Positions 1 to 64,000 of a DNA stretch of 64,000 nucleotides are shown in pieces. The DNA is from Cloeon dipterum (Eukaryota > Arthropoda > Insecta > Ephemeroptera > Baetidae), in the NCBI RefSeq assembly GCF_949628265.1, contig NC_088789.1:10346886-10410885 (forward strand). Direction: 5' to 3'. The position numbers were made by a program, and so were the translations under genes. The notes below the pieces were generated by a model. It had not been told where the DNA came from, searched no databases, and saw nothing but the letters and a program-made list of their open reading frames with translations. How positions within the stretch are numbered: the first letter of the stretch is position 1; every line of letters begins with the position of its first letter.

Positions 1-224
1 TTACAGCGCTCCTTAGGTCAATTTAGGCTTTAACTGAATCCTAAGGGGCGAGGTTATGCATTGGCAACAAGCATTTTCCAGGCTTTTCCAGTATCATTCC
101 TCTTTAAGCCTATTGTAATTTATATTTCTCAAAATTCTACTCATCTGCAAGCAGTTAAGTAGTGTCATGCTTTTTGTGTTACAGAGAATTGTATCTTCCT
201 TAAAGTGGTTGGAATTCACTGGCC

Positions 225-1550
225 ATGAACCTGACCGTTAGGAGAGTTTTCCAAGCTGCTACAAGTAAGAAACGAAAATTAAATGCCTTTGAATATGTAT
301 TAAATATATAAATTGCAAGAAATACAGTTATGACGATACAGTTTGATTTGTGTGAGGATAGTAGAGATTTAGGATCCTACAATGGACCAATTTTAATACT
401 TCTTATTCTATTACCCTCCATAAGAATTGCATTGTGGGTAACAGGATTGTCGCATCCTAATCTCTACCATCCTTAGATGTATGTTACTTTTTCCTCTTGC
501 AGATCTACACGTTCTGAGAGTTCCAGTAGCAGGGCTTAAATATTTCCCACCACCAATATCAGTTGGGGGTAAGAAAAATCGAATTCAATTTTTTAAATAA
601 TGACGTTGATTATAATCTATATATAATATCATCTAATTAAGTATGAACATTCTTATTTACACACATTGTGGTTCCTCACTGTCATTCAACCATTCACAAA
701 TACATATAATATAATATGACGGTACATGATGTGTGAATAGGAACACTTTAAAATTAAAAATTGCATTCCTCTCACTTCATTTTTTAGTAGTTGGTATACT
801 TCTTTGAAAAATCGTTGTTTTTTTAGATATCGACTACCCTGAGAGGAGGAAACTCAAAGTTGTGGATAGACAGCCCCAGTATGGCCCAAATTTTCGTCCC
901 CCAAAAATGACAAAACGTTTGGACCTGATGCGAGGACCTGAGGAATATCATACGTTTTTAATTCACAAACAGTTCGGAATTCAGGTATTGTATATTGTTG
1001 ATTGCTGTTTGCCTGATTTGAAAAAATAAGTAACCTTATAGGCGTTAACTGGAGGCCGTATGAAGTTCAATCATTTTGAGATGGTCCGCTACACCCTTGG
1101 TAGAAAGATTAACACTAACACTATGTTCGCCCAATGGAGATTAGACCCTCCATGGCAGCCAGTCACAAAAAAGGTAACCGAATCATGACCACTTAATGTC
1201 ATGCTAAAAGTCCATATCTTTAGGGTCAAGGTCAGAGAATGGGTGGTGGCAAAGGCGCCATTGACCATTATGTCACCCCACTGAAGGCTGGCAGAATAAT
1301 TTTGGAAATTGCGGGCAACTGCACATTTGCTGAAGTTCAGCCGTGGCTTGAAGACGTTGCCAAAAAGCTGCCATTCAAGGCTAGAGCTGTGAGCCACGAG
1401 ATGCTCAACAAAGAGAAAGAGAAGGAAATCGAAGATGCAATGAGAAATATTAACCCCTACACCATGGAATTTGTCATTCGCAATAACATGGGAGGAGTCC
1501 AAAATTGGATATCCCCTTTCGACAGGAAATGGTTTTGCAAATATGTATAA
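225..1550 (+). CDS. mRpL16: Mitochondrial large-subunit ribosomal protein uL16m
   Basis: Five coding exons: 225-264, 503-568, 827-984, 1042-1173 and 1224-1550, giving 240 aa, the usual size for this family. Every junction is GT-AG and the frame stays open throughout. The product is the mitochondrial form of bacterial L16, which sits near the peptidyl-transferase centre and tRNA-binding site of the mitoribosome. The body contains TKRLDLMRGPEEYHTFLIH, then ALTGGRMKFNHFEMVRYTLG and the hallmark RMGGGKGAIDHYVTPLKAGR, a glycine/lysine stretch that contacts rRNA. The basic N-terminus (MNLTVRRVFQAA) fits a mitochondrial import signal. The ATG at 225 is chosen because it opens this presequence and splices in frame. 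The gene converges on king tubby. Identity is firm from the conserved core. Confidence 0.95.
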
Positions 1551-1626
1551 GATGGCCCATGGCCATTAGTCTAGATATTAAAGAAGTCTTGGTTGAAATT
1601 TTACATTGTTTAATTCAGGTATAAAT

Positions 1627-1632
1627 AATAAA
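1627..1632 (+). terminator. Poly(A) signal of mRpL16
   Basis: A canonical AATAAA lies 77 nt after the mRpL16 stop codon, inside an A-rich stretch. It is the nearest such signal downstream of the gene. Transcript ends were not available, so use of this site is inferred from position. Confidence 0.6.
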
Positions 1633-2345
1633 AACCGCGAAAATTGTGGTTTCTTTAAATAAAAATGAGCAAATGCTTGAACGCTATTTATTGACCACAC
1701 TTCTACTTAGGCAACAGTTGATTAGTATAATATATTATAATGCGTAAGCTCCATTGACCTGTAAATGTGTATAATGCTGACACGGTAATTAATTTATGCA
1801 GCAAAAGTCACTGCTGTCTAACGAACATTACATAAAATAGTACTGATACCACAGATTTATGATATGAGAGGCAGAAAATGCAAAACAGAGATCTCATTTG
1901 AGCGTCGATCATTTATCTCTTTAGTAAATGGACAAAAAATACTTAGAAAAATACAAAAATAAGTCAACACGCAATCCTGCCATTGTATGGATTGGAGCAG
2001 TTAAGGTGCTTGTTTGGTGAGTTTTGTAAGTTCAAGACTTGACGTGTAAAATGTAAGATTCGGTTTTAAGGTCCATCAATCACCTAAACCTAACAAGTTT
2101 CATTTGTCATGTACCACAGGTTGGCTGCATTCGCGACAACCAGGAATTTGCTAAATTTGTAGATCACACACAGCTCCTAAACATCGCAAGGACAGATCAT
2201 AATTTGTTTGCACACCAAAAACATTTCATGCGCCTCTAGCTAGTTTGGTAGGACAAAATTTTGGTGCTCAAAGAGTCTCGTCTAAATTGAAAACAGAGAT
2301 CGAGCTCGACGGATTCAGCGCCACTGACACCAACCAACTCTCAAA
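1633..2345. other. Intergenic / 3' UTR space between convergent genes
   Basis: No coding sequence is seen here. The stretch separates the 3' ends of mRpL16 and king tubby and is AT-rich. On the minus strand the first AATAAA after the king tubby stop is at 1687-1692, which would give king tubby a 3' UTR of about 650 nt. No closer canonical signal was found by eye. Confidence 0.5.
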
Positions 2346-4765
2346 TTATTCACATGCTAGTTTGCTGTCAAAGCTTGAGAGAGCTATGGCGAATGCTTGC
2401 AGAGCGCACATTGGGTACCTGAAGTCCATGGTGAAAACGTCCTCTGCCACGCGACCGAATTGCATGACGATGTAATCAACTGTAAACAAAATAATTTCAA
2501 GGGTCAAGGTGTAAAATTATTCCATATAATTTAAATTCCAAGAATGCTTAGTATTCTTTAAGAAAGAACATACAATAAAACCGTCTTGTGATTGAGTGTG
2601 TTTGGGTCGGTTTTTGCTAACATACTGTCGTTTATGCTTTTAACCCGCGTTTTTCTTAAAACACAGCCGGGGATTTGCAACAATTTTTTTTAGCGGGATT
2701 TATGCAATTTAGCACATTTTCCCCAAATTCCAAGACATGTGCAATTGAACAGTAGAAGATAATTAAATATTTTTTAGTTGGATGGACAAAATATGAATTT
2801 TAAATGGCCAGCTCTAGTAATTCTTATTTAATTATAGAATAGAGTTTAATTAGTATGTAGACAAAGTGATTGTCGTATTTTAAGAGTCACCCCATACCCA
2901 TTGACTTGAGAAAAATAAAAAAGACTAAACTAAACAAAAACTAACTACATTGATTTCACATAATAATGGACTTGAAAACATTTGCTGGAATTTACATACT
3001 CTCTGGCACAAATTATAAACTTTATGGGGATCAATTTTCGAAAAACGTGGAAAATAAGGAAAAACAAAATTGGTGCGTTCCTGTTTTAAAAAAGTGTGGC
3101 ATTTGTGCGTAACAAGCGGTGAACGCATTGCCAAATAGGCAAGCCCTGATTGAACATCATAGTGTCAGTTGACTAAATACACTTACTGTCGCTGTCATGT
3201 ACGATTTGAAAATTCTTGACCGATGCTTGCGTTACTCGACCGTGGAAATTTAGAACGTAGCTCTGGCTGTCATCATTCCATACGGGTGTTTTGTTGTGCA
3301 GTTCAATCAATGAATCCATTTTGCGCCCTTTCCAACACTCTGCAATCCCATAATGTTACTCAATGATTATTTTGAAGATATTAGCTAATACTCACCAATG
3401 AGACTCTCAGCATTATTTTGTGGACTAAATGGCACTCGTTTGTGTTCTGGTGTCATACTTGGCAGTATAACTGTCATTTTTCGTGGACCCTTGAATCCCA
3501 AAACGTTGGTTTCCTGAGCAAACAAATATCAGACTTGTACAGTCTTGAATTGCCAAACTCTCACATAAATCACTGCAGCAACTTCTTGACGAGGTGAGCA
3601 CTTATTGGAGCTGCCATTTTTGCTCGGAGATTGGCCTCCATCGAAGATAGTGAAATGCGTGCCCAGAAGGTTTGAGCGGAGTTTCCCAACAAAGGACTCA
3701 CCCGCCCTCGACAGATCAGTGGGGTCTGTGGAGATGAGGTAATTGCTTGTGGTGCTCTTTTTGCGCTTCCTGGCAGCCAGCAAGAAGACCTATCAATCAG
3801 ACAATGATTGTTTAATCTGCTAGAGAAACTTATCTCATTTCTTAAAATTGGTACTAAATTAAATCTAGAAATTTCCACAACATGCAAAGTTATTTAATAA
3901 ATAGAATAATATTATCTTGTCATCTTGAGAAAAAAATTTAAAAGTTTATCTTACCTTCTTGCCATCATCCCGTTCCAAGTGCAGAAAGTATGTGGGGAAC
4001 AGGCCTCTGTCCATTCCCTTTCGGTCCCTAGTGATTCTGCACTTTACAAGAGCGCCTTGCGGGGCAGGCTCAACTGCAAACTGTTCCAGATTGCTGAGAA
4101 CACCAGATAGCAAGAGTTGTCCACCTCGATCATCTCCTGCACCAGGTGAATCCTACAAAATATTATTATAGTTGGTTTTGAAATTTCAGTGTCAAAGATT
4201 ACAGCTGAATTATAGTAGATTTTAATTATGACTTAACATGGCGATTACTAACCAACTGTGCAAAACTGCCTTCAGATTGGGTTGCATCCATTGTTAGCAA
4301 TTCCTCGGACGGCTCGACGACAGGACTTGATTCATGGTCTTCAATATCTATGTCTTCTTTAGACAACTGCTTTACTGGAGCCGAAATAGGATTTACACTA
4401 TCTGGACTGCCCTCTGCCATGGAGAAGTGCAATGGTCCATCATAGCCTGATTTACAAAAATCATTTAACAAAATGCACTCTACATAACTATTATAAATTT
4501 ATGAAATACCATGAAGTTCCTCGCTCTTAGAATTGGAGCCTTGAAGAACCCATTGCTGCTTTCGAGATTTAGATGACATTGTAGGCCGTGCATCAGAAGC
4601 TAAAACCATTCCTGGGGTTTGCCTCTTTTGCTTTAATCTCTGCTCCATTAGCTGCTTCTATTGACACAAAAGTTGCAGCGTGCTAGATTGAAAACTAAAC
4701 AAATTTTATTTAGGAAAGCGAACCTGTTGGTCCAGTTTTTGCTGGCGAAGCGTCACAGAAGTCAT
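2346..4765 (-). CDS. ktub: King tubby / Tubby-like protein
   Basis: Eight coding exons in transcript order: 4765-4724, 4657-4510, 4446-4253, 4152-3955, 3789-3565, 3513-3396, 3339-3187 and 2479-2346, giving 403 aa. Tubby proteins bind PI(4,5)P2 at the membrane, carry membrane receptors into cilia and can move to the nucleus. The N-terminal 150 residues are low in conservation but keep [15 protein letters not shown] and YDGPLHF, typical of insect king tubby. The tubby domain runs from about residue 152 to the end, with [40 protein letters not shown] and [20 protein letters not shown]. The protein ends in the diagnostic [12 protein letters not shown]. The first coding exon begins at an acceptor at 4798 with 33 nt of 5' UTR, so a non-coding exon lies upstream; a donor at 5257 is a candidate. 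The 707-nt last intron holds a repeat. Confidence 0.97.
2640..3155 (+). repeat. Dispersed AT-rich repeat, copy A (in king tubby's last intron)
   Basis: This segment shares two similar blocks with copy C near 37 kb. One is a GCGGG-ATTTATG...CACATTTTCC block near 2693. The other is the 26-nt motif at 3126-3151 ending in GGCAAGCCCTGATT. The 26-nt motif differs from copy B by about 3 bases. It fills most of the only long intron of king tubby, as expected of an insertion. The exact ends and the class of element cannot be told. No transposase reading frame is visible. Confidence 0.5.
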
Positions 4766-4798
4766 TGTTCTGTTGAGGGGATAATATAGCTGCGATAT

Positions 4799-5859
4799 CT
4801 GAAAAATATGAATGTTTTAGAACTGTTTTAGTCACTTTACTCTGTCAAAGAAGTATTAATAAGTACATAATTGTGTACAATAGTGACGTAAAGTATATTA
4901 ATATACATAATGTAGGTAGCAGCAGCCAAGTTACTGGTATGATACTGTCAAAGTAACGGCAGTGAAGGAACAAATAATAATAAAATATTAAAGCGGATAC
5001 GCAAGACATTAAAGGACAGAGGCGGCCCCGTTAAGTGTCACAAATGAATGTCCAAAAATTTTGACAAACTTGTCTTCCTCTATGGAAGTCTTAGCAACTG
5101 AACTTTTTTAATATTTATCATAATTTGTTTTTTTAAGCTTTCATGTATACAAAATAGCATACATTCAGACTTCATTGAGTAACATTGAGTAAAACAAATA
5201 CATAAACAAAACGATCGTTAATTTTGTTTGCTTTGTTTGAGGAGAATTGCAACTTACAAAAGCGTTCCTGATCTTGATTACGGCGTGAAAACACAACAAG
5301 TTACAGTAGAATCATCTGTCAATTCAATTAGAAAAACATGGCCAAGCAGTTTCATTGATTGGCGTTTAAAAATTCGAATTTTCACTTATGGGCAAGGGAC
5401 AATTGAAGGAATTTACTTTCCGCTTGTTTGATGTTTGATCGCTTTCCGATTTCAATGCCCTCTACTTCCGACTGTGGCGCCTCCTCGATTAACTGTTTCG
5501 GTAATTCAATACCGGTAGATCTTATAATTATGTTAAATTCAATCAGAGAATTGAACATAAAAGTAGTAAAATTAAGTTATTTCTAAATGAATGCTAAGAA
5601 ATTGGAAACATATTACGCAAAAATGTTATGTTAGAGGAAACTGAGGAAATCTTTGCAATATTCTACTGCAGCTAAAATATGTATTTTACCGGTTTAATTT
5701 ATTCAGCATTTTTCCTCAACTTGAGATTCGTACAGCTGTTTGTTATACAGTCCAATGGTGATTGTTGGTTTTCTGGCTTGCGGCTCGTGACAAAGTTGCT
5801 TGCACTACACTTCGTCTTCGTCACTTTAGATTATTTATAGACTTTGGCACGATTATGTC
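4799..5859. promoter_or_regulatory. Divergent promoter region of king tubby and MED9
   Basis: About 1 kb lies between the first coding exons of two oppositely oriented genes, so it should hold both promoters and 5' UTRs. On the minus strand a good donor (TTT|GTAAGT) ends at 5258. Joined to the acceptor at 4798 it would give king tubby a non-coding first exon. Read in the king tubby frame that exon meets a stop with no ATG after it, which supports translation starting at 4765. No TATA box was picked out with confidence. Confidence 0.5.
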
Positions 5860-7103
5860 ATGGATTCAGCTGAACCGAAGACTGTAACTAATGGTCATCT
5901 AAGTGCCGACGAAGTTGACGTCGAGTTTCTACCACTAATCTACGAAATCTTGCGAGGGTAATTACCATGGATTTTTATTATTTTTCGGCTTCATTTTGTT
6001 GCTATTCATACTACATAATAATTATACCTAAAACGTTTTAGAATTGAGCGGGAGTCTCTCGACACTGCCCAGAAACCAAGAGAGTCGCAGGACACAAGCC
6101 TGAAAGTTGTTGAGCTTCACAAGAAGTTGAATCAAGTTCGTGAGCAGGTAATGCAACGATTGCACAGATTAGGGGTGCCAGACAACCAAAAAGCTGCAAA
6201 CTGGAGTTTTTCCATAAGTCCATGTTAAATTTTAGGACCAAAAACCGGAGATCCTTATAACTCCGTGTTTAATTTTCAAAAAACCGAACCGGACACTCCG
6301 GTTCAAGCAATCCCAAAACCGGATATCTCTGGTCGAAAACCAGAGGTTGGCACGAATAGGGGCTGTAGTGCACCTATCACCTTTGTAAACAAATGCATGA
6401 ATATGTAGTCGAATAGTGGCTGGAGGGTTCTCATACCCACTCACTGCATCACATTCGCACCAAATTTAGGTGCGAATCGTGTGAATATACGTAGTTTTCT
6501 TCTTAATTTAAAACTTCCCTCAGCTCATGCGCATTTTAATTTTAAACGAAAATTGCTAATTATGTGTTGTAGATTCACACAATTTTTCACCTAAACTGTG
6601 ATAGACCAAGAATTTTTATATCTAAATCCCATGAACTTCAAGAAATCAGATCAAACCAGCAATTTATTTTTTAATCAGCACTAGAGTGTATTTCAATAAC
6701 AAACTTTTGTACTGTCTGGAACGTTTCTTGACGAAACTGGTATTGTTTCTAAAAGGAATATTTAAAATATTCGTGTCTTGTATTGTTTTTCAAACCTTCT
6801 TGTTATGGTATTGTTTTTCTGAAAAAAAATATTGTTTTGTTATTTGTTAGTTTTTTTTTTCTCTAGAAAAATACTTCTTTGTGGAAAAAACATTAAAAAA
6901 TCAGCACCACCTAATTTTTGGTTTAAAACAACGTATTTTAATTTTGTGAAATAATTTTTCAGGTTCGAAAACTGCCAGGCATTGATTACAACAGAGAAGA
7001 TCAACTGAAGCAACTTGATCATCTACGGAAGCAACTCCGCTTGAAAAGAGAACTTCTCCTGAAGTATCGTAATATGTGCTCATTTGACATTCCCAAGGCT
7101 TGA
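5860..7103 (+). CDS. MED9: Mediator complex subunit 9
   Basis: Three coding exons, 5860-5957, 6042-6147 and 6963-7103, give 114 aa. MED9 is a small subunit of the middle module of Mediator, which links transcription factors to RNA polymerase II in the nucleus. The sequence shows the family order: an acidic start, then VDVEFLPLIYEILRG, a coiled-coil stretch (KPRESQDTSLKVVELHKKLN), the LPGIDY turn, and a second helix rich in Lys, Arg and Leu (QLKQLDHLRKQLRLKRELLL) ending near CSFDIPKA. Length suits the insect proteins. Intron 2 is 815 nt and contains palindromic repeat sequence. The stop codon is only 5 nt before the ATG of the next gene, so the two almost certainly share an mRNA. The ATG at 5860 is the first in frame. 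Confidence 0.92.
6165..6360 (+). repeat. Palindrome-rich insert in MED9 intron 2
   Basis: This stretch is unusually rich in CCGG and AAAACC words for this AT-rich intron. It holds two perfect hairpins. At 6286-6304, GAACCGGA is separated by CAC from its reverse complement. At 6327-6345, CTCTGG and CCAGAG are separated by 7 nt. It begins near AGGGGTGCCAGAC and ends near GGTTGGCACGAATAGGGG, which could be remnants of degenerate ends. It looks like a decayed non-autonomous repeat, but no second copy was found in the window. Confidence 0.35.
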
Positions 7104-7108
7104 AAAGT

Positions 7109-7348
7109 ATGCCCATCCTCCGATTTATCCTGCGATACTTGGCCAACAACGAACAACTCATTTATAGACTCTCTGAGTCAAAACCTGTTAGGAGAGCAGC
7201 ACAGTTAACCATAAGTTTGTTTCACCGAAGTAAAATGCTTCAGGAAGATTTTGAGAAATCAGCTGCAGGAAGACGAGTGATTAAGCATCTTGAGAGTTTG
7301 GCCCATCAATTGAAAGCAATTGAGGAATCGCAGAAGAAGCAGAAGTAA
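7109..7348 (+). CDS. NCBP2-AS2-like small protein
   Basis: A single exon encodes 79 aa, beginning MPILRFILRYLANNEQLIYR and followed by LSESKPVRRAAQLTISLFHR. This matches the pattern of the NCBP2-AS2 family, small conserved animal proteins with an LSES-P-RRAAQL core and a hydrophobic N-terminus. Their role is poorly known. The remainder is basic and Gln/Lys-rich, likely helical (HLESLAHQLKAIEESQKKQK). The ATG at 7109 is 5 nt after the MED9 stop, and the stop is 30 nt before the next ORF. No promoter or poly(A) signal fits in either gap, so translation by reinitiation or leaky scanning from a shared mRNA is the simplest reading. Family assignment is from remembered similarity and is moderately sure; that the ORF is real is better supported. 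Confidence 0.78.
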   Translation: MPILRFILRYLANNEQLIYRLSESKPVRRAAQLTISLFHRSKMLQEDFEKSAAGRRVIKHLESLAHQLKAIEESQKKQK

Positions 7349-7378
7349 CTTTTTCGATAAAGTCCTCAGGTACAGAAA

Positions 7379-8026
7379 ATGATGCACAGAATGTGGGACA
7401 AAGAACCTTTGATTCCGACCTCGTACACCCCGAGATACAAACAAATATTAAAAGCGCCGCCCCAAATTTACTTCAGAGACTTTGTTAAACAACTAGTCGC
7501 ACCCTTGATCCCATCTCCCAAATGCGTACCGTTCAAAGTAACAGAACTGGTGACACCAGCAGTGGCCTACTTTGGGCTTGTGCTGCTCCTGTTCAACTTC
7601 AAATCTGCCAAATCCGATTTCCCCGCTGCTCTGCTATCTGTAACGCTATACATGATTCTGGTGCCAGCTGGAACGTACCTTTTGTGTTTGGCTGGAAAAG
7701 CACCTTTGTCCTTTGCTAAGGTCTTTTCCGTCGTCACAGCCTCACAGATTGGAACTCTGCTGACTCTTCTGGTACCAATTGTAATATCACATGAGAATGC
7801 TTTCAAAAGCCACGTCCCCTTTTTAGTCGCCCTGGCCATTTTCGGTGGACTGACAACTGCTAGAGTTTGTTTGGTCCTGATTGTGGCTCTGCCAGTGCCA
7901 GTGATGCGTCTGATTACAGGCACAGTTGTGGCTCTGACCAATCTGTTCTTCATGCTTTTCTTGCACTTTGCCTTCATGCACCCAACATTCAAGTATGGCA
8001 TTGGTGCATACAAATCAAGTTTTTAA
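7379..8026 (+). CDS. Intronless multi-pass membrane protein, function unknown
   Basis: One uninterrupted ORF of 215 aa. The first 60 residues are hydrophilic and basic with many prolines (TSYTPRYKQILKAPPQIYFR). Four or five hydrophobic spans follow: about residues 59-76 (VTPAVAYFGLVLLLFNF), 83-103 (AALLSVTLYMILVPAGTYLL), 112-131, 143-158 and 166-200. There is no obvious cleavable signal peptide, and the tail is short and polar. I do not recognise the family with confidence. The layout of a soluble N-terminus followed by about five short spans recalls Yip1-type Golgi/ER proteins, but I see no firm motif. It starts at ATG 7379 (a second ATG follows at once), 30 nt after the preceding micro-ORF on the same strand. 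No AATAAA follows it before glomulin. Confidence 0.85.
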   Translation: MMHRMWDKEPLIPTSYTPRYKQILKAPPQIYFRDFVKQLVAPLIPSPKCVPFKVTELVTPAVAYFGLVLLLFNFKSAKSDFPAALLSVTLYMILVPAGTYLLCLAGKAPLSFAKVFSVVTASQIGTLLTLLVPIVISHENAFKSHVPFLVALAIFGGLTTARVCLVLIVALPVPVMRLITGTVVALTNLFFMLFLHFAFMHPTFKYGIGAYKSSF

Positions 8027-8198
8027 CAGATAGATCTGAACATGTCAAGCCAATTTGTAAAGATGTGAGCAGAAGTAAAATATATTAGCTGTTTTAATTT
8101 CAGACTACTTGTCTTCTTTCTAATATTTCTTTTGATGGGCTGTAGATTTGCAGGAGTGTGATAGTTACAACGATTTTCTTTTATTTTTAGGTTTTACA

Positions 8199-9970
8199 AT
8201 GGATATGCCAAATGACTCAAACTCAACCATGAATAAGCTCAAAGAGCTGCTTCTCAGCTCTCAATTTGAAGAAGCTAGAGATCTTTTGAAAGACCCCAGT
8301 TTCATCGAAAGTGCCATAAATTATCCAGAAGACCTATTTGGAATTCTTACTGGCTTCATTTCACCACAAAACCAGGGCCTTAATCCAGCCCTGGTTGAAA
8401 CTTGCCAAGAGATGATGAAGACATTTGTGGAAGACTTGTCTGATCCTGATGTTACACATCTAGTTCTTCTAGGGTACTTGACGTCAACGGAAAACGACGT
8501 TTTGTTTGTGGTCGTGTTACAGTGCGTGGATTCCTGTCTGCAAAAAATGAAAAAAGCCAGAGCGCTTAGAGAGTCCCTTACTTCAATCCAAGTTGCTTTA
8601 AGTGATCTGAGCCTTTGTGAAAGAGAGCAAATTGAGCGTCTTTTCATTGAAATTAGCAAATTCTGCTGGCGTATCATTGACAATATCGACGAAGAAGATT
8701 TTAAAGGTTGATTTTACGGGTTTTGGAAGTATTACAAACTAATCAGTAAAATATTTATTTGTTTTTCTTAATAGAGGCTGAAAAGCAGAAGCAGTGCCTT
8801 GCGACGTTTTTGCTCTCGTGGCTCTTAAATGATGATATACCTCGATCCACCTTGGATGAGAGTATTAAAGCCCTGGCTAAAGTTCTGCCTCATTTAGGAC
8901 ATCCCTTTGCATACTTAAATGAGGCGGGTAGGTGGCGGAAAAAGAAGGGAGCAACTCTTCACTTCTTGGACCAAGTTGAATCACACTGTTGCTATGGAGT
9001 AGGGAATCAACATTTGTTTTTTAACTTTCATGTTCTCATTATTTCTTCTCACAGGTACTGTATTATAATATTTTGCATCACGGCATCTGTTACGAATCAT
9101 TTCCGCAAGTGTACAGCCAGCAGTATTTGTTTGTTCGTCTGGGCGCGTTGTGCTCCACACTACTCTCAAGCCAGAGAGAACTGCAGAAAAAAGGCATTTC
9201 TCTGTTGAAGGATGTAGTGGACAGAGTCGACCCTGGAAGCATCCCTCACACTGTACTCTCCTCAGAGCACTATACTTGCTTATTTTTGGGTCTTTCGCAT
9301 GTTATGTTGGAATGCGAGGATGAAAAATTGCGAGCAGACACGCCTGTCATCTTTAGGAAGTTCATCATGGCGTTTAATGACAAAGGACAGCACTTGATAC
9401 TGCTCCATGGCTACCAGACTATGAAAGATCAAAGTGTTAGAGGCTACATGGTGACAGTAACAAAAGATTTAGTTGTGACGTACAATCAGAGCAGTGACTA
9501 TTTCATGAGACGGTTGCCTGATTTGTTGTACCTGATGCTAACTTTGCCAAAAGAGGTCAGATCAAATCTTCATATGAACGTCAGCACAGTTCTCTGCAAG
9601 TTAAATTTCCTGAGGTATCAGATTACCCATTAGGTCAACAATGATCATTTTGATATAATGATTCAATTCTTTCAGGTATCTTATTACGGTTGATCAAAAT
9701 CCTGAAAACTTCGCGGAATTTCGCAGCATTGCTGAACAATTTTTGAAGCATATTCCCGACGCTTTAAAAAGGAGCAGGGAAAGTGTGAATGAAATACTGA
9801 TCGACGCAGACGAGCTCAGTAAGCAAGAATCAAGTAGAACTTCAGTTGAAGTGGGTGGATCAGTTTTGCCGACTCCTTCTTTTGAAGAGCAAGTGAAGGC
9901 TGCCACATTGTGGCGGACCCAATTAGACACTATTGAGCATGTGTATAATCTATTGATGGAAAAATTTTAG
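8199..9970 (+). CDS. GLMN: Glomulin (RBX1-binding cullin-RING ligase inhibitor)
   Basis: Four coding exons, 8199-8706, 8775-8998, 9055-9614 and 9676-9970, give 528 aa. Glomulin is a helical-repeat protein that binds RBX1 and blocks E2 recruitment to cullin-RING ubiquitin ligases. Family signatures are GHPFAYLNEAGRWRKKKGAT, the FPQVYSQQYLF block, IFRKFIMAFNDKGQHLILLH, and a C-terminal VLCKLNFLRYLLITVDQNP. Exon 2 could be ended early at better-looking donors (8928 or 8932), but those break the frame. Ending at 8998 (GGA|GTAGGG) keeps the frame and retains the RWRKKK segment that aligns with vertebrate glomulin, leaving a 56-nt intron. The ATG sits just after an acceptor at 8189-8190, so a 5' UTR intron or upstream exon is likely. 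The closeness to the preceding membrane-protein gene leaves shared transcription possible. Confidence 0.9.
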
Positions 9971-10059
9971 GTAACACTTAGGTGAATAGCTGGTGGCCGG
10001 GAAGTTGGTTATTGTAATCTCTGAGAATAAGACTAAGCACAAACAGTATGTACTGAATC

Positions 10060-10065
10060 AATAAA
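10060..10065 (+). terminator. Poly(A) signal of glomulin
   Basis: AATAAA lies 90 nt beyond the glomulin stop and is the first canonical signal on that strand. Use is inferred from position only. Confidence 0.6.
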
Positions 10066-10267
10066 TTCTTAAGATATGAAACTAGATATATCATGTCCCT
10101 AGAATTTTAACCTAACTACCGCCTTTAATTAAGTACAAGACAACATTTTACATTAGCTAGTGCATAGGAAGATAGTAAAACTGAAATTGTAACTTATGAG
10201 GCATACTGTTAACAATTGCTTTATTGGAGATCAATTATCTTTAACATAAAGCTGTATACAGTAAAAC

Positions 10268-10273
10268 TTTATT
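10268..10273 (-). terminator. Poly(A) signal of GTPBP1
   Basis: The plus strand reads TTTATT, which is AATAAA on the minus strand, about 310 nt past the GTPBP1 stop. A second copy is at 10220-10225. The two convergent genes therefore end within roughly 150-200 nt of each other. Confidence 0.5.
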
Positions 10274-10579
10274 AGGGCAAGTAAATATACAAGCCGGAGT
10301 AATCCAAAATATATCTTCTCCAATAGGGGCTTGATCTTTAAAATCAGAAAATATGTGGGCAGGATTAAAACAGCTAGATTGTCCTAGAAATCAACATTGG
10401 CAATTAACAGAGGGCAAAAAGAACACAAAATTTCTGGCATTTTGATGAGTAGGCTTTGTACTCCTAGAACACAAACACTCTCGCATGCATAGTTTTGCTT
10501 CAAAATAAAATTTAAAATTATTTAAAAGAGCTCTCATGGAAAAGTCCCAGAGAACCAATTTCTCAAGAGATTGCTTGCT

Positions 10580-13500
10580 TCAAGCTTTTCCTGGTCTTGC
10601 CGCGCCAGCATTTTGTTCCCCAAGAGGCTTCACGCCTGGGCTAGATGTCCTATCGGCAGAAGACCTTCCCCTGCCTCCCCTCCTTCCTCTGCTCTTGCGC
10701 CCCGTGCGATTGGGCGTGTTCTCACGCCTGTCCATCTCAAACTGTCCAGTGCTTCCATCATTCTAAATACACAATAAGTCAATCATACCATGCATACAAA
10801 AAATTGAGCGAGAATGCAACTTTACCTGAGCTAGTGATGCTGACGTTGACACTGAAGGTGCTGGAGATGGCGTGTGGCTGGCTGCACTGATATGCTGCTG
10901 TTTCTGCATCTTGTTAGGCTTTGGTCGAGGTAGTTGGGCGCCTGGACTGGCATGTGGAATTAGCCTCAAAACGTTGCCTACAGCCTTTGTTCTGCCTTCA
11001 CGGAAAACCTACACATATTTAAAAATGTACTAAAGCTGGAAAACGCTAAAAACAATGTTTGCCAAAAGATAAAATAAGTAAAGTAAAATAAAAAATAATA
11101 AAGTAAAGATAAAATAAGTAAGTACATTTTATCAAGCCATTTAAAAGCATGCCAATGGTTATTAAATGTTGTGTATTGTTTATTTAAATGAGAAATCATG
11201 TTGGTTTTAATTTATTCTTTGCTTAACTTACCATCCGTTGACCAGGTTTGAGATATTCAGGGTGTTTTATGAACCTGAAGTGGACAAGCGCTTTGTCACC
11301 AGTTCGTAAACAGTCTGCATTCATTGATAAGATAGATGCAGTTTGGCGGATGCTTCCGCAGTGAACTAAAACAACACTGCTCTTCAACGCTACCTCAGAC
11401 CAAATTTATGGTTCCTACCCATTGCCTGATAGCGAGAGCTGATTGTGGTTGGATGGTGTAAAACCAGGATTTCACCTTCAAATTCCCAGCAGGCTGTTGG
11501 GTTTAATGATGGGGCAACCATCACCATGCCTTTCCTCAAGTGAGACCTCTTGATCTATTGTTAAGGAATAAATTTACAGATACTACATTTTAATAAATAA
11601 AGTACTTACTTTTTTGAGAGCAAAAGAAGCAGTCTGTCCACTACGCACTTCACGGACAGGCATCCTTTTTCGATGGATGCTTTTAATTGCAATCGGAGTG
11701 AAATGACCTAACAAATCTGGGCCTAGCAAGAGCGTGTCATTTAACCGGATCGTCCCCGCCAGAGTTGTGCCAGATACCACAGTTCCCACACCCTGTGTAT
11801 TGAGAACGTAGTGAAAAAATAAAACATTCGAGCCTAGATTTACATACAGGGACGCTGTACATGTCATCAATTTGAAATTCAGCTGGCTCATCATCTCTGG
11901 CATTGTTCCGCGTTGTCAGCAGGTTCAAAAACATTTTCAGCAAATCCAAGTTCTCCCCAGAAACGTTGGATACTTGAAAGATTGGACATAACCTGCCAGA
12001 AACATAATAAGTTATTAAGAGCTTTTTTATTCCTAGGGTTATTTCACCTTTCAGAAACAAAATTAGTTGCGCTGAGGACAACATCATCTTCAGATCTGAC
12101 CATGACAGGTACCTTCCTGCACCCTTGAGACTTGAGCACTTTGACAAGCAATCTCAGGGTGTCGGTCAGGACGTTTGGTGGACACATGTCAATCTTGGTG
12201 ACCACCACAAAGACGGGCACATTGAGGGCCAACGCCAGCCCCAAGTGCTCCTTTGTCATGCCAACAATTCCTGCGTTGGCCCCAACCATCAACATTCCAA
12301 AGTGAGGTGCGTGCCCTGTCATGCCAAAGACAGTAGTTTTTAAGTATCGTTCGTGACCTGCCAGGTCGATGAATGTGATGACCTTTGCCGACCGCTCACA
12401 GATGCGGACCCAATCCAAGGAGCCGTGCTCAGGTTTGTTCACAACATTGCCTGAAATAAATTCAGAAATTTAGCCTCTAAGTCTGAAATAATTTATTGCA
12501 ACTCTTTAAAGTATTTATTTATTAACCGACAAAAGGATAAGGAACTATGAGGTATTTCAGGACCATAAAGTAATATGATTATAACAGAAGCTAGATGATA
12601 CTAGGAATTTTAGGGATTACAAGCGAGCAAAATAAATTATATTCAAGTTCAAAATGGAAAACAAATAAGAAAATATACACACAGGATTACACTTTAAAAT
12701 GGAAATCACAAATATCAACTAGTCATTTGTTTACCTATACTGTCAAAGCCCAGAATATCGTTTCCAACTGAGCTTGTTCTTCCTGACTCCATTTCATGTT
12801 TGTGTCTGAAGAGCTTCTGGCGAGCATGTCCCCTGCCGTTGTCCAGCTCTCCATGGGTTAAGACTCCAAGAAGGGTGGACTTTCCCGCGTCCACATTTCC
12901 AACCACAGCCACTCGGATTTCCAAGAAATCCTGCTCATCTAATCGCTTCCTGACCAAGAACTGGCCAGTCAGACCCTTCTCCAGCTGACGTTGACGCAGC
13001 TCCTTGCAGTCAGAGTCAAGAGTGCTGGCCAACGATTTCAAAGTGGCCACTGAGGCCTCAAATTCATCTTCAGCCAAACCAGCCTCGGTGGAATCTGTTG
13101 GATTTTAAATTTACATTTACATTGAGTCAGTCAAGAATATTGAAGATGCACACAACTGTTTTTGTTCAAAGTTTAGCTTGTAAAACAATAAATATAGTAT
13201 TATCTCTCATTATGTGCAATCGATTAATTTAAATGATAACTGAAGCAATTAAGATTATGACTAAAGAAAGAAAAAAATTTGTTTGGTTTTACAACCATTT
13301 TACCGTATATTCTTTTCGCTCTAATTTTGTTTGTCGTTGATAAAATGAAACTATACCTTCTCCGATTCCAATCTCATAAATTGTTTCTCCTCGACCGTCG
13401 TCTAACCTCTCGCGGAGCTGACGCAGCAGAAGATCAAATTGCTCAGAAGTGGGACTGACAAGCGTGGTCTAAAAAACAGAAGAAAAATGATTTATGAAAA

Positions 13501-13644
13501 TACCTTATATAAAGGCAATAGGATTTAAGAATATGTACGTACTTTGCCTCTGATACTCGAATAGTCCTCTTGAGGTTCCTTGTTCTCCATCGCCTGCGGA
13601 ACTAATGTTGTCTTGCTTGGAGACTTTTCCACTGCAGATGACAT
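10580..13644 (-). CDS. GTPBP1: GTP-binding protein 1 (translational GTPase)
   Basis: Ten coding exons in transcript order: 13644-13543, 13468-13357, 13094-12735, 12450-12048, 11992-11848, 11792-11610, 11554-11419, 11365-11232, 11008-10826 and 10762-10580, giving 646 aa. GTPBP1 is a cytoplasmic GTPase related to EF-Tu/eEF1A that delivers aminoacyl-tRNA and supports mRNA surveillance by the exosome. The G motifs are intact: P-loop GNVDAGKS at about 137-144, DLAGH at about 220-224 and TKID at about 276-279. The EF-Tu-like beta-barrel domains follow, with [34 protein letters not shown] and [15 protein letters not shown]. The C-terminal tail is Arg/Gly-rich ([14 protein letters not shown]), which suggests RNA contact. 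The start ATG lies in a short first exon ending SSIRGK. GTPBP1 is preferred over GTPBP2 because the whole core resembles GTPBP1. The gene corresponds to Drosophila Dgp-1. Confidence 0.97.
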
Positions 13645-14500
13645 TGTGCCCTAATAACCCTTTCGCTGTCCGACTTCTTATGGCAGTAACGGTAATCGTA
13701 ATGGAGCAATTCGTAACACCGTAGATAGTGTAATCATTAAAGGAAAACCAGGCATGGATCAAGTAAACTGTTGCTTGCGTCCGGCTGATGTCACAAACAG
13801 CTGAAATTTAAAACAAAAATTTCACTATCCATATGGTGCGAATTCGTGGCAGACTGAACTCATTTAGCAAAGCGAAACAGTGACAGAACTGACATTATTT
13901 GTTTCGACAACTGGGTCAAGCGCAACAAAACAAGACGCTTCTTGCATAATTGCACAAAATTTGGCATGAGCTCTACGACGGTTCAAAGAGACAAGTAAAG
14001 AAAGAAAATAGGACCCTAGGTCACCTTTGCAATGTCACTTAAGTAGAAGAATTGTTCCGCCTGACTGCAAGCACGGTTTACACTCCTAGCAAGGAAAACG
14101 TGACTCTGCAAGACAGAGTCTAATAAGAGGAGAACATAGTACTCAGAATGAGGGGGCCAGGCAATTTCGATGAATGTCGATCACCAATTTCGCAAATTCG
14201 CAAACGCGAAGTTTGTGTTGTAGACAGATGCTTGCCGACGTCACTTGCGCAGCGACCCGCAGTGGTAGACAGCCAAAGTCAATTTTGAAACATCGTGGCG
14301 CGCAGTGTGGTTTGCCGGCGCAGTATAAGTGACAGGCGTTCTTGCTGTTCACTCTGATTACAGAAGTGGTTTGAGAGTGTGGTTGTGGTGAGCAAGAGGC
14401 ATGGTATATTATGAACACTTTTCGACTTCGTATGAAAATTTAAGGCGCAAGAATTCACATAAATCTGTTTTGCAAAGACCAAATGGTTATAATTATGTAC
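13645..14500. promoter_or_regulatory. GTPBP1 upstream region
   Basis: The region upstream of the GTPBP1 start codon probably holds its 5' UTR and promoter. It includes a GC-richer patch at 14180-14350 and a small hairpin (TTCGC-AAAC-GCGAA) near 14195. No protein-coding exon is supported, and no promoter element was identified with certainty. Confidence 0.35.
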
Positions 14501-17500
14501 GTATATTTACCATATTTACCAAAATATATTATGTAGGTATTCGTACTTAAATTATTTGAAATCAAGGGAATATTATTTTGTAATTTCTTTTAAATGCTTT
14601 ATAGCACTATTATACAAAATTTGAGAAATTAGAAATTTTTTCCCTAATCGGAGGAAGAGGAAATGTTACATTTTTTGCTTATCTAGTCACGAAGTGCAAA
14701 TTAAAGAAAAATGCAAGGAGATCAATAGCCAGGGAATGAATTGGAACATACTTCACAACCCCCAGCGCGAGCGGGAAAATTTGTAATATTAACTTAAAAT
14801 TATAATCAAGATATTTCGTATACACGTCTAAATTTGCTGATCAATAGGAAGAGGAGGAAAATATTTCTCTTATTATAAATTTCGACACAAACGGTATTAA
14901 TAAATTTTTTAACGTGCCATCCTGTAATGGAAAGAGTGCTTTTTAGGGAATCAATTAATTGGGATTTTTATCTTTTAAATCCCTAAATCGAGATGATTAT
15001 ATAAAAATAACAAACTGAAGTAATAAAGTATTTTTTAACTAGTTCAATCTTATGAATGTGAACAGTACAAAATATACGGTATTTTTAATGAAGAATTTTG
15101 TACAAAAACATTAATTTTGATAGAATTGTATATTAATATGTATGTAACCAAACAGTTGCATCCTCCAGTACATGCATAAATTTAATGCAAAAGGGAAATA
15201 GACGTAGAAACAGCTTGATATAGAAATTTGGTAGCAAAAGCGTCGTTGTTAGCCTGCGCCGCGCCAGCAATCGCGATAATTTTCTCTAAAACAAAAACTC
15301 GATCGCCATCACGAATTTTTCACATAGCATTAATGAGTTAAGCTTTACTTTAAGGGAAATTATATTGTTTAAATGTGCTTCTTGGAATTGAATTAATTTT
15401 TTAAATTTAAATCTTAGTAGATATTTAAAACATAAAATTTTGACCTTCACCTAAATTAAAAAGTTCATGATAACTCTTTCGCAAGTTTTTTTTTAAATCG
15501 CATCTCTGTAGCTATCTTAGAACTGGAGTTATCGCATATTTCCTAAAATAATTTTTTCATAAAGTGTCAAAAAGTAGGAACTACTTCAATATTTAATATT
15601 TCCGTAAGTACGGCCATATTAAAATCTGAAAATTCCGGCAAAAACCCTCTCATCCATCCCCCTTATTATCGTATTATGTAAAATTCAAGTTTTTCCGACG
15701 TGCCGATATTACCCTCGGTTTATAATGTACCTGCCCTTTTCAGTTTATTTCTTTTTTTCAAACTAGCGTTGTTTTTGTTTGGAACTGCGGACGAGAAAAA
15801 TGTAAAATAATTTCCAACTCAACTAATCATGTTAAAATCATCAAAATTACGATGGCGTTAAAATGGTGCTGTGGTAAATACAATTATGAAAACTATTACA
15901 CAGAAGATGTGCGTTCACATTTTTTCTGGCATTTAAAAAAGCGAGAAAAGTGAAGAGAAAATCAACCGTAACTAGCGAGATATAGAACACTCATAAGGAG
16001 AGCCGCCTTTTAAAAAATAATAAAGCGGTTACTACATCAAAAATTCTTTCTAAGAGATCGGCCAAGATTCAATTTCAGATTAAGAGAACCAATATAAACA
16101 TCTCGTAATCCTAAATACACCGTACAATAAAAATCATATTAGAAACCCACATCTATCGAAGCGTCGGAGAGGGAAACACATCATATATATTTTTATTAAC
16201 TCTTAAAGTGGTAATGATCTCGGTAACACGCAACATGCCGGGTTGTTATAACTCTTGAATGCGATTTTGATTTAGGGAAAGTTGTTGTTTGCGTTGTGGG
16301 TGTAGCACGCTCTCTCAAGGAATTAGATTACGCCCTGAGTGTTTCAAACGCGTGCGTATTATTCAGGCGCGGAGAGCGAGAGACATGAAAGCAGGCTCCG
16401 CGAGCGCTCAAGAAACTGGCGCACAATCAAAAGGCCATTTTTGGCCTATCACTCAATAGAATGACCCAAGGTGATAGTTGTCGGACTAATTTACGACCTG
16501 TCCGAGATCAACATTCTACTCCGCAGAGACCCCTTTACGAAATTTGAAAGTGAATTCGTAGAGTGCACGAGATCTCCTCCCTCTGTTCCTCTTGGTTTTC
16601 GAATCAGTCTGTGGCGTACGTGATTCGCACACTTGTACACGTGGAGATTCTCCTCTCATTGTCAGTCTCTCTCACTGGCGTATTTTCAGGGCGAGATATT
16701 CCTTTTATTATTCAGTCGTCGCGTTCCATCCACTCGCGTCAGAGATTATTTCTGAAATTATCAATGTTTGCGATCGGAAGAAACGAGGAACAATATAATA
16801 TAATATGCCATAAATAAATCTTGCACGCTCTACAAATTTTGTCTAGATTATATTGAGAAATTTATGCGTCAAGACGCAGCTATTGCCGAAGCTTACTTAT
16901 TTCGAAATTGTATTGAAAACAAAGCAAGAACATTTTTATATTGAAGATATTATACGGTGGAAAGTTTAATGAAATTATCTTGAAAGTTTATATTTCAAAT
17001 GTTTTTCAAGCTTTTATAATTTTTTGCAGTTTATCTACAGATTTTGTACATTGAATTTTTAAAAATTGCTGCAGCAATTTCATTTGTAAATATTAAAGGA
17101 ATGCAAATGGTTATTTATTGCCACGAACTATTAAGAATATTTACATTTATTAGTATTTATTGAGACGTACAAGAACAGAAGAAGCTAATTAGATTTGCTA
17201 ATTTGTTATGATAAATTTAAAATTGCATCCATAAGTTACAATAATAATGGATGCGGGATTCATAATTAATTTGACCTGGTTAATTAATTATCTTGTAATT
17301 TGTAATAACCTAGTGATTTACGCAACTTTGACTCACTGCATCGTGCAAGAGAAATTTTAGTTTCCCTATATTAAAATGTGGTATGCTAGATCAAATTGGG
17401 GAAAAAAAATTAAAATTGCTCTACAGCGCAGTCATGACATGTACCTATTTTATTTATTTAGAAAGTCCCTTTCATTCACAAATCAAATAAATTCGGAAAA

Positions 17501-18440
17501 AATGGTACCAGATCGACAGCATCGTTATAACAAACTCAATTATTTAGATGAATTATGTATCTATATTTTCTAAAAAGGTGTTTGCCTTTAACAAGTTAAA
17601 TTAATGACTACCCTGCAAGCAATATCTACCATCGAAAGCTACAGCGCATTGCAAATACTCTCTTGACATGCAAACTTTAAATTTCAACAAGTGCTTTCAC
17701 AAGCGAGTTTGCTTATATTTGAGATTGGAAATTCCAAGACGTTATTCTTGCGTAAATGAGAGATAGGAAAATAAATGTGGGATTTTAAAGGCATGAATTT
17801 GCATGAGGAGATATCTATATATTATACAAAATTAAATGTAAGGCCATCAAACATTTTAAGTAGTAAGTGTTTCGCGTCGAAAGAAAAAGACTATAGTTAA
17901 TATGCGAGCAGAAAAATGACATTAATGGCAAATTCTTGTAATTTTTGCATCATGTAGTGATTGTGTGCAAAATATTTCAAAGAACTGCCCTGTATGAATT
18001 GACCATAAAACAAGAATAAATTTCCCAAGCTGCGCACAAAGGAAAGAGGTGATTTAATGCTACAGGTCTTAAATGGGATGCAAAGTTTTCCTCAATTAGC
18101 TGCCAATCACAGAAACGACAATTGGAAATTTATACTACGAGAGAAAAGCATGATTCATCCACTCACAGCTGCAAAACCCCACCGGAAATTCTGAAACCCA
18201 CCTTTAACCTTTTTTTCTAATTCGGACCATAAGCGACGCTCCACGCGCGAAACAATTTTCCCCGCCTTATTGTTAGAGTGACGAGCATCGAAACTGTAAA
18301 ATAAGGCCAGAATGACCTGCTTAGAAAAATTTTAATATGTATAATAGGCTGATCTGCTCGCGTGTGCTGAGGAGTCAAATTTTGTGCTCATCGTCGATAA
18401 CGGAACGAGCCAGTTGGCATGGTAATTTTCGCGTTTTAAT
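14501..18440. other. Non-coding AT-rich DNA
   Basis: No gene is supported. Reading frames are short and show no recognisable protein. The first half is very AT-rich. From about 16290 to 16750 the base composition rises, with purine-rich GAGAG words (GGAGAGCGAGAGACATG near 16370) that can act as GAGA-factor-type sites in insects, so an enhancer or promoter there is possible. From 16800 to 18200 it is AT-rich again with nothing recognised. Confidence 0.4.
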
Positions 18441-18465
18441 AATAAGGTGGACTTCTTAATGTTGG

Positions 18466-18651
18466 GTGTGTCGGGTGCGCTTGCGCAAACTCTCGGACAT
18501 AACAGGTAGCCGGTTGAGGAGTTGTTCTGCTCAGGTAGTCCGAAGCAGCCTTCCAGTCTCTAGTGGAGGACTAGTGCTTTCATCAGGGTCCCCACGAGCA
18601 CGCGCTCAACCCTTCCCTGCCGCCGCGCTTGAGTGTCGCCGACTCAAAGTA
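18466..18651 (+). other. Candidate non-coding first exon ending in a strong donor
   Basis: A GC-rich island in AT-rich surroundings ends with CTCAAA|GTAAGTGAAACG, close to the ideal insect splice donor. The only frame open across it continues past the donor and shows no known domain, so it looks like a 5' UTR exon. The next downstream gene on this strand, the AA15 monooxygenase, needs such an exon because its first coding exon begins with an acceptor. The start given is approximate. The link to that gene is inference. Confidence 0.3.
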
Positions 18652-19210
18652 AGTGAAACGATGCTCTATTTCAACTTCTCGGGCATAAATTTGTTTGAAT
18701 ATTTATTTAGTTTATTGCAAATATTTTTCAGATCAAAGGGAATTAATCGTAATTACTTTTTTATGTGAAACTTTTAATTTTTTTAGCTTCGAAAAAACAT
18801 CGCATAGATTATAACGAACACAGAAGTCGCAATGAAAACAGAATAATTTTATTTCATGGTAAATCAGGGTCATTTGTCGCCCAGTATTTTAATTTATCGC
18901 TGGTGTAGACTTAAGTTAATTAAGCTAGTCTGATTTGCTCGTGCAACATATTAATTCCGCTCGGCAAGCAGAGGCGAACCGGCGTAATTTTGATTTATTT
19001 GAGAGAAATCCACATCGGTCGTAATGGAGCGTGCGGTGTGCATATTGGAGTTTCTCGCCACACTCGCAATTTGTCATTTGCGGTGTGGGGCAATAAAGTC
19101 AGGTGTGATATCCCGAGCCATAAATATCGGACAAAACGCGCAGAGGAGCGAGAGAGCGATGGCTAGATCGAGCTGTTAACATTGAAAGAAACTGCTGAGT
19201 TAGAACAGAA

Positions 19211-19481
19211 TCAGTAGGAGTTGCTTCTCAGGAATCCAGTGCACCAGTTCAATAAATTATTCAAACACACATTCACGCGCCATTGTATGGGACCAGATTT
19301 GTGCCTGCGCTTTGTTTATGCAACTCCCATTTGTCTCACCAGCGCTCAGAGTGTTTACGCGAGCTGCACAGATTTTTAATCCCCCGTCGCGAGAGCGTAA
19401 ACTGGAGCATAAGAGACTCTCTTGCCTGACGGAGGGATCTCCTTTTGAAGAAAACGAACTTCGTGCACGTAATTCTTTTCA
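19211..19481 (+). other. Second candidate non-coding first exon
   Basis: This segment begins near an initiator-like AATCAGTAGG and ends in TTCTTTTCAG|GTAAGAAAT, an excellent donor. The stretch between is mixed in composition and has no convincing coding frame. It could be an alternative transcription start for the same downstream gene as the candidate at 18.5 kb, or belong to a long non-coding RNA. Both ends are guesses from motifs. Confidence 0.3.
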
Positions 19482-21027
19482 GGTAAGAAATAATTGGATT
19501 TTTAGCGTATTGGCAGATTTTGCGAAAAGATTGCCGTTGCAAATACAATTATTGTTGCGGAAATGGGCCATTCGCGGTTGTTTCAAACAGATTCCGGAAC
19601 CAATTCAAAATGATTTATGAAATTTTTGAGTTCCAAAAACCCATTTCGTAAAAAAATCTTTGATGAGTTGCACAAGTCCAAACACGCTTACGGCCGGATA
19701 ATTGCGCTAGCTGCAGACCACTTGCCACCACATCGAGGCCAATCCATTCATGCTAAAAATTAAAAAATATAATTATACGTTCGCATACTCAAAATAACTA
19801 GATTTCTTAGAAAATTTAGAAAATTATATATTGTGATCTATAGCTCAAACAACAATATCTTTCATGCAACCTATTATAAACAGAAAACCAAAAAACTAAT
19901 GCATTCTAAGTGCAAAGCTATTTTGAAAAGATTTTTCACAACTGATAATGATAATGCCAAGGAAAACACCACAGCGAAAATTATTTGTAACGCATAAACA
20001 GTAATCCTCGGGCCTTTATATGTCTAGAAAATGACGAAAACCCCCAGTATTTTTGATTTTATAATGAACCTTCCAACGACCATTTTTCTATTCATTTTTT
20101 CTCCAACAAATTGTTTTCTCGCCTTCATAGTGACTTATTAAGGGTATTATGCTAATACACTCAAGAACACGATAAACATATCAGTGGGTTCTCATCACAG
20201 ATGGAAACTGCCACATAAAATGTTAAGCTTTTTGAAGAATGAGAACCAGAACATAAAATTAAAGGCTTTATTCATGCAAAAACATCCAGCTGAGCAGTGT
20301 GGTGTCGTAAGTCTTGATGGTCATTCTGTGCATATAGTGCAAAAAGCCACAGTTTTTGCGCAACTTCGCCCTTTTATTTATTCCGCTAGCGTTTGTCTGA
20401 TTAACGAGCGAACAGATTCACATCAATGTAAAATGTCTCAATCGTACCAAGGCGCTAAAGGAAAGGAAAAAATATCCGCACCCTGACGTACACAACAGAG
20501 GTGCGAGTGTCGAGCATGAAAATTATTTCTAATACACATGATCGGAATTAAATGTCAATAAGAAATAAATATTATGACGGCTGCGGAGACATAGTTACAG
20601 CATCGCCAGCAAGCCGCAGCTCTATGTGTTGTTTTTGTTTTCACGCGGCACGTTTGCACTTTTATCGCGGAAAACGCGTCAAGCGTTTACCTGGGATCGC
20701 GCCTTTCGTGGAATTTTATCGCACTTATTACACCCAGCGCTGTCAAACAGTTGAAATAAAACAGATGATTTAGAGTTTATTTACAATCGGCATAAATATA
20801 TAGGCGCGTAACAATAAAATGAGAGGCCGCCGAAGCTTTCAGAGGACTTGGCAAAGTCAGACACGCCTTAAGCGCGAGGACTCTCGTGGCAAATTTTGGC
20901 ACCGACCCGCATAATTTATGATTTGAATTCTGCAAATGTGCCTCGGTCGAGTCACGATTTAAATGTCATTGAGAAGTTATGCGTCATACCATAGTTAGTG
21001 CAATTGTTTTTATTACGTTTGTGTATA

Positions 21028-21084
<57 letters not shown>

Positions 21085-24000
21085 GCTCGTTGGAACTGTA
21101 TTAGCAAGAATGCGACCGCACATCCAAACGCAAATAGCCGCTTTTGTTGTTTTTATTTTATTGCAAAATACCGATATCGCGCGCATCAGGCGTTGATGTC
21201 TCCAGCTCGAGGACAAATTTCTCTTGTCGCATTATTTACCTTATAGGTGGGATTAATGAGCTTTTGTTGCACCGCTTTCATGGGAAAAGACGCGCATTAT
21301 TTTCAGAAACGCGCAAATAAAAGTCAATTTTCCTCGATTGTTGCTGTTTTTATTGCGGCAGGTAATGATTCATTTGCGTTTTTTCCATTCATGCCGTAAA
21401 AGCAGTAAAAATACAAACACGCAGCTAGTGGGATATAAGTAAATAGACAATGAAATGATTGCTCAAAGACAAGCTAGCGATTAAACAAATAAAATATTTC
21501 CTCTAATTAGACTGCATATAACAAGGCAGAAAACGACAAATTTGACCAAATAATTTCTCAAGCATGGCTTCCTTTCCTTAGGCGCGCCTCACATTTCAAC
21601 GTAATTTTCATGGGAATGTAGAAGCCAGCTGAATTGAAATTATTGGAAATTATCCTCTGTGGTTGACAACTCTAACTGGATGGGAAATAACGCACTTAAA
21701 TATAAGAGTGTGTGTCTTTATATTCTCTCGAGCAACGTACTACAGCGGCTCATCGACATTACAAATGTGGCTGCTGCTGCACCTCTTCAATCACTGCGTT
21801 TATGAAAGTACACCGAGACGCTAACTGTTTGAACAACATTACACACTGCATTACGAATGCTTGTACGAGCATAATAGAATGAAAGTGAAAACCGTACATG
21901 CGGAATGAGACATATTAACAAAAGAGAATAATACAATGACCATAGCAATGATGCAATACATTGAATAGATACTCAAATCGATTGCCTGTGAGCAGATAAT
22001 AAGGTCACTATAGTACTTGGAATAAATCACAATCACCCTGACAGAAACAGAGCAGGGAGTCTCTCGCAATCGTTTACTTGGAAATTATCAAGATTTTGTC
22101 TAGCGCAAAATGCACTGAGAACAATTATTTATGCCACAATTTCAGTTCTTTTCCGAAATAAAAATACCCAAATCGTGCAACCATCTTTAGAAGAAATTAT
22201 AATTAAGCCTAAAATTTTATTAGTTTTCCGTGTAAATTCTGCTGGTTGATGTCTTGTTTTGGAAACTTGCCGTCCTGCCCTGCAATTTCAGAAAATTTAT
22301 CGACCAGAGTATGTCTGGTTTCGTGGCAATTAGTCTTTAGAAGAGTCGCACTCTGCTTTTATTCGTCTTTGAATTGAGTTTTGCAACTCTACAAGCCGCG
22401 TTTTATGCCATTAGAATAATAACATAACAGCGGCGTCGGCCGAACAGAGAGAGTGAGCGAGGAAAGTCGAGTGTGTTACGCGCGGCGTGGATGAGCATTT
22501 GGCTGGCCTTGCTTCCTCATCAATATGGTAATCTGGAGAGGACACTGACGTGTTGTGTCGCATACGCTATTTTTATTTGTCAGCGGGCAGCCAAGGTGTC
22601 GTAGTTGCATTTATCGGCCAGCAGGTTGCTCAAAAATTCATTTTGTAATTAAAATATGCGCGAGCTCATCAGCATGCAGTCTGCACCCTCGCCGGCGTTT
22701 TTCAATTTTAATTAGCGTCTGCGCGTCTAATGACTCGTCGCGGTTCACTGCCGTCGAGGTGCTATAATAATTGCAAAACCCATAGCACTCCTTCCGAAGA
22801 TGGTTAATTGCTGTACATTTCATGGGAAGGAAACGTTGTTCGATGATAGAAAATATACAAACCACTCGCTCTAGGTGATTCGCAAGGCTGCATAAGCCTG
22901 TTTGAGACGTGCATTGTTGCCTATTTTAATTAGTATAAAAATGACGGAAGTTTTTTGAAAATTATTCCAGTCGCAAATAAATAAATAAATCTACGCCGCA
23001 AAGTGTTGTTTTTATTGCACATTGAAAGGAGATCATAAATACATAACGTATGTTTATAAAAAAAGCAGTCTTGATCATTTAATCAAAGTTATTCGCTGCC
23101 GTAAATATGTCAGCAGATAAGCTGTGACGAATGCTTAATACATCTGCATGCCGAGCAGAGATTGAAAAAGTGCCATTCGTATTCAGCAACAAGCAGTCTG
23201 AATCGTTTGACAAGGCGGAAACACTACTTATTAGTTTGCTCCTCAGCTGAAATGAAGCGACAGAGTGTAACAGAATTGCATCAATCATTCTCTGTGTCCA
23301 AGACGATTCAATATTGCACACACATAGCTGCATATCAATTACTGCGCTCGCGCGAGTGTGCAACTCAGTGTGAAATGATATTTGGAATCAATTCAGTGAA
23401 TTAATTTCTTGGCCGATGCACAAGGGAGGCTCTTTGGTCATTAACAACGGTTGTGGACTTTCGGTTTCATATATTATACCATGCAGTACTAACAGATCTC
23501 AGGGTGAAATTACAATACAAGAAAATTCACGCAAAAACTTCGAGCTTAGAATTCCTTGCGTGACATCAGACTGAGCGTTATTATTTAGATGCAGGGATGA
23601 TGGAGCAAAAAGGAATATGAAAAATCTCGCATCAACTTGTCTTTAAACCAGTTTCTTGGCCTCAACAAGTCAAGCACTTAGTCTTTTTTTGACATGCAAT
23701 TACAGGCGTCATAATTAAAACCAATTTAAACACAATTAAACAGTTGCAATGATTAACATTAAGATTGATTATTGGCAACCCCCAAAAGAATCGTAATGTC
23801 AAAAATTCACAAAAATCAATTTGAAGTCTTATTGACACGATTAATTTATGCACGCTGTTATCACAAAGCGGTATCTCGCAACTTTTTACAACTGAGCAGA
23901 TTAGCAAACTGAAGAGTCAGTCGGGCAGCAGTCGAGTGTGTTTTTAACCCATTGATCTTGTTGGCTGGAAAACAGCGACTTTATGAGTTGAGGCCTTTGG

Positions 24001-27000
24001 ATGCCACGCCTCACTCCACAATGTGAAAATTAATGATGGGTTGTTATTTTCTCATTCAAGGCCGGCCGTATAAAATGATATCGTGAAATTATTTATCGCG
24101 GCGCTTGCCCGATGGCTTTGCTCCGACAACACAACTGGCTCGTGTAATCGAATTGTCACTATAATCATTGTTATTATTTGCAATATTGATTGTAATTTAT
24201 GAAAAGTTGTCGGCCGAAAAGCAGTTTCTGCTAGATTTGCTATCAGTCAAAGCTTTTGGTGGCTAAGAAGTGAATAGCCACGGGCAACCCAAAGTATCTT
24301 ACCTGTTTTTCAATAAAGGTTCAATCTACATAATAAATTTAAATTAGGTGTTTTTTTTAATTCAAGCTCGTCTTGTTGGATTTGAAATGTCTACGACAAA
24401 TTGTGGTCCATCGCTCCTCGAATGGGTCCATGAGATAATCCGGATTTCAGGTGCAGGATTTATTTATTTATTTATGCAGTAGCAAATAATATAAATTACC
24501 AAATAAAAAGGTTTAGGATTTCTGATTTGCGTAGTTCCGAGTTATATTTGTTGACGCACAGCACCAAATGGGACAGTGGCAAACCCATGTTTAGCCGGGG
24601 AAAGGGAAGAACAGTTTTCAAAGTTCGGCGCAAACTCTTTCGTCGAGATGTTTCTAAGGGGAGGGTACTTGAAATTTTCATTCCGTCCAACTCCAGACAG
24701 ACCAAACAAGTACTATAAACCCAAGACAAAACGACCAGCTAAACTGCTTCAATCGATTAAATTTACATACACCGCAGCAGTCGGCGTCCCTTTTGGTGCG
24801 AAATTTACAACTTTCTGCGAGCAAATCCGATAAGATAAGCTACACGAAGACCGGATTATGCTAAATTCTATGAACCATAAATTCAGATATGCGAAATGAA
24901 ATCCATGGAGAGTGTTGACCCGAAGGAAGAACAAAAAGTGGTTGGCAGCTGGTTTGAATTAATTGCAAGTGGGCTGTTAAAGGAACTGCAAAATCACCAT
25001 CCCACTTGCGCCGAAAACTAGGTGGGAATGAAAGAGACACATCACGCAGAAAAGTCAACGCGCAGGGATTTGCTTGGCGGTGCGTCTGCTGCTCGTTGGC
25101 CTTCGGAAACACGTCGTTACTTACGCGCGGCTTTTTTCTTGTAGAATCAGAGCAGTCGTAATAATATCAACCTGCCTCCCTTTAATAAACATGAACTTGG
25201 CCTTACGACGGAAAGAAACTCACTCTCGATCTCGTCGTCTTGAACGAGCCTCCTCTCACGCCAAACGGCGCGGGTAATTATTGCCGAAATTCTCGTCTGG
25301 CCCGGTATTCCGCTCGAACGGGTTTGATAAGAGAGTAGTTGGCGTTTCAGGGACGAAATGGACCCTGAAAGTGAATTTTATTGCTTTATTCTCGTGTGGC
25401 TGTCTGTTGGTTGTATTCAACACATTGTTTCAGGAAACCACAACAACAGAAGAGAATAAGGCCCACATATAATTTAGAAGCTTTTTTAAAAAGCGCAGAG
25501 ATAAAAATCAGCGGGCTAAAAGTGTCCACTGAAAGACGCTAAGTAGCTGAAACACGGCGGAAAAATTTATAAACTGAATTGTTAAACATCTTGTGCGCGT
25601 CTTCTCTATAAATTTCGCGCTTTCTGCAATCGTTGACCCCACTTAATTGCAAAATTTACTTCGCGTCGCACTTTTGTATCTCATGCAAAATATCGTTGTA
25701 AATAAGCGTCGGACGTCACATTCGCATATCTTAACGCGCAACGCTACTGCCTGCAATGCTAACTGCCTCGAGACATAAGTCAATCCTTATGCGGCTTTGC
25801 AGATTTTTTCTTTTAGGTCGTTCACGTAAGCCGCAAAAACAAAATAAATATCGATATTAAATGTCTTTCGAAAGGAAGTTAAATATCGAATTTATATGAG
25901 CGGTCCAATCGAACTTGCCCATTAAACAGCCGTTAAATTCGCGAGGGTCTTTTTATACTGCCTATCGTTCATACATTATTTCAAATGCGACTCGGCTTCA
26001 AATGGTGCTCTCTTAAATGCTAATTGACCGCACGTGCAAAAATTTACGGACCATTATTATTATTTAAAGCCATCAATCATACAATCTGGTCTTTTTAATG
26101 CATCATGTCACCTCGTGGATTTCTCTGACAAGATTCATCACATGATTCATCAATCAAAAGGAGGAAAAGCAGTCGAGATTTCGGAGCACAACATGGTCCT
26201 TTCTAATCCCACATATGAGTCAGTGAAGCATATATTTGGCATATAATTACATTTCTCGGAACGCTCCAGTTTATTTAGCTGGCACACGCAAAATTACCAT
26301 AATAACTACCCTTTGTCAACCGCTTTCATAGATACATAAAAGCGATTATGATGTGGCTTTAAATAATCCTTTTATCTGTGCAATAATTTTTTATCTTTAA
26401 GCACCTGGGCAGTAAAAATGTAATAATAATTCCTACCCGAAACACGCGGTGCAAGAAATGATCTCGTCAGCCAGTTGCCGCAAGCACGTAAAGCGGCCCA
26501 CCCAGATAAATCGCAGGTGCCGCGTGCAACGCCGTGGGATAGCGAGCCGGCGGTCGCGGCAAACGATGGGCGGCTAGTTTTTCTCAAGCATTTCGGCGTT
26601 TGTCTGCTCGTCCGCAAGTGTGATTACTTTGCACATATAAAATAATACCCATGTTTAGCTTGTGAGTACTTAATTGTCTGTCATCACATACAAGCGCCAC
26701 GCGACAACGCAAACATTTCATGGAGCAACATCCAAACATGTTTTAAATTCGATTGGTTTCCTAACTAAGTAATAGATTCATCAATAAAAAACTGTGTCTC
26801 AACAATGAACTTTTACTTCACAAAAGCAGTGTAAAAAACCAAGAGGAAATATTTTACGATAGAGAAAATAATCAACTCATTTAATCGTATAATCCTATTT
26901 TATAAATGCTGGGAAACCAGACTAAATGGACCCTTCGCGCACCATTGACAGAGTTTTTGTTTGAACTAATGATTGTAGGCAAGATTCCATTTCCATTGTT

Positions 27001-27590
27001 TGAAAATATTAAATTTCAAGGTTGGGGACTTTCTCCATTCTAATCTGTTATTGTTATACTACATAGAGTCCATATTTGGTTGGTTTTTCATGTGGTCACT
27101 CCAAAAAATATACTAAGCGACACTTCACTGATCTATCCACATCAATTTAAAAAGCTCTATTCCATGCCAAGTTTTGGCCCAAAGATATATAATGGAATAA
27201 AATATTGTAGCATAAAATGATTATATATTGGATGAGTGCTCTAGATGAAAAAAGCGGTGGTGACAGCAATATGGAAAAAGTATAAACCTTGTTGATGCAG
27301 AGTCACTGATCAAATAGATACCAACTACTTTTTTTAATATCATTGTTCAATTGATTTGATTTTTAAATAATTTTAAACTTTTTCTGCTTTTACAATTCGA
27401 CTAATAAAATATGGATTCTATGATATTTTTGCGTTTAACTGTTGAAAATGAAAAGGACTAATTTAATAAAACTGATAAAATTGAAAATATGTCATTGCGT
27501 ATTATCACTGTTTGAAAAGTAATTTATTTGATTATAAATAATTGCGAAAATTTTGGAAACCTCAAGGATATATCTATTTCAAAGCAACAA
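19482..27590. other. Gene-free region with regulatory-looking patches
   Basis: No protein gene is supported. Composition alternates between AT-rich stretches and patches with many GCGC and CGCG words (near 20640-20720, 22430-22500 and 25000-25300). This pattern is often seen in large intergenic or first-intron regulatory domains of insect genes. Apart from the GT microsatellite I see no repeat family, RNA gene or mobile element here. No tRNA-like box pairs were found by eye. Confidence 0.35.
21032..21079 (+). repeat. (GT)24 microsatellite
   Basis: An uninterrupted run of 24 GT units. The long Cys/Val reading frame across it (and Thr/His on the other strand) is an artefact of the repeat. Such tracts are prone to length change and can adopt Z-DNA. 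Confidence 0.97.
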
Positions 27591-30500
27591 AGAACTAGCC
27601 ATCAATATGCAAATCCTTGAAATTGGGCACAGATCTAAATGGGACGACCTCCACTCCAATGGAGTTGTATACGAGATGTGTTTTTCGTGTTGTAATTGTG
27701 AGCTTACATGGGGAATGTGCTAAGAAGGCGTGAAAAGTGCCAAAACGGCGTGCATGTGCCAAGCTGAATTTCACTGATGGCAGAAACACAGTTGCCGTGA
27801 TGGCGGAAAGTGTTGAAGTGACGAAGTGGAATGAGATAACAACGACAACCTGACGTCTCAGTAACAAACACGATCAGAAAAAGCCATTTAAATATTCTCA
27901 ATTGCGCAAGGTTACTCAAAAATATTTTGTCAAATCCACTACAAGGCCATTAATCGCTCGCGATGGACCAACCAGGAGACACAAATAAATCTTGTACAAC
28001 TCCAGGAGGGTAGAAAACACGCCACTTTGCATTTATTCGGCTTTGAAAAGAAATATACATATAATCATAAACATGGGAGAAAAGGCCATGATTCACCTTC
28101 TGGTAAAATCTTTTCGTGTGATGTACGACCGCATGGACGAACGCCATCTTAGAAATTCGCAATATATTTTGGGTGTCACGCCACCTGGCAAAGTACACCG
28201 CATAGATTATCAAAATGAGGAGCGATCCATCTTGTGACTCTACAGCCGAAATTGCTTTTGCCGTTGGACAGTGCGAGTTCAATGGCGAAATAATATGCAC
28301 AGATGAGTTATTTTCTTTATTTTCTGTAAAGAGGACCAACACGTACTTAAGCAATCCGACATCTCTTTGAAGCGTCCGCAATTACGCTTGTAACTACAAA
28401 TCAATTAGCCTTACGAAAAATCTCGCAAGGAAGAGACAGTTGGCTCGGCTTAGTGATAACGTCTCTACAGGATATTTGATATTTTTTATTAGTCACGTTG
28501 CCTATCAAAATGTCATTTGTCGCACTTGCATCGTTAAAACGATACTTTGGAGCGCCTAAAAAAGCGACATGCAGGATCTTGGGCGATTCCGCGTGAGCAC
28601 TTAACCTGTCAAAATTGCACTCGCCCATCGCTTGTGGAGACGAATGGATGTGGCCATTCAGCAGATTAACTTTCCACAAAGACGGATTTCCATTATAATG
28701 AAAGGTCACGCGGCCTTTGAAAGCAATTAACGTGATTTATTTATCACGTTACATAAGGTGAACGGCTTATGCGCGGCGCTAGCTACTCCTCGCCGGCGTT
28801 TGATGCCAATGGGACGCGCACATCAACGCAGAGTCAGCCAACAAACCCAGCATACATAGTTCTACATTTTGCACACTGTACTTATTAATTATACGCGTCA
28901 GCTATAAACCGAGAATACTCTCGTTAAGCGTAATTAACCTGCTCGTGAGCGACGTTCACTCGTTCAATAAGTAATTTATGTGACCCGGCAATGACGAGGG
29001 TAACAATATTATAGTAGGCGGGTCGTAATATTTTCTATTTAATTTGCCAAGTGTTAAACTTGATTTTTTAATAGCGTTAATTACAACCTTGATAATTAGA
29101 TCCACTTAATTGCATGATGACACATTTTGAAAATATATTTCATCAGAGTAAATTGTGATTTTTCAAAGACTATTAAGTTAATGCCGTGTGTAATATGTAT
29201 TACAAATTGTTATTTTTCCTTACGACAAATCTCAATGCAGTGTTTTAATTCATTTATTCACTGCATTTAACGCAACATGCTTGACAAGATATGAAAAACA
29301 ACCCGAAACCTAATGCGTAAATATTCACAAAACTCACAAAAGCATAAAAATTATATAGCTTAAACCTTGCCTTTTTAGGTAATAAAAAATAAATTAATTT
29401 AAAACTCAATCCTTAAAACCGTCTGCTGTTCTACTATTTAAAAGAAGATCATAATTATTGGGATTTTTTAATTGAAGGTTTGCAAATAATTTATTTCGAA
29501 ATGCTACCTTTTGAGCGTCTTGAACGATATTTAAAGCGGTTGCCAATTAATTACAAAAGTGATTGCTATAGGCTTTCTAACAGGCGGAGACGCGTGTTTG
29601 CCAACAAGTACAAAGCCATAAATCTATGCATTTGTATGGCAAGTAGCCTTCGCTTTTTTAAGTTCAAGCTTTTTAAGCCTCTTTCATAGGCTGAAGCGTG
29701 GCATTATCTCCTGATTTAGAGCTGCGAACAAACAAATAATTATCAAATGGGGTCTCGCACCAATTAACCTTACGCACAACTCATGACAAGAAAGTGCAGT
29801 GAAACATTCTGAAATCGGTAAGAGGAATTCATGCGCGGCTGATTTACGAGCGAAGGATGAGTATGTGAATTGGCCAATCTCTCTCGCTCTCTCGCGCTTA
29901 AAAAGGATTGAACGTACAATTTGTGTATTTAATCATTGTGCACTTTTCTCACTTAGGCACGGGGCTATAAATTAAATTAAATTGAAAAGTGTGAAAGGTA
30001 ATTGACTCTGAACTTCACACACGTGTTGCTGCAGTACCTTACACGACTTAAAAATTAGTTTTGCTGTTGTTTTCTTGTGTAATGTACATCAATTAAATAT
30101 AAAAATGACTAATAAAATGTAAAAAGATCGGTTTTGGGTACCATAATATTTATCTACTATGATTTGAATTCAAATGGACGTATAATAGATTTCCTTTTCT
30201 GGTGGAAATTTTCAACAACCATTTGCATGAGAAAAATATGGTCGTCTCGATTTAAATGGACTGTGCGCTCCAGGAAAAAATCTAATTTCATTCAACTGTC
30301 GCATGTTGTCTTGGATCTGCGTCTGAGTGAGAGATGAAGTGCGCGTATATAGCGCTTTAATGCTTCTCAGGATCACGTCTGGCAAGAAATTTTATTAATC
30401 CATTATTCACATTCCGCATCCTGGACGCAATTATAAACCCACAGCACATTTATCTGCCAAATTAAGGGGAGAATGGTTCATAAATCATCTGTCAGCGGTG

Positions 30501-33500
30501 TAAATTTGCATCGGAAATAATTGGCCAGTTGAGCAGCAGTAGTTGCAAGAAACATTCATCAACCGAAGAAAAGTGCAACTGCTTGTAATTATTTAATCCC
30601 ATCTGACTTTAATTCATATTAATCTGCTGAAAAACGGCGATTTGAACTCGGCGTGAAAGGACTACCATTTTCAGATGAGAGATAATCGTGCGATGTCCGT
30701 CCGGGATAGCATACAAAATAAACACACCGCGAATCGCACTCTCTTCCATCATGTCGATGCGGAGAATGTTGTACGTGCAGAGGTAATCCTGCTTTATTAC
30801 GCAACGCATAAAGGTGCACATTTTCTGGTCTTTGTCAGCACCACTCATACATATTTATTCACCTTCTCAGGTTACCAATGATGTCTCATCTATCTGTGCC
30901 GGGCGAATTAACCGCCGCGGAGAAAATGTGTCTGCACTTGAATAATGACGCCTGCCCATTTATTTATTCCTGTCTGTAGTGCTCTCCAGCCGCGGGAATC
31001 GCGGCTTTGTGGAAAGATCTTCATTAAACACGCCGAGCCACGCAAACAATGATTAATGGCTTTGCGTTCATAACTGACATATTGCATCGCAAATAAAGCG
31101 TGCCGTATAGCGCACGGATTACAAAAAGGAATGCCGACCACTTTGCTCTTGAGAGATTTTAAAGTGCCAAAAAAGTAGTTTGGAATACAAAAGCCTTGAA
31201 GGAAATTGAGTCTCGTGACTTTGCAGATATTCCATGCGAGGATAATCTTTGAAGAAACAAGAATACATAATTCACCGTCGGAATTCAGTGAAATGCCTTT
31301 AATTGTGCAGCGTAAATTACATTCTCCCCGTTTCAGAAGCGGTGCGTATAGAAATCGAAAGAGAGATTTATTTACTCCTTTTAATTCAAGACTTGAAAGT
31401 TCCTTTTGTGCAATTAAAATTCAGTTATTTCACAACAAACAGAGGCGTTAACTATTATGAAACGCACTTAACGAGCGTGAGGCTTATCTCTTCCGCAGAT
31501 TGAAACGCAAAACGCTACGAGCTTTTCGAGGGCGGAGCGGGTAACGACTGAGAATATTTAAACAATCGTACCCAGAGGTGATTAAATCTATACAAATTTA
31601 ACCACACGCCTGCCGGGAAATTTTTTCTTGAACGGATTTGCTCGCCACGCACTGAAAGAAAGAGTCGCAAGCACACTTTCATGCTAATTACAAGCTATCA
31701 TTATGGTAGCGATAAATTAAAGCACAGCGGTCGTTCCAATAATTCACGCGCGCGAGGATAACATCTTTCCTGGACCTCACTCGATTCATGTTCGAAAGCC
31801 ATTAATCTTTTCCTATTTGTATACTAATTTCTCACTTACCAACAGTAAAGTTAGATGGCTTCTCCATGAAACCGTGGATTATGTAAATGAATTTATATAA
31901 TTTAATTTTTACATTCAAACAAATCATTTTTAAACTCACCACAAAATTTTCACAACGTCGTGATAACAAATACTTTTAAATTTATGTTAAGTGACACTTT
32001 GATATTTATATGATTATTATTAAGAATTTTGAAAGAGAGACAAGACATGATTACGAAAATTAAGTCCATTTTACCACGACCCTTTGCTTACTTTGTACTT
32101 AAAAGCGAGCTTTCTGGATGGATATAAAATTTATTGCTGTATTGAACACTGAAACCCATAAAGTAGCGCGTTGAGCTTACACCGAGAATAAAAGTCATAT
32201 TGTTGCAACATTAAAATCTGCGTTCATGGGAACTTGAGCCAAGATGTACGAGATGCTATCCCACTCAACGAATTAACTCACACCAAATTGGAAATATTTC
32301 GCTCAATTCTGGCAATAAAGTCTCGCATCAAATAACTTGGGTCTTAATTGCCGGCGCCGAGGTGCGAAACTGATTTCAATCTAGTTGGATGCAACGTCTT
32401 AATTAAGGTCTGTAGGCTGTATTTTTATACAGTCTTGGAAATTACGATGCAGCTTGAGTATACAGAAGAGTCAAGCTCTCGGAGAGTTGAATGGATGCAA
32501 CAATTAAAAAAACTCGTAAGAGGAAAATTAGCAGCTCTCGGTGCGTTGTTTGTTTAGTGTTGCGCATTCGTGTAAGCAAAGGAAAGAAAACACCATGACT
32601 CAAAAGCAATTTGCATTCAATGTTCAATTATTCACCGCGCAATGTGCCCTCAGTCAGTGGCCTTACGAAAAAATCCGATCATGAATATGCATTTTTCTTT
32701 AGCAGCAGTGTTAAAAATTGCATTTTAATTAACATTTAACATGAAATCTGAGAATTTGATCATCAATTAGACCTGAACTTGTATAGGCAAGACGTCATAA
32801 ATTTCAATCTGGCTGTTTGATCCGTCCGAGATAAGCGGCATTGCAAAAATTAATTCACGACGTGCCTCCAACAGGCGGGGTCCGAAACTGTGTGCAAATG
32901 AAGCCTGCAAGTGAGGTGGGTCCAAATGAAACACATTTAAAATTGGCCTTGACTAGCCTTGAGACTGAAAAAAAACAGCCAGAGAGTGTTTTGCGCGGGA
33001 GTCAGTAAATTGTTGTTTATGGAGACGCACTATCGTTCTCCACTGGCTCGTTTTTCGTCTGACCGGATTAGCTCGTGGTGAGTGCTTTTGCAGCTTTTGA
33101 ATGCTTGTTGCCGAGGATTTTAGCCGCCACACCAGTTTGCATTGAATTTCAGCACTTACACTGATATAATTGTTGATGACTGACGGTATCGTTTTCACTC
33201 TGGCACGTGTGCAAGGGTTAATTCCTTATTACGAAAGGTGAGGAAAACTGAAACACTTCTTAGCGTGGAAAATCTCTGCGACCACCCAATACGATAGTGT
33301 AGCTAACACGCAAGGCTTTTCCTCTAAAACACGAAATTCGCAACAAATAAAACACTCCGCGTTATTTTGGCTGTTCTGGGAAATGTGATACAACATTGGT
33401 GGAGAATTCGAGTGTTTTCCTTTGTAGGCAGAGCGACAAAATTCTTGCACGAATAAATAAAACCAGCGTGACTACATCGCATAAATAAAAAGCTAAAGCT

Positions 33501-33730
33501 AGCAGTAAATGCAGATTGTAGCCGTCTAGACGGATTAATAACTCTCTTACGGGCACGGATTTTGGAGATTTTCAAAATACTTTAATTCAAATCAGACAAG
33601 ATGATTAATATATTTTGACTTAAAACAGAAGTCCTGTGGTTTTCTCAACATTCGACCATTCATTTAAACAAAATTTCCCGACGTTGGTGGTCAAAATATT
33701 TTTCCTCAGATATACCGACTCCACAGTTCA
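27591..33730. other. Gene-free region
   Basis: No gene is supported. The longest open frame (27950-28381, minus) has 143 codons but no recognisable domain or splice context. The region resembles the preceding one, with AT-rich DNA broken by GC-richer patches (28760-28850, 31000-31100 and 31500-31620). Nothing else specific was seen. Confidence 0.35.
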
Positions 33731-34011
33731 CAATTATTGCAAACCGCACATTTGCAGCTGTCTTTTCTGTTCTTGCTTCTCTCGTCCTTGATGCATTCAA
33801 CAGGTTCGCCGCCGCAGACTGCAATTTTTCTCAACCCTTGCATCTTGAAATCAAACACCGATTCGAGCAGTTACGTATTTTATGTACGGGCGTGTGTATG
33901 CTTAAAAGCCCAAGCCAATGGCAGATGGAATCAATTAATGCTCCTTTTGAGTGGCGCCGCCATAAAAATACAAACTGCGTATCTGATGGCATTGCAGGTG
34001 CAACCGATGCA

Positions 34012-34030
34012 CACGACACGACGTGTCGTG
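34012..34030. repeat. 19-bp near-perfect palindrome
   Basis: CACGACACG, a single central A, then CGTGTCGTG: nine-base arms that are exact reverse complements. A dimeric transcription factor could bind such a site. It lies 11 nt after an 18-nt string also found at the end of the AA15 signal-peptide exon. Confidence 0.6.
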
Positions 34031-34159
34031 ACAGTGAAAGTTGAATCTTTTGTCATTGTCAATTGATTCAAATTAATGCATCTCACCGGCCTTTTCTTCA
34101 CTTAACAACAAAGGAAAAGTATTTCATGAATTTTAAATTCAACCTCTTAACATTTCTGC

Positions 34160-34295
34160 AGTCATAATCAGGGTTTGCCAATTTTGCAATGTGTAAAATT
34201 GAAACTGAAACTAAAATTTATCAATTTTTTGTGAAAATACAAACGCAGAGGTTTTTCTGGAAAAATGCGGGTTTTGCGATCTGAGAATTTAATCG
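34160..34295 (-). repeat. Dispersed AT-rich repeat, copy B
   Basis: In reverse orientation this holds the same 26-nt motif (34166-34191) as copies A and C, ending GGCAAACCCTGATT. It also has an internal GCATTTTTCCAGAAAAACC block matching sequence in copy C. It differs from copy C at 2 of 26 motif positions. It appears to be a short or truncated copy. Confidence 0.5.
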
Positions 34296-36795
34296 TTGTA
34301 GTTCTACGTTCTTTCTTGTCCTGAAATTTTATGTGAAGATTGCGCAAACATTTTGATAATTAAAAAAACCCAGTCAAGACATGCTCAGCATACTTTGAAA
34401 TGATAAGTGAGTGACTAAAGATCAATCTGTCAGAGAAAATTGGAAAGTAAAAGTCATTCTTATTGACATCAAAGAGTTGCTCAACACTATAGTTTTGACG
34501 CGTACATTGGATTGTCTCTATTCCGAATTTCTCTAAAAAATACTCCAAACCTCTAATAAGAATGGTTTTTAATCTTTACAACGAGCTCTATAATCATAAT
34601 TGTTGCTTTGGGACAATTTAAGATTTTTTAATCACACCACAAATGAAAGAAATTGATTCGCCTCACAGCAATTACAGACACGGCCCTTACTCGCACTTAA
34701 GTAACAGTTTCACTATGCATACAAAAAGATGAAATGAAAACCATGAAAGGCGTGTCTCGTGAACATGTTTGTTAGCAAAATATGTTATACTTTTGGAGAA
34801 AATAATGAAATGCAGGGCAGCTATAAAGAATTTATAGCAGCTATTAAAATCAATTAGATGCAGTACAGTAATGAAAGAGAACGTTTTAGAGTTATGTATC
34901 GAGGTGGATTGTCTCTCTTAATTTACCCTCCACTCTTATTGGCTTATCTTTGTTTCTACACCTGGAGTGTTCAGTTGGGTAAAAGCCTGTAAATCATTAA
35001 AGAAATTGAACTTTTATGGCGGGCGAGAAATATGGCGTTTGAGCGGCACCGTGTGACCTGAATATCGGGGCGGACAGGGAAAGTGCATTACAATGCGCAC
35101 AAGTTCGTGCAAGCGTCAATCACCATGATCTTGCTCAATGCAACTCGCAGTAAACCCTCGCACGCTAAAACTACCACACTCGAGTGCAGCCGACAATGAG
35201 CTTTTTATCGCTGGAGAAATTATCCGAGTACATTAAAACTTTATGGCTCTCTAAACTACGCTCGATCGATGCTTCGCAGCGAAAAAATGAGTGGCCGGCT
35301 TTCCTAATACAGCTTTTATTGTTTGTCGAGAGCCTTTCGCAAGGCGAGATTTATTTGTGGACAAACCGAGCACGTATGCGATGTGATGGATTCCCGGAGA
35401 GAGTGCCGATTATTCATCACTCCGCACGTCTGCACGAACGACCGGGTGTGTATATTATGCAAGGCGGCAAGGGAAATGTGTGTGTTGAGAGAACTCGCCT
35501 TCAGGGCTGAAATAAATCAGTGCACTTGAAGCTACTTATCGTTTTGCAGCTGTAATAAATTCACACGATTTTCTGCCCACGCAAATCACATTCTTGACGA
35601 GAGAATGCACAAGCAGCGGAACATGACACCGAACGCGAACCTGCGGGATGTTCGACGGCATGTCCTCTTATCAAGCTGATTTACAGCTTCATTGCGCTGA
35701 GCGAGTCGTCCGGGAAGTGACTTCCACTGCAACTTTCAATATAAATTATTTCCAATATTTCTTTCTGATGTGGATTCCATAGATTTAATTCATATTTAAA
35801 TGTTTTTCAGCATTCCTCACACTAAATATTTTAGGAGAATAAATTGTAGGGAAATTTTTAAGCTCTGAAACACGGTGTTTTCTGAAAATTAAATATAAAA
35901 ATAATTGAAATGGATCTCACCCATCGTGGGCATAGTCTAACAAGCCTCCACTATCCTTACAATGATATATTTCCGGCATATAACGACAATAAAGCAAAAA
36001 TATCGTTCTGACGTTTATATTTAAAAACTCATAAATCATTAAAATGCCAATCAGAGTACCTTGAAGACACTTAAATGGTCTCAATAGCACTAAAATGGTT
36101 TGAACGTCGGTCCTATGACCAAAATCGCTGATAATCGAGAGTAATAACTTAACGCTAATATAAGAAAACTCGCTGTCCTCCACGCGAGCGTAAAGAGTGC
36201 ATCTGTGCTTCTCCTGGTGTGCGCTTAAGTTCAATTAACCAGCTCGTTTGTAGACGATTAAGTTCCATGTATTGAAATTGCTTTGATAATCACCACTCGC
36301 GCTCTAATTTGCACCTCTCAGGATGGCTCGGCGTGTGTAATTAGTGCATCAAGCGGAGAGGGCCAATAAAACTGGCGATTGATCGATTAACCTTCTTGGC
36401 GCGACACGCAGGCGATTAAATTACGAAGGCAGGCAGGCAATGAAACTGTCACCCACGAGCATAGGGTTGCATTCGGTGCTGCATTTTAGTGCCAGCCCGG
36501 TGCATATCTCGCACCTTCGAATGCTGACGACACGTAATTAGCAACGATAATTTTTTTCTTGAGCAAGGTGGAAACGCCTTAGGTATAGCCTGCTTTAGAT
36601 ATTTTCATTTACGCTCCCACTTTGTGGCTCTCTTCCTGCTGCCTTTGTTTTGATTTTATTATACTCGTTCCTTGCTCTTTCTCACTCACGAAATATATAC
36701 GATGTTTCCCTGCTGGAGGGTTTCAAGAAAATTGGAGCTCTGAAGGCAAGAATAAACTGGGAAAATGTGTCTGAGATTTTTTCTTCACCAAGAAC
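34296..36795. other. Gene-free region
   Basis: No gene is supported. A perfect 8-bp hairpin (GCTATAAA, GAA, TTTATAGC) lies at 34820-34838. The GC-richer stretch at 35020-35480 has short open frames with no known domain. Nothing else specific was seen. Confidence 0.3.
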
Positions 36796-36799
36796 CTTT

Positions 36800-37140
36800 T
36801 TGCTATTGTTTTCAGGCCGTATTTTCCGGAAAAACCCACTGCATTGAAAAAAATTGTTTTTTGCGGGGTTTGTGAAATGTTGTGCATTTTTCCGAAAGAT
36901 GATCAAAAATGATGATGGATGACCTAAAATAGGGATTGTTTCAAAATCAATATAAAAGCCACTCGTTTCCCCAAAAGACACTCATCGTAATTTTTAAAAG
37001 TTTTACTTTTTTTAGCGCGAAATGTGACCTCATTGGGGTTAAATGCGGAAAATTTTAAAAACCCTCCAAAGCTGGTTTTGGCGGGAAAAAACACTGGTGT
37101 ATTTTTGCGCATTGCAATATTGGCGAACCCTGATTGTGTT
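36800..37140 (+). repeat. Dispersed AT-rich repeat, copy C
   Basis: The longest apparent copy. It contains GTATTTTCCGGAAAAACCC near 36823, a GCGGGGTTTGTG...GCATTTTTCCG block near 36864, and the 26-nt motif at 37110-37135 ending GGCGAACCCTGATT. Minus-strand open frames across it have no recognisable domain and are probably by-products of the repeat. It may be a non-autonomous element; ends and any target-site duplication were not identified. Confidence 0.5.
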
Positions 37141-40100
37141 ACATCTTCTTTCAAAGTTTCAATATCATGTTGTCATATAGCCAGCATCTAGAAACACGTT
37201 ATCAAAAATAAAAGAATATTCTCAAATTTCAAATGGAAAGTATCTTTGACGAAATCTTATGTCAGACAGTCGAAACATAAATTTAATCCTTCACCTGTCC
37301 GTCAGACGAGGTCCTAGTTCGAAAAGCTGGCCAGCAGAATAACATTAATCCATCAAAAGGGGATCGCACGCGCTGTTTTTACACTTGGAAACAGATCGGG
37401 TCACCGACCGGCCGGACTGGGAAAGAATAAAAAATCGTTCCAAAAAGCCGAGCAGAGAGCGAAGCAACGCGCACAAACGGCCAACTCAGGAGCCAAAGCC
37501 AAGGTCGGTGAGGCAAAAAATAAATTCGCCATCCACCTTCAGGGCCTTGCCTCTTTATACTCGCAGCGACCCCGCCCTTCGCTGATATGCGCCCAAGAGC
37601 AGATGCGTGCTCTGCAGCGGAGCCAGACTAGCGAAAATATTTTCATCTCCCGTGCGTGGGAGGTCGCGCACTGCGGAAAGCAAACGAGATTGATTGACCC
37701 TTCAGAACCTTTAAACAGGAAGCATATTTGATTTCACAGTTTGAAAGCAAACGGCTTTGATGTTGTCGCGCCATTACGGTGGTGTATGCACGCCTTTTGC
37801 GCGCTCTGTAATTGATGATAAACAAGAGACCGGCGCTCTGTGTAGCATGAAATTTTACCCGCGACGCTCTCTCACTTACAAGGCTAATTTTTCACCTGCG
37901 GAGAGACAACATACTCTCCAGTATCGTTTCAAACGCTTGCCGGCCCTTTTTTGGACTGCCTCCATCAGATTTATCTGTTGAGAGTTCCTGGTGAATCGCA
38001 TGCAACAGTTCTAGCCGCGGATTTTCTACTAGAAAACTCCTTTTCACAGAGTTATTGCGCCCATCTTCAGAATTTACAGTGTCTGCGGTAGGTGATTTGA
38101 AAAATCTGTTTTGAATTCGATAAGATCAGCAAGTAGATTTTATTGGCCGTCTTTCTTCCTGGAAACTTAGATCCAACGTGTTCTAGTAACTAAACACTGC
38201 TATGACAAATGTGATACAATGAAAGTAAACAAAGGCTTTGCTGTATATTAATGAGCCTGGCGCTGATCGTTTGGAAAAGTAGTTTCACTAAATTAAACAG
38301 CTCCGAGGATAGAATTTAATTAGTCTAAAGAGAGACTATAGAGGCTCGAATAATAATGAGAGTGCCCTTGCAGTGAATTGCCGGCGCTCTGTCAATCCAT
38401 TTCTGGTGCTTATTATCATTAAAGCGACGCGGCTGCTGGCTTACGACTGCCAAGTTTTTAGTTGAATGCACAGTGTGCAGGGCTAATTAGTGAGAAGTGT
38501 GTTTGCTCGTCACCGCTCCACTTTCATACACTCGACCAGTGGCCTTCGTCAGTAATAATCAACAAAGCGATTGAAAGGAAACTTTGTTGTTGACGTTTAA
38601 GATAAATTTAGCTAATTTAATTTTAATGATCATTTTAAATAGATGGCCTGTTCCTTGTCAAGATAAAAATAATTTCAATGTTATATTTAGATAAAAAGAG
38701 AATATAATTTGTAGAGTCACGCCTAAAATATTAGCTGTTAATTTGTTAAGATTTCATTAATTGAGCAATTTACATCTGTGGCGGTTGTTGGGCGAACCGT
38801 CGAATTTCAGGTTTCGAATCGCAGGAGGCGAGCATGTAAAATCGTAGTTGTTAGTTTTCCTTGTGTCGCGTGCCTTCCTGTTATGAATGCGCGATTTCTA
38901 CTGAGATAAATTTGCTTCATATTTGTTACACAGCTCCCTGTTTGCACAAAAAACACACGTACGCGCGAGTCTCATCTTGATTTGAAAATGTGACTCCCAC
39001 AACGATTTAAGAAGAAGCCAAAAGGAAAGAATGCGCTATTTGTGATGGTGCGTGGCACATTAATATATGTATATCAAACACTATAGAGAAAAACGTTTAA
39101 ACATTGTTTGTTAATTAATTACTTGACAATTTTATACCACGGATATGGTTAAAATACCAATAAAAGAAAATCTCCTGCCAGGGAAATGTATAACGTCGTA
39201 TTAAAATATTGGGACGTGATGTTTCCGAGCTGTTTGTGTTTTTGCCGCGATCAAGTCAATTTTAAAACCTGATTTTTATCAATGCACGATCTCAAGCACT
39301 CTGTTCAAGTCGAGAGTGCATAATCGACGAGAGCTTCTTGTTGCGAGAACGGATCGGCAATCGAGAAAGCACTGGCTGAGCAGCCAGAAATAAGTAACAT
39401 CGCCGTAGGTTACCTATATTCGATTGGATAACATTTCACGCGTACGAGCAAAAACTGGGCTTGTTGCCGAACAATGAGCTCCAATTCGCGTCTGGCTGAA
39501 GTGAAGTATTGATTTATGCTCGTTGTGACTGACAGCCTGACCAGACGCCGCCCATAAGTTGCGAATTCAACTGCAAAAAGGCAAAGTGCTTCAATTGTTC
39601 AATTACAAATTGGGATCGGGAATCTGGTTTGCCACCCGATATTTCACTGCTTTCGATCTGTGTGCTAATGTGTAGGAATGTCGCGTACCAAACTAAGAGA
39701 CATGCTCCGAGTTTTAAATGTTTATTGCTTGAGATAATGAAAAAAATAACAACTTTAAATCTGTACTGGCTTTACTGCAACAAGGTGTGTTAGCGAATCA
39801 GCCAGGAACATGAACGAAATATATAGGATGGAGAGTACAGATCTCAAGTTTTAAAGTACCTAGTATATTTTGATAAAGCTATGACTGATCTCTTAAAATT
39901 GATACAATTCGTGCGCTTTTGTTCTAATGTACAATTAGTTCTTCAATATAGAAACACCAGCCGGTAATTTTCCTCTGAAATTGCAGGACAGGTAATGCTT
40001 TAAACTTTGAACAAGAAACGATATAAAATTTGATTAAAAAAAACGTTATTTGATTCACCATTTAAACACCACAAGTCATAAGCCATAAGGCGCAGTGTCA

Positions 40101-40507
40101 TTAAAAATTATTTTTATCAAACAAATAAATTTTCTCATTTATTTGTATGCTTTTATATTTTATGATCTCGATTATTTCTTTAAATTTTTATATATACTAA
40201 TTTAAAATAAGTACCTATAAATTTGTCATCAAGCTAAGTGACAATAGTGAAAAACTTATATACAAAAATGAATTATTAAGTTTTTTACGCACCATTATTT
40301 AAATTAATCTTTCCCTGCTCTCAAGATCCGAATAAATTTATAATAAGGATAAACACCAAGAAAAGCTAATATCATAATCACTTAAGTGATTTACCAGAAT
40401 AATTTATTCACGCCTCTATGAAAAAGATTTTTTTCTATTTTGTCGTAATAGCTCAATCATAAATTTGCATAATCATGATTTATTAATCTCCATTTTTCTT
40501 TTTTCAG
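37141..40507. other. Gene-free region upstream of the AA15 gene
   Basis: No gene is supported. GC-richer patches at 37380-37680 and 39230-39640 could be regulatory; the stretch just before 40500 is very AT-rich. The segment ends in a pyrimidine tract and the AG acceptor of the AA15 first coding exon, so at least its right end is intronic. Confidence 0.4.
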
Positions 40508-40514
40508 CTCAAGC

Positions 40515-43500
40515 ATGAAAACACCGGAGTGGGGCCTGATGGCAGGCTCCCTGAAATCGATCAGCTGGCTCCTGCTAGTCCTGATGGCATTGCAGGTGAG
40601 CAATTTTTCCTCCATTCACACCTCGTTTCGAATGCAACAGGTGCAAGTGCGATAATACTCGGGCGTTGCACGCTCTTAATTAAGCGAGTTGGAATTTAGC
40701 GCCTCGGAGGCAATCAGAATTAAATAAACGCAGTCGTATGCTGGCCGCAATAAAATGCTCAAAGTTAGTGCCGCCGTTCGATTCTCGAGCGTATCTCGAA
40801 TCTCAATTATCGGCTGCACTCCTCCGCTGCACTTTTCCGACGCTTTTCGCGGCTATAAAAGTGACGCAGTTGCTGCATCCTGAATGCCAATCAACAGTTT
40901 TACGCGTTTGCGGCAAATTAACGCGCGCCGTTCCCTCACGGTAGCTGACAATGAGTCAGTGTTTGATTGATTTAGTGCAATGATATTTATTACGCCTCTA
41001 CAGACGTAACGCGTATTCCAGAGCAACTGATCAGCAGCAGGCACCCACATGCATGTCGTAAAGTTAAAACGAGCAAGATTGGTATCTAAGTGCACCTCTC
41101 CCAACAATATTTACGCACAAATTAAAATCGAAACTTGTCTTAAGATACATTTTAAGACATTTTACATTAAATATTATATTGATTATTTTTATCAATTTAA
41201 AACTCACACATTTTGCGTCAGTTATTGCTGTAGTGAGAATCTCTATGAATGTTTGCAATTACCACGAAAGGTTTTTAACTAATTTCATAATTCTAAACTA
41301 AAATCTAATCCCACGTTAACTTGGATGTTTTCACGGCTTTTGAATGATAAGAAAACGCAAGTTTTGATTTTCCTGCAATTAACTAGTTAATTCAGATATA
41401 CGTGGGAGGTTAAAAAAATAGTGCATGTTAGTGAGTAAAATTACTGCGCAAATTCTTGGCTTTAGATAGATAAAAACCATCCGTAAAATATTTAAGTTTT
41501 TTTTGCTTTGTGTTTCACTTATTTGTTGTCCAGCAGAAAAAAATATACAGCACCTGTCGACAGTCCTTTTTACCACTCAGCACTACTCTTGCTGCCGAGT
41601 TGCGATCGACGAGCATGACTTGGCTTTCGATTCATATTTTACAAGGCGGAGGACATAAACAAGAGTAGCAAAAGCTTTACACTTAAGCGCCACTGTATCT
41701 TGTCATAGATCTCGCGCGTGCAGCTGACTTACTATGCTCATTAATTTCGCTCTCGCGTATATTTCTCTTCAGCATCCCGGTGACACAATACTACCGCACC
41801 GCGATTTTTCCACTGGCTACAGTCCAGTAGAATAATTAGTGGTCGCTATCATTTTACGCCTCATGAAGCGTTAATTGATAAACACGTATTTTGTTTCGAC
41901 GGCGGGATTCGCTTTAACGTGTGTACCGCAAAATTTTCAGGAATGAAAAGTCAAACATAAAAAATACCCTCAATTATAGTCGCTGTCAAAGGAAACCGCC
42001 CGGAACGCTAGCGGCTCTAATGGAGCGTTCTGTTAACAAATAGCCCGGTTTTACATGGCAATTTTCCACCTTCTCGAGGCAATTTGTGGCCAGCAAATTG
42101 CCATGCAGGCAGGCGAGATTTCGGGGCCGCGTGACAAACCGGGCAGAGGCAAAGGCGGGCGATCGGCGAAAAATATCGCTTGATTCGTATATTGTGTGAT
42201 GAGAGATGCCGTGAAGAACCTTGAGACGAAATGTAGAAGTAGACGTTTTTATCCATCTAGCAACCACGCCCTGTTTCTCGTCATTAGCCACCGCCGCTTT
42301 TGAAAGAGAATAAAAAAAGATTACAAGGGAGAGAGAGAGAATGTTCAAACACACACATACACTTCTTGGCTCTTGCACAAATAAAGCAACGAGATCACGT
42401 ACGCACGAATTAATAATGAAGAGCTTTTGATCTGCAGGTGCCGAAACCGGTGGGAGGCCACGGCAGGATGATGGACCCACCCGCCAGGAACAGCATGTGG
42501 CGCTTTGGATTCCCCAACCCTGTCAACTACAACGACAATGAGCTCTTCTGTGGGGGTTATGCAGGTGATTTGTCTTCTTAAATATGCTAATAAGAAGGCA
42601 ATAAAGAAGCAGAAATAGACAGCAGCGATGTTTCATGTTGAAAATCTGAAAAAAGAAAAGTTATTTTGATAAGCAGTTGCGAAACATATTAAGTATTGAG
42701 ATTATAGAGTAAAGTTTAAACATTCTAAATTTAGTGAATTTAGAAAAAACAAAATTTGTGTCTCGACAGGTGGAGTTTCAAGCCGATTTCCGTACTTTAA
42801 TCTCAAAATCCAGAAATATTTTAAAGGATTGTAATTGTAATAATTATATTCTTTAACTTATTTGTTAAGAAAAATAAAGAAATACACATAGGTTAGTAGT
42901 TAAACTTAACAGTGTCTATTGAATAATTAAATTTATATGAAATCTCCCTCCCACTCCCAACAAATTGATTTTTATGTAGTTTTTTAAAGTGAAAATGGGC
43001 ACAGATCGTAAAAAAGCCTTATGCGGTCTGTAAAATTTCATTCCATCCACTAGTTAACTCATTACGCACATTCATTTTAATAATCGTCATAAATAACCTT
43101 TAGAGCCCACGCACATATTAAACATTTTCACTGTATGAAATAAACCAACAAGGACTGGAGCCACCAAAAAGTCACCTATAGCAGATTCTAAATATTTCAG
43201 TCTATTTTATTGCAGTGACTCTAACAGTTCGTGAACGTTTCAATAACTTTGACAGCATGGGTCCTCTCACTGAAGAACCATCTGTTCATTGACTCTGATG
43301 ATATCCGATACTCCAAACCATAATTCTGAGAAACATCGCCCGTATTTGATTTCAGTGCAGTGGATGCAAAACCGCGGACAGTGTGGAATCTGCGGCGACC
43401 CGTTCCACTTCCAGAGTCCAAGACCCCATGAAGCAGGTGGCCAATTCGCCAAGGGTATCATCGGGCGGCACTACAGCGTCGGACAGGTACCGTGAAACAC

Positions 43501-46500
43501 AAACACGTATATTCTTTAATTGCACCGGCCATGCTAATTTATGGTGGATGCAAATTTCCTGATGCCTAACCGCAGGCGCTCGTAAATCTGTTTCGTGATG
43601 GCCAGCGGGAGACGTTTTAATCACGGAGAATAATTAATATGCGTCAGAAAAGTGCAATTTGCGCTCAATTAGCAGTGATGGAATGGCAGCAGTATGATGC
43701 ATCGTAAATCCAGAAAGTCAAAATTGAATATTGAAAATTGAATGTCACGATGTTTTTTCCATTCAAAGCAAACTACTTTTTATGGCGTCGCGCGTGTATT
43801 GCTCAAGGGCTACACATTTCTCAAATATTTACATTTTCATCGCGTTTTATGAGCATGCAGGTCTCGCGTAAAATGTTGCAACGAAACGCAGACTCACGAG
43901 ACTGAATTTACAAGCACAAACAGCCCACGCCCAAAGCTCCATAAAAATAATGAAGTGATTACATTTGCACCGCTCTCGCCTCTGTTTTAATTCGATAACG
44001 AGCGTCTAGGCGGCAAAAAGAGGCTGCCGCCGTCAAGTGCGAGCAACCACTCCGTGACGAACCTAACGGCGCAAGAAGTGCAAAACGACCAAATTGAACT
44101 TGACAATGAGCGGAATGCGCCAAGGCTGAGCTACATCTGCACTTTCACCGCGGGAAATCACTCCATGCCCCGGGAAGGCAATAAAATTTACAAATTTCAA
44201 TTCGTCGGCAGACAAGCGAGCAGCGTGCAAGCTGCAGACTAAATTGCACTAATTTACCGGACAAATTGCTGCCGCCTCGCGTGGTGGCAAGCTTCGCAGA
44301 TCCGACGATGTATTGCATGCCTCCTCTCAACCTTGCCATACAGGAACAAGTTGAAACAGGTACAAATGAAGAGACTGTGCGCAGTGTCAAGGGACACAAT
44401 TATCAGCTCATTAATTGGAAATAAAAGTTTTTTATGACATCGACTATTTAAATCGATAAATAAACTCGAATGTTAAAGGTCAGCCTTTAAAATTGAGGCC
44501 TTAAATCAAAGAGTGACTTTTTTATTCTGTGGGTTATTGCAAGGAAAATTCCTACACGATGTCGATAATTTTTCACCTTTCTGCGTTTATTCAAATTGCT
44601 CAATTCAAATCTGCTTCATGACTGGTTGTATGCTTAAAAAATGCGAGGCTCCAAGCGGCTCTGCTGATGCATTCCCTCCCCTCGCGTTTAAAATTACGTT
44701 AATTTAGCGGACAAATTGCCTCTCGCACAATATATTATTAAGCTTTCAGCCGCACGGGCTGCATCTCAGTTGTTTTGAGAGAAAAAAAAGCGTAGAAAGA
44801 AGGGCCGCCTATATTACGTGCGATTTCGATGTTAAGTGCACTGGGAAGTAATTGCTGGCACCTTTATTTCGCTGCATTAACGCAATTTACGTGCCCACTT
44901 GCAGAGAGCGTCATTCTTTGTCTCTGAATTTATGCAAAGTGTTTGTTAACAAAAGCTGTGATTACGTTTTGATTGTGTTCCTGCAGCGCTTCTCGTTTCG
45001 ACCGGGTGTGCTGCATAAATATTAACCACCGTATTAAAATGCAATTTGACTGTCGATGTTGAGCATGCTTCTTTGTGTTCATCTATTTCGCACGGACTTA
45101 TTTTTATGGTTTCTGCTCTCAGGATATTGAGGTTGAAATCGATCTGACTGCGAACCACTGGGGCCGATTCGAGCTCAAGTTGTGCCCAGTTAACAACCTC
45201 AGACTGGAGGCCACACAGGAGTGCTTCGACAGGTTAGTCGGCTTTTCTCATTAATATTGATGATTAATTAGTCTTCTAACTGGATCTGATCTTTCGCGGA
45301 ATGGATCCCTCGCCAAACCATATTTGACTTTGCAAAAAACATGCCAAAAACGATCAAAATAAAATAAAAAATGGGAATCGGTTGGTTTGTTGTTATTAAC
45401 AAATTTATTAAAAAAATCGAATGTTAGACAAAAAAATAATTGAAAATAAACAAATTATTTTTAATAAAATTAATCCCAGATATCTCACAACATTTTGAGT
45501 GTCTAAATTGCTCATAGCCTTTCACGTAACAGCAAATTTAACAATTAAATTAACACATTAGTAACTTAAAATGCATGTACGTGATGCACACAAACAATTT
45601 TAATAAATAAATTTAACACTATTAACATGATTAAAAAAGGAAACAAAAATTCTGCCGAAATATTTTAGGTATCCTTTGTACATTGCGGGGACGAGGCAGT
45701 CTGACTTCGTGATTCCGTTCGACACGCAGAAGAAGGAGGTGTTCCGCTACAGGGTGCGTCTGCCGCCGTATGTGACGTGTTCGCAGTGCGTCATCCAGTG
45801 GACCTACTACACGGGCAACATGTGGGGCACCTGTCCCAACGGCACCGAGGCCGTGGGCTGTGGCCTGCCTGAGACCTTCCGCAACTGCGCCGACGTCACC
45901 ATCACAACCAGCACCTCCGGACTTCCACCAGCCTTCGTCGAGCAGGACAACCCCTTCCTGTTGTACTACAGGGACTACTCCAAGAAGACCACCAGGACGC
46001 ATGAAGAGTACGCTCTGGAGCCTCTTATCATCAGGTAAGAAATTAATTTGATTCAGCGAAACTTTAAGGGGTTCATAAAAGAACTAGAAGCAAAAAAGCA
46101 GCTAGCACGTAAATTATCTATTTTTTCCTTTGATTGAGTACAAAAAGTTTAATTTAAGCGACAGTTTACAGTGCTTACAGCAAATTATGGGATGGAAATT
46201 CATGAGTAAAGATTTAAAGCTATAACGGTTTGTGTATGCAACTGTCTTCGCACGAGTGTCGTGCAGGTTGCACACAATAATGGAAGTAAATAATGGCCGC
46301 GGTTCTGACTGAGAAAAATAACTTGATCTATTTGTAGGTCTCAAAGATGCAGAGCTACTAGAAGATGGTCTAGAAATATTGGAATGGACGAGTGGTGCCA
46401 GGTCAATTGTCTGCGATACCCCCCTAACTGCCCTCCTGAAATTTGCGAATGCCCGTACGTATATCTCTTAGAACAACTATTTAAAAACGCAATGTATACG

Positions 46501-46929
46501 ATATTAGAAAATTATCCTGCTAGCTATATATAACAATAATAATTTTCTTTTTGATTTTTTGATGACTTTTGTTTTAAAAATTTTTGAGGAATTAAACAAG
46601 ATTGCAATAACTTAATAATTAGCCTTTAAAATCATTGACTTTGACAACACATGCCAGTATTTTAGTCTTTTATAGAATATGGAGGCACTACTTATTTTGT
46701 ATCTGTCAGTATACAAAAAATAGACGTTTTGTATTACAAAAACTGATAATTTTTATCTTGAAACTGACAATATATGCAAGCAAAGTTAAAATAATTTGGT
46801 ATTTTTTTCAGCACGGATTGCGAAGCCATTGGTGAAATTGCTGGACGCGAAGGCGCTGATGTGTACTGCCTGGACAAGTGTCTGGTCAACACGCCTAATT
46901 GCCCAACTAAACGTTGTCGGTGCTTCTAA
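40515..46929 (+). CDS. Secreted AA15 lytic polysaccharide monooxygenase
   Basis: Seven coding exons, 40515-40595, 42438-42564, 43356-43486, 45123-45232, 45669-46034, 46338-46454 and 46812-46929, give 349 aa. AA15 enzymes are secreted copper proteins that oxidatively cut chitin or cellulose. A signal peptide (SISWLLLVLMALQ core) is followed by VPKPVGG and then HGRMMDPPARNSMWRFGF. Cleavage before His35 would expose the N-terminal His of the copper brace; His94 in SPRPHEAGGQ is the likely second ligand. Many paired cysteines (FCGG, QCGICGD, CSQCVIQW, CPNG, GCGLPETFRNCADV) fit the family fold. After the catalytic domain come two 20-residue six-Cys motifs (291-310 and 329-348). The acceptor only 7 nt before the ATG means a non-coding exon lies upstream. 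Substrate cannot be told from sequence. Confidence 0.95.
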
Positions 46930-46993
46930 GCACCCTTCGATAATATTTTGAAACATTTCACGGGGCCGCACCGGGTGATCCCAAACACTACGG

Positions 46994-46999
46994 ATTAAA
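46994..46999 (+). terminator. Possible poly(A) signal of the AA15 gene
   Basis: ATTAAA lies 65 nt after the stop. A canonical AATAAA is further on at 47560-47565. If the distal site is used, the hairpin at 47135-47247 is part of the 3' UTR; if the proximal one is used, it is not. Confidence 0.4.
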
Positions 47000-47134
47000 A
47001 TACGATAAAAATGAAATTAAAATGTGTCAAACATATCCATGATGTCACTGCATACATTGTTACCGAATTATTTGCTCATCAAAGGATCACGGCCCCAGCC
47101 ATAAAATTAACTTGAAATATAATGTGACAAAAAT

Positions 47135-47247
47135 CTCCAACGCGTCTCATATGGGAAACTCGCCTCCTGTGCCTCGGGTTTATTTGTCGAGGCTTCAGGA
47201 CGTGAATCACGCTTTTGAGGCAATTAGCTTTATGAGACGCGCTGGAG
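47135..47247. repeat. Long imperfect hairpin with nested inner stem
   Basis: CTCCAACGCGTCTCATA at 47135-47151 is matched by TATGAGACGCGCTGGAG at 47231-47247. This is a 17-bp inverted repeat with one G-T position, which pairs as G-U in RNA. Inside is a second stem, GCCTCG and CGAGGC, flanked by TCCTG and CAGGA. The 113-nt unit lies 206 nt past the AA15 stop. It could be an RNA structure, a small-RNA precursor or a miniature inverted-repeat element. No target-site duplication was recognised. Confidence 0.6.
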
Positions 47248-47565
47248 GGAAGTGAAGTGTAGCATTTAGTAACTTATTTTCTCGTGGTGCAAATGGAAAA
47301 AAATTTGTTTTAAATCTCAGCTTCAATATTTAAATTGGGAGGCACTCAAGATTCGGCGCAGATATGATTTGTACAAGCTTTCATCCTTTTCCTTCCTTAA
47401 GTTAAGTGACTCTTACTGATAATCATCCAACTGATTTTTGGTGACCGCATGGCACATATACAACTGATATTGTTTTTTAAATGTTTTTCCTGCTTTTGTA
47501 GGCACAAAACATTATAATGACCCGATCCAACTGCATTTTATATCTTCAATGTGTTAAGAAATAAA

Positions 47566-48252
47566 AATATTCTTGAGAGTAGCTACTGGATTTTATTTTG
47601 TCAAATTATGCAAAAACACCAAAGATGAAAGAATAAAATTTTTCCACAACTCATTAAAAAGACGCTCGTTGAAGGTGACTTTGAAATACATGTAACAGCA
47701 GTAGGAACTATAAATTTATACATTGTATTTTCCATTACGGATCTGTGTTTTCCCACAGTAAAATATAATGTCTAAGATGCCCTTGTTTAATTTTAATTTC
47801 ATCTCGACCAAGGACAATTGAACTTGAATTAGTTCAGTTCGCTGAAGGAAACGTAAAAATAACTTAGAATTAATAGAACAAATTCAACGGATTAGATATT
47901 GAATACCATGAAATGAAAGTTTGATGGTTAAAACCAACAATGAAAGCAAGAAACCTGTTGATCGTGCAGCAGAGTGCATTTTTATATTTCAATTCAAACT
48001 TTCAATCGCGCCCTTTCAACTGAATCGTAATACTTAATACCAAGATGTGCGGTTTCTATTGCGCTAAGTAAGACCCGCTTTGCTGTGTATTAGAGACTGC
48101 TGCGGCTTTTTCGCTTTCCCACTACTCCATTGAGAGGTGCTTCGTGATAGTGAGCTGCATCTCCGCTCGTCCTAGCATTCATTCGCGTTTCGCATTCTCT
48201 GCAGTTATCACTGCACGCTATTTTTGCCAAGACGAGAACTTAATTTTGGAGA
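47566..48252. promoter_or_regulatory. CYP301A1 promoter / 5' UTR region
   Basis: This lies between the AA15 3' end and the CYP301A1 start codon. It is AT-rich until about 48050, then GC-richer with many pyrimidines (48060-48250), typical of a 5' UTR. The sequence TGCAGTTATCACTG near 48201 may contain an initiator, but no TATA box was identified with confidence. Confidence 0.35.
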
Positions 48253-51200
48253 ATGTACTCGCGAATACTGAGAGGGCACAATGTCAATGCAATATGCAGT
48301 GTTTCAAGTGCAGTCCGCTTTCGATCCCATATTAGCGTGGCACCTGACGAAGCCCTAGAAGATATCATCACAAGCAGTAGCACTGTTAGACCATATTCTG
48401 AAGTTCCTGGACCCCGTCCGTTGCCATTAATCGGCAACACATGGCGCGTTCTTCCGTACATTGGTATGTTTCGTTTGAAATTATGTTAAAAAAATTTGCT
48501 TTCATATCACCAAGCCAAATATTCAAAATATTGTAACAAGTACAACAATATTTGTTTTAAATACGGTCAACAAGATTTTAATTTAAAACATTTTGTAAAA
48601 GTAATTGTTTATTATATCAATCATATATGTGTTTAATATTTTTTTATAATTGATGTGTGTAAATTGTGTTTTGCAAAATTACTCATTTGAGATAAGATCT
48701 AAATATATATTCAAATAACATATTATCCTTTAATCAATTTTTTATAAATTTTCTTCATGCTATAGATATTTTATTGTATTTAAAAATTAAAATTCTCTTC
48801 ATCATAAAATCTTGTGACCTACAAGTTTTGATTTTAGAAACTGAAATTATTCAAGACGTCAATGTGTCAGCATTTGTTTTTAATTTAGTAGAATAATATC
48901 CTTTCAAAATATGAGGATATATGCCTATATTAAAATGAGAATGAGCCGACATTGAAAATTACATGACAAAAGCCATGATAAGGGATAATAATTGAAATTT
49001 TTTTCTTAAACAAAGATTTTAAATAATATAAAATATAATTTTAGGCTGCGCATGAAAAATGTTTATGATTTATTAAGTTAAGTATAATTGAAAAAGCATA
49101 ATATCAAATGAAAATTGGAAATTTTGGGAGTAGGTCATTCCATTAGATTGCAAGTTACACACATTATTCGCTTCCGTTCGTTCCTGAGAGATGCATTCGC
49201 TCGTGCACACAGATGTGCCCGTTCTCCCATTGGTGTCCTAGTAAACGGATGGCTTTTTTGCACTTTACTGAGCACGGCACAATGCAGAGACGGGCGAAAG
49301 AGGAGATTCGTAATTTGCTCCAGCTGCTTGGCAATAGAAAGGCGACTTTTATTGCAATTCTTTTTGCTCGACAGCCGCTCCTATCTTCCATTATGCGCTA
49401 ATTTGCAGAGATAATTCAGGGTCAGCCATCCTCACCTCATCAATGTCATTGAGACTAATCTTCACGATTTCGTGTTTCTTGCGAACATAGCGAAATATTA
49501 AAAATATTTCACCAATTTCTATATATATGGTAAAATATTTATACGGTTCAAACGAAAAAAGTTAAATTAATATTTTAACCGTACAGACAAATTTTATACT
49601 ATATGAAAAATAGTTTTCCTACTCCTATCATAAAATCATAGCTAACGCTTGCTCAATCTGGGAATGCCTGCAGCAATTTGCGCAAGCCACAACCTCAAGT
49701 TCAAAATAAATTAAATTATCACCTCCCATTCAATCGGAGAGATACACAATTGTGCACATATCCGTTAGATACGATTTCGACGCACGTGTGCAAATAATTT
49801 ATTCCTTTTGGGTTTATCAACAGGACAATACTCAGTCTCTGATTTGGCAAGGGTGTCCAGAATATTCTACGAGAAATACGGCAAAGTCGTCAAGCTGAGC
49901 GGACTGGTCGGTCGGCCCGACTTGCTCTTTGTGTTTGACTGCGACGAGATCGAAAAGGTGTACCGACAAGAGGGCCCAACGCCTTTCCGACCGTCGATGC
50001 CGTGCTTGGTTGAGTACAAGAGCAAAGTGCGCAGAGATTTTTTCGGTGACTTGCCTGGCGTGGTCGGAGTGTAAGTATGTTAGAGAAGCAATTAGGTTTT
50101 ATAGGCAATTTCACGAGCCATGGTTTGCAATAAAGAAATGTGTGATTTGAGAACTGATTAACTCACTTTTTAAAAATCGCATTAACTGAAATCCACAGCT
50201 GGTTTTCCTCCAATTTATAAAATGAAGCCAAGCTTCTCAATCGAATTATTTTCCAATTTCACAAAAAAAAGCAAAAATTCTTGACTCTTAATTTGAAGCA
50301 AGCAAATTCGATTCTTTAGTCATGGTGAACCGTGGCGGGAATTCAGGACGAAAGTCCAGAAGCCGATTTTGCAGCCAAAGATAGTAAAGCAGTACATAAA
50401 ACCTATTGAAGACGTGACGAATGATTTTATAGACAGGTTAGTTTTTTTAATTCGTATTCTGAACTGTAATTTATGCAAACGTTATATTTAAATTGCTTTT
50501 AGAATGCTGGCCCTGAGAGACGAAAATCTGGAGCTTCCTGAGGACTTTGACAATGAGATTCACAAGTGGTCCCTTGAATGTAAGTTTATTTTAAATTTAT
50601 TATTTTGTGTATTTATTGCACTGACTGAGCTATTATTTAATTTACTCGCATAAATATTTAAATGAACCGAAACAGTGAAATTAGAATTCAGTTAAATTCT
50701 CCTGAACACGAAAATAGAGAAACATATGCATGACTGAGAAGTTCTTTGTAAGTACATGTTCGTGTTGAGAATGTCCCAGGGTTATGCTTGGTACGTTTCG
50801 TAAACACCAAATTATTTACTTACAAACATGCAATTCTTAACAAAATATACGTGCTAGCTGCGCAATTTCACATTTAAACAAAAATACAAAATCTAAATTA
50901 TACAATCTTTTCAAAGCCTATAGTCTCCATTTCGTTTGCATGGTCACCGGGAGTTAAAAGGTGTAATCAGTTTGTAATTGAAAAGGAAGCGGTGCCAACA
51001 ATGCATTTACAGCATATGTGGTAATTTAGGTAATTTTGAGGCAATCATTTTAGGCATTGGCCGGGTTGCCCTCGACGTGCGACTCGGTTGTCTAGACGCT
51101 GCTTCTGGCGAAAATTCCGAGCCGCAGAAAATCATCGACGCGGCAAAGTTTGCCTTGCGGAACGTGGCCGTTCTGGAGCTGAAAATGCCGTTCTGGAGGT

Positions 51201-51477
51201 ATCTTCCCTCCGCGCTGTGGACCAAATACGTTAAAAATATGGACTTCTTCAGAGAGTGAGTTCATTATAAAAATAATTAACATTAAAGAAGGATTTAATA
51301 TTTAAATATCTATTTCGTCTAAATATTCTCAATTTTAAGATTTAAATAGCAAACGCAGTATGAGAATAAAATCAGATCAAATTTTTAAAATTCATTTTAC
51401 TGCAGATTTTTTAATGAACCTTACTTTTTAAAAATTTGATAAAACTTCGATATTCAAACTTATACATTGATTTTGAG

Positions 51478-51554
<77 letters not shown>

Positions 51555-52778
51555 GGGATGAAATTTAAGAAAATATTTGTATTCTAAAAAATTGAATTAT
51601 TAAAATTTTTAATTTTAAACTAAATGCGTGACTTTTAAAGAGTTTGCATGAAATACATTGACGAGGCTATGAAGCGACTGCAGACAAAGGACCCTGAAAG
51701 CCCGAGCAGCGAACTGTCACTAGTTGAGAGAATCCTGGCAAACGAGCCCGACCCAAAGACGGCCTACATTTTGGCACTGGACCTCATTCTCGTCGGGATC
51801 GACACGGTGAGAATGCAATTAGCACCTTATTCATTAGGCACACACAAATCGAAAACGCATCCGATGCAAGCTCGTCGGAAATGCACTTTCTATTCACGTT
51901 CCCTCGATTAAGAACAATATAAGCACTCAGCCGGTGAAATTGCTTTTGTGCACAATCGTGACGATTTATGCACAATTATTACTGATGCTCTCCTCGCTAA
52001 AAGTAGATTTCCATGGCCGTTGCCTCGATCCTCTACCAAGTCGCTACGCGCCCTGATGTGCAGGAAAAGCTGTTCGAAGAGGTCAAAAGGGCGCTGCCCG
52101 ACAAAAGTGCATCGCTCACGGCTCAAGACTTGGAGAACTTGCCGTACCAGCGGGCGTTTGTTAAAGAGGTGTTCAGGTACGTGATTTGTGTCGCGCACGA
52201 TAATCATCTGCGTGGGCTAATTTTATTATTGCTCTCGCAGAAAGTACTCGACAGTTATTGGCAATGGCAGAACTTTGATGAATGACATGGTCATCGGTGG
52301 CTACCACATTCCAAAAGGGGTAACACAAATAAAAATATTTTTAAACCTTAACTTTTCTAAATTAAAAAAAAATATTCCAGGTGCAACTGGTGTTCCCTAC
52401 AATCGTGACCGGCAATATGGAAGAGTATGTGAGCGATGCATCGTCATTCCGTCCTGAGAGGTGGATGAAGCAGCATCAGCAGCAGCAGTGCCCCATGCAC
52501 AAGGACAAAGTTCACCCCTTCGCCTCGCTGCCTTTTGGATATGGGGCGAGAATGTGTTTGGGGAGAAGATTTGCAGATCTAGAGATCCAAGTTTTGCTAG
52601 CAAAGGTGAGCTTAAACTATTCCAAACACTCAATTAAAAAAAATCAATGATTTCATTTGAAATGCAGCTGATCCGTAACTACAAATTGGAGTTCAACCAT
52701 GACCCACTGGATTACCAAGTAACTTTCATGTACGCACCGGATGGGAAACTCCGATTTAAGATGACTCCAAGAGATTAA
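48253..52778 (+). CDS. CYP301A1: Mitochondrial cytochrome P450 CYP301A1
   Basis: Ten coding exons, 48253-48463, 49824-50070, 50320-50436, 50503-50579, 51054-51255, 51641-51806, 52007-52176, 52241-52319, 52381-52605 and 52668-52778, give 534 aa. CYP301A1 is a conserved insect mitochondrial-clan P450 required for adult cuticle formation in Drosophila; its substrate is unknown. Basic N-terminal residues (MYSRILRGHN) fit mitochondrial import, followed by the PGPRPLPLIGNTWRVLP hinge. Visible motifs are the I-helix ALDLILVGIDT (to residue 340), ExxR in KEVFR (394-397), PERW (448-451) and the heme loop FGYGARMCLG with ligand Cys482. GNMEEYVSDA and the ending YAPDGKLRFKMT are almost identical to known CYP301A1. 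Intron 5 holds a long AT microsatellite. All splice sites are GT-AG and in phase. Confidence 0.96.
51481..51552. repeat. (AT)36 microsatellite in CYP301A1 intron 5
   Basis: A perfect run of 36 AT units, self-complementary and therefore able to extrude as a cruciform or hairpin. It ends about 90 nt before the exon 6 acceptor at 51639-51640. Length polymorphism and sequencing slippage are likely. Confidence 0.97.
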
Positions 52779-52896
52779 CAGTAAATTTTGTAACCATCAC
52801 GAGATGTTTGTTAGTTTCCAAACGTGTAAATATGTTGATATGAATCAAACAGTTGAAAAATGAATACATTTTAGTAAATTTTAGGTTGTAAGCTAA

Positions 52897-52902
52897 AATA
52901 AA
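52897..52902 (+). terminator. Poly(A) signal of CYP301A1
   Basis: AATAAA lies 119 nt after the stop, the first canonical signal on this strand. The facing P450 gene has ATTAAA on the minus strand at 53026-53031, so the two convergent transcripts would end without much overlap. Confidence 0.6.
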
Positions 52903-53077
52903 ATATTTTACTAAATATTGCTGTTTGATTTTTCCCATTTATGAATCCTTTGGCCTATATCAGCGTAGGATTTTCAACTCTTTTTTGACAAAGAAACAAA
53001 TATTTCAGTTTGTTTTTACTAATATTTTAATTTTTATAGAAAATGGCAGGGATGAGAGTACATAAATAGTTAAAAAA

Positions 53078-56000
53078 TTATCTCTCTAGGAAACGCAGTT
53101 TCAAAGGTCCGGTTGGCATAAACATTGGCGTGACTTTGTACTGCAGAGGCTCGTGATGGTACTCCACTCTATACTTCTTGACAATCTGCAGAGTTAAAAA
53201 ACATGTTAAGGAAATTCAAAACTTGTAGATGCAATTTACTTTTGCAATTAGGGTCTGAATTTCTAAATCGGCGAACCGCCTGCCCAAGCACATCCTCCTT
53301 CCGTATCCGAAGGGTAGAGAGACGAAGGGATGGATCGGCTTTCGCACAGGACAAAGTCCTGATTCGCCTTGGCACTGAGACGCCTTCATCCACCTTTCAG
53401 GCGTGAATTTCTTTGGCTCGGAGAAGTATCTCTCTTGATTGCTGATAATTAGGTGCTGGAAAACTACCTGAACCTACAAAATTATCGTATTAGAAAATTT
53501 TCTACCGTGAAACTAACAATAAAGAGCAAGTTGAATGGTTCACTAAAAAGCATCAAATCAGTGGGTTCATTATTATTTCTCCTCACTGTAACAATGAAGC
53601 ATGTTCCGTGCCAAAGACTGCGGATTGAAAACAAACATTAATGTTTTTGTGGTAATAGTAGTAAGAGGTCAAGCTAGCTGAAGAGATGACGAAGCATCAA
53701 TGAAGAGAAATCTCGAGGCGAGACAGTAGGTGTATCTTAAGGAGTATAACAAGTGCAGCCGCGTTTTTAATAATAGTGTATCAGTGCACGTCATGAGTCA
53801 GCACCCGCGCTTATGTTTCACGTTCCCCGTGGCTCTTTCTCGTTTAGAGAGCAAAGGAATGGTTTTGTGTGACCCTTTTGTATTGATAGTGTGTCGCACG
53901 GCAGGAGAAAGGAACATAATAATCTCTACCCGCTGCTCTTGGAAAAACACACTTCTCGCACAGGAGAAACTGGGTAAAAATTATGATTGAAGCGGCAATT
54001 CCAGTCACGTAGCATGCAAATCAGTGCTGTCCGTTTGTTATGATTGACGCATGTGATAAATTTCAATTGAATTCTTCTTACTCCTGCTGGGATTTCGTAG
54101 CCTGCTATCACAGTATCGCGTGTCATGCACCGGCCGTTTCCAATCACCACTGGGTACATTCTAAAAAATATAAAAAAAGTTTTATATCACAAAATTTAAT
54201 TATTAAAATAGTTCATACCTAAGCGTTTCTTTGATGCACGCTTTTAAGTAACTAAAGCTATCAACATTTTCCGCATTCAGGTGTGAATCGAAATTTGGCA
54301 AGACCTGCTCGATTTCTCGAAAAAGTTTCTCTTGTTTGTCAGGATTCAATGCCAGTTGGTACAGGATTGATGCAATAGCGGCTGACGTCTATTAGCATAC
54401 ATATAGAAAGAGCAACGTGCAAATATTTGAAAATTTGTTTGAGCTTACAGTGTCAATTCCGACGAGGAACATATCTAGCGCGAGGTTGTACGCAGTTTTC
54501 TTGTTCGTATTTTGCAGGATTCTCTGCAGCAGAGACGATGTGTGGTCCAGTGGACGAGGATTCCTCTCTAGTTCCTCCATTGCAGAGTCAATGTATCTAC
54601 TCGAAACACTAAAAAAATTCAAATTTAGTTTTTTTAAACCAAAAAGTAAACATTTAAAAATCACCTTCGAATAACATCTAGGGCACTGATATATTTATTC
54701 CAGGTCGGAGTTGGGAAAAGTCGCCAAAACGGGATTTTCAACTCCAAGTTACCGACGTTTTTGAAAAACGTGCCCACTGCGTCGATCATCCTCTGTGCGT
54801 CGGACTCAGGGGCCAGGTATGGGGCAAGGCACCCCAGCCTCTTGTCCAAGGCCACTCTCGCGATTGCTGTAACAACGGTCAAAGTTATACAATTTTCTTG
54901 CACCTATAACGCACTCTTTTGCGGTTTTCCCACGAAGTGATGCAAGTTTCACACTACCGATCTTAATTGGGTTTCTTTCCCATGATCTACTTTCTTGCTG
55001 ATAAAAGTTAAAATTAAGCACAATCTCATTTGTTATTAACATTATCTTAATATTACGTTATATTACCATGGTAAGAGACAAATAAAAATGAATTGAATTG
55101 AAAAAAAGTATTGTAATTGAAAGGAAGAATTGAAAATCTGTTCTTAAAAAATATGTTTAATGTGCTTTATATTATGCTAACATTTTAGTTTATGATTTTT
55201 CTCGTTAAAACTATATAGTAAATTGTAATTGAAGTACTTTTTCATATAAATATTTACTTGCAACAGCTCAGTTTTTTATTATATCTAACCAATAAGTGTC
55301 AAGAGAACTAGATTAGACTTTGTCCTGAGATTTCTAGTAATTTTGGATTTATTTCGGCCAAAGTTTTGCTTAAAAATTGAATAATATGTTGTTGCCAATA
55401 AAATATTATTATAACTTACATTCAAGGGACCATTTATGAATTTCGTTCATAAAATTTTCTGGCACATCGTCGTTTTCATCTCTAATGGCTTGAATTCTGA
55501 AAAAACTCAATTAATCACACATGTATTCTGCGAAGAATCATTAAAGACAGTTTGGCGATGTTGCATCTCACAGGTGTGAATCGATTTAGGTCAAAAGATG
55601 CAATCAACTCACACCTCATCTTTAATTGCAACAATCAACACTAGCTAACATTTATCGATGTTAGAGGGCGTTCCACTGATACACATACGCGGCTATATAT
55701 ATAATGTTTGCTAAACTCGACATCAGCTCTACATCGAGTTCAAAGAATAGCTTGAGGCTCAATTGTTGTTATGAAGCACATATTGAAAGCAGAGACAACT
55801 AACTGAAAAGTAACTGTAGCATATGTATGCTAATATATGTTCAATTATACATACTTATGTTCAATTATACATACTCACCGGTTGACAAACGCGTCTGCAG
55901 TCTCTTCGATGGGCCTTACGTACAACTTAGCTGTTCGCGGCTGCAACATCGGCTGCTGGACTTTTGTGCGAAAATTATACCAGTTCTCACCATGTCTGTA

Positions 56001-59000
56001 ATAACGAGGAAGGAATAAATTAACTTTCATTCTCAGCCGATTGAGTTGGACGATCATTAATAACTGAGAGATTCACACTCATTGCTCCAGATAAAAGGCC
56101 CAGAAGGAAGCTGATCTAGAAAAGTAAAAGTTTGATAAATGCAGCGAACAGTATCTGCCTGCACGCCAAGCTGCGCATATTTGCGTTCTGCTGCGTGAGT
56201 GCGTATTGCGGCATTATTTTGCGGTGAAAACGGATATTGTTATACCGGCTCAGTGGGTAATAATCATATATATGTTCTTCACAGTGTTTGCAGCGGAAAT
56301 GATTCACTTGTGAGAAAATTTGTTGCATGCAGCCCTCGCACGTCACCATAGTATAATAGCAATCGGAATACAACTTTTCCTCCGGCCCAATTATGTTTCA
56401 TGAATTGTAATGAACACTGGTATAACGATGGAATCATTTTGGTATCTGTATTAAATGCAGGTTTACATTTCGATCACGTAAAAAATAAGAACGTGTAATT
56501 TGGGCAAAGCTCGTTGGAAGCAAAGCCAAGTGTAGCATTTGATGCCAAATTTTTACCACGCACTTTTCCTGGTGCGTATGGCTACGGTTATAATGGTGCT
56601 ACTATTACTTTTTAAATATTCATTGGTAATAAATTGTTTAATTTATAGCTCCGGATGTTGTCTTTCATATCAAAGACCGTAAGAACTGAATTTCTAATCA
56701 AAGCTAGTTGATTTACCACAACAGAATTGCTTAATTCAAAGAGAAGGCGATGAAAAAGTTTTGTATCCATAAAACAATAAAAATAGGAGGTGAACATGAA
56801 ACACGCAATATTTGGCTTTAACTTGCTCCTCTCTGTGTGCTTACGTGATGATCAACAGCAACACAACCCGAAATTCACTGCGCCATACACCTCTCATCTT
56901 TTAATTTATATGTGGGAATATCCCGAGATAAAAAATTAAAGAATATAATCCTCTCCTGACTGCTCATCTCGAAACTCACACGGCAATTACTCCACCGGTG
57001 TCTCCAAACAGGTCTTTCCGCAGCACATGCTTGTAGTAGTTGAGCGACGGCATCGATGGCCGCAGCGGCATCAGCTCTTCGCTTCGGAACACCCGCTCGA
57101 TCTCATCGGCGTCGAACAGAAACACCATGTCCGGCCGTCCAAGGATGTTGCTCAGCTTTACAATCGGTCCAAACTGCTCGTACAAGTGTTGCGAGGTTTT
57201 GTGCACCTCCTCGATTTTGTACGTTCCTGCAACACATTATCAAGTCACTTGAGTGCCTTGGGTCATTCAGACGAGTTTTTCAGGTCGGACAGATGAAAAA
57301 GCTCTCCGCTTTGGAAGAAAGTTTATACCCAAAATTCGACTGGCTTTGAAAATTTCCGTTCTGCCTTGGACGAAAAGGTCAACTAGCTACTGGTCAATGC
57401 AGTGAAATCGGGCCTCACCGACCTTGTTCTCCTATCAAAAACGCATAAAAACCTGGCTATCTGGTTAACCGAACCGCATTGTGATAAATCAGTTGTGAAT
57501 ATTTTCGAGGCAACCGGGTGTGGGTACTTGCACTTTAATAACACATAATGTGTGCGCGGGCATTACAACATCCGCCGCTTGCGAAATGCGACTAATGAAT
57601 TGCAAATGAGCGCCGCCGCGTGTACTTGCACTCCATAGCGGCACTTTCTTTTGAAAATGAGAAGCTCAAACAATGTATAAAAAACACTTTTAACAAGGCA
57701 TTTAAAAAATATGCCTCAAGAAACAAATAGGAATGTGGGTTGATAAAATATTTGAGTATCAAATTCTAACGAACTAAATAAAAACCCTGAATCAAATAAA
57801 TTTGTAAAATTTTCGCATTTTTCTTCAATACTTATTGCAGATTAAAATACAAATTAAAAAAATAAAATAGTACGAAAAGTAATGTTTATTCATCTCATTG
57901 TCAGCGTGGCGTGGGACAACTTTTTGCCACCGGTCTTGTTTTTGCAGGCAACTGCACTCGTGCAACACTTTATCATAATAATATGTGAATCATATATCAT
58001 TGATTGATTGCGTATGCAACCAGTGTGAAAATGGTCACAAAAAATTGAAATCCAACGACACATTCTTTGTTCATTTTTATGCGAAAAATAAAGATATAAT
58101 GACATGAGAGTGTAAAATTATTTTGATTATTCAAAAAATAATTAAATCTTGTCATGTACTGCAAACATTTTGTCTGGAGAGCGTGATCACCGATCTTTTA
58201 AGCAGGGTTTATTTGTTTTGCTCTTTCCCTCTCACTTAGCGCCATGCAGTCATTGAATCCCGGCCGTAGCCAGCGCGGCAGACACAAAAAATTAATAAAT
58301 CAGACCAAAGATATTGACCTCAAACTGTCCAAGCGCAAGGTTCTAGTGCCGGGAAAATTTAATTGACGTAATTAATCAAGCACCAAGATTAACTCCACGG
58401 TCTTCATACGTTTATCTTTTCCCTTTCGTGATGTTAAAATGACGCTGCCGAATTTGATTCACACAACATCAAGGGCGTCAAAGTGGCGCGTAATTGTCGT
58501 ACAATCACAATAATTTCTTTGTCTGCGTGCTCGCTCTTCACCGTAACGTTTTATTGAAAGAATCTCAATTAGCACTCTCGCAACCGACAGCCTTCGTGCA
58601 TGAAAACTAAAAAACGAAGCGCAAACGCCCATGGCTTTAATTTTACGAAACCGAATAGATTCGTTTTTTGCTTCCTAGCTGTTTCGAAGAAACAACTCTC
58701 TAGAGGCGTGCTGCTCGCTGGAATCTAGCCCCCCACTTTTCTGCTGGCAGGAGAGGCAAATTCAAAACCTTTGACCTGAGAGCTATTAGCAACACTGAAA
58801 CAACAAGGAGTTGAAATCTGTGCTGTTTTACTACACAGCATGCAATTTATACGTGACTTTTGACGCTACGTTCAAGTGAAAAGAAAACAAACCATGGTGA
58901 TTCAATCTAGTTGTTAGCTGCACGCCTTAAATAGACTTAATGGTCCGGAGTTTCCAACAGCTGCTGGTCAACAATTTCCGTTAGCTGGACAAGTGGAATT

Positions 59001-60408
59001 AAAAAGTAGCAAGCAGAGCAGAAATTCCTATTGTGTCAATCCGACTGTCGGCAAAATGAGTGACGTCTGGCTCTTAGAGTAATGAACTGCAACAAATTCG
59101 GGAAGGAAAGTGTGCCGAACAAAACAACATAATATCTTCAGACGAATTGTTCCCATAGAAAGTTGTGACCGCAAACGTCAGTGTAAAATTGGCTCTAGCG
59201 AATTCTATGAAGCGAGGAGCCGCCTCTCTCTCGAGCGCGCGCCCGCCGCACAGTTATGTTGCAAGGCCCGTTTATAAAAAACACATTCGGCTTTTTCAGA
59301 AACTCAGCTTTTATGGGCAGATATGTGGTGCTTGAGGAAACGAAGCTGCCAAACCGCAAGTTAATTTGTCTGCGCGAGTTTTGTAATCACTCGCCAGACC
59401 TTAGCGGAGAATCACTGTGACGGCGCGTTTTTGTTATGTCTACGGATGAATCAAATTTTGCTTTCATTCGGCTTATACTCGGTAGTCTCCGAAGAAAGGG
59501 ATAAATCAAGGATTTTCCAGCCTTGAGAAGATGACAAGCTCTCTTTTGACCATCGCCGAACAATGTATCTATTCTGACGAATAGTTGCGAGAGTGTGCTA
59601 ACGCTTATTGTGTCAAATGAAAACCACAGTAAAATCCCACATTGCCCTCACTGACAATGAGGCATGTGGATGGTGTTAAGTGGTGGGAATTTAACGCGTT
59701 GGCTTTATGTAACTTCGTGAAATATGAACTTTACATTAGATTTGGCAATAGCAGTTAAAATAACCTGTCCAACTTTGATAAATGAATGCGTTTATAATTT
59801 ATTTTTTTAAATTTATCTCTGGTTGCTTAAACAAATATGGATTATTGTCAAAATCAATTTAAACAAACAGCAAAGATGATTGTGGTGGAGGTGATGCGTT
59901 ATTGAGAAACAAATGACGACCTGTAGCTTATTACGCAAGTAATCATGCACGCAGTCATTTGCCTTGGGTTATGCAAATGCAACCAACCGATAATCGTTTT
60001 ATAAGAACCATGCATCTTCTTGAAAAAATAACGATTCCACCTGAGACTGGTAAAATCCTACGCTTATATAAAAAGGTTCGTGATCCTCTCCAAGGCTATG
60101 TGCCTCTCCCTTAAATAGATTTTCTACGCAGCAACGAAGCATAGATGAAAAGGAGAGAGAAAATAATAAATAATGAATAAAAAAGCCATCTCACCGACGA
60201 AGGGCAAGAAGCGCCACGAATTTCCCAACAGGGGGAGCGCCCGCGGGCCGGGAATGCTGGAGTACGGCTTGACTCGGCGTTCGTCAACGGCTTCGGCGCC
60301 TTCATGGGCGACCTGCGGCGGTTCCACCAGGACGCTGGCGTGCGGCGCCTTCACCACCTTGGTGCTGCGGCTGTAGGCCCTGCTAACGATCACCCTGGCC
60401 GACAGCAT
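53078..60408 (-). CDS. Mitochondrial-clan cytochrome P450, CYP301B1/CYP49A1 type
   Basis: Ten coding exons in transcript order: 60408-60195, 57226-56980, 55995-55879, 55496-55420, 54866-54665, 54608-54449, 54388-54219, 54160-54082, 53467-53240 and 53185-53078, giving 533 aa. The N-terminus (MLSARVIVSRAYSRSTKVVK) is a good mitochondrial presequence, followed by SIPGPRALPLLGNSWRFLP. Motifs present are LYEQFGPIVKLSNILGRPDM, HGENWYNFRTKVQQPMLQP, I-helix ALDMFLVGIDT, KETLR (ExxR), TPERW and heme loop FGYGRRMCLG with Cys482. Exon lengths and phases match CYP301A1 almost exactly (214/211, 247, 117, 77, 202, 160/166, 170, 79, 228/225, 108/111), proving common descent. The VVFQHLIISNQERYFSEP segment also recalls CYP49A1, so I leave the name open. 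No endogenous substrate is known to me. The tail-to-tail arrangement with CYP301A1 leaves 299 nt between stops. Confidence 0.94.
55836..55875. repeat. Perfect 20-bp tandem duplication next to a splice donor
   Basis: Two exact copies of TATGTTCAATTATACATACT abut each other. On the gene's strand the first copy starts at intron position +4 of the exon 3 donor. Each copy includes a GTATGT word that resembles a donor. The perfect identity suggests a recent duplication. Confidence 0.9.
57227..60194. other. Long first intron of the minus-strand P450
   Basis: A 2968-nt intron with no supported coding sequence. Composition is mixed, with GC-richer patches near 58190-58700 and 59170-59420 that could hold regulatory sites. 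CYP301A1 also has its longest intron first (1360 nt), so intron 1 may carry control elements in both paralogues. Confidence 0.5.
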
Positions 60409-60800
60409 CGTTTGCGAGTGTGTTGCCGCGGCACCTAGAAACGCATCTAGTCCGAGCTGGGTGCGTCGAGCGAGTGAGGCCTGACGGCGACTACTCAGGT
60501 CGCTTTGCCAGGTGCTCTCGTCTCCGGCGCTACGTGCTGCGCGGCCGCGCGCACTCAAAAGTATCTCTCTCTCTCTCCAAGAGCAGGCGATGGGAGTGTG
60601 CGAGAGAGCCACTCGAGATTTGTTTTGGTGGAGATGCTTTGATGCGTGCAGTTCTCGCCCCGGGTTTCCTCAAAATTCACTTTCACTTGAGGAAACAGTC
60701 GGTTCGATTTTGCGGCGAACATTTTTTGGCCAGTTGCGTCAATCAGCTCCCAAGTCTTGTATATTTACTGTTTTTTTTTTTTTAATAGGGCGCAGTTTTG
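60409..60800 (-). promoter_or_regulatory. 5' UTR and promoter side of the minus-strand P450
   Basis: GC-rich sequence directly upstream of the chosen start codon. The coding frame remains open upstream to 60612 with further ATGs, the furthest opening MALSHTPIACSWRER. I treat this as 5' UTR because the ATG at 60408 gives a normal mitochondrial presequence and matches the exon 1 length of CYP301A1 within 3 nt. A short CT run lies at about 60564-60577. Confidence 0.45.
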
Positions 60801-63322
60801 TATTTTAATTGATGTAATTGAGATTAATTTGATTACTAAACACGATGGTGGCTGATTTTTGTGTTTCAAATTATTTTCAGGTTCTTTTAAACGTTGTAAT
60901 TTTTTTTAATTAGGAGATTCCCTTGATAATTTTATTTTACACCACCTGTTAAAATTAACAAAAAAATCAATTATTTCTTTTTTATCGTCACAAAGAACTG
61001 ACGACTCGAGCTAGGATTCAGATTCAAAGTGATATCATTGTGGATCAGCAGGATTCTATTTGCCTAGAACTTCTCAGCTTTCTTATTATACTTCGCTTTT
61101 TTAACGCTTTGAATCTACAGTTGAAGTCACTTATAACCGTCTAAAACAGTCACGACATTACCTAAAAATCATAATTTGGTCTTTTAACGAGCACCTAAAA
61201 ACACTCATTAAAATAGCAGACAATTTAACATCGTGGCGACAAAATGGCTTTTCTTCCCAAAACTATTTTAAGGGTTTTTAGACTTTTAAATTCTCCTGAA
61301 TATATGAAGATAAAAAAACAACGTGACTTAAGATTAGTTTTAAATCATTTTAGCCGTGTTTGGATATAAAAAGCTAATACAAATATTGCATAAAATACGT
61401 TTTTCATATCGTGAGATTTCGTCGGTCTTTTTTAAATCACATAAATCGCCATTGTAAAAATTTAAGATTCCCGCGGAATCTTATTGCAGTTTGTTGACTG
61501 ATAGAAGTTTTGACTAATTAGACTGACTGCCAAGTCTAATTATATTTTGTCTTAAATAACATATATAAATTATTTTAAAATGAAACTATCTGAGCTCTGC
61601 ATAAAATCTTCAATTTAAAAAAAAAATATATTTACAAATTGGCAACGTTTTAAAATGTTATTACATTTTATCAAGAACATTTATTTTGATGGAAAGCGTA
61701 TGCACAAAAACAACAACTGTCTAAATTTTTGATAATGAACGAAATTTTTTGCCAATGAAGGTAGAAGCACACAAGTTAGCTTCAGCCCTTAGACGGGACA
61801 GGAAGCTCATGAATTATAGGGCTTCAAATAGCAGCCAAAAATAGCTGAGTAGGACATTTCTGCATTCGTGTTTTCTTAATTTTACCAACCCTAAACATCA
61901 GCTTAAAAACAACTTAATATGTTAACATACTTTCGTAATCGAGTTAATTTATTTTTTAATAATCAGTAATGCCTTCTAAAGTGATGCAAACATTCTGCTT
62001 ATTGTCAACTAAATAGTTTTTTGGTGCTCGAAAAAGTGGCTGAACAGGTGCTACAATTAAAAGCAACTCGCTCTCTGTCAGTCGGAGCCGACCAGAGGAG
62101 CAGGCTCCACCGTCACTGAGAGTGGGTTAGCACGGAAGTGGGTCACTCGTCCAAAGTGAGGATGCCGCTCGACACAATCAGGCGACCTTGCGATTGGCAG
62201 GACGAGCCTCGCGAGAAAGAGGCAGGAAAATTGATTCCGCGATCTGCCCTCGCAACGATCCCCACGCGTGCGCGCATTTCACTTTTCGCTAATCAAGCCG
62301 CACGCATTTTTGCTGCAAATACCTCGGACGTATAATAAACGAGTGGCACGGCCTGCAGCGTAATTCCGCAAATAAAAATTTCTCTACTGCTGCCGCTGCT
62401 CCGAATTTCTCGCGCTGCTCTAGTGGGACACTCTAAGCATTCATATATATGCAAAATAGAATTATGTACCAAATTATTTATCCAAATCATTTTTTTACGG
62501 GGAGAGAGCAATTTTTGCAATGCATATTTCGAGAGTGAAATTCTTTGATTAAACTCATAAAAGTAATATTAATATCATATTAGCTAACACAGAACACTGC
62601 AAAGCTGTAAAAACGTAGCTTGCCAGCGAAACTGTAATTTTAAATGAGAGTGTAACTAAGAAACTAGTTAAAAGGGTACTGTTATTTTTGCTAGTGAAAC
62701 AACTAACAATTTTACAGCTCAGTTAATCCAGCATCTCAAGGGAATTTGCTATGTCATGCACACACTCGATGATCTCACTCTTTGCAGTAAAATCATTTGT
62801 CGTCGTGTACCACCTAGCTGCGCTTGCACACCAGTTCTCTTATTAGAAAGCGCTGTGGTCTCGTATTGCCATTGCTCGTTTGCCTTTGTTTATGGGCAAT
62901 AATTAATGCGTACACAGCATCCTCTCGGTGCACTTACTTGCTGATGATTAGCTAGCCAACCACACGAGGCGTTGCGCGACACAAAACATGGGTCTGCTGC
63001 GCTTCCATTCATTGCTCTTCTCCACACTTCACGCTTTGTAGTAAACTCAACTATATAGACACAGCTGCTGGCGAGAGTACACACTACATGCACCACTTGT
63101 CTGTTAGCTTCTGATGATGTGTTTGAGCAGACCGCGACGTGATACTAACATGTGTTCCACGAGCTGGTTAGTCAATTTCAATACTCTTAGTCAAATAAAT
63201 AATCACGATACTGGCTACATTTATTTTGAAAAATTATTTTTAAAATGCTGCAAAAAACAGTTTTCTTTTACTGATATACTAAAAATAAAATTAAACCTTA
63301 CCAGTGACTTAAGGCGTTTCAA
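60801..63322. other. Gene-free right flank with a possible promoter
   Basis: No protein gene is supported. The stretch is very AT-rich to about 62040. It then has a GC-richer island (62050-62340) containing CTGTCAGTCGGAGC, which includes an insect-type initiator (TCAGTC) near 62078, and a donor-like CCAAA|GTGAGG near 62153. This could be the first exon of a gene leaving the window on the plus strand. Confidence 0.3.
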
Positions 63323-63457
63323 TCAAAAACCTCGGTACGGAGAGGCGAAAAGATAGCCACATTGGGCCAAGGTCCTCAGCGGCCACTCGGGCCTCTTGTT
63401 ATCCGCTCGGTGCATGGTGTAATTGTGACCCGGTGAGCTCATAGCCCACGGGAAGTG
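63323..63457 (-). CDS. Possible exon of an unrecognised gene
   Basis: After an acceptor-like pyrimidine tract ending TCTGCTCAG, the minus strand reads 44 codons from HFPWAMSSPGHNYTMHRADN through KRPEWPLRTLAQCGYLFASP to a stop. Composition looks protein-like compared with other local frames. It could also be spliced out at GTACCG near 63336. No family is recognised and no partner exon was found in the window, so it may be chance. Confidence 0.2.
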   Translation of the reverse strand, partial: HFPWAMSSPGHNYTMHRADNKRPEWPLRTLAQCGYLFASPYRGF

Positions 63458-64000
63458 CTGAGCAGAGGTAAAAAATGAATTGAGTTAACAAAATCAAATG
63501 ACAATACATATTTACGTAAATTGTTAATGTAAAAATTATGATGCGATGACCACAATAAGATTATTTTTTACTTACTCAATAATTTACAAGGAAATAATCT
63601 AGTAGGTAAATTTTTGCTTGGCTACCCCATCTATCTTCAAATCGTCTTTTTTAAATTTGTTTTCATAGCAACATTATTTACATTCTTAATATTTCCTGAC
63701 TAAGCTTTCACATTTAACCATGTGGAAATATCCAACACAATACATCTAGTTTCTTAAAAAACCTCATTAAATGACATTTTAACTTTGGTTTTGGAAAACA
63801 AAAAAGACAAACCTTTAGTTTAATATGTTGATTGAAATCTATCACAGAGCCATTAAAATCAAATCATTTTCAAATTCGAATATATTTTTGCATCCTAAAA
63901 AAAGTACTTAATACTTTTAACTTATTATATGTTATGAGCAGAGTAAATGACAGACGATGGGAAAAATGGACATAATGCTCAGGATGTGGAGCAAATGACT
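63458..64000. other. AT-rich right edge
   Basis: Nothing recognisable is seen. If the exon candidate at 63323-63457 is real, this stretch would be its upstream intron. Confidence 0.3.

Follow-up and report, generated by a model that had tools for sequence, protein, structure and literature searches.

Between positions 5860 and 8026, the plus strand of the 64-kb window (the whole stretch of DNA analysed here) carries three consecutive ORFs, which code for MED9, a likely homologue of NCBP2AS2 (ORF2) and a likely homologue of YIPF3 (ORF3). The MED9 stop codon lies 5 nt from ORF2 and the ORF2 stop codon 30 nt from ORF3. The locus is quite probably a compact polycistronic unit of the kind known from flies, in which one promoter would give rise to an mRNA for MED9 and ORF2, in part also for ORF3, translated mainly by leaky scanning. 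The three encoded proteins are unrelated: the first belongs to the transcription machinery, the second is very small and conserved, and the third is probably a membrane protein. The features of the locus are:

5860-5957, plus strand: MED9 coding exon 1 (98 nt), donor AGG/GTAATT, placed by the Pfam Med9 match of the joined coding sequence
6042-6147, plus strand: MED9 coding exon 2 (106 nt), placed by exon structure and splice-site scoring
6148-6962, plus strand: MED9 intron 2 (815 nt), of which two dispersed repeats make up around half
6963-7103, plus strand: MED9 coding exon 3 with the stop codon TGA at 7101-7103, placed by the Med9 match in the genome and exon structure
7109-7348, plus strand: ORF2 (79 aa), likely NCBP2AS2 homologue by BLASTP and shuffle test against the human protein
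7379-8026, plus strand: ORF3 (215 aa, intronless), likely YIPF3 homologue by BLASTP and shuffle test against the human protein

The coordinates confirm what the initial annotation reported of the three ORFs, their order, strand and 5- and 30-nt spacing, and its identification of the first ORF as a spliced MED9 holds as well. Joined from its three coding exons, the MED9 coding sequence is 345 nt long (114 aa and a stop codon) and matches Pfam Med9 with an E-value of 3e-22 over the entire profile (positions 1-80 of 80), at 78.9 bits versus a curated cut-off of 26.9. MED9 chains in the PDB match the product at 1.2e-12, with two chains aligning up to residue 113 of 114. The Med9 family has a single match in this genome, to exon 3 only.

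The second ORF had been proposed to be a NCBP2AS2-like micro-ORF, and the comparison with a provisional sequence of human NCBP2AS2 agrees (BLASTP E-value 6e-9, 16 of 34 residues identical). The score has a z of 13.1 and was reached by none of 1000 shuffles, which in all such tests were made in blocks of 20 residues. The sequences used for the four human references (NCBP2AS2, YIPF3, YIPF4 and YIPF1) were all provisional, and two were incomplete. ORF2 is thus likely a NCBP2AS2 homologue by sequence, and it has no match among the curated models and structures of Pfam (E 1), the PDB (E 1) or NCBIfam (E 10). Stretches fitting a short pattern of ORF2 were found in viral contigs (17) and prokaryote contigs (147), and no relative could be confirmed among them. 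The motif common to ORF2 and human NCBP2AS2, searched as a degenerate DNA pattern, was absent from the viral contigs; its single match, in a Tuberibacillus contig, was taken as chance. According to PMC13326166, human NCBP2AS2 is of essentially unknown function, except for a reported induction by hypoxia in tumours and a secretion that promotes angiogenesis.

For ORF3, the comparison set was YIPF3, YIPF4 and YIPF1. Against a part of human YIPF3, 42 of 180 residues are identical (BLASTP E-value 3e-7), and the score (z 9.5) was reached by 0 of 1000 shuffles. With YIPF4 and YIPF1, z was -0.2 each and 556 of 1000 shuffles reached each score; NCBP2AS2 as a control gave a z of 2.1 (48 of 1000 shuffles). 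ORF3 is therefore likely a homologue of YIPF3, unlike YIPF1 or YIPF4. It has no match in Pfam (E 1), the PDB (E 1) or NCBIfam (E 10), and of three stretches in viral contigs that fit its short pattern none was confirmed. A single-sequence structure model is helical and too poor for use (mean pLDDT 57.5, pTM 0.32). The intronless membrane protein described initially is accordingly present as an ORF and can be refined to YIPF3-like, its putative membrane nature following from the likeness to YIPF3 and the look of the sequence.

ORF2 has a single match in its own genome both as protein and as DNA, and ORF3 likewise has one; thus, if the two are expressed, they are expressed from here. In these searches and in that for Med9, every candidate from the first look was scored, the first look itself acting as the filter.

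The reading frame of MED9 differs from that of ORF2, and ORF2 and ORF3 share a frame with two in-frame stop codons in their spacer. Given these frames and stops, a simple read-through fusion is ruled out for MED9 and ORF2 as well as for ORF2 and ORF3. ORFs this close are not expected by chance. Counting both strands and including the real ones, the window has 27 ORFs that start with ATG and are 79 codons or longer, or 0.00021 starts per nt per strand. By chance, 0.0013 such ORFs would be expected to begin within 6 nt of any chosen position, and 0.0002 ORFs of 215 codons or more within 31 nt. None of the Rfam families reaches its gathering score in 5500-8300, so this interval is without a catalogued RNA element.

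A poly(A) site together with a promoter does not fit into the 5- and 30-nt gaps between the ORFs. Since the spacers have no such room, MED9 and ORF2, and probably ORF3, would share a common message, probably at least in part. The initial annotation had argued from the same lack of room, and its argument stands for the spacers themselves; it leaves space for a promoter inside MED9 or ORF2 and for alternative splicing. Shorter transcripts could end at variant poly(A) signals within the locus, namely AGTAAA at 7229, GATAAA at 7356 in the spacer between ORF2 and ORF3, and ATTAAA at 7447. Between 5600 and 10300, ATTAAA also occurs at 6892 and 8864 and AGTAAA at 8074 and four places behind it. The only AATAAA in that interval lies at 10060, behind the glomulin gene that follows ORF3.

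A promoter inside the locus leads to a different reading, in which the units are largely separate and overlap: MED9 would have its own promoter, and a second one in intron 2, exon 3 or ORF2 would place ORF2 or ORF3 first on their messages. Such added transcripts have precedent, as in 114 of 159 dicistronic fly loci one or both genes have a monocistronic mRNA as well (45 for both, 69 for one), and another 45 of the 159 pairs are apparently expressed from dicistronic mRNAs alone (PMC4528330). ORF3 would also be hard to reach by scanning, with five earlier ATGs from 5860 on (5860, 5891, 7074, 7109 and 7235). Dispersed repeats (about 6165-6352 and 6666-6887) take up around half of intron 2, however, and a long-standing promoter is less to be expected there. 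A search with the intron gave 40 scored matches out of 72 candidates, one being the intron itself, two falling on the first repeat (query positions 6-193) and 37 on the second (507-728); the match counts are lower bounds. The matches lie on contigs C1 to C5. On balance, we regard largely separate units as somewhat unlikely.

The sequence establishes the three ORFs with their order, spacing and frames, and makes their identities likely; a shared mRNA, the position of its promoter and the route of its translation are what we infer. In this preferred polycistronic reading, a single promoter upstream of 5860 would drive the transcript, and removal of the two MED9 introns would leave a mature mRNA coding for MED9 and the NCBP2AS2 microprotein, with YIPF3 on the same mRNA in at least some molecules. 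As the context of the MED9 start agrees poorly with the fly consensus CAAAATG, some ribosomes would bypass it and initiate at ORF2. Fewer would get to YIPF3, whose start context is near CAAAATG, and YIPF3 may also draw on an extra transcript made from an internal promoter or by alternative splicing.

The start contexts fit this order loosely. At positions -4 to -1, MED9 has none of the four bases of the fly consensus CAAA, ORF2 has one and ORF3 has three. Among all 1082 plus-strand ATGs of the window, 27% have no match and 10% have three or four, so the order of the contexts may be due to chance and is weak evidence. The MED9 start has a G at both -3 and +4, which makes it an adequate start by the general Kozak rule. 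On the spliced mRNA, the only ATGs between the MED9 start and ORF2 are those at 5891 and 7074, and the only one inside ORF2 is at 7235. With three of four CAAA matches, the last equals the ORF3 start, and thus few scanning ribosomes would get to ORF3. Out-of-frame ATGs in MED9 and ORF2 are not significantly depleted (1 versus 2.70 expected, P 0.16, with a codon pool to which glomulin contributed just its first 507 nt).

Termination and reinitiation after MED9 is less favoured than leaky scanning in our analysis, since a review quotes a prediction that upstream ORFs of more than 55 codons prevent reinitiation (PMC4705651) and MED9 has 115 codons including the stop. The same review describes reinitiation as particularly efficient in mammalian cells. 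A small ORF at the MED9 start bears on ribosome passage as well:

5855-5887, plus strand: putative 10-codon upstream ORF that overlaps the MED9 start in another frame

This ORF needs an mRNA 5' end upstream of 5855; if transcribed, it could carry ribosomes past the MED9 start. Farther upstream, the ATG at 5755 opens an ORF of 11 codons. On the minus strand, a divergent ORF of 58 aa lies at 5382-5558, upstream of MED9; it matches nothing in Pfam at 0.01. If this ORF is real, a two-way promoter may occupy the interval between it and 5860.

Splicing could also decide which cistron is offered to the ribosome, a possibility compatible with the polycistronic reading. The candidate is:

7107-7369, plus strand: hypothetical optional intron removing all of ORF2, donor AAA/GTATGC, acceptor CTCAG/GTACAG, both with a rank of 0.911

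Use of this intron would place YIPF3 directly after the MED9 stop, and joining MED9 exon 2 to the acceptor at 7370 would fuse YIPF3 in frame to MED9 residues 1-68. The junction from exon 2 to 7370 is indeed open, in frame and without a stop, and the acceptor before ORF3 scores 1.34 versus -2.75 and -0.18 for the two MED9 acceptors. Splices that disrupt one coding region account for monocistronic isoforms in FlyBase (PMC4528330). A rank of 0.911 is nevertheless common, since some 290 donors and 310 acceptors score higher on the plus strand of the window, and the candidate donor at 7107 has an A at -1. Moreover, the consensus used for scoring was not trained on this genome, and it ranks real sites poorly (MED9 acceptors at 0.654 and 0.842, one glomulin donor at 0.28 or 0.883). 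Both the optional intron with YIPF3 directly after the MED9 stop and the in-frame fusion appear very unlikely.

Downstream, ORF3 is followed after 172 nt by the ATG of a glomulin gene:

8199-9970, plus strand: glomulin gene, from an exon search, Pfam PF08568 (2.3e-9) and PDB glomulin 4f52 (1.5e-14)
8199-8706, 8775-8974 (or 8998), 9055-9614 and 9676-9970, plus strand: glomulin coding exons, from the exon search
8065-8190, plus strand: hypothetical intron in the glomulin 5' leader, donor rank 0.964 and acceptor rank 0.997 by the same splice-site consensus

The glomulin ATG is 8 nt past the acceptor at 8191, which ranks 0.997 among the 3461 AG sites on the plus strand of the window. Because so strong-looking an acceptor precedes the ATG, the glomulin leader, if the acceptor is used, may start within or behind ORF3, or farther up. 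The donor at 8065, 38 nt past the ORF3 stop, ranks 0.964 among 3209 GT sites of the same strand and is the sole donor above 0.95 between 6471 and 8190. Together with the single AATAAA behind glomulin, these two sites would suit a four-gene unit, itself compatible with the polycistronic reading, in which glomulin shares the pre-mRNA and has a leader exon ending at 8064 behind ORF3. On the other hand, a leader reaching to 8064 would contain two upstream ATGs whose common frame overlaps the start of glomulin, the AGTAAA at 8074 or an AATATA at 8079 could be the poly(A) signal of ORF3, and a separate glomulin promoter may lie in ORF3 or behind it. We consider a four-gene unit unlikely.

Elsewhere in the window, 1224-1547 on the plus strand holds an exon of the Ribosomal L16 family (Pfam 3.1e-13), and 45631-46035 an exon of the lytic polysaccharide mono-oxygenase family (LPMO_10, 4.4e-6). 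A GTPase exon lies on the minus strand at 12047-12469 (GTP_EFTU, 3.8e-13), which we take, with the neighbouring minus-strand ORFs, to be GTPBP1-like. ORF pieces at 49769-50071, 54395-54694 and 60127-60669 look like cytochrome P450 by eye and have no Pfam match at 0.01.

If the NCBP2AS2 relative is made from the MED9 message, its expression would be coupled to a Mediator subunit, and what a knock-out of MED9 does would need separating from what a knock-out of the NCBP2AS2 relative does. Were the gene order old, the question of how unrelated proteins stay on one animal mRNA could be tested at this locus.

We take the fly genes MED9 (CG42517) and CG42518 to have been split from one gene model. 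In Drosophila, the insertion P{lacW}MED9-SH0499 is entered under both MED9 and CG42518 (PMC4978919). A footnote to Table 1 of that paper explains double entries as insertions at sites where genes overlap, the MED9 row belonging to another listing. For CG33785 and CG33786, a neighbouring double entry, PMC2276209 describes a dicistronic pair. The MED9/CG42518 entry, however, indicates overlap only, and the double entries ACC/Nup44A and cbt/ush are not called dicistronic in the part of PMC4978919 that lists them. That the MED9-NCBP2AS2(-YIPF3) unit predates the split from flies, with start choice and the optional ORF2 intron setting the output of microprotein and membrane protein, seems quite unlikely. 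The initial annotation considered the set undescribed, and the open-licence literature indeed yielded no description of MED9, NCBP2AS2 and YIPF3 together; for the first pair the claim may be too strong in view of the fly entry.

Polycistronic mRNAs are uncommon in animals and well documented in flies, and the locus is a candidate further case of this accepted class, the polycistronic reading being probable. FlyBase counts 159 dicistronic, 7 tricistronic and 2 tetracistronic loci in Drosophila (PMC4528330). Like those loci, the one described here combines at least two conserved ORFs of the same strand, separated by short spacers. Its spacing falls in their range (-34 to 319 nt where only polycistronic mRNAs are made), small polypeptides are over-represented among them, and about 82% are without similar partners (PMC4528330); MED9 does not occur in the main text of that paper. 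A closer parallel is Drosophila sloth1/sloth2, where small ORFs in different frames are separated by a 5-nt spacer and the first start is poorer than the second; its authors present data that they take as support for leaky scanning (PMC9681215). That pair encodes two related mitochondrial peptides, whereas the three proteins here are unrelated and the first is spliced. Judging by its title, the report of Kanamori et al. 2010 describes three proteins made from one insect mRNA by context-dependent scanning, and according to the review cited above this tricistronic mRNA is clearly translated by leaky scanning (PMC4705651).
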